Shown: piece after piece, positions 1-32,969 of the stretch
Position numbering within the stretch: position 1 is the first letter of the stretch
Layout: every line of letters begins with the position of its first letter
Virus record (IMG/VR): IMGVR_UViG_3300044613_002555
Location: 1 to 32,969 of that record
Origin: a virus
Length of the DNA stretch: 32,969 nucleotides
Reading direction: 5' to 3' (one strand)
Program-made: the position numbers and the translations under genes
Notes under the pieces: model-generated
Database searches by the model: none
Seen by the model: the letters and a program-made list of their open reading frames with translations, nothing else
Told to the model about the DNA's origin: nothing

Positions 1-3000
1 GGTCTTAATGTACTATCAGGACTACCACAAAACTTATATTTTTTTGGTTGTCCCGCAATGTTAAAAATTGTTTGTTTTTTCAATGAGAACATATATAAAG
101 AACCATTGACCCAATTGTTTTGAAACACATGTGAAAATATTCCTCTACATGCAGCAAACACCATTCTAAATCTTGTTTTCCATTCAAAGAAATATGTAAC
201 ATCTTTTGGTATTGAAACAAGTAATGGACTATCAACAAATTTGTAACATCCCCCTGACATTCTTTTTCCATTCGGATTTTCACTACATGGATTTTGAACT
301 GAAAAAGATGTCCCACCGCCTTGGTAACATTTTAATACTGTCATGTTTTCACAGGAAAGTGATGCCAAAACTGTACTTGATATTTGACTCGGAGTGTCTC
401 CTGTTATATCTTGAGCATTATTTGTAGTGTCATTAGGACCATTTGTTGATGGTGCCAATGAAGTACCACCATCTTCGTCTACTGTGTAGACCGCAAAGTT
501 GTCGTTTAAAAATAAACTAAACGAGTTATTACCACTTAATTCTGTCGCACTTGATGTAGGTAGTCTATCAGACCTAAATACAATGTTAGAAGAGTTTGAA
601 ATGGAAATGTTCGATACTACCGAAGTGTGGTATGCTGGTGAATAAACTCTTGTGGTTGTTGTTGCAATGTTTATACTTGTTCCCGGAGTTGCGTTTGAAG
701 CAATTAAAGTTCCACCTTCAATATTACCTTGAGCACTTAACACACCATTTGTCCATTGGAACGCCAATTTATTATTACCAACACTTGGTTGTATATTTGA
801 ATATACACCAGGTGTGGAAGTAAAATATGATAAAGTCACAGCGTCTGATGAATAAGCTTTAAATGTTTGTTGTGACTTATCTGTTGAGTTATAAAAGTAA
901 GGTGAGTTGTTTGTAAATGCACTAAACAATGTACTATCAGGAGTAAAACCAAAAGGTGGGTGATATAATGACGCATTTGTATTATTTGAAACTAAATGTG
1001 ATTCAGGCGTTTTATAATCATTAAACCAAGCTCCACTTCCTGAGTTTTGTTGTATTGGTACATTAAGATAATAACTACCTTCAATAACAGGACCCGAACC
1101 TAAGTTAAATCCAAATAATTTCGATAGGTCATATCTTATATTTTGTTTGTCGGTGTATGGGTCCGTACCTCTTGTTAAAAATATAATTTCATAGTTTGCA
1201 AAATTATCAATAAATTTGATTGGGAATACGTAGTCACATTGTTGTACTGGTGTACCATAACAGAATCTTTGTGTCTTTTTAAACAAATATTTGTTAAGTA
1301 ATCCTCCCGTTGTGTTTGTTAATCCTGAAAACTGTGATACAGTACCTCCTGTGATAACTTGAAAATATTCAACCCCCGCAGGATATTTGTAATCTTTTCC
1401 ATCTTCAGATATATTTAATTTCAAGTTTACAGTTTGTTGTAAACCTGCTTGATTAATGTAATTAACAGGAACTGTCACTAAACTTGTTGCGTTATATGGT
1501 GTAGTTCCCGTAATACTATTAGTATTAAACTGATTGGAATTAGTTATACCCGTTAAGTTGGGGTCATTTATTAAGTTGATGTCTTGGAATGTTAAAAGTT
1601 GTCCAGGTTGTAAACCGTTGAAAGTTCCACTATCAACAAATAACATCATAACACTATCGGTAAACGGTTGTGACGCATCTAATGTTGTTGTATTTGGAAT
1701 GTTGTTTCTAACAGTTGTTTGAATTAAATTATCACCTTCAAAATATCTTTGTCTAATATTTGCTAAATTCAAAGATTGTGATAGTGTAACGTCATTCGCT
1801 AATACTTTTATTCCCCCTTGTGCCGGATATTCGGCAATTGGAGTTTTAACTAACTTATCATTATCATTTCCAAGATTTTGGAATTGGTAACCCGCCATCG
1901 CTTGGACAACTCCATTGTTAAAAGCGTCAGGGTCATTTGCCGAAGATGCTTGCGATGAGTTGTAAACACTATAAGAAGTTGTGGAATTTGTATTCGCTAA
2001 AGGACTATTATTTTCTGATGAAATTGCAACATTTGCACTTTGAGCGAATGAACTTTGACTACTATCTTCAGGAAGTGTTTCATCAGTACATGGGCAGGCC
2101 TCACAATCAGGATAAGACAACATGGGTAAAGAAATTCTTTTAAATATATTTTCTTTTCCTAATGGTTTAATTGATTGGGTTTTACAACCACCTTTAGGTC
2201 TTGCTCCAAATGTGATTGCACTTATCGCTAAACAAATACCATATATAACAACATTTATTACCCATATTAAAAGATTTATCAATATTCTTAATATTGGGTA
2301 TATAAATGCAACAAAGTGTAAAATGATTATTAAAGTTATGAACGTAGGTGTAAGTAGTATTAAAAGTAGACTTAGTAAAAAGAACAAAAAGTCAAAATTT
2401 CTTACACCATCATTAACCGGAAATCTGTTTGTGGTGGTAGTACATCGTCTATCTGTAATTTCTTTTATACCTAAATGTCTACTTCTATTGAATCCCCACT
2501 TCCATCTATCTATAAAATTTGCAACTGTATAAACTTTATTGAAATTAAATTGATAAAACTTATCATTACAGTTTACAGCCTCTTGAATCATTTGTTGACC
2601 TATTGTCGTATTCACATCCCCATAATCATCCCAATCTAAACTAAATGCGTATGATTTTAATTGTGCGGTTACGTCTGTAGGCGCATTGATGTTAGATGTG
2701 GTCCATCCCCATTCTTTAACATTTGGAACCAAATAATCTGCTCTTAATACACTTGATTCCATTCCATCTTCATTCTGATATTGGATTCTAAATCTATATT
2801 TTCCTTTTGTTGGTATACCGACATTTGGGTCTGTTGATAGTACTTGTTCACCAAACTCGTTTGTTGTTACGTAGTCCAAATTCATTGGGACGTTTACTAA
2901 CCAAGTACCGTTGTCATCAATTATTTTACCTCCTTCGGGTAGTGAATATTGTTCTAATGCCGGTCTACCGTTTACATCATAATTTATTGTTTGTCTAATT

Positions 3001-3878
3001 GCTAATATTCTTCCTTGCCCTGTGACTAAATCACATAAATTACCGGAGTCTTTTTTAGGTTTACAATTTGATTTTAAAAAGTCTTCTTCACTTGTTGAAA
3101 ACAATGAACCCATAAAAACGGCTTGAGGTGTAATTTCAATCCCTAAATCTCTTAAATCAAAATCAACTCTTGTTATTCCAACATTACAAATGTTTTCTTC
3201 ACCCCAGAAAGATGCAACGTCTATATCTTTTTTTTGATTTACTATTTGAGGTAGTGAGTCTAAATCTGTCGATGATTTAAATTGGTCCCCATCAAATTGT
3301 TCTGTAGTTCCCCGACCTAATCTTATTAAGTCTGAAGGTCTAAGTGAAAAACAACCGATGTTTGATAAGTCTAAATCTAGTATTGCGGTTTGAATACCTA
3401 ACGGTACACCAATAATCATAAAGTCACCACTTTCATTAGTTTTTACAGTGTACTTATAATACTTTTCATAAACTTCTAAAACTTCATTTCTTGTTAAAAC
3501 ATCCTCCACATCAGGAAATGTACCAGTCGGACTATGACCACCATACTCTTTAACATATGGTAATAAGTTATATCTATAACCATCTTCGTTTTTTTGGTCA
3601 GGTCTTTTATAAGGGTATAATGTGGATATAATTGGGTCGTTTTCGTCAATAGCATCCAATGGAACAAAAATAGATACATTTGCGTTTGGAACACCGTACC
3701 CACCATTAACAACAACTCTACCTGCAACAACACCGTAGTCGGCACAAAATCTTGTATATACATCTTCTTGTCTTAACTTTAAAGATAGTATCTCTAAAAA
3801 GTCAAAATCCTGTGTTACGTTAATTCTTAGATTTTGGTCTTTTGTTGGTTGAGCCTTTAGTCTATATGTTTTGGTCAT
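1..3878 (-). CDS. Very large virion/tail protein with transmembrane segment (partial, 3' end beyond left edge)
   Basis: I read an uninterrupted frame from the ATG at 3878-3876 to the left edge, about 1292 codons, with no stop. Residues about 50-170 resemble a carboxypeptidase-regulatory-like beta sandwich: GRVVVNGGYGVPNANVSIF, then after an insert of about 65 residues NESGDFMIIGVPLG. Residues about 494-558 are an almost uncharged hydrophobic stretch long enough for two or three membrane helices (for example FLFFLLSLLLILL and INLLIWVINVVIYGICLAIS). A basic patch and a Cys-rich motif (CEACPC, about residue 590) follow. The remainder is rich in Ser, Thr, Asn and Gly, like tail or fibre proteins. 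The gene lies 74 bases after gp6; in T4 that position is held by gp7 (about 1030 residues), but I see no gp7 signature. A virion role is inferred from position and composition; the family is not recognised. Confidence 0.85.
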   Translation of the reverse strand, partial: MTKTYRLKAQPTKDQNLRINVTQDFDFLEILSLKLRQEDVYTRFCADYGVVAGRVVVNGGYGVPNANVSIFVPLDAIDENDPIISTLYPYKRPDQKNEDGYRYNLLPYVKEYGGHSPTGTFPDVEDVLTRNEVLEVYEKYYKYTVKTNESGDFMIIGVPLGIQTAILDLDLSNIGCFSLRPSDLIRLGRGTTEQFDGDQFKSSTDLDSLPQIVNQKKDIDVASFWGEENICNVGITRVDFDLRDLGIEITPQAVFMGSLFSTSEEDFLKSNCKPKKDSGNLCDLVTGQGRILAIRQTINYDVNGRPALEQYSLPEGGKIIDDNGTWLVNVPMNLDYVTTNEFGEQVLSTDPNVGIPTKGKYRFRIQYQNEDGMESSVLRADYLVPNVKEWGWTTSNINAPTDVTAQLKSYAFSLDWDDYGDVNTTIGQQMIQEAVNCNDKFYQFNFNKVYTVANFIDRWKWGFNRSRHLGIKEITDRRCTTTTNRFPVNDGVRNFDFLFFLLSLLLILLTPTFITLIIILHFVAFIYPILRILINLLIWVINVVIYGICLAISAITFGARPKGGCKTQSIKPLGKENIFKRISLPMLSYPDCEACPCTDETLPEDSSQSSFAQSANVAISSENNSPLANTNSTTSYSVYNSSQASSANDPDAFNNGVVQAMAGYQFQNLGNDNDKLVKTPIAEYPAQGGIKVLANDVTLSQSLNLANIRQRYFEGDNLIQTTVRNNIPNTTTLDASQPFTDSVMMLFVDSGTFNGLQPGQLLTFQDINLINDPNLTGITNSNQFNTNSITGTTPYNATSLVTVPVNYINQAGLQQTVNLKLNISEDGKDYKYPAGVEYFQVITGGTVSQFSGLTNTTGGLLNKYLFKKTQRFCYGTPVQQCDYVFPIKFIDNFANYEIIFLTRGTDPYTDKQNIRYDLSKLFGFNLGSGPVIEGSYYLNVPIQQNSGSGAWFNDYKTPESHLVSNNTNASLYHPPFGFTPDSTLFSAFTNNSPYFYNSTDKSQQTFKAYSSDAVTLSYFTSTPGVYSNIQPSVGNNKLAFQWTNGVLSAQGNIEGGTLIASNATPGTSINIATTTTRVYSPAYHTSVVSNISISNSSNIVFRSDRLPTSSATELSGNNSFSLFLNDNFAVYTVDEDGGTSLAPSTNGPNDTTNNAQDITGDTPSQISSTVLASLSCENMTVLKCYQGGGTSFSVQNPCSENPNGKRMSGGCYKFVDSPLLVSIPKDVTYFFEWKTRFRMVFAACRGIFSHVFQNNWVNGSLYMFSLKKQTIFNIAGQPKKYKFCGSPDSTLR

Positions 3879-3890
3879 TTACTGTTTTAA

Positions 3891-3898
3891 AATAAATA
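3891..3898 (-). promoter_or_regulatory. TATTTATT element upstream of the left-edge large gene
   Basis: The coding strand reads TATTTATT, then 12 bases, then the ATG at 3878. The same arrangement precedes several other structural genes in the window. It may be a late-type -10 element; this is inferred from recurrence only. Confidence 0.3.
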
Positions 3899-3952
3899 GA
3901 TAATTTAGGTTTTTTATTTAAAACTAATAACCTTAAAAATAAAATAAATGAT

Positions 3953-5791
3953 TTAGTAGAAGTCTACGGTTCTTAGTTGTTTTACCCTTACATTAATATC
4001 TCTAGAATCAAATCTGATTTGATATATTTGGTCTGGTTCGGCAAATAAGGTGTCGTCAATTAATAAAATTTCTTTGGTTTCCGCATCGGCGTACCTTTGA
4101 GATGTTTCAGATGACGAATATTGACCCCCTGTTCTGTTATATATTTTCAAATCTGTTAATGTATTAACACCTGCAACGTCTTGTATTAATCTTCTAATAT
4201 CAGAAACGTTTACATTTTGACCTAAATCTCTGTTTTGCGGATTCATGTAAGTTGATACTTGGTCAATAATTTGAGTAATTATTTGACTTTGAGCGGTATT
4301 ATTTTCGATTACAACAGATATTTCAAACTCTAAATCTATTACCTTTGCGACATCAATTGATATGTAGTCATTTATCATTCTATACTTAGACAAATAGGTT
4401 GCCAAGTTTGTTTTAATTGCGTTTGGAACTGTTTGTGTTAGATTCCCGTCTGAATCATATGATAAAATTTGTACAGTAACTTTGTTATTATTTTCTGTAA
4501 TCGCGACTTTGGCAGGTGCCCCAAATTTACCTGGCATTGTATCGATTAAAGATTTATAGTCATTAACTGTCACCGCTCTTTTTTGTGCCGCAAAGTTAAA
4601 ACTAACCATGTTTCTTGCCTCTTCAATTGTTGGTTGGTTTGCTCCTCCAACCGCACTTGTTACATTATTAATTTTTAATGATTGTACAACACTTTGATTG
4701 ATTTGTGATGATGGTCCGTTTACCGCTAAATTAACTAATCCAACTTGGTTGATTGAACCAACACCAACATTTGATGCAGTTCCTCCACCTACTCGGTACT
4801 GAACAAATAGTGTTGTGTTAGGTGTTACTGTAAGTCCCAATCCGATATTATTTTGATAATTTTGTATTTTTAATGGGGTTCCAAGATTTGCAAATTGTTG
4901 AAGTTGTTGATTTGGTGTTGTCGTTGCTGCCCCAAATTGTACCTTCATATAACTTTCGGGTGTGTATTCTGTTATAAATCTGTTGTCAGTTTTTATATAT
5001 TGACCAACTTTAACGCCAGCATTGTCTATTGGTTTTGTGGGGTCCTCAATAAAAACTGTGTCTTCCGCCAATGCGTCAACTTCATACCATTTGTTCTGTG
5101 ATGTTATAAATTCAGCATTTGTTGGGGTTGATTGGTATTGTGTTCCGTCTTTTTGTATGATTGTTGTAACAGACAAAACATTCTTTTCAGGTAAAAAGAA
5201 ACTATAGAAAGGAACTACGTCTGCAGCATTTACAACTTGTTTATATATTTTAGTAACACCATTAACAACAACTTCTCTTTTAGTTATTATATAACTTGTT
5301 ATTTTATTATTGTTGTCAAAAACAGGGGTTTTGGTTCTATTATTTACCCCTTCGTTGTTATATTGTGTAGAAAAATCAACATCATAGACTGTTTCAAATG
5401 TTTGCCCTCCACCATTAAACTGAGCCCCCGCTCTTAAAATACCTAAGTATCTTGAATCTTCATTGTCACCAAATGCCGGAACTTGTATTGATATTTCCAC
5501 AAGAGCAACTGAAGGTCTAAATCCCGGTATTTTCAAACCATAGGTTCTTGCAATATTAAAAATAGAAGACCTTTGTTGTGCATATTGTAAGACAGTTTCT
5601 TGAATACTTCTATCGATATGAAAATGTAAATTATCTCCAATCGCAGCATTTAAATCCATCAAAACTGAAAAGATTGAAGCGTCATTAAAATTTTGAATTA
5701 TTTCAGGATAATACTGTTGGGTATAGTTGATTAAGTCCTTTCTTAGACTTTCAAAATCCCTACTTGTATAATTAATTTTTTGAGTTGCCAT
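3953..5791 (-). CDS. gp6: Baseplate wedge protein, T4 gp6 / Baseplate_J type
   Basis: The product has 612 residues (T4 gp6 has 660) and should be a structural wedge subunit that helps close the baseplate ring around the tail hub. The N-terminal region has the gp6-like signature with NDASIFSVLMDLNAAIGDNL and the segment after it, in which helices precede a conserved turn (ARTYGLKIPGFRPS). The C-terminal half carries the Baseplate_J-type segment AVTVNDYKSLI (about residue 405) followed by alternating beta/alpha elements. It starts two bases after the gp25 stop, so the two are probably translated together. No Shine-Dalgarno sequence is visible; the leader is AT-rich. Family assignment is by pattern recognition; the role follows from the family. 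Confidence 0.85.
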   Translation of the reverse strand: MATQKINYTSRDFESLRKDLINYTQQYYPEIIQNFNDASIFSVLMDLNAAIGDNLHFHIDRSIQETVLQYAQQRSSIFNIARTYGLKIPGFRPSVALVEISIQVPAFGDNEDSRYLGILRAGAQFNGGGQTFETVYDVDFSTQYNNEGVNNRTKTPVFDNNNKITSYIITKREVVVNGVTKIYKQVVNAADVVPFYSFFLPEKNVLSVTTIIQKDGTQYQSTPTNAEFITSQNKWYEVDALAEDTVFIEDPTKPIDNAGVKVGQYIKTDNRFITEYTPESYMKVQFGAATTTPNQQLQQFANLGTPLKIQNYQNNIGLGLTVTPNTTLFVQYRVGGGTASNVGVGSINQVGLVNLAVNGPSSQINQSVVQSLKINNVTSAVGGANQPTIEEARNMVSFNFAAQKRAVTVNDYKSLIDTMPGKFGAPAKVAITENNNKVTVQILSYDSDGNLTQTVPNAIKTNLATYLSKYRMINDYISIDVAKVIDLEFEISVVIENNTAQSQIITQIIDQVSTYMNPQNRDLGQNVNVSDIRRLIQDVAGVNTLTDLKIYNRTGGQYSSSETSQRYADAETKEILLIDDTLFAEPDQIYQIRFDSRDINVRVKQLRTVDFY

Positions 5792-5793
5792 AA

Positions 5794-6258
5794 TTATATG
5801 TTAATTATTATAAATTCTCTTGAACCAAACGAGTTGTTGTCGTCCGTATAATCTATTGTAAGTTTAGCTGTGTATTCTTGAGTTGCTCTACCAGGTATTC
5901 TATATATATCACTTGTTCCTAATAACTCTTGGTTAATGTCACCTGGAGCCTCATCTGATTGTAAATATGGAACCACTTTAATTTCATTTATAGTTAAATT
6001 TGGTATGTACTTGTCAACCTGTTGTTGTATTTCAGATTTGATTCCGTCAAACGTTTCACCATCCAAAGGGTCAAAAATAAATTCATATATACGTGTTCCA
6101 AAATCAGGATTATAATATCTACTACCTCTTGCGGTTAATATCAAATGTAAAAGGTCTGCCCGTATCTCATCACCAGCATTTTCGGTTAAATCAAAATAAT
6201 AAGATTTTGGACTATCCCTAAAGGGAAAATTAACACCATAAGTTCTTCCATCTGCCAT
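5794..6258 (-). CDS. gp25: Baseplate wedge protein, T4 gp25 / gpW family
   Basis: The product has 154 residues (T4 gp25 has 132). Members of this lysozyme-like-fold family link the wedge to the first sheath layer and are among the most conserved parts of contractile tails. Recognisable features are the N-terminal FPFRDSPKSYYFDLTENAGD, the core LILTARGSRYYNPDFGTRIYEFIFDPLDG (compare the family pattern T..GER...P.FG..L...lFeP), and the later helix IKSEIQQQVDKYIPNL. It is the first gene after the nrdA terminator and is followed by gp6 with a two-base gap. The gp25-gp6 pairing is itself typical of contractile tail loci. Confidence 0.9.
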   Translation of the reverse strand: MADGRTYGVNFPFRDSPKSYYFDLTENAGDEIRADLLHLILTARGSRYYNPDFGTRIYEFIFDPLDGETFDGIKSEIQQQVDKYIPNLTINEIKVVPYLQSDEAPGDINQELLGTSDIYRIPGRATQEYTAKLTIDYTDDNNSFGSREFIIINI

Positions 6259-6298
6259 ATTACATAAATATAATATCCAACATTTTTAGTTAAATAGA

Positions 6299-6306
6299 TA
6301 TAAATA
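6299..6306 (-). promoter_or_regulatory. TATTTATA element between nrdA terminator and gp25
   Basis: TATTTATA on the coding strand overlaps the end of the T-tract of the nrdA terminator and lies 40 bases before the gp25 ATG. A second, poorer copy (ATATTTATG) lies only a few bases before the ATG. It could restart transcription for the late baseplate unit. Confidence 0.3.
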
Positions 6307-6330
6307 AAAAATCCGAGTATAACTCGGATT
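6300..6330 (-). terminator. Rho-independent terminator after nrdA
   Basis: A perfect 9-bp stem (AATCCGAGT / ACTCGGATT, 6310-6318 with 6322-6330) with a 3-base loop is followed on the minus strand by TTTTTTATTTA. It begins five bases after the nrdA stop and separates the nucleotide/replication operon from the gp25-gp6 unit. Confidence 0.85.
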
Positions 6331-6335
6331 AATTT

Positions 6336-8759
6336 TTAAGAAGAACAACCAAAACAATCAAAGTCTGAATTAGTTGGTTTTGGTGGAAGATTCATATATG
6401 AATAATCTACTTTTGGTTCAACCGGTGAAACTTTTGGTTTTTCCTTTTTTGTAACATCTAAAGCCAAGTGTTTTGCTCCTGTTGAAATGGCCTTTGTTCT
6501 TACATAATAACAAAGAGTCTTTAGACCTTTTTCCCATCCATAAAAATGTGAAGATGTTATTTTAGAAAGTGTTGGGTTAGACATGTAAATATTCATAGAT
6601 TGTGATTGGTCAATAAACGGAGCTCTTTCGGCAGCCATGTCAATCAATTCTCTTTGTGAAATTTCCCAAATTGTTTTGTATTTTGGAATCAAATGTTCAA
6701 TTCTTTTAACCTTTCTATTATAACCTTTTTCTTCAGTATCTAAGTAATTGTTGAAATTAATATTTTGAATTGAACCTTCATTCATAATAATTTCATTTTT
6801 TAAATCCTCGGACCAAATTCCAATTTTTTCAAAGTCGTTGATTAGGTATTTGTTTACAATCATAATTTCACCTCCAACAACACGTCTATTAAATAAAGCC
6901 GAATGTGCGGGTTCTGTCATTTCGAATGAACCTGTAATTTTGGCGGAAGATGCTACAGGCATTTGAGCGGTGAATAATGAATTACACACCCCATAAGTCA
7001 TCACGTCTTCTTTCAAGGTTTTCCAATCCATAAACAAATCTTCTTCAGAGAGTCCCCACATATCAAATTGAAAAATCCCTTGTGACATAGGTGAACCTTT
7101 GAAAAACTCATATGGGGTTCTCAAACCTTTTTTACACAAGTCATTACTTTCAAGAATAGCCGCGTAATAGATTGTTTCAAAAATGTTTTTATTTAATTTT
7201 TTAGCCTCAGGTGAGGTAAATATGTAATCCATTAAATAAAATACATCAGCCAATCCTTGTGTTCCAATTGCAATTGCTCTTTGTTCTAAACCACCTCTAT
7301 GACCTTTTTCAGTAGAATAGTTATTTTTATCAATAACATTATTTAATGCTCTAACAACTTTTCTAACTTCACTTATTAATAAAGAATAATCAAACTGTCC
7401 GTCTTTGATATAATTTTTTAACACTATTGAAGACAAAGTACAAATTGCTGTGGTCTTTTCATCTGTATATTGGTAAATCTCATTACATAGGTTAGACTGT
7501 TTAATTACTCCAATATTTTGGTGGTTAGTTTTTTTGTTTGCACTATCTTTAGAACATAAATAAGGAACTCCCGTTTCTACTTGAGACTCAATAATTTTAG
7601 TCCAAATGTCTTGTGCTTTAACTTTTTTACCAAGACCCATACTAACTGCCGTGTTATACACTTCTTCGTATTCATCTCCAAAACATTCTTGTAATGCCTT
7701 TAGTCCTGCCTTTTTAATATCATTAGGACAGAATAAATACCAATCGGCGTTGTTCTTAACCGCATTCATAAAGTTGTCAGGAATCCAAAGTGCTGTAAAT
7801 AAATCACGAGCTCTTAGTTCTTCGGCTCCTGTGTTCTTTTTAATATCTAATAAATCAAATATGTCTTTGTGCCAAGGTTCAAGATATATTGCCGCACTAC
7901 CCGGTCTTCTACCTTGTTGATTAAAAAATCTTAAAGACTCATTAACGATTTTTAAATATTTTAACAATCCCCCTGCGTAACCACCTGAACTTGAAATTCT
8001 ACTTTCTTTACTTCTTATGTTAGACATTGAAAGTCCAATCCCGGCAGCATCCGATGAATAAGTTGAAATATCATTCATTGTATTTAACAATCCTTCTCTT
8101 GAGTCTGAATCGTTGTAGTGTAAAACACAAGACGCAAGTTGTGGTGTTTTGGTGCCAGAGTTAATCATAATTGGTGTTGCTGGTGAAATAAGTTGAGTCG
8201 ATAAAGAGTTATAATACTCTAACGCATCTTCTAATGTATTAGTAACCCATATCGCAACTCTCATATACATATGTTGTGGTCGTTCAACAACTTTACCATT
8301 TGGTCTTTTTAACAAATACATTTCTTGTAATGACCTCCAAGCAAAATAATCAAAGTTATAATCGTTGTCATGTTTAATTGCAACGTCGACAGTATCTTCA
8401 CCGTAATATTCAATTCGTTTAATTAATTCTTCATTAACAACTCCATCCTCGTAAAGTAATCTCATAGTCTTTGAAAAACTTTCATCAGTTTCTTTATGAT
8501 ATGAAGATATTGCAACCGACGAAGCCATTCTTGAATAGTCGTGATGACTTCCTGTATAGGCTGCCGCAATCTCATAAATTAACTTATCAAGTTCTTTAGT
8601 TGTTACTTCCCCCTCAGTCGGAACCGATGTGATTACTTTAATAAAAATTTCATCTGAGTTTACGTTCAAACCTTTTGCTGAACGTTTTACTCTGTTATAA
8701 ATTTTTTGTGGATTGAACGCCACGTTCTCTCCATTTCTTTTTGTTATTTTTAATGACAT
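6336..8759 (-). CDS. nrdA: Class Ia ribonucleotide reductase, large (catalytic) subunit
   Basis: The product has 807 residues. It reduces ribonucleoside diphosphates to deoxy forms together with NrdB, supplying dNTPs for phage replication. An ATP-cone occupies about residues 1-90. Catalytic residues are placed as in the family: C211 (QLASC) and C440 (AICTLSS) form the redox pair, and N423, C425 and E427 lie in SNLCNEI. The tyrosine pair Y751-Y752 carries the radical relay. The C-terminal CFGC (C802, C805) is the disulfide shuttle. The 15-residue spacing from C425 to C440 matches the eukaryotic/Bacteroidota-like subtype rather than the E. coli NrdA spacing. No intein or frame break is seen. 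It follows nrdB by ten bases and is the last gene of its operon. Confidence 0.97.
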   Translation of the reverse strand: MSLKITKRNGENVAFNPQKIYNRVKRSAKGLNVNSDEIFIKVITSVPTEGEVTTKELDKLIYEIAAAYTGSHHDYSRMASSVAISSYHKETDESFSKTMRLLYEDGVVNEELIKRIEYYGEDTVDVAIKHDNDYNFDYFAWRSLQEMYLLKRPNGKVVERPQHMYMRVAIWVTNTLEDALEYYNSLSTQLISPATPIMINSGTKTPQLASCVLHYNDSDSREGLLNTMNDISTYSSDAAGIGLSMSNIRSKESRISSSGGYAGGLLKYLKIVNESLRFFNQQGRRPGSAAIYLEPWHKDIFDLLDIKKNTGAEELRARDLFTALWIPDNFMNAVKNNADWYLFCPNDIKKAGLKALQECFGDEYEEVYNTAVSMGLGKKVKAQDIWTKIIESQVETGVPYLCSKDSANKKTNHQNIGVIKQSNLCNEIYQYTDEKTTAICTLSSIVLKNYIKDGQFDYSLLISEVRKVVRALNNVIDKNNYSTEKGHRGGLEQRAIAIGTQGLADVFYLMDYIFTSPEAKKLNKNIFETIYYAAILESNDLCKKGLRTPYEFFKGSPMSQGIFQFDMWGLSEEDLFMDWKTLKEDVMTYGVCNSLFTAQMPVASSAKITGSFEMTEPAHSALFNRRVVGGEIMIVNKYLINDFEKIGIWSEDLKNEIIMNEGSIQNINFNNYLDTEEKGYNRKVKRIEHLIPKYKTIWEISQRELIDMAAERAPFIDQSQSMNIYMSNPTLSKITSSHFYGWEKGLKTLCYYVRTKAISTGAKHLALDVTKKEKPKVSPVEPKVDYSYMNLPPKPTNSDFDCFGCSS

Positions 8760-8769
8760 ATTAATAAAT

Positions 8770-9717
8770 TTAAAAATCTTCTGTGAATGTTATAGTTTCG
8801 TTTAACTTTGCTTTTTGGTATTCCATTGTTCTTGATTCAAAGAAATTACCTTTTGTTTCAACCGCAATTTGTTCCATGAATTTAAATGGTTGTTCAACAT
8901 TAAATTCTTTACTACAACCCATCTTAACCAATAAACCATCAACAACAAACTCTAAGTATTGTTTCATTAGATTAGAGTTCATACCGATTAAAGATACTGG
9001 AAGTGATTCAGTGATAAATTCTTTTTCAATTTCTAATGCTGAAAGTAGAATTTCTTTGATTCTTTTTTCTGATGGTCTTTCTTCTAAGTGGTTATTTAAT
9101 AAGTGAATTGCAAAATCACAATGTAAATTTTCATCTTTAAAGATAAGTGAATTAGCATTACATAATCCTTGCATAATACCTCTTGATTTCATCCAAAAAA
9201 TAGAACAAAAAGAACCTGAAAAGAAAATACCTTCAACGGCAGCAAACGCAACTAACCTTTCGGCAAATGACGCCTTTTCAATCCATTCTAATGCCCATTT
9301 AGCTTTCTTTTGAACAGCCGGTAATCTATCAATCGCATTGAAACATTCGTCCTTTTCTTTAGCGTTTGAGATATACGTATCAATCAATAATGAATACATT
9401 AATGAGTGAATGTTTTCCATAGCCAATTGAAACCCGTAGAAAAATTTAGCTTCAGGATATTGAACTTCACGATAAAAGTTTTCAGCCAAGTTTTCATTCA
9501 CAATACCATCTGACGCCGCAAAAAATGACAGTACATTCTTAATGAAGAATTTTTCATTTTCTGTCAAATTTTCCCAATCTCTGATGTCATTTGTTAAATC
9601 GACTTCTTCTGCTGTCCAAAATGCAGCTTGGTGTTGTTTGTAAAATTCCCATATATCATTGTGTTCAATTGGGAAGATGACGAACCGACCAGGATTTTCT
9701 GTTAATATTTTTTCCAT
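8770..9717 (-). CDS. nrdB: Class Ia ribonucleotide reductase, small (radical) subunit
   Basis: The product has 315 residues. It holds the di-iron/tyrosyl radical cofactor that activates NrdA. Metal ligands are all visible: D70 (FFAASDGIV), E101 and H104 (AMENIHS), E162 ([10 protein letters not shown]), E196 and H199 (KDENLH). The radical tyrosine is Y108 in [11 protein letters not shown], so this is a tyrosyl-radical enzyme, not a Tyr-less variant. The motifs [13 protein letters not shown] and YSLLIDTYI are the wording of eukaryotic-type R2 proteins. The C-terminus ends in an acidic-aromatic tail (TFTEDF), which in this family docks onto the large subunit. It lies 14 bases after the helicase gene and 10 before nrdA. 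Confidence 0.97.
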
Positions 9718-9731
9718 AATTTTTAATTAAT

Positions 9732-11111
9732 TTAAGATTGTTGTTCTTTTTGCTTTTTCTTTTCTAAAAGCTCTTTGATTCTATTTTTGTTTCTTTCTTC
9801 TTTTTGTTCTTCCAAACCTAAGAAAGTCATACTTTGTTCTGTGTCTATTTCTAACATTCCGTTGTCAAATTTACAGTTTTCAAAAACAACACCGTCTTTA
9901 CCAATTCTTGATTTGGTAATGGCGATTGTTGCCAAATTCATTTCTTTCTGTTGTAGACTCTTGGCCACTGTAATGATTACGTGACCTACCTGAGCCTTTT
10001 TAATTGACCCACCCATTTGGTCTGTTGTAACCACTTCTGACGAAATCGAATTACGATTTCCTTGTGTTGCGGTCCAACCTGCGATGTCCAACTCATGACA
10101 CATAGCCTCAAACCCTCTCATTACTGAACCTTCACTTTTCCATTCATCACCCAACATTTTGTCAGGAACAACACAGTCAATGTAATCTAAAATAATCATA
10201 TCGACTCTAGTTCCTTCAGCCATCATCTTTCTAACCTGATTTTTGATTTGATTCATAGTCACAGTATCGGAAGGTAGTTTTTTAATAATTAACTTATTTT
10301 TCATAGTTTCCTTAATGTGTTTTACCTTCGCCATAACTTCATCTCTATATTCAGACATGTCATCAGGATGAATCCCGGTCCAAAGCGTAAAGTGTTTTCT
10401 TTGGATAATTTTTGGGTTGTCTTCAAAAAATATTTGAAGAACGTTGTATCCCAAGTTGAATGCGTGGTTTGCAATTTTTGTAGTGAAAGTTGACTTACCA
10501 ACACCCGTTGGTGCCAAAATAACACCAATCTCTCCCTTAGCTAAACCACCTTTCAATAGGTTGTCAATACCCGCAACCCCAATTGGAATTGGGTGTCTGT
10601 AATCGTCGTTTAGAACCTCTTCAAGGTTGAAGAAAACGTCGGTTGTTCCTTTATCGACCTCACCAACTTGTAATGCTCCTCTTACCATTTCTTCTAAGTG
10701 GTCATAACTTTCAAAATCACCCTTATCGATAATTGATTGTGCTTTAGTCATAACCTTCTGTAATTCTTGTTGTTTACAGAATTTTAATGACTTTTCTTGA
10801 ACAAATAATGAACCGTCATCAGACACATCTTTTACTTGTTGTAATGTATCCAAAACGCTCTTTTGAGCCATCGGAGAAGATATTTCTGACTTTGTAAGTT
10901 GTTCTAATGTATCAAATGTTGGAGTATGTTCATACTTTGAATAGAACTCCTTAATCATTTGACAAATAATACGAAAATATTGGTTGTCAAAATAGTGTGG
11001 GTCAATAACTTCAAGAATGGAATTTGAGAAATCTTTATATAAAATAATATTGTTTAATAATTGAATTTGAAAAGTATTTCCTAAGTATCCGAAGTTTTTT
11101 TTGTCTGACAT
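9732..11111 (-). CDS. gp41: Replicative DNA helicase, DnaB / T4 gp41 type
   Basis: The product has 459 residues. It is a hexameric RecA-fold helicase expected to unwind DNA at the phage fork. An N-terminal helical domain (about 1-150; it contains the PHYFDNQYFRIIC segment typical of DnaB N-terminal domains) precedes the ATPase. Walker A is APTGVGKST (200-208), Walker B is VDMIILDY (303-310), the TQGNR motif is at 349-353, and a basic KSRIG motif near 400-404 is placed where DnaB-type arginine fingers occur. A Lys/Glu/Gln-rich tail ends the protein. It lies between an unknown 150-residue gene and nrdB, in the replication operon. No primase gene is present in this window. Confidence 0.93.
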   Translation of the reverse strand: MSDKKNFGYLGNTFQIQLLNNIILYKDFSNSILEVIDPHYFDNQYFRIICQMIKEFYSKYEHTPTFDTLEQLTKSEISSPMAQKSVLDTLQQVKDVSDDGSLFVQEKSLKFCKQQELQKVMTKAQSIIDKGDFESYDHLEEMVRGALQVGEVDKGTTDVFFNLEEVLNDDYRHPIPIGVAGIDNLLKGGLAKGEIGVILAPTGVGKSTFTTKIANHAFNLGYNVLQIFFEDNPKIIQRKHFTLWTGIHPDDMSEYRDEVMAKVKHIKETMKNKLIIKKLPSDTVTMNQIKNQVRKMMAEGTRVDMIILDYIDCVVPDKMLGDEWKSEGSVMRGFEAMCHELDIAGWTATQGNRNSISSEVVTTDQMGGSIKKAQVGHVIITVAKSLQQKEMNLATIAITKSRIGKDGVVFENCKFDNGMLEIDTEQSMTFLGLEEQKEERNKNRIKELLEKKKQKEQQS

Positions 11112-11149
11112 ATTCTGTATTTTTTTTTCTTTGTATATGATAAATATGA

Positions 11150-11602
11150 CTAAGCCAACGAATAATTAAGGTAATTATAAGATAAATTTTTATCTGAAAA
11201 AATGTCAGTTAAGTCTTTTAATATCGTTTTTATCGTTGGTCGTATATCCAGGGTATATCTAGCCTTTGGTGGGTATACTTTAGCGTCGATGATGGTATGA
11301 CAAATTGTCTCATTTCCAATTCGAATAATCAAATTAAAAACTTCCGGACCATCAGTATTTGATGTGTCTAAGATAGATGGGTCTTCTTCAATTTGGAACC
11401 GATTTTCCAACATATAGAAAACTGATTTGTTTCTTAGTTTTGTTTTTAACTCTTCTGACAATGATTTCATGTAGTTCAATAACTCAATACTATTTTTAGC
11501 CTTTTGGTTAATGTTTCTTACATTGAAAAAACGTTGTACAACGAAGTTGTCATTTAATGTAATTAGAAATTCAACTTTAGTAATGTCCTGATTTTCTTTC
11601 AT
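11150..11602 (-). CDS. Hypothetical protein in replication operon
   Basis: This protein of 150 residues is not recognised. It reads as a mixed alpha/beta soluble protein with an N-terminal strand-rich part (VEFLITLNDNFVVQRFF), a Lys-rich helix (about 45-62) and a C-terminal part with YPPKARYTLDIRP. No membrane segment, signal peptide or metal motif is seen. It starts four bases before the end of its upstream gap to the exonuclease gene and lies 38 bases before the helicase, so it is part of the replication operon. A helicase-loading or accessory role is possible only by position. Confidence 0.7.
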   Translation of the reverse strand: MKENQDITKVEFLITLNDNFVVQRFFNVRNINQKAKNSIELLNYMKSLSEELKTKLRNKSVFYMLENRFQIEEDPSILDTSNTDGPEVFNLIIRIGNETICHTIIDAKVYPPKARYTLDIRPTIKTILKDLTDIFSDKNLSYNYLNYSLA

Positions 11603-11606
11603 AATT

Positions 11607-12614
11607 TTAGTTTTTTGTTTTAAATTTTGTTTTTTCTTTTCTTGTTAACTTTAAAAATGGTTTTAAAAAATAAATCCAATTATCATCTGTTTTTGGTAGG
11701 TACTTAAATAACCCGTCTTCCATCATCATACGTATTAGGTTTTTGTATCCCCTACCGTCAGGGTCCAATGATTCTGAATAATATGCCCTAACCAAATCTT
11801 TACCTTCTTGATTTATTAGTGGTTTATCTAAATCAATTAGTTTTTTATTAATCACATAATATTCATCACCAAATATACCTTCTTTTGTTTTACCAGACAA
11901 AAGATTTTGTAATGATTTGTTGTCTTTATTTTCTTTAAGGAGTTCCTCCCCTTTCGATAAAATATCGGATAATTCCACTTCTTTTTCAAGTAGCTCAGGA
12001 AAAAACTTAATTAAAGTCTTTTCACCTAAATAAAAAATACCGTCGATATTATCAGATGAATCGCCTGTAAGGATTTTAATTGTTTTGACATTATAATGGG
12101 GAACTTCAAAATCACTCATTTTGATAGTATCCCCCATCTTATAATATCTTTTTGTGGATGGTGAATAGATAGAAACCTTTTCAGATATAAGTTGTGTAAG
12201 GTCTCTATCACTTGAGAAAATTGTTTTATTCTCGTCTTCAGAAATTTGACAGTAATACGCAATTAAATCATCCGCTTCTGAATTTTCAACTTCAAGTTGT
12301 CTAACAAACATCTCTTCAAGATATTGTTTAACTCGTTGTTTTTGTTCATCATAAGAATCTTGTTTAATCTCATTAGAATCGTTTCTACGGTTTAATTTAT
12401 ACTTGGGGTATATCAACCTTCTCTGTGATGAGTTCGTGTCACTATCCCAAAATACTACAACTTTATTATAGTTGTTCTCCTCTAAAAACTTTCTTAAAGT
12501 ATTCAAAAAGTGCCAAATGGCCCCAATATGTTTTCCTTTGTGGAAATAATCTTTCACTCCATGAAAACCAATTTTCATCAAATTGTTTCCATCAACCAAT
12601 AAGGTTTTTGTCAC
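11607..12614 (-). CDS. 5'-3' exonuclease / flap endonuclease (T4 RNase H-like), GTG start
   Basis: The product has 335 residues. It is a FEN-family nuclease expected to remove RNA primers and 5' flaps on the lagging strand. Metal-binding acidic residues fall in the usual order: D8 (LLVDGNN), D57 and D59 (VVFWDSD), E113, D115 and D116 (SEADDLIAYY), D136 and D138 (SSDRDL), D185 and D188 (TGDSSDNIDGI). The helix-3-turn-helix segment follows at about 184-201 (GDSSDNIDGIFYLGEKTL). The start is GTG: the frame is closed shortly upstream, where the uvsX stop lies 21 bases away, and MTKTLLVDGNN keeps the first conserved strand, whereas the next ATG would remove D8. T4 RNase H has a similar length (305). 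Confidence 0.93.
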   Translation of the reverse strand: MTKTLLVDGNNLMKIGFHGVKDYFHKGKHIGAIWHFLNTLRKFLEENNYNKVVVFWDSDTNSSQRRLIYPKYKLNRRNDSNEIKQDSYDEQKQRVKQYLEEMFVRQLEVENSEADDLIAYYCQISEDENKTIFSSDRDLTQLISEKVSIYSPSTKRYYKMGDTIKMSDFEVPHYNVKTIKILTGDSSDNIDGIFYLGEKTLIKFFPELLEKEVELSDILSKGEELLKENKDNKSLQNLLSGKTKEGIFGDEYYVINKKLIDLDKPLINQEGKDLVRAYYSESLDPDGRGYKNLIRMMMEDGLFKYLPKTDDNWIYFLKPFLKLTRKEKTKFKTKN

Positions 12615-12635
12615 TTTTTTTGTTTTTAATTGTTA

Positions 12636-13643
12636 CTACTCTACTTCTTCTTTTTCTGCTTTCAAATCAAAGTCACCATCAACTCCGATTATTTCCTTCC
12701 AATACTCGGCATATTCTTTTTTGTATTGTTCGATTGATGCCTTTTCTTCGGAAGCTTCTTTTCCTGGTAAGAACCCGTGTGGTGTTACGATAATCTTCCC
12801 ATCTTCAAAACCAAGTCCGTTGATGTGATTTTTCATAACAGACACCTTAGTTCTTGATGCAAACTTCACAGTTCTCTTATCTTTAGTTGCTGTAATTTTT
12901 GTTGTACCAGCTCCTTTTTGATTTCCAAATAAGAATACTAATGAAGAGTTCAACCAAATCGCCTCACCACCTTTTGCCTTAATTTTAGGCTGTCCAAATG
13001 GATTGTCAGGTAATTCAACCCAAGGTTGATTAACAATTATTAGGGTGTTTTCGTATTTAGAGTCTGCTTTACGTGAACCTGAAATACGTTGGTTAATACC
13101 CATACCAATCTTGTCGGCCAAAACACTTGCATTGTGTTGTTTACCTCCTTTACCTTCGTAAGTCATTTTACAAGGAACAGAACCTACTGAGTCCCACATA
13201 ATACACAATGAATAATCTAAATCACCCTTTTCTTGTGCGTCTAATAAATCATTGATGTAATCTGTGATTTGTTCAATATAATCAAAGTTATTATTGAATA
13301 TATAAAACCCGTCCCACTCTAATTCTCCAGTTTCTGTATCAACAACTTCCTCACATTCAAACCCCATTAACTTAGCGTGGTCAAACGACCATTTTTGTTC
13401 GGTGATGATAAATACAGGTAAAATACCTTTCTTCTGAGCATCAACCGCAGTTTTAACTAGTGCCGTTGTCTTACCTGTGTCTGAATGTCCTAAGAACATA
13501 TTGATGTGTCCCATAGCAGGACCAGGTAGACCAACAGCATCCAAAAACGGAGCACCAAGGTCAAAGAATCTTTGTGGTTTATATTTTGCAGATGTGGAAA
13601 ACTTTTTTTTCAAAGACCCAAAGTCATTCTTCTTAATAGCCAT
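12636..13643 (-). CDS. uvsX: RecA/UvsX-type recombinase
   Basis: The product has 335 residues, shorter than T4 UvsX (about 390). It catalyses strand pairing for recombination-dependent replication and repair, acting on DNA coated by the gp32-like protein. The core has Walker A GHSDTGKTT (52-60), the strand VFIITEQKWSFD after it, Walker B LCIMWDS (146-152) and the segment ENTLIIVNQPW in the position of the RecA L2-preceding strand. The C-terminal part is acidic (ends KAEKEEVE). Its ATG overlaps the stop of the 73-residue gene (TAATG), so translation is probably coupled. UvsX-like rather than bacterial RecA is inferred from the phage context and short length. Confidence 0.9.
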   Translation of the reverse strand: MAIKKNDFGSLKKKFSTSAKYKPQRFFDLGAPFLDAVGLPGPAMGHINMFLGHSDTGKTTALVKTAVDAQKKGILPVFIITEQKWSFDHAKLMGFECEEVVDTETGELEWDGFYIFNNNFDYIEQITDYINDLLDAQEKGDLDYSLCIMWDSVGSVPCKMTYEGKGGKQHNASVLADKIGMGINQRISGSRKADSKYENTLIIVNQPWVELPDNPFGQPKIKAKGGEAIWLNSSLVFLFGNQKGAGTTKITATKDKRTVKFASRTKVSVMKNHINGLGFEDGKIIVTPHGFLPGKEASEEKASIEQYKKEYAEYWKEIIGVDGDFDLKAEKEEVE

Positions 13644-13864
13644 TACAGTTCGTAAATTTTAAAGTTTTTAATAGTTTCCAACTTGTCGTTTGCGTTAGTT
13701 AGTTGTTCAACCAAATTATCCATTTCTTCGGTGTGTTGTGGGTGCTCACCAATTCCTACAGGGTTTGTAAAATATACATATAATCTTGCCTCAGCATCTG
13801 CAATTTCAGACTCGTATTTTTTCACAAGAGCATCTTTTAATTTTTCTGCTAAAAATGTGTTCAT
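13643..13864 (-). CDS. Small conserved-looking phage protein coupled to uvsX
   Basis: The product has 73 residues. The N-terminal half is a charged helix (AEKLKDALVKKYESEIADAE), followed by NPVGIGEHPQH and a second helix, so a helical hairpin around a conserved-looking loop is likely. The NPVGIGEHP wording is familiar from small uncharacterised proteins in other T4-like phages, but I know no function. It is the first gene of the replication operon, placed after the gp32 terminator, and its stop overlaps the uvsX start by one base. This suggests a product needed in proportion to UvsX, for example a partner; that is inference. Confidence 0.75.
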   Translation of the reverse strand: MNTFLAEKLKDALVKKYESEIADAEARLYVYFTNPVGIGEHPQHTEEMDNLVEQLTNANDKLETIKNFKIYEL

Positions 13865-13880
13865 TTTTTAATTTTTTAAA

Positions 13881-13916
13881 GTTAATAAAAATCGGGCTTA
13901 GGTGTAAAGCCCGATT
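13881..13916 (-). terminator. Rho-independent terminator after the gp32-like gene
   Basis: A 10-bp perfect stem (AATCGGGCTT / AAGCCCGATT, 13890-13899 with 13907-13916) with a 7-base loop is followed on the minus strand by TTTATTAAC after the stem's terminal T residues. It separates the gp32-like gene from the uvsX operon. Confidence 0.85.
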
Positions 13917-13930
13917 ATGTTTTTTTTGAT

Positions 13931-14785
13931 TTAGAATGGTAAATCTTCTGATGGTTCTTCGTTTGCTTGTGGGTCAACAACAGGTGTTGTTTCTTGTTTT
14001 GAACCTCCAAGTGAAATTTCAGCAGCTTCACCGTAAACATATTTTTTAAGTTCAGATGACCACATTGGTGTTTCACCAACTGCAACTGCCTCTAAATATT
14101 CTACAGGTTTTTTAGAATATACATCATTCCATGTTAATTCATCTTGAATCCATCCTTCCATGATTGCCTTATCCTCATGTAGTGGTTGTGGGTCATCATA
14201 CATAATAGTTTGGATTACTGTGTACTCTTTTCCTTGTGGTGTTTTTGCCTTTGTAAGTTCAATAATTAAATCACGACCTTTTTCGGCATTAGTTACATCA
14301 CCTTTAGCTTTCCAAATAGGTAGGATTTTATCTAAAACACCTTCTTGTTTGTAGTTGTGTTTGAATCTCCAAAACTTAACACCATCTTGTTCATTGTCTC
14401 GGTCAATAACTTTTACAATGTAAAATAAACGTGAACGGTATTGTGATGCCAATTCTTTGTCTTCTTTTTTACCTGTCGAAATTAATTCGTTATAAACTTC
14501 AGTTAATGGTGAACGGTCGTTGTCGTTTTTCTCGGGGTCATACAACTTAACCCACTGTCCGTTTACTTGGATTTCATGGTACCAAACTTCAACAAATGGT
14601 GATGAACCATCTTTTGTAGGTAAGATACGGATTCTTCGTGATGCGGATTTTTCATTCTTTTGAAGAATTGCGGAAAAATATTTCTTCAATCTGTCTTCTT
14701 GAGAAATGTTTGTTTTTGTGCTGTTGCTCGATGTTGAATTTTTTTCGTACTGAGCAAGTACTGAATCTAATACTGAATTTGCCAT
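13931..14785 (-). CDS. gp32: Single-stranded DNA-binding protein, T4 gp32-like, without zinc-site cysteines
   Basis: The product has 284 residues (T4 gp32 has 301). It should coat single-stranded DNA and organise helicase, recombinase and nuclease. Visible features are an N-terminal Ser/Asn/Lys-rich arm, a basic segment KSASRRIRILP (46-56), the OB-like core with VWYHEIQVNGQWVKLYDP (67-84) and FWRFKHNYKQEGVLDKILP, then a flexible acidic tail ending SEDLPF. The ending resembles the bacterial SSB tip, which recruits partner proteins. T4 gp32 binds zinc through three Cys and a His; this protein has no cysteine at all. It stands alone between two terminators, as expected for a protein needed in large amounts. 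Confidence 0.88.
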   Translation of the reverse strand: MANSVLDSVLAQYEKNSTSSNSTKTNISQEDRLKKYFSAILQKNEKSASRRIRILPTKDGSSPFVEVWYHEIQVNGQWVKLYDPEKNDNDRSPLTEVYNELISTGKKEDKELASQYRSRLFYIVKVIDRDNEQDGVKFWRFKHNYKQEGVLDKILPIWKAKGDVTNAEKGRDLIIELTKAKTPQGKEYTVIQTIMYDDPQPLHEDKAIMEGWIQDELTWNDVYSKKPVEYLEAVAVGETPMWSSELKKYVYGEAAEISLGGSKQETTPVVDPQANEEPSEDLPF

Positions 14786-14844
14786 AAATAAATTTTTAAT
14801 TATTACTCTTTTATCTATGAAAAATATAAGTGAACTTTCGTTTT

Positions 14845-14877
14845 TGTCAAATAAAAAAGGGAAGATAATTCTTCCCT
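14845..14877 (-). terminator. Rho-independent terminator after the Pro/Ala-repeat gene
   Basis: An 8-bp stem (AGGGAAGA / TCTTCCCT on the minus strand, pairing 14858-14865 with 14870-14877) with a 4-base loop is followed on the minus strand by TTTTTATTTGAC. It ends the long tail operon and precedes the gp32-like gene. Confidence 0.85.
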
Positions 14878-14901
14878 CAAAAATATAATTATGAAAAATA
14901 A

Positions 14902-15582
14902 TTAGTAAGTATTTTCATCATCATCTTGGTCAAAAATACCAAATGTTTTTTTAACTTCATTAGGTGAATAGTTTTCAACCTCATCTGAAGTTAAGATATA
15001 TTCTTCTTTCCCTTGTTTTTCAAAGTCTTCTTTTTTGTCTTCAAAATAATCTGTCAATTTTTGATTATAAGGATAAGAATCAAGTGAACGTAACATCAAT
15101 TTTTCTTCAGGTGACTTAGGTCTACTTTTTTCTACTTTACTTTCGATTGAATCAATTTTTGACATTATTTGGTCCATCTGATTTAATTTTGTTTCTAAAT
15201 CATTCAATTTAGAAAACATACTATCCATGAACTCTTCTTGTTTTGTTTTAATTTCTTCTTGTGTTGTTACTAAATCTGTAATATCTATTTCTTCAGTTCC
15301 TTCTTCTTCATCTTTTTTTGTATCAACTTCTTCAACATCAGGGTCTGACTCAACATCTACAGGTTCGGGTATTGCGTCGGCGCCTCCTGCATCAGGTGTG
15401 GGTGCTCCTGCGTCAGGTGCTGGTGGTGTTGCTCCTGCATCAGGCGCGGGTGCTCCTGCGTCAGGTGCGGGTGGAGCTCCTGCTGCGTCAGGTGCTGGTG
15501 GTGCAACTTCTTGTTCATTAATATATCCTGTAATTTGGTTAAAACGTTTTAACTCTTCTAAAATTTGTCTTTCTATACTCAT
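14902..15582 (-). CDS. Acidic protein with PAPDAG repeats and coiled coil, function unknown
   Basis: The product has 226 residues. A short amphipathic N-terminus (ILEELKRFNQITGYINEQ) is followed by an Ala/Pro/Asp repeat (27-70), a strongly acidic stretch (DPDVEEVDTKKDEEEG), a predicted coiled coil (about 105-150, with IKTKQEEFMDSMFSKLNDL) and an acidic C-terminal part ending DQDDDENTY. The design, with short anchoring helix, flexible spacer, coiled coil and acidic tail, suits a scaffold or linker. It starts two bases after the stop of the 74-residue gene and is the last gene before a terminator, at the end of the tail operon. A structural or assembly role is inferred from position; the family is not recognised. 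Confidence 0.8.
   Translation of the reverse strand: MSIERQILEELKRFNQITGYINEQEVAPPAPDAAGAPPAPDAGAPAPDAGATPPAPDAGAPTPDAGGADAIPEPVDVESDPDVEEVDTKKDEEEGTEEIDITDLVTTQEEIKTKQEEFMDSMFSKLNDLETKLNQMDQIMSKIDSIESKVEKSRPKSPEEKLMLRSLDSYPYNQKLTDYFEDKKEDFEKQGKEEYILTSDEVENYSPNEVKKTFGIFDQDDDENTY
15373..15504 (-). repeat. PAPDAG-type repeat coding region
   Basis: Five imperfect copies of a PAPDAGA-like unit are encoded here, for example GAPPAPDAGAPAPDAGATPP. At DNA level a roughly 21-base unit resembling GCTCCTGCGTCAGGTGCGGG on the plus strand recurs. The stretch is clearly GC-richer than its AT-rich surroundings. Confidence 0.85.
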
Positions 15583-15584
15583 TT

Positions 15585-15809
15585 TTACCCATTTAATAAT
15601 GTTTTAACCCCTTGTGGAGTTTCGACTTTTAATGTTCTATTTGTTTTCATAGTATTGTCAACTCTTTCAATTAGACCATCTTTCATTCTAATTGTATAAC
15701 AATCACCAGTTTCCAAATCACAAACTTCTTGATACCCATTACCCTTATCTCTTTGTGTAATTTTTGTATCTTTTCTTAGATAATTATCTAATAACATTTT
15801 TATTTCCAT
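15585..15809 (-). CDS. Small hypothetical protein at end of tail operon
   Basis: This protein of 74 residues is not recognised. It looks like a small beta-rich fold: EVCDLETGDCYTIRMKDGLI alternates charged and hydrophobic residues, with two cysteines five apart, and a C-terminal TLKVETPQGVKTLLNG. The leader is AAAAAAAACT directly before ATG, with no Shine-Dalgarno sequence, and a TATTTATA element lies 11 bases upstream. That element suggests it can be transcribed together with the PAPDAG-repeat gene independently of the giant upstream gene. Confidence 0.75.
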   Translation of the reverse strand: MEIKMLLDNYLRKDTKITQRDKGNGYQEVCDLETGDCYTIRMKDGLIERVDNTMKTNRTLKVETPQGVKTLLNG

Positions 15810-15820
15810 AGTTTTTTTTA

Positions 15821-15828
15821 TATAAATA
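15821..15828 (-). promoter_or_regulatory. TATTTATA element before the 74-residue gene
   Basis: TATTTATA on the coding strand is followed by 11 bases (TAAAAAAAACT) and the ATG at 15809. It lies in the 24-base gap after the 2191-residue gene. Confidence 0.35.
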
Positions 15829-15833
15829 TTATG

Positions 15834-18800
15834 TTATGGGAAAAATATACCATAACTATTTTTAAATTGGACAAAATATCTATTATAAATATCTTGTATG
15901 TCGGGGAACGACGAATTTACTTTGTCATTTTTTCTAGTTATAAAATCATTGGTTGTACTTGGTAAATTAACGTAGGCACCTACTCCACCTCCAGGACTAA
16001 CAAATCTTCCTTCAAACCAAAATAAAGTAAATAACGTATAGGCTTCTGCATATTTTTCAACATCTGTGGTATTTGTACTGAAAGTTTTTAGTTGTTCTAT
16101 AATAGGTAAAAAACTTTGAACTTGAGCATGTATAAATTGTGTTGGTACTACAAAGTCTGAGAACGATGCATAAGGTCTAGATGATGTATCATTTTCTAAT
16201 GCCGTTGTTAAACACACTTGTTGGGATATAAGAGCATTTAAATCTGCAGTATAGTTGTTTGAAGTTGATATTTCATATAGATTATAATTTGGTGGATTAC
16301 AAACAACTTGGTCAATTTTATTATTTATTCTAGTAAATGCAATACCAAAATAAAGAGGTCGTAATTTTTCTTGGGCCGCTGGAATATTTGTCGTTAATAA
16401 AGTTTTTAAATCTTCAACCGTTATTGGTGTTATATTAATTCCAACAAATGGTGTAGTTGTAAACGTCGTCGCAGAAAGACAAATATTTTCAGGACTTTGT
16501 AACGCGCCAGGTTGTACCGTACCTTGTTGTGTGTTTACATTTGTAATTGGTTCAGTTGTCTTAACTTCTTTTAATATCAATTCTTTGTATGCGTTTATAT
16601 AATTTTGATTGACTGTGTCTAATAGACTATTTGGTTGTGGTAAACTATATCTTGATATTCTTGGACCTGAAAAAGTTGTGGAAAAACTAGTTTGAGTAAT
16701 TCTATGTGATAGTGATAAAACCATGTAAGGTCCATAGAATAATGGTACATGTCTTAAGTTGAAGTACATAGTCGGTTGAATCATGGCATTACCCATCATT
16801 TCTATTTCAACATTATAACTTCTACTTTTATATATACTATAAAGTGAAACGGATTGTTGAGCCACTTTGTCTCCTGAAACAGATGCTCCTAATTGTGCAA
16901 ACATTTTATTTGATTCTGCAGTGTTTTTCTTTTCAGACATATCTACTTTAACACTTTTAAAAATACTTTGGTTTTGAGTTCCGTAATCAACGCTAAAACC
17001 TACTACTCTATTTTTTTTAGAGTAGTCTTCCTCGGGGTTAGATGGTACTCTTAATGGGTTGTCTGAAGATTTTCTTATATCAAATGTATCACTTGCAAAC
17101 TTTGAAAATGAAGAATTACTTGCAACAAACTCTGACGGTTTACCTGTATAAAGTAATAAAAATTTTGGAGATGCCTTTAAATAATCAACATCCAAAAAAG
17201 TTCCAAACAATGTTTCAGTTGCATCCACAGGTAATGGTGTACTTTTCGCCACCGCCTGCTGTATACCGTAAAAATTAACGTATGCTGGTAAAGCAAAGAA
17301 AACCATGTTGTTTTGCGAACATATTTGAGATATTAATGATAAATAATTTTGGTTGTCGTTTGATTTTAAATAACCTTTGATTTTTTCTAAGTCAATTGTA
17401 AACTCATCACCAATATCTCTACCAGCCTTGTCTTGAAATAAAAAATCTTCAAATATTGTTTTATTTAAAAAATCAGTACCAGAAATCCATTTATCATTCA
17501 TTGTTTTTAAAATGGAATATGTATCTAACTTATTAACATTACCTGAAGTTGTATTTTTGATTGTTGTTGTGTTAGTTGTTGTTGTAGGTAAATCAGTATT
17601 CAATCTATTGAAAGTCTGTGTTAAATTTTCAGCATTAAAATTTTGTTGTTGTAATAAAAAATTATTAATTGCTTGTTGGAATTTTAATTTATTTAAAGTT
17701 GCATCTTCAGATTTTTGTTTTGCAAATAATCTAATTAGTGGGAATAATGCTTCAACGTTTGCCTCTGTAAACTCAATATCCATTCCATTATTTGCCGTAA
17801 AAAAATCTGTAATTACACTCCCCGTATCTGTATATTGGAATGGTGTTTGGTTAAAAACTCCCACATATTTTCTAAGAGAGTTCCACGCATCTCTGTTGTT
17901 TGCAATACTTGTTGCTAATGTAGGTGAACCGACTGTTCCGTCACCAGGTAAGGAACCAGGTATATATGGATTAAGAGTTAAAGGGTTTAAAGGTTGGAAT
18001 GTAGGATTGTTACTTATATAATTAAAAACTCTTCGTTTAAAATTACCGGGGTTACCCATTTTAAGAACACATTCAAAATTTAAAAAATCTACAACTTTTG
18101 GAAAAAAGTTAGATATTTGTTTTTCCGCCAAAAGTAAACCATCTTGTGATTCATCGTTTAGTAATGTCACGCTATTTTTTGGCACCATAAATAAGGATTC
18201 CATTTGATTGAAAAGTCGTTTTTCTGTCACATTTCTAACTGAACCAGGATTAGTATAGTTAGAGTTTGTTTGTTCTTCATTTAAAATTAAATCAGATACT
18301 GCCGGTGTTGGGTTACAAAAGTTTAAGAATAAATTTTCAAACTTATCTAAAATTTCTGGTTCAAATACCGCAAATATTTCTTCTATATTAGAATATGTTG
18401 ATTGTGCATTTTTTAATTCGAAACTTAAATTTTTACTGTTGTTCGTGTAAACAACTTTTAAATATTCATTAAATGCTGGTTTTTTAATTAAAGAATTTTT
18501 AAAATAACCAAACTGTGATACACCCCAAAGTGGTCTAACACTTCCATTATAAACTGCCTTGTTATTAAAAACTTCTTCTTTAATTTTATTTGTCGCATCA
18601 AAACATTCAAAATTCATTTGGTTTATATTGATTCCCCCTGTTGATGGGATTAACAAAAACTTTTGATTGCTTTCGGGATTATCAAAATAGGCGTAGTAAT
18701 TTTTGTTCACAAACGCTCTGTTTGGATTTTGTAAATCAAATCCAAAGTTGTAGAATTTTCCTGAAGTTGAGTTTGTACCTATTTTTAAACCTACTGTATT

Positions 18801-21800
18801 ATACGCATCTAAAAAAGACTGATAGGTTGGTGTGTTTAAAATGGTCAAATCTTTGTTAAAGAAAAATCGATAAACATTATTAATTACTTTAGGATACACC
18901 CCTAAAGTGACATTATCCATCGTTTGATTAACATTTGGTATTAGTGTTGTTGTACTTTGTAATTTAATTTCTACTTGAGTTGTTCCGCCAGTATATGATG
19001 GAAAAATTAATTTACTATTTGTGCTAGGTGTTGTCCCTGTTGTGTCATAACTTTTTAAATAATCAAAATCGGTCCAAATTGTATTATCTAATATGTCATT
19101 TCCTGTTTGAATAAATTTTTTGTACCTATGCCATATACTTCCATATTTTAAAACCCACGCATATGGTAATCGGTGAATTGATGAAAACTTGTTAAAGGTT
19201 GACGCCAAATAATCTAAATCTGTTGCCACGGAACTTGTGTCATCAAAACTTTTAATTTTTTCTCTTGTTGTAATTAAAGGTAATGAATTTAAATATAAAT
19301 AACCTAATGCAGCGTAAGGGTCTGAAACGTTTGTTTTTTGATTTTCAACTCCTTGAACTAAAGCATTAACAAAATATGGAGTATTCAATAATGATGTTGT
19401 TTGTATTTTTGTTGCTACTTGACCACTATATTCATTCCCATAATCAAAAATACTTTCGGTAAAATATAAGTCTTTTTCTTTTCTTGTTGAATAAAAATTA
19501 CTCAAAGAAGTTTGTGAGTTTACTGGTACACTTGTATTCAAGTTTGTCATGAAAGGTTGTGTAAAATTTTTAAACTCATACTTAGAAACAAAAACATTGA
19601 TATTTTTAGTGTTTTCTGTTTCGTTTACCCTCGCTATTGTTTTTTTCTCATCTAAATAAACATAACTTGATGTTTTATTAAAATCGTTTATTGATGAAAT
19701 ACTATCACCTCCTTGTAAATTTGACTTTAACCAATTAACATTTGTTATTGGGTAGTTGTCTAAAAAATAAGTGTCGGTGGCTGGCATACCGTTTATAAAA
19801 TTTTTAATTGAGTCAGGTAATGGTACATTCCCGTCTATGGCAATTGATGAATTAGATAATGTGTCAATACTATAAACCTCATTATAAACATCAACGTTTT
19901 GTGTTCCATCATTTAATTCTAATAAATTTTTTATGTACTCTGTGGTAAAAACTGAGTCAGAATAAAGTGTCCATCTTGTACCAGTACCATTATTTGAAAT
20001 TTTTCTTAATGTTTGTAAAAAATTGACGTAGGTGAATGAAAATTCTTTTAAAATTTTAGTGAGTGCCAAATTACTTTGTACTGTTTGTTTTATATTTTCA
20101 GCCTCTAAATTTCCCAAGAAAACAGGTATTTGTTCTTGGTTATATCCATTTCTATTTAATTTAGCATAATACGCACCTAAATAACTTCTTTCAAAAATTT
20201 CATATAAATAACTTTGTTCTTGAGTATTAACGTATGGTGTTGTTTTGAATGGAAATTCTACTGCATTTATAGATAAAACTTTACTTAACGATGCGGGATT
20301 ATTATATACATTTGCAGATTTTGGTGTTGTTTTTTGTGCTATTGCATTAATGTATTCCTCAGTAAACGCAACTTCGGGCCATACAACACTATCGAATCCT
20401 TTTGTGGTGTTTATAACTGAACTGTCACCAGGGTATTTTATAACGTATAACTCTGAACCATCTTTTTGGGCTTCTTTTAAAAAATATTGTGGCCAAGGAT
20501 AAACAACATTTAAATCGTTAAGTTGATTTGTACCGTTTACCAAATTTTTAGAATCTACTCCAAAATTTTTTGATGCCGGTATAATTGATTCTAACCTTAT
20601 TGGGTTTGTTCTTTGATTCCATGCGCTTGTGTGGGTGTCTTCCATAAGTCTATAAAACCCATCTAATCCGGCAAATAAAACTGCCATAACGTTTCTTATA
20701 GTAGGTAAAAATCCTAAAACATTTGGTCCGTTTACTACTTGGTCACTTAAAAACTGAGTGAGAGATTTTTCTATTTCTACATTTTTTTTATTTAACTCAT
20801 CATTAATTTTTTGAATCTTATCTAAAAAACTATTTGCAATATAATTGTTGGAACTTCCAACTTTATCACCAAATTTGTAATATTGGGGAAAATCATTAAC
20901 CACAGTGTTGGTTAATGTGTCAAGTAAAAAATTTGGATTAAGACTTTTAAAGTCGGCAATAGATTTATTTAACTGATTGTCTGTTGGATTAGTTCCAAAA
21001 TTAACAACATATGTTTCTCTAAAATCCGCGTCGGTTAATGTGTTATAATCTATCTCTTCAAAAATATCATTAATTGAAAATTTAATCGGTATTTCACCAG
21101 GTATATTTCCCTTATCAGGTAATTTATACTGTCCTCCCGTTCCAAAACTTTTGTTATTTTTTAATAAAGTAACATAGTTGTTTATTGCAGTTTCAACACG
21201 TTGTTTATATTTTGCTCTATCTGCAAATGAAATGTTTTCTAAATATGGGTAATAAATTTGTCCTTTGTATAATTTTTCTGATGTATCTAAAAAGTCAGTT
21301 ATTGAATTGGCGTAGACTTCGTTTCTTAATTTATTTAAGTTTGTCTGAAAATCAGCAACATCATTCATTACTGTAAAATCTGCCTTTTTTAATGCGTCCG
21401 CTAATGCTGTAGGTAGGTTTTCTATTCGGGCAATAAATTCCTCTAAAGTTATTTCAGGAAAATCTGGAGTAATTAATCCCTTACTTTTATAAATAGAATA
21501 AGCTTCTCTCATTTTTTGTAACCCTACTGATTCAACAACGGTGGTTGAGTTGTTTGTATTTACACCATTATTTGAAGAGTTTGAAGTACTTTGAGTAACC
21601 ACAGTTTCTGTTTGAAACATTTTTGGTGAGTTTCTAGCATATCCTATTATACTATCAGCAAGTATCGCACTGTTTCTACTTAAAAGTTTAAGAGTAATTT
21701 TAAAATTACCACTTGACGCTTCGAAACTCGCATTGAAATCCGTTAAACTTAATTGGTACCTAATTGCCTTCCCATAATATCCTTTTAAGGTTAAAAAAAA

Positions 21801-22409
21801 CGGAGGATATGGTAAGTTAAAAAAAACAGAATATAATGAATTATCTCCTTGTTCAAATAAAGCTCGACCTCTAATGTCTTCCATTTGTATTGTTACATTT
21901 GTCACATTAGCTGGTGTTACGTCAACAGTTATTTCTGTAATACCTAAAGTTTGAGTATCTTCATAGTTTAAAACTTTTTGTTTAAAAACAGCATTTCCAT
22001 CTTGATTAATTTGATATTCGGAGTTTTGATTAATTCCTTGACCTTGTCTAACGCCTCTACCTGTAAATTCATCCGACCAACTTGTATCAAATGCTTTTTT
22101 ACCTTTGGGTCTTAAAAAATTAAGTTTCAAATCTTCAGGGAAAGTAGATAAGGATGCAATTTGTGAATTATAAACAGGATTATCAAAACTATCACCAATT
22201 GCTAATTTTGTTCTTGGTATAATTTGTGTTTCTAAATTTGCGTAAAAAACAAGATTTTCTTGTTGAACGTATCTATCTTTAACGTTGTTGTCTGCATCAA
22301 CAACTTTGTTAGGGTCAATTAAAATAATATTATCGTAGTCGGCTTCGACTAGAATTTTATTTTCTTTGTTATATATCTGTCTGAATTTTGTTGGGTCATT
22401 AACGGCCAT
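15834..22409 (-). CDS. Giant baseplate hub-like structural protein (2191 residues)
   Basis: Residues about 100-260 form a beta-rich module with DIRGRALFEQGDNSLYSVFF and NLPYPPFFLTLKGYYGKAIR, which I associate with large uncharacterised T4-like virion proteins. Near the C-terminus (about 1860-1925) NVEIEMMGNAMIQPTMYFNL and YGPYMVLSLSHRITQTSFST resemble the last domain of late-control-D/gp27-type hub proteins, where a strand describing a position or offset is followed by a G-x-Y-x-V-x-x-x-x-H motif. The long middle is rich in Asn, Thr, Tyr and Phe and has no clear domain. A final part of about 250 residues is separated by a linker. It starts inside the last 11 bases of the LysM/gp53-like gene, so translation is probably coupled. 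T4 gp27 has only 391 residues, so this is very large. Hub identity is inferred, the virion role is likely. Confidence 0.8.
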   Translation of the reverse strand: MAVNDPTKFRQIYNKENKILVEADYDNIILIDPNKVVDADNNVKDRYVQQENLVFYANLETQIIPRTKLAIGDSFDNPVYNSQIASLSTFPEDLKLNFLRPKGKKAFDTSWSDEFTGRGVRQGQGINQNSEYQINQDGNAVFKQKVLNYEDTQTLGITEITVDVTPANVTNVTIQMEDIRGRALFEQGDNSLYSVFFNLPYPPFFLTLKGYYGKAIRYQLSLTDFNASFEASSGNFKITLKLLSRNSAILADSIIGYARNSPKMFQTETVVTQSTSNSSNNGVNTNNSTTVVESVGLQKMREAYSIYKSKGLITPDFPEITLEEFIARIENLPTALADALKKADFTVMNDVADFQTNLNKLRNEVYANSITDFLDTSEKLYKGQIYYPYLENISFADRAKYKQRVETAINNYVTLLKNNKSFGTGGQYKLPDKGNIPGEIPIKFSINDIFEEIDYNTLTDADFRETYVVNFGTNPTDNQLNKSIADFKSLNPNFLLDTLTNTVVNDFPQYYKFGDKVGSSNNYIANSFLDKIQKINDELNKKNVEIEKSLTQFLSDQVVNGPNVLGFLPTIRNVMAVLFAGLDGFYRLMEDTHTSAWNQRTNPIRLESIIPASKNFGVDSKNLVNGTNQLNDLNVVYPWPQYFLKEAQKDGSELYVIKYPGDSSVINTTKGFDSVVWPEVAFTEEYINAIAQKTTPKSANVYNNPASLSKVLSINAVEFPFKTTPYVNTQEQSYLYEIFERSYLGAYYAKLNRNGYNQEQIPVFLGNLEAENIKQTVQSNLALTKILKEFSFTYVNFLQTLRKISNNGTGTRWTLYSDSVFTTEYIKNLLELNDGTQNVDVYNEVYSIDTLSNSSIAIDGNVPLPDSIKNFINGMPATDTYFLDNYPITNVNWLKSNLQGGDSISSINDFNKTSSYVYLDEKKTIARVNETENTKNINVFVSKYEFKNFTQPFMTNLNTSVPVNSQTSLSNFYSTRKEKDLYFTESIFDYGNEYSGQVATKIQTTSLLNTPYFVNALVQGVENQKTNVSDPYAALGYLYLNSLPLITTREKIKSFDDTSSVATDLDYLASTFNKFSSIHRLPYAWVLKYGSIWHRYKKFIQTGNDILDNTIWTDFDYLKSYDTTGTTPSTNSKLIFPSYTGGTTQVEIKLQSTTTLIPNVNQTMDNVTLGVYPKVINNVYRFFFNKDLTILNTPTYQSFLDAYNTVGLKIGTNSTSGKFYNFGFDLQNPNRAFVNKNYYAYFDNPESNQKFLLIPSTGGININQMNFECFDATNKIKEEVFNNKAVYNGSVRPLWGVSQFGYFKNSLIKKPAFNEYLKVVYTNNSKNLSFELKNAQSTYSNIEEIFAVFEPEILDKFENLFLNFCNPTPAVSDLILNEEQTNSNYTNPGSVRNVTEKRLFNQMESLFMVPKNSVTLLNDESQDGLLLAEKQISNFFPKVVDFLNFECVLKMGNPGNFKRRVFNYISNNPTFQPLNPLTLNPYIPGSLPGDGTVGSPTLATSIANNRDAWNSLRKYVGVFNQTPFQYTDTGSVITDFFTANNGMDIEFTEANVEALFPLIRLFAKQKSEDATLNKLKFQQAINNFLLQQQNFNAENLTQTFNRLNTDLPTTTTNTTTIKNTTSGNVNKLDTYSILKTMNDKWISGTDFLNKTIFEDFLFQDKAGRDIGDEFTIDLEKIKGYLKSNDNQNYLSLISQICSQNNMVFFALPAYVNFYGIQQAVAKSTPLPVDATETLFGTFLDVDYLKASPKFLLLYTGKPSEFVASNSSFSKFASDTFDIRKSSDNPLRVPSNPEEDYSKKNRVVGFSVDYGTQNQSIFKSVKVDMSEKKNTAESNKMFAQLGASVSGDKVAQQSVSLYSIYKSRSYNVEIEMMGNAMIQPTMYFNLRHVPLFYGPYMVLSLSHRITQTSFSTTFSGPRISRYSLPQPNSLLDTVNQNYINAYKELILKEVKTTEPITNVNTQQGTVQPGALQSPENICLSATTFTTTPFVGINITPITVEDLKTLLTTNIPAAQEKLRPLYFGIAFTRINNKIDQVVCNPPNYNLYEISTSNNYTADLNALISQQVCLTTALENDTSSRPYASFSDFVVPTQFIHAQVQSFLPIIEQLKTFSTNTTDVEKYAEAYTLFTLFWFEGRFVSPGGGVGAYVNLPSTTNDFITRKNDKVNSSFPDIQDIYNRYFVQFKNSYGIFFP

Positions 22410-22716
22410 AATAAAAAATATGTGTATCTAATGCACTTTTGTAGCCTTGTAGAGCACTTATTAATGGGAATGGTATTATTAATACCGCACCGTCAGGAAT
22501 ATTTGTTTCTAAACCACCATATATTGGATTTGCAGTTAATATTAACCAACCAAAATATGGTGTTCCATATTTTTCATAACTTATTTTATCTAATCTACTT
22601 TTATTTTTTGTGTAAATGTATCTTTGGTCTGACGCTCTGACGGGTAGATTAACAAATGGAACTACCGTCTGTTGACCGTTAATTAAAAAATTTTGGTATC
22701 TGTTGTAGTATTGCAT
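22399..22716 (-). CDS. Small LysM-like baseplate protein (T4 gp53-like)
   Basis: The product has 105 residues. The central YTKNKSRLDKISYEKYGTPY, then WLILTANPIYGG and IPDGAVLIIP, follow the LysM pattern: a strand, a helix with DKIS..KYG, W..I..AN, and a closing G..L.IP strand. In contractile tails such small LysM proteins sit next to the hub (P2 gpX type, T4 gp53 type) and help join the tube or wedge to the baseplate. The gene lies between the two giant baseplate genes, with a one-base gap upstream (TAATATG) and an 11-base overlap downstream. Which of the two T4/P2 counterparts it matches cannot be settled by eye. Confidence 0.8.
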   Translation of the reverse strand: MQYYNRYQNFLINGQQTVVPFVNLPVRASDQRYIYTKNKSRLDKISYEKYGTPYFGWLILTANPIYGGLETNIPDGAVLIIPFPLISALQGYKSALDTHIFYYGR

Positions 22717-22717
22717 A

Positions 22718-25700
22718 TTAGTCGAATGAAACTTTTAAGTTATATTCATCACCTGTAGAATTAGTTGATGCGTTTAGGGCTTTCATGTTGTCAATTTCTG
22801 TTTGTGCTGGAAATAATACTTGAGAAAAATTTAGTTTTCTTTCCTTATCTTTATTTAAATTATAACTACATGTTGAACAAAATTCTTTACTTAAAAAATT
22901 ATCTTCGAAACTTTTAAATCTTGCATCAACAAAAGCTTTTGAATCTTTATATTTTGCGTAAGGTCCTGTTGGTATTTCTTGTCCCGTATTTGTAAAACCT
23001 AAATTACCTTTAAGATAATTAAACCAGTCGGTTTTTCTTTCATTGTTTGAAATTGTATCGACGACTTCATTTAAAAATTTGGTATAGTCATCAATAATTT
23101 CTTTACCGAATATCATAAAAAATCTATTTTCTTCAGGACTTATCGCATCTGGGTCCGAATCTATAAAGGTATTGAAATCAAACTCATCGTTATATACTTC
23201 ATCTTGAGCGGTTGGAATCAGACTATATGTTTCTAAGTTGTTATTAAATGTGCTCATTTTGGTTCCAACAATTAATAAGTCTCCTTTTAACTCATCCAAA
23301 GTATTTGCGTATGTCGTATTAGATGGGTCAACCGCAGAAGTACCTGTCAAAGAAAAAACAATTACTTCATTTTTATCGTTAGAATAACCATCGAAAGAAT
23401 TACACACATAATTTAATTGGTCTAATAAATCAATTGTTTTAGTTTCATCAACTTGATTTTTTACAATGTTGTTAGACGCCTCAGTTATAATAGACAGGTA
23501 AGTTGACTGTCGACTATCTATCATATCTTTAAGTTTTCTTTTAATTTTTCTTGTCGATATATTTGTAAAATTCTGTAGAGGTAAACTAGCCAATATCGGG
23601 CTTGTTTCATTTTCTACATCTTCTTTTGCTTTAGAAAACAACGCATCAACTTTATTTTCATACTGACTTTTTCCAAATATTTTTACTAAGTTAGTTTGTG
23701 GTTGATTGATGTTATTAAAATATCCCGTTTGGTATTTTCTATCTTTTGTAAAAATTAAAATTCCTCCAATCAATAACTTATCATTTATATTTTTTAAATT
23801 TTGAAAAACACTATTTGCATATTCTTTGGTTATGTCTATAAAATTTTTCATATTTTCTTTATATGATAAAACACCTGTAAATCCACTTAATGTTGTATCA
23901 TATTTAGATGATTCTTGTTTTCCAATTGTAGTTCCAATTTTATTTTGTTGGTTTTGCTGTGGTCTTGTCAATGGGTTTATTTTCAAAGCTTCAAAATATT
24001 CTGCATCATACTGTGATGTTACATCTTCGGTTATTGTCGCCCTTTCATCATACATTTCAGTATTTGCATAATAATTAAATGAAAGGGCGTTTTGAAGTTC
24101 GGCTATCGGACCCGCCAATCCATGACCACCTATCATTTTAAATCCTAATGTTATGCTTGCAAACATAGGTTGAACGCCTATTCCTTCAGGATTCAAATCT
24201 AACGGTATATTTGAATTAAGTTCATATTTTATATCTAACCTATCAGGTATTATTTTAGTGTGGAAAAAATCACCAATCCTTAATACCAAAACAGGTGGTG
24301 CACCAAATGCACTGTTAAAGGCGTCGTTATAATCTAAACTATATGTTCCTGCCGCATTTTGTGAAACAGTTGGAATTGTATCTCCTGGTCTTACACATTG
24401 TTGTAAAAATGTTAATCTTGAGTTTAGACCTTCAGGAGTAATAGAGTGGAAAACAGGATTAAAATACTGAAACTTACTTCTAATTGTGTCATAAATAAAT
24501 GGATTTGTCTCTTTAACCATTTGAAAATAATTACACTCTGTAAGTAACCTTCTTAATATTTTTTTCGCCAAATCTTTATATTGTGGTGTTTGTTTAAAGT
24601 TGTCAATTACTTGGTTTTGTGGTGTTGGTTTCGGTGCTGTACTTTCAGCAGCGGTAGGATTTGGAGCAGCAGACTCTACTTGTGAAGGTGGTGTTTCTGA
24701 TTTTGCGGGTGGTCCTGGTTTATATACAATTTTTTCAATTTTTACTCTTCTACATGCCATTGCCTGTACAGAATAAATTCCTTCTTCGTATTGTGATTTA
24801 AATGGTTTGGTACAATCAATTTGTGAATATTTAGGGTCTTGAATTGCAGCACTTGAGCCCGTCGCTTTAGCATTTATTTTTAGTTTTCCTGAATCTATAA
24901 ATGATTTTAAAGTTTTATTATTTACTGTAAACTTTTCAATAAACTTTAAAACCGCATCGTTTCTTCTTTCAGACAAATTTTGATTACCACTGGTATTTGT
25001 TGAGCTGGCAGTTGCCAATAAGTCAAAAGTGACTTCTCCACCTGAGTCTAAAACTTTAAATACTTCACTTAAAAACTCTTTTAAATCATTAAACTCTTGT
25101 AATATATTATCAAAAAATCCACTAAGGGTTTGTTTTCTTGTGTCAACATATTCGGTTAATGAAAAAGTAGGAGTTGTTGTTGTGTTAAGAGCCACTTTAT
25201 TTGCGTCACTATATTTAAAAACTTTATTAAGTGGTTTTGTTGTGTCATATAATGTTTTATTTGACACATATTCATTATACCAATATTCAAAATCTTTACT
25301 TGTTGTTGAACTACTTGAATCGTTAGGTTGGGCGTTTTCAAAAAACAAAAATATTTCTTGAAACTTTGGGTCTGAAATTTTTGTTTCAGTTTCTGGTGGT
25401 GTTGTTTTTACAATTTCTTCTTTTACAGGTTCGGGGTCAGGTGTTTCTTTTACTATGGTTGTTGCTTGTTCAGGATATTTTATTAGTTGAATAGCGGTTT
25501 GAATATCCTGTGGGGCTAAAGATGCGAATCTTTGACCTAATGTATAAATGTCATATTTTAAACACCCTGCAAAAAATGAATCCATAACTTTTTTCAATTC
25601 TGACTCAGGTTTTATATCTTTCAACTCTTGGTCCACTAAAATGTTTGAGATAGAGGGATGGTCAACTATAATGTCAAAAGATAATGACCCATTTCTTTCA

Positions 25701-28700
25701 GTACTATTATATGTGTATATGGGTTCTGGTCTACCTATGAAATTTGTATTACTGAAGTCGGGTCTTGTGTCTTCACTAAATGTCAAGTTATATGGAGGAA
25801 ACCACATAATTCTACCACCATTGGGTCCTCTTTCACAAGCCGGTAAATCTTGTACGGTAAAACCAGGTTTGTTTGATGTTCTCCAAGCCAAATTTTCTAA
25901 CGAAAGCATATATTTTTTAACCTGACCATTAATAATATTTGACGATTGTCCGTTTTTATCATTGAATGGTACAATATTAAGGTTATATGTATTATCTAAA
26001 ACTGAATAGGTATAATTTCTAATATTACCATCCGTTTTTTGTAGTTGTGAATAATTTGTAAAAGGAACATCTTTTGTAAATAATCTACAATATTCATATC
26101 CTTTTATTGTACTGTCTGTACTACCTACTGAGTTTTTTGAAGTATATCTAATAACTCGAGAACCTTTTGTCATTTCAACATATCCATCATTAAAAACTTT
26201 AGATATTTGATTTATCGCAGTACCAACGTGTTCTAATTTTTTAATTCCTGACCTGTCTGCAGAATCAACAATTTTTTGAGTTGTGTCTAAAATTGAACCG
26301 TCTCTCCATACATTGTTTTCTTCTATTTTCCAAGACTCAGTATCTTTGAACGCTGACTCATAATTTTTTGTAAATACGCTACTTTCACCAAATCTTTGTT
26401 TTCCTTCAGGACCTGCTAATTGTCCTGTTTTAAAATATGATTTTTTAGAAGACCATGTGAATCCACCAGCTAAAGGTGTTGTACCATCTATATAATTTCT
26501 AGTGTTGAGACCAAATTTATAATTTTGAAACGCTTCACCTTCAAAATACTTTCCTATTTCACCCACTGAGTAAACAGGTGCACCACTAGGTTCTCCGTTC
26601 CTGTCTAGGGGTTGAGCATTAACTGGAGATATTAAAGTAGAAAATATATCATCAGAATTACCACCACCATAAAATTCAGGGGATGGGGCAAATAAAGAAG
26701 GTCTTCTTAAAGTTAGACCTCTATAATCAGGTCTATATAAATTATAAAACAATTGCCCAAACAATAGACTTCTTGTTGCGTTAGATGTGTTGGCTAAAAA
26801 AAGTTCAGACCCTCTTTTGTTTTTTTGACCTGTTATTGTTCTAATTGCTCCCATAACAGTACTTGTCACAACTTCAACTGGGTTTTCAACAAGTCTATTT
26901 AACATACGTTTATTTGGGTAGTCAAAATATTCTCCAACTATAATGGAATACGGTGAATATAATCCTGCTATTTTAGCTGTAAAATTCAACGCTCTTCCAA
27001 CTAATGATTCAGGTGATGTAATTGTATAATTTCTAGCTAATAACGGAATATTTCCTGATATTATTCCCGCTGCGTCAAATGGGTTAAGGTTTGGTTTTAC
27101 TGATATTTCACCACTATCGGGGTCAACCGATGAGTCAAGAGCATTAACTCTACCTAAAGTTTGAGACAACAACTCACTTGCAATTCTATACTTATATTCT
27201 TTTTTTAATTGTCTTGCACCAATTCCCGCTAATGCGGAATCCTGTGACAAAGTACCATCAGAACCTCTTGGGTTGTCGCTTAATAATATATTAATAGGTC
27301 TATAGGTTGAAGGTATAAAATTTAAAGGTGTTAATGAATATGCATATGCACTTCCATAACTTGTTGGTATAATTTCATCAATTGTTATTACATCATAGTC
27401 TCCATCACCTGTTACATATTTATTTCTAACATATGCCTCTTGTTCTTTTTGAAATCCAATAACTTCTAATCCACTACCTTTAGTATCGGGAAAACCATAT
27501 TCACCTTCATTTGACAATTTACCCAAATTTACATTGATGTCTACTGAATCTGTTGGTTGATTTTCAGGGTTATATTGATTTACACTAAATAATAAAGGTC
27601 TTTCATTTTCACCTTTAATTTCTAATTCACTGTCTAGTGTATCAGGAAAACCATAATTACCTTCGTTGGCGTTTGTTTGTAAATTTAAATTTGGAACTAC
27701 AGTAGATTGAGATTGTCCTTGTTCAGGTCCATATTGATTTATAGCAAATAATATGGGTCTATCGGTTTCACCTTTAATTTCTAACTCACTATTAATTGTG
27801 TCTGTAAAGTCATATTCTTTTTCGTTAGCCTTTGTTTGCTTATTAATAAATGGGAATACAGTATCTAAAAAACCACCACCAGGACCATATTGGTTTAATG
27901 GGTATAAGGTATTTCTATTTTGTTCACCATCTTGTTCTAATTCGCTATTTATTGTATCAGGGAAACCATATTCACCTTCATTTGAACCTAAAGATAATAT
28001 GTTATTAATTGAATATTTTGTTGCTCCGTACCCTGGAGTGGATGCGTCAGGTGTATATTTATTTAAAACTCTTAAAATAACTTCCCTATCATTACCGTTT
28101 GTTTCTAATCTATTGTTTACAGTATCAGAAATATTGTACTCTCCCGCACCTACAGTTTGAATAACTTGGTTATTTTGAATACTATAAACAGGTGTTCCAA
28201 AACCATTATTACTAGTATTTTTATAAACGTTTAATACTTTTAACGCAATTTCTTGTTGATTACCAATAGAATTTAAAAAACTGTTGATTGTATCGGCGAT
28301 AGTATATTCACCTTGTCCATTTGTTACAAAAGGTTTTAAATCATTAATTGAATAAACAGGCGTACCAAAACCATTAATTGCAGAATTTTTATACGCATTT
28401 CTTACTTTAGATAAAATTTCTTGTTGGTTTCCTATACTATCTAAAAAACTATTTATTGTATCCGAAATACTATATTCACCCTCTCCTCTTGATTGAATTG
28501 TTTGATTATTATTAATGTACCATACAGTATCACCAAAACCACGGTCATTTGTGTTAAGTGGTTTATAAAGGTTTGTTACAATTAATTCTTTTTCTTTTGT
28601 ATCACCAATTTTTTCTAAATCACTTCCAACAGTTAAAGGGTAACCATATTTACCTTTATTTGTTTCTGTTTGTAAATTTTTGTTAATTTCTATGGTATTA

Positions 28701-29107
28701 CCATATGATGTTTCAAATTCTGTTGGCCCGTAAATGTTATTAACATACAATAATTTTTCTTGTCCGTCTCCAATTTTTTCTAATTTAGAGTTAATGGAGT
28801 TTTTAAAACCATATAAACCAAAATTAGTTTCAACATTAAGATTAACGTTAATATTGACCATATCTCCGTAGGTGGAGTTACTATTATCAGGGCCATATTT
28901 ATTTTGTTTATATAAATCTTTTTCCTGTATGTCACCAATTTTAGAAATTTCTTCAGAGTCTTTTACTGAATAATCTACAATTTGAAATTCTTTATTTTGA
29001 AAAGATTCTCCAAAAGATGTGCCGTCAACACGATATGGTTTAAGATTTCGTGTTAATAATCTTTTTCTAAAGTTTTCAGAAGAGTTAAATGAAAGTGGAC
29101 TATCCAT
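22718..29107 (-). CDS. Giant baseplate protein with tandem repeats and inserted OmpA-like domain (2129 residues)
   Basis: Four parts are visible. First, residues about 40-574 are ten tandem units of about 52-57 residues. Second, residues about 575-1215 include a Gly/Pro-rich part and the segment GGRIMWFPPYNLTFSED (about 1097) with FIGRPEPIYTYNSTERNGSL. Third, residues about 1245-1460 are an OmpA-like domain with a Pro/Glu-rich linker on each side. Fourth, residues about 1500-2129 have LRIGDFFHTKIIPDRLDIKY and LNPEGIGVQPMFASITLGFK, which reads as the second half of the same tail-protein module as part two. A pair of cysteines (FCSTC) lies near the C-terminus. The gene comes directly after the tape-measure gene and before the LysM-like gene, the position of tail-tip and baseplate proteins. 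I do not know a close family; virion location is inferred from context and wording. Confidence 0.85.
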   Translation of the reverse strand: MDSPLSFNSSENFRKRLLTRNLKPYRVDGTSFGESFQNKEFQIVDYSVKDSEEISKIGDIQEKDLYKQNKYGPDNSNSTYGDMVNINVNLNVETNFGLYGFKNSINSKLEKIGDGQEKLLYVNNIYGPTEFETSYGNTIEINKNLQTETNKGKYGYPLTVGSDLEKIGDTKEKELIVTNLYKPLNTNDRGFGDTVWYINNNQTIQSRGEGEYSISDTINSFLDSIGNQQEILSKVRNAYKNSAINGFGTPVYSINDLKPFVTNGQGEYTIADTINSFLNSIGNQQEIALKVLNVYKNTSNNGFGTPVYSIQNNQVIQTVGAGEYNISDTVNNRLETNGNDREVILRVLNKYTPDASTPGYGATKYSINNILSLGSNEGEYGFPDTINSELEQDGEQNRNTLYPLNQYGPGGGFLDTVFPFINKQTKANEKEYDFTDTINSELEIKGETDRPILFAINQYGPEQGQSQSTVVPNLNLQTNANEGNYGFPDTLDSELEIKGENERPLLFSVNQYNPENQPTDSVDINVNLGKLSNEGEYGFPDTKGSGLEVIGFQKEQEAYVRNKYVTGDGDYDVITIDEIIPTSYGSAYAYSLTPLNFIPSTYRPINILLSDNPRGSDGTLSQDSALAGIGARQLKKEYKYRIASELLSQTLGRVNALDSSVDPDSGEISVKPNLNPFDAAGIISGNIPLLARNYTITSPESLVGRALNFTAKIAGLYSPYSIIVGEYFDYPNKRMLNRLVENPVEVVTSTVMGAIRTITGQKNKRGSELFLANTSNATRSLLFGQLFYNLYRPDYRGLTLRRPSLFAPSPEFYGGGNSDDIFSTLISPVNAQPLDRNGEPSGAPVYSVGEIGKYFEGEAFQNYKFGLNTRNYIDGTTPLAGGFTWSSKKSYFKTGQLAGPEGKQRFGESSVFTKNYESAFKDTESWKIEENNVWRDGSILDTTQKIVDSADRSGIKKLEHVGTAINQISKVFNDGYVEMTKGSRVIRYTSKNSVGSTDSTIKGYEYCRLFTKDVPFTNYSQLQKTDGNIRNYTYSVLDNTYNLNIVPFNDKNGQSSNIINGQVKKYMLSLENLAWRTSNKPGFTVQDLPACERGPNGGRIMWFPPYNLTFSEDTRPDFSNTNFIGRPEPIYTYNSTERNGSLSFDIIVDHPSISNILVDQELKDIKPESELKKVMDSFFAGCLKYDIYTLGQRFASLAPQDIQTAIQLIKYPEQATTIVKETPDPEPVKEEIVKTTPPETETKISDPKFQEIFLFFENAQPNDSSSSTTSKDFEYWYNEYVSNKTLYDTTKPLNKVFKYSDANKVALNTTTTPTFSLTEYVDTRKQTLSGFFDNILQEFNDLKEFLSEVFKVLDSGGEVTFDLLATASSTNTSGNQNLSERRNDAVLKFIEKFTVNNKTLKSFIDSGKLKINAKATGSSAAIQDPKYSQIDCTKPFKSQYEEGIYSVQAMACRRVKIEKIVYKPGPPAKSETPPSQVESAAPNPTAAESTAPKPTPQNQVIDNFKQTPQYKDLAKKILRRLLTECNYFQMVKETNPFIYDTIRSKFQYFNPVFHSITPEGLNSRLTFLQQCVRPGDTIPTVSQNAAGTYSLDYNDAFNSAFGAPPVLVLRIGDFFHTKIIPDRLDIKYELNSNIPLDLNPEGIGVQPMFASITLGFKMIGGHGLAGPIAELQNALSFNYYANTEMYDERATITEDVTSQYDAEYFEALKINPLTRPQQNQQNKIGTTIGKQESSKYDTTLSGFTGVLSYKENMKNFIDITKEYANSVFQNLKNINDKLLIGGILIFTKDRKYQTGYFNNINQPQTNLVKIFGKSQYENKVDALFSKAKEDVENETSPILASLPLQNFTNISTRKIKRKLKDMIDSRQSTYLSIITEASNNIVKNQVDETKTIDLLDQLNYVCNSFDGYSNDKNEVIVFSLTGTSAVDPSNTTYANTLDELKGDLLIVGTKMSTFNNNLETYSLIPTAQDEVYNDEFDFNTFIDSDPDAISPEENRFFMIFGKEIIDDYTKFLNEVVDTISNNERKTDWFNYLKGNLGFTNTGQEIPTGPYAKYKDSKAFVDARFKSFEDNFLSKEFCSTCSYNLNKDKERKLNFSQVLFPAQTEIDNMKALNASTNSTGDEYNLKVSFD
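24725..25375 (-). other. OmpA-like (peptidoglycan-binding type) domain inside the 2129-residue baseplate protein
   Basis: At about residues 1245-1460 the protein reads EIFLFFENAQPND, then GGEVTFDLLATASS, then NQNLSERRNDAV, then AMACRRVKIEKI. This follows the OmpA C-terminal pattern: an opening strand, the second strand with a small-residue turn, the N..LS..R...V helix and a final RRV.I strand. The outline, with an FFEN opening and a long helical insert before the second strand, is like OmpA-type domains of Bacteroidota envelope proteins. Pro/Glu-rich linkers lie before (about 1219-1243) and after (about 1459-1500), as expected for an inserted module. Confidence 0.75.
27385..28990 (-). repeat. 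Ten tandem protein repeats at N-terminus of the 2129-residue protein
   Basis: Ten units of about 52-57 residues are recognised. A typical unit is (N/G)EGEYGFPDTINSELE, then a short G-x-x-x-x charged turn, then LYxxNxYGP, then a variable loop and a V-x-x-x-N-x-N strand. Units 1-3 share SKLEKIGD, units 4-5 share INSFL.SIGNQQE and FGTPVYSI, and units 7-9 share SELE with QYGP or QYNP, so neighbouring units are most alike. This suggests growth by local duplication. Confidence 0.9.
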
Positions 29108-29121
29108 TTATTTGTTTATTT

Positions 29122-29129
29122 TATAAATA
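29122..29129 (-). promoter_or_regulatory. TATTTATA element before the 2129-residue gene
   Basis: TATTTATA on the coding strand is followed by 14 A-rich bases and the ATG at 29107, in the 37-base gap after the tape-measure gene. Confidence 0.35.
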
Positions 29130-29144
29130 GACATTGTTTAATTT

Positions 29145-31154
29145 TTATCCTCTTTTTTGAGTAATAAATGCATTTGATAATTTATCTGAATATTCAGCAC
29201 TTAATCTAGTATTGACTGTGGACATAATTGTTTCTTTTAATTGTGACGTATTTAAAACTTCGTTTATTAGATTTTGTGGTATATTTGTGTTAATGTTCAA
29301 AGTAACTTCAGTTTTACCTCCAATTTCTACTTTTTGAGTTGTTTCTGTATTAGTTGGTGAAAATGAAGAAGACTTTGTTAATAAGTCAACCAAATTTTGT
29401 GATGGTTGAGCGGTAGCGTTTTTATATAATAAAGATAAATCTCCTCCCGATTTGGGACCTCCAATTGATTTTAAAATATTTTCAGATTCATTATATTTGT
29501 TAAAAAAATCTCCAATTCCAGGAGAAAGTAACATATCATCTTTAGTGTCTCCCAAAAATTTACCAAAAGAACCCGTAACCATTTTTCCTCCACCTGCAGG
29601 TACAAATGCATCTGAAACTTTTACTGTTGGGTTTGGTGAAGGTGGTGTTATACCCCCAAGTGTTACTTGTATAGAGGCAACAGTTGTATCAACAAGAGCT
29701 TTAAGAGTTGCTATAAAAGTTGTAAAAGTAGCCAATTGAAATTCGTATGCGGTTTTAATTGAGGAATTTGCATTATCAAACGAATTTTTGAACTCTCTGA
29801 TTAAACCATTAAGAGATGTTTCAGCCGCACCATATAATGTTTTATCTTCTCCGGCTTTAAGTATTGTTTTCCCAACATCTAAACCTTGACCAAAAATACC
29901 TTGGTTTTGAATTGTAATTAATGTTGCCAATTGTTTATCTTGTACACTTAGTTGATTTTTAGCATTTTGTAACATTTCTGTTTGTAAATCTTGTTCGCTC
30001 TTACCTAAATCTTTGTTGTACTGATTCAATGCATCTATGAAAGTATTATCATTCATAAGTGTTGCCAAGTCTTTTCCTGCTTCATCAAAACCTGGTAAAT
30101 CTATAGATACTTTACCTCCAGGTCCAATTTCTGCCAAACTTGAAACTAACCCTCTTTGTTCCTCAGTTAAACCTTTAAAATCAATCCCTTTGGACATAAT
30201 TTCTTGTTCTTTTCTGGCATTGATTGCCCCTTTAGCAACGTCTTCATAAGATAGACCTAAAATATCGGCTTGTTGTCTTAATCTCAACATTTCCTCACCA
30301 CCAATTTTAAATTCACCTGTAGTTTCATTAAAATCAACAGCAGCTGATGAGGCTTTAATAATTTGGTCTTGAAGTCCTTCCATATCATACATTGACATGT
30401 GTATTAATTGAAAGGGGTCACCTAATGCACCAATATTACCACCTAATGCTTGTAATTGAGAAGCCATTTCCACGGCCTTTTCGGGACCACCATTCAAGAT
30501 TAGGTTTGCTGTTGTTTGTGCTTTATCTAAACTTAAACCTACACGTTGTGCTTGAGCGGCCATTTTTGTTAAACCTTCGACACCATTTTTAAAACCGTAT
30601 ATTTGAGCCTTTTGGATATTATCAGACACTGTTTTGGTTAGTACCTTTGCATCAACACCTGACGCCTTTGCGGTTGCAGCAACTTTATTCATTATCGCAA
30701 TGGATTTACTTTGTGTAATACCATATTGAGTCATTCCTCCAATAAGTTTAGCGACATTCTCAGGAGTTTCTCCGATTGCTTTTCCAAAAACTAATGCGTT
30801 TTTTGTCATTTCAGCACTTGTAGGAATCATCCTACCCATACTTGATTGTACTCCTTCTAGAAATTTTCCCGCATCTTCAAATGCAATACCATATTGTATA
30901 CCTTCTTCATAAACTTTATAAATTTCTTCTTGAAATTCAACAACGCCCTTTCTAAGTCCTTGACCTAAAGTTGTATTTAGTTTTGTTGCTTTGGATTCTA
31001 ACGTTAAAAAGAAATTTTCAACCCTTGTTTGGTCAAATGCAGAATTAAACGCCTTATTTAATTGGTCTGAAAAGTTGGAAACTTGTACATCTGTATAGGT
31101 AGGACCGCCACTACCAGTGCCAGCAAAAGGGTCAGAATAACCTAAAAACATCAT
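29145..31154 (-). CDS. Tail tape-measure protein (probable)
   Basis: The product has 669 residues, compared with 590 for T4 gp29. It is mostly helical and Ala/Gly/Lys/Gln-rich, with runs such as AVEMASQLQALGGNIGALGD, GVDAKVLTKTVSDNIQKAQ and LRQQADILGLSYEDVAKGA that are characteristic of tape-measure proteins. A semi-hydrophobic stretch near residues 455-495 (YEFQLATFTTFIATLKALVD) could be the membrane-active part. The C-terminus has a short beta-rich section (GGKTEVTLNINTNIP) and a last helix. The start ATGATG is preceded by AATAAAACTAT. It lies after the gp26-like chaperone candidate and before the baseplate genes, the usual tape-measure position. By the family rule of about 1.5 angstrom per residue the tail would be roughly 100 nm. 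Confidence 0.85.
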   Translation of the reverse strand: MMFLGYSDPFAGTGSGGPTYTDVQVSNFSDQLNKAFNSAFDQTRVENFFLTLESKATKLNTTLGQGLRKGVVEFQEEIYKVYEEGIQYGIAFEDAGKFLEGVQSSMGRMIPTSAEMTKNALVFGKAIGETPENVAKLIGGMTQYGITQSKSIAIMNKVAATAKASGVDAKVLTKTVSDNIQKAQIYGFKNGVEGLTKMAAQAQRVGLSLDKAQTTANLILNGGPEKAVEMASQLQALGGNIGALGDPFQLIHMSMYDMEGLQDQIIKASSAAVDFNETTGEFKIGGEEMLRLRQQADILGLSYEDVAKGAINARKEQEIMSKGIDFKGLTEEQRGLVSSLAEIGPGGKVSIDLPGFDEAGKDLATLMNDNTFIDALNQYNKDLGKSEQDLQTEMLQNAKNQLSVQDKQLATLITIQNQGIFGQGLDVGKTILKAGEDKTLYGAAETSLNGLIREFKNSFDNANSSIKTAYEFQLATFTTFIATLKALVDTTVASIQVTLGGITPPSPNPTVKVSDAFVPAGGGKMVTGSFGKFLGDTKDDMLLSPGIGDFFNKYNESENILKSIGGPKSGGDLSLLYKNATAQPSQNLVDLLTKSSSFSPTNTETTQKVEIGGKTEVTLNINTNIPQNLINEVLNTSQLKETIMSTVNTRLSAEYSDKLSNAFITQKRG

Positions 31155-31166
31155 ATAGTTTTATTT

Positions 31167-31174
31167 AATAAATA
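31167..31174 (-). promoter_or_regulatory. TATTTATT element before the tape-measure gene
   Basis: TATTTATT is followed by 12 bases (AAATAAAACTAT) and the first ATG at 31154. Its downstream bases resemble those before the 74-residue and gp26-like genes. Confidence 0.35.
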
Positions 31175-31363
31175 TTATTCTTGTTGTTTTTTATTTTCTT
31201 CAATCAACTTATTAATGAAGAACTTTCTTTCATATGTTGGCATACTCATGATGTCTCGATAAGAAAATCTTGCGAACTTGACTAAATAATATATTTCGTC
31301 TAATAGATGTTTTTGATAATCAGAAGAAAGGGCGAAAAAACTCCACCCCAAAAGTAACATCAA
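31175..31363 (-). CDS. Small ORF overlapping the gp26-like gene; possible frameshifted extension
   Basis: The frame has 62 codons from a TTG at 31363 (next ATG at 31360) to the stop at 31175, and overlaps the end of the gp26/gp51-like gene by 44 bases in the +1 frame. The part after the overlap, with HLLDEIYYLVKFARFSYRDI and MSMPTYERKFFINKLIEEN, looks like a real conserved helical protein. The first ten or so residues (MMLLLGWSFF) look like a chance translation of the other gene. A GGAG lies 12-15 bases before the possible starts, which is far. Either it starts internally (for example at the ATG of MSMPTYERKFF) or it is made as a C-terminal extension by frameshifting. Position just before the tape-measure gene is where tail assembly chaperone extensions occur. 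Confidence 0.65.
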   Translation of the reverse strand: MMLLLGWSFFALSSDYQKHLLDEIYYLVKFARFSYRDIMSMPTYERKFFINKLIEENKKQQE

Positions 31364-32072
31364 TAGTCACTTTTTCTCCAGACGGGGTTTGAATTACTTT
31401 TTGTAAATCGATTTTTGGTTCACATTTATATGCAAATCTTCTAAAGTCTTTTGCATCTGATATTGGCATTTGATTAATAAACTTTACAATTTGAAGTGGG
31501 TCCTTAGAACCATCGATTTCTACAATTTGTTTTTCTAATCTTTTGGTTGCAATAGGTACGGTCATACCGGCTGGATATTGAGAATTAAATTTGTCCAACT
31601 CTTTTTGGTCCCCAATTGTCAACAGTCTAAACTTAACTTCTTTTTTAGATTTTGGTAGTACATATGAGAATAACCCTTCAAAATCAGGTTTTTCTTCAAT
31701 CGGTTTGTAATCCAACGCATCTAAAAGAACAGTTGTTTCAAAAGTTTTGTTTGTTCTCGGGTCAGTAACCGTAAAGTTATATTCAGGACCAAAAGATGTG
31801 TTTCTTAAAAAAATTAAAACTGCTTGAACGTCACAATCTAACATATCATTAATGTTAAATCCAGGTTCATATATTTTTTGTCTAAGTAATGAATAAATAA
31901 TTCCATCTTTATCGTTATTTTGTGACATCAAAATATTTTCATCTTGTGCGGTTAAAAAACCTACTTTAATAGTTTCTTTTTTTGGTTTGTAAAATATACC
32001 TTGTGATGGTAATTTTATTACGTCATGTGGCAAACTAAAATCCATTTGCCCGTATTTTGCTGATTCGTCCAT
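31320..32072 (-). CDS. Baseplate hub assembly protein, T4 gp26/gp51 family
   Basis: With the start at 32072 the product has 250 residues. The T4 family (T4_baseplate type; T4 gp26 has 208 and gp51 249 residues) acts in building the baseplate hub. Family features are LPSQGIFYKPKKETIKVGFL and LTAQDENILMS near the N-terminus, the middle FGPEYNFTVTDPRTNKTFET with LDYKPIEEKP, and the C-terminal strand KVTIDVTFGVEFF. The frame is open further upstream to 32126, but that part would encode the terminator of the tube gene, and AAAATAAAAACT directly precedes the ATG at 32072 as in neighbouring genes, so I use the later start. Its position between tube and tape measure also matches that of tail assembly chaperones in other phages. 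Confidence 0.85.
   Translation of the reverse strand: MDESAKYGQMDFSLPHDVIKLPSQGIFYKPKKETIKVGFLTAQDENILMSQNNDKDGIIYSLLRQKIYEPGFNINDMLDCDVQAVLIFLRNTSFGPEYNFTVTDPRTNKTFETTVLLDALDYKPIEEKPDFEGLFSYVLPKSKKEVKFRLLTIGDQKELDKFNSQYPAGMTVPIATKRLEKQIVEIDGSKDPLQIVKFINQMPISDAKDFRRFAYKCEPKIDLQKVIQTPSGEKVTIDVTFGVEFFRPFF
31335..31340 (-). other. Candidate slippery T6 run in the gp26-like / small ORF overlap
   Basis: The gp26-like frame reads GAG TTT TTT CGC, followed five codons later by TGA at 31322-31320. A shift of -2 or +1 at the T run enters the small ORF frame (TTC GCC or GCC) and would give a fusion of about 300 residues. No experiment or conservation supports it here; it is proposed from overlap, frame and location. 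Confidence 0.3.
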
Positions 32073-32083
32073 AGTTTTTATTT

Positions 32084-32091
32084 TAAAAATA
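32084..32091 (-). promoter_or_regulatory. TATTTTTA variant element before the gp26-like gene
   Basis: TATTTTTA is followed by 11 bases (AAATAAAAACT) and the ATG at 32072. Spacing and downstream bases match the elements before the tape-measure and 74-residue genes, with one mismatch in the 8-mer. Confidence 0.25.
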
Positions 32092-32107
32092 TTTTGAATA
32101 AAATTAT

Positions 32108-32140
32108 TGTAAATAAAAAATCCCATCTATTGACGGGATT
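32108..32140 (-). terminator. Rho-independent terminator after the tail tube gene
   Basis: On the minus strand AATCCC and GGGATT (32135-32140 with 32119-32124) form a 6-bp stem, with two more pairs inside after one mismatch, followed by TTTTATTTAC. It lies 25 bases after the tail tube stop and before the gp26-like gene start. Confidence 0.75.
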
Positions 32141-32164
32141 AATTATAATTTTATTTTTAAAATT

Positions 32165-32653
32165 TTAGTAAACTAGAATACATCTATCCGGTCTCAAAGT
32201 CATGTCTACAGTCATAAGGTCTGAACCATCATACCCGACCTCATTAAATTTTGCTTCCGTTATACTACAATTTTGTAATATCCACTTTTCAACTGCAACT
32301 CCTGTTGGGTCTAACATTTCTAAGTTCACATCTTTTTTGTAACCAGCAGCATAACCCATACGACCTGTTACTGATTCAGCATGTAAACGAACCCACTCCA
32401 TTACCGCCTGAGCTGCCGATGGACCAATCGGGTCTCTTAAGGTTACAGAAATAGTGTCCCACGCAAAAGACCCTGCAACATAAGTTTCAGTATTCAAAAA
32501 TTTAATTTCTTTTGTATCAATTTTAATTGACGGTCTTGACGCTTTTTCAACATACCATGAATTAATACCCAAACTAGAGTCAAATGTTAGTATAAACCTA
32601 TTTTTCTTTTTTGGTTCGTACTGAAACGGCATTCTCATTAATAAATCAGCCAT
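32165..32653 (-). CDS. gp19: Tail tube protein, T4 gp19 family
   Basis: The product has 162 residues, almost the same as T4 gp19 (163). It stacks in hexameric rings to form the inner tube that carries DNA into the cell. Family features are the N-terminal strand NRFILTFDSSLGINSWYVEK, the long hairpin region ETYVAGSFAWDTISVTLRDP, the helix AAQAVMEWVRLHAESVTGRM, and the C-terminal strands WILQNCSITEAKFNEVGYDG and LMTVDMTLRPDRCIL. The gene has its own TATTTATA element upstream and a terminator directly downstream, as expected for a high-copy protein. T4 gp54, a related tube-end protein, is longer, which favours gp19. Confidence 0.92.
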   Translation of the reverse strand: MADLLMRMPFQYEPKKKNRFILTFDSSLGINSWYVEKASRPSIKIDTKEIKFLNTETYVAGSFAWDTISVTLRDPIGPSAAQAVMEWVRLHAESVTGRMGYAAGYKKDVNLEMLDPTGVAVEKWILQNCSITEAKFNEVGYDGSDLMTVDMTLRPDRCILVY

Positions 32654-32687
32654 GTTTTCTTATTTTTTAATTTTTATTTTATTTTAC

Positions 32688-32695
32688 TATAAATA
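32688..32695 (-). promoter_or_regulatory. TATTTATA element upstream of the tail tube gene
   Basis: TATTTATA on the coding strand lies 34 bases before the tube ATG in a 103-base gap. That gap (32654-32756) is otherwise nearly pure AT and shows no gene or clear hairpin. Confidence 0.35.
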
Positions 32696-32756
32696 CTTAC
32701 TAAATTATTTTTTGTATTTACTTTCAATTATTTTAAATTTATTCTATAACTAGAAA

Positions 32757-32969
32757 CTAGTATTTAACTTTATTTCCTCCTTTTGTTAAATATAAGTTTA
32801 AAGGTAATTCTTCATACTCACTAGATAATAATTCTTTAATTTTTTCAACATTTCTTAAATCGTCATCTGAAAAACCAATATAAGGTTCCCAACTTGAATT
32901 AAATTCAACATCATTTTTAAACATAGGACTACCCTCAACCCCGTAACGACTTTTTAATTCACTTGCCAA
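32757..32969 (-). CDS. C-terminal part of unidentified protein (5' end beyond right edge)
   Basis: Seventy codons are open up to the right edge and end at a TAG (32759-32757). The frame begins at the edge with TTG, which is probably an internal Leu codon and not a start. The visible part is hydrophilic and acidic (GFSDDDLRNVEKIKELLSSE) and ends TKGGNKVKY. It does not resemble the usual C-terminus of a tail sheath protein, which is what often precedes the tube gene. Identity unknown. Confidence 0.7.
   Translation of the reverse strand: MASELKSRYGVEGSPMFKNDVEFNSSWEPYIGFSDDDLRNVEKIKELLSSEYEELPLNLYLTKGGNKVKY

Follow-up and report, generated by a model that had tools for sequence, protein, structure and literature searches.

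An OmpA-type domain predicted to interrupt the tail-tube domain of proteins from an uncultured phage group

The window analyzed here is a complete virus record of 32,969 bases. Pfam and PHROGs searches of its ORFs place the gene studied, which encodes a protein of 2129 residues, in a T4-like tail cluster (Table 1). The cluster runs in the order tube, hub, tape-measure-like protein, 2129-residue protein, 105-residue baseplate-wedge-like protein and a 2191-residue protein, and two more baseplate-wedge proteins, which we take to be gp25-like and gp6-like, are encoded further on. No sheath gene was identified within the window. The 105-residue protein has no match in Pfam and, judged by eye, a LysM-like look. 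The 2191-residue neighbor (window 15834-22409) gave no Pfam or PHROG match of note and no match in the PDB, and a tail lysozyme was thus neither found nor excluded; its positional counterpart in Flavobacterium phage immuto, gp33, is annotated as a carboxypeptidase. Elsewhere in the window, a short tandem repeat with units of 21, 27 and 48 bases lies at 15383-15503, inside an ORF of 226 residues (14902-15582). The N-terminal repeats of the 2129-residue protein match one another: seven units are recognized by motif at residues 209-585 and the earlier ones by eye, and TRF reports a 159-base unit in 1.8 copies.

Table 1. Features of the 2129-residue protein and of its neighbors in the window
Feature	Position in window	Strand	Basis
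Tail tube protein	32165..32653	minus	phrog_4542, E 2.1e-27
T4 baseplate hub-like protein	31320..32126	minus	PF12322, E 7.3e-6; also PHROGs search
Tape-measure-like protein	29145..31154	minus	PF20155, E 0.0022, below its cut-off; phrog_14441, E 0.0027
2129-residue tail-tube-initiator-like protein, carries the insert	22718..29107	minus	ORF; tube-half match; synteny with immuto gp35
N-terminal repeats, residues about 40-580, diverged units of ~50-55 residues	27368..28990	minus	
Predicted tail-tube domain, first half, residues 1060-1185	25553..25930	minus	Model strands 69-148; VIA matches over 61..671
Helical stretch and Pro/Thr-rich linker 1, residues 1186-1247	25367..25552	minus	Low pLDDT; dN/dS
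OmpA_C-like domain, residues 1248-1463, b1-a1-b2-a2-b3-a3-b4	24719..25366	minus	Profiles, AlphaFold model, structural matches
Ligand-pocket motif, residues 1365-1386: Ser1368 (DAP Asp position), Asn1375, Leu1378, Arg1382	24950..25015	minus	
Conserved Cys pair (1432, 1452) and Arg1453-Arg1454 ahead of strand b4	24746..24814	minus	
Pro-rich linker 2, residues 1464-1505	24593..24718	minus	Low pLDDT; dN/dS mixed
Predicted tail-tube domain, second half, residues 1535-1695	24023..24505	minus	Model and structural matches
105-residue baseplate protein	22399..22716	minus	phrog_7145 baseplate wedge, E 1.3e-5; immuto gp34 counterpart by position

The initial annotation had placed an OmpA-type domain at 24725-25375 (residues 1245-1461). 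The motifs it named lie where it had put them, and the domain is there, with limits that we reset to residues 1248-1463. Searched singly against Pfam OmpA, the 2129-residue protein scores below threshold (E 0.072, 13.9 bits, cut-off 27.2), and a six-frame search of the window record returns a single PF00691 match, also below cut-off (E 7.8e-5). With a profile of 64 aligned inserts, the PDB yields 48 sequences at E ≤ 1, of which 46 are OmpA-type as judged by name; the best E-value is 2.4e-9, and the structures include OmpA, Pal, MotB, YfiB and PorE. With a domain-only profile there are 31 PDB matches at E ≤ 0.01 (best 1.8e-8). Pfam OmpA is found in 52 of the 64 inserts at E ≤ 10 and in 81 of 113 at E ≤ 1, the best E-value being 6.9e-10.

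The domain was predicted with confidence by AlphaFold2 when modeled alone from 60 aligned domains (mean pLDDT 94.5, pTM 0.91). In VIA-align this model superposes on Pal (4g4v; Z 10.4, 2.3 Å, 110 of 111 residues), on OmpA with bound stem peptide (3td5; Z 10.0) and on PorE (Z 9.6), and the titles of its best 50 rows are almost all OmpA/Pal/MotB-type. Foldseek E-values are modest, at best 2.8e-4 for the domain alone and 1.0e-2 for the larger model described below. About 70 extra residues separate b1 and a1 in the model. Cys1432, Cys1452 and Arg1453 are invariant across all 60 rows of the domain alignment (A7); a loose pattern, which misplaced it at least once, finds the Cys pair in 81 of 98 inserts. 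In its placement, this pair appears similar to the disulfide of E. coli OmpA. Together, the profile searches and the predicted structure confirm an OmpA-type fold, far beyond what chance would give, where failure to find one would have counted against the original claim. The sub-threshold score of the single protein is what one might expect if an ordinary tail domain, unrelated to OmpA, carried the motif by accident; we consider this scarcely credible, and ruled out by the family profile, the Pfam matches in relatives and the structural matches.

When residues 1000-1740 were modeled together, overall confidence was weak (mean pLDDT 62.5, pTM 0.38). Averaged over ten-residue blocks, the OmpA part scores 69-96 in pLDDT and most of the first tube half 69-82; much of the second half lies at 51-86, with some stretches below 50, and the linkers score about 30-53. 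The two flanks of the insert jointly match PVC7 (6j0n_b; Z 11.0, 5.4 Å, 152 aligned, model range 61..671), Afp7 (6rao_G; Z 10.6, 4.9 Å, 151 aligned) and a chain of the T4 baseplate-tube complex (5iv5_BE; Z 9.1, 3.6 Å, 143 aligned). Many phage tube proteins likewise match from the first to the second half of the flanks, Z being 9-11 for PVC7, Afp7, T4 and phage baseplate tube proteins alike, and the OmpA part is matched alone by separate rows (model 243..465). These alignments support the view that the OmpA_C-like domain is inserted in a single predicted tail-tube domain that closes around it, in agreement with the earlier proposal of a single tail module in which linkers flank the insert. The possibility that the segment is an integral subdomain of the tail protein is ruled out by the model and by the tube matches spanning both flanking halves.

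By predicted fold and gene position, the 2129-residue protein fits a contractile-tail tube initiator of the PVC7/Afp7/gp48-gp54 kind. It had been called a baseplate protein and is better named a tail-tube initiator or extension ring; the comparison first made with T4 gp5 was off target, as gp5 is a different part from the tube initiator ring. The LysM-like part of proteins of the PVC7/Afp7/T4 kind is presumably encoded here, judging by eye, as the separate 105-residue gene.

In two cultured phages, Flavobacterium phage immuto and Microcystis phage Mel-JY01, the tail-tube domain is uninterrupted. Both immuto gp35 (E 1.5e-5) and Mel-JY01 WWT39329.1 (E 5.4e-5) share the first tube half with the 2129-residue protein but lack the OmpA insert: 112 and 180 residues, respectively, remain past the first-half match, too few to leave room for it. 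The domain profile has no match anywhere in the whole immuto or Mel-JY01 records. Immuto genes run in the order sheath, tube, hub, tape measure, small ORF, gp35, 101-residue protein and gp33, and the gp40-gp34 order (tube, hub, tape measure, gp35, ~100-residue protein) parallels that of the window, making gp35 syntenic with the insert-bearing gene. The Mel-JY01 counterpart also has a long repeated N-terminus, with repeats that look unrelated to those of the window. In a tblastn search of 50,697 phage records, from which near records may have been left out, the window protein, L103, L102 and L077 are unmatched at E ≤ 1e-5, and the insert of L172 has no match at E ≤ 0.1 in the same collection, from which close relatives may again be missing. 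The search itself works, because the gp6-like wedge protein finds 40 records there, listed first being immuto at 28.4% identity. The tube and domain profiles give no match in LR756508.1.

Scans of viral contigs gave 21, at least 80 and at least 78 loci, on contigs that are partly common to the scans, and genome contigs gave 5. Among the loci listed, 174 proteins have both tube halves and yield 114 inserts at below 80% identity; ten entries lack both halves in one frame (L009, L017, L020-L022, L105, L142, L154, L156 and L183). Some loci are one contig entered twice (e.g. L004 and L023), which the 80% redundancy filter removes. The insert counts leave out 17 immuto-type loci, and alignment A6 omits L185, which has a 954-residue gap. 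A core profile built from the 64-sequence alignment and applied at E ≤ 1e-3 within this small set detects 98 of the 114 non-redundant inserts among the loci listed, including 36 of the 52 that were not used in building it. Judged by these matches, the insertion is spread through the family. In PHROGs, 24 of 113 inserts match phrog_7897, which has no name, and 13 of 113 match phrog_26111 ('membrane protein').

A compact form of the insert (GYAS...LAKNRA...RRVDL) is carried by L103 and L114, apparently one 51,360-base contig with two entries, one titled as a Prochlorococcus genome and the other an IMG/VR virus. L103 is the weakest case, identified by the family profile (E 2e-5 for L115, in the set of 114) and the motif: in the PDB its insert alone has three matches, none of OmpA type (best E 0.94), its protein shows no Pfam OmpA, and at E ≤ 0.01 neither PF00691 nor A7 matches record G013, which holds L115 of the L103 group. 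A 380-kb record, G009 (L213:2478-6956), encodes two tube proteins with an OmpA-type insert, at 7815 and 234075, which are either paralogs or the product of a mixed assembly.

Of the four pocket positions expected to hold the ligand, three are largely conserved in the inserts that the core profile detects. In the portion of the PorE report cited here, Arg591 holds the DAP carboxylate, Asp576 (through side chain and backbone) and Asn584 hold the amine, and Ile587 makes a hydrophobic contact with DAP (PMC7192894); a passage on TagL gives Asp486, Asn494, Leu497 and Arg501 as the equivalents (PMC8253398). Among the 98 inserts detected by the core profile, to which all pocket counts apply, Arg is kept in 97 (the other has a gap), Asn in 89 and Leu in 89, with Ile in 7 more. 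The position of the DAP-binding Asp is Ser in 84, Asn in 9, Thr in 3, Tyr in 1, Gly in 1 and Asp in none. The 36 independent inserts have Arg in 35 (one gap), Asn in 31 and Leu in 33, plus Ile in 2. Of the initial annotation, which had asked after the DAP-binding Asp and Arg, the OmpA fold and its insertion in one module are supported, within a T4-like cluster; the Arg is present (Arg1382 in the window protein), while the Asp is replaced by Ser1368.

The missing Asp is a difficulty for a wall-binding role. An Asp-to-Ala change has been used in A. baumannii OmpA, in the part of that study cited, as alteration of a key peptidoglycan-interacting residue (PMC6572160). In Borrelia BpiP, Glu at the Asp place goes with ornithine peptidoglycan and is required for binding, according to the relevant lines of its report (PMC8092773), and by that example specificity can be set at this position. 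The tail copy of relative G006 has the sequence GYAS (L174), whereas a separate 608-residue ORF (L209:2950-4773) with a hydrophobic N-terminus has a textbook GHTD OmpA domain (PF00691, E 1.3e-20). The Ser is therefore specific to the tail copy and not a property of every OmpA domain there, and the contrast counts against wall binding by the tail protein. Weaker OmpA-type ORFs occur in L210, L211 and L212.

Sixteen inserts have no core match: three empty linkers, L185, which is a very long insert with the motif visible by eye, and 12 drifted forms of 202-240 residues. Arg stands at the helix start in 5 of these 12 and was not seen in the other 7, in which the pocket, because of this, looks abandoned. 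The three empty linkers stand for five contigs (L157/L161 and L159/L160/L162) with a linker of 120 or 147 residues and no OmpA sequence; PF00691 has no match in the records of these contigs, which are fragments of 15-33 kb, so their genomes may still encode an OmpA domain elsewhere. In a midpoint-rooted FastTree phylogeny built from 268 columns of the tube halves in 116 sequences, the five form one clade (support 0.853) that adjoins an OmpA-bearing sequence, with a joint support of only 0.679. The OmpA domain was probably lost once in this clade, as a single loss fits the clustering of the five empty contigs next to an OmpA-bearing sequence. For the origin of the insertion, capture of a host envelope domain by phage is a plausible candidate.

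These departures from the canonical pocket are what would be expected if the OmpA fold had been reused as a spacer or docking domain that touches the sheath, the wedge or the 105-residue protein and does not bind peptidoglycan. LysM domains in contractile baseplates offer a parallel, being a wall-binding fold in structural use. We consider this main rival a serious possibility: the Asp is absent throughout the 98 inserts and no Arg is seen in the seven drifted ones, about 70 extra residues intervene between b1 and a1, the domain was probably lost in one clade, and it sits inside a tube protein. However, a purely structural part has no need of the DAP-contacting Arg and Asn, which persist in 97 and 89 of the 98 inserts, respectively, in an alignment with 12% mean column identity.

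The evolutionary rates bear on the same question. We made six pairwise dN/dS comparisons, two of them near-identical, using crude counts in which dS often exceeds 1. The ratio is 0.06-0.24 in the domain, 0.06-0.20 in the first tube half and 0.07-0.12 in the second. In linker 1 (residues 1216-1245) it is 0.30-0.60. For linker 2, three comparisons give 0.48-0.62 and two give 0.03-0.05, and no value could be computed for the sixth. By these estimates, the domain is maintained and linker 1 changes faster, while linker 2 does not always do so. Purifying selection on the domain argues for a function, and the faster evolution of linker 1 argues against the rigid packing that a structural role would suggest. 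A function could also be met if the target were not the wall but a protein of the host periplasm; YfiB binds YfiR, and Pal binds TolB, through the same fold. Both YfiB and Pal, known from such complexes, are among the structural matches, and the divergence of the inserts would fit a host-specific partner, but the pocket Arg, Asn and Leu need not then be kept; we think this alternative unlikely.

The best reading of the data, to which we assign a probability of about 0.47, is that the insert is a tube-tip domain engaging the peptidoglycan stem peptide with an altered pocket. The absence of Asp and the G006 contrast lower it, as does the lack of Arg in seven drifted inserts, and a common fold does not show a common function. 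In this mechanism, the 2129-residue protein would form a ring at the baseplate of a T4-like contractile tail, either initiating the tail tube or extending it, with each subunit carrying an OmpA_C-like domain between a tube-domain helix and the next strand and hanging on two linkers, such that one ring would present several of these domains. Once sheath contraction carries the tube tip through the outer membrane, the domains would enter the periplasm. There they would engage the stem peptide of peptidoglycan, or a variant of it, through a pocket that retains Arg, Asn and Leu but has Ser or Asn in place of Asp. Such engagement could tether or orient the tip of the tube during opening of the wall. 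In short, the results suggest that the tail tip of an uncultured phage group may grip the cell wall in infection. A broader proposal is possible but rather doubtful, namely that, in a large uncultured lineage of contractile phages, OmpA-type domains that bind the wall form a ring at the tube tip. Their pocket, with Ser or Asn for Asp, would suit another stem peptide or a modified form of DAP, and holding the wall would be a separate penetration step lacking in model phages.

Both parts of the protein are of known kinds; what is new is their combination, its spread and the altered pocket. In the open-licence literature we recognized no title that describes an OmpA-type domain from the tail tube or baseplate of a phage. 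A Leptospira prophage paper was considered as a precedent and rejected, as the part of the paper concerned reports that OmpA-like Loa22 did not turn up in the prophages (PMC8705779). OmpA-type domains in phages are already in databases: BFVD contains phage proteins named OmpA-like (A0A6J5KTY6 and A0A8S5RHQ6), as well as an unnamed protein that matches more closely (A0A6J5L6C4, E 8.7e-6). If the domain binds the wall, contractile phages would have a tube-tip tether comparable to the anchors of the T6SS and the flagellar stator, and host wall chemistry could affect host range; if it does not, the tail has clearly taken over a wall-binding fold as one of its parts. The domain-bearing, empty and drifted relatives form a natural contrast that makes wall binding testable.

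Compared with known systems, the 2129-residue protein shares the tube fold of PVC7, Afp7 and the T4 baseplate-tube proteins, with both halves aligned, and adds to it the OmpA insert and a very long repeated N-terminus. Its predicted OmpA_C-like domain has the topology and fold of PF00691 domains (Pal, OmpA, MotB and PorE), the N..LS.RR helix start, the R-R ahead of the last strand and the Arg, Asn and Leu of the pocket, but differs in that the DAP Asp is mostly Ser, in the ~70 extra residues after b1 and in being embedded within a tail protein. A precedent for anchoring by such a domain is the T6SS, in which TagL carries an OmpA-type domain on a contractile machine and, in the passage cited, is thought to anchor it to peptidoglycan (PMC8253398). 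TagL/TssL and the phage protein thus have in common an OmpA-type domain attached to a contractile machine; however, the T6SS anchor belongs to a complex in the attacker's own envelope, whereas the phage tube protein would meet the wall of its target.
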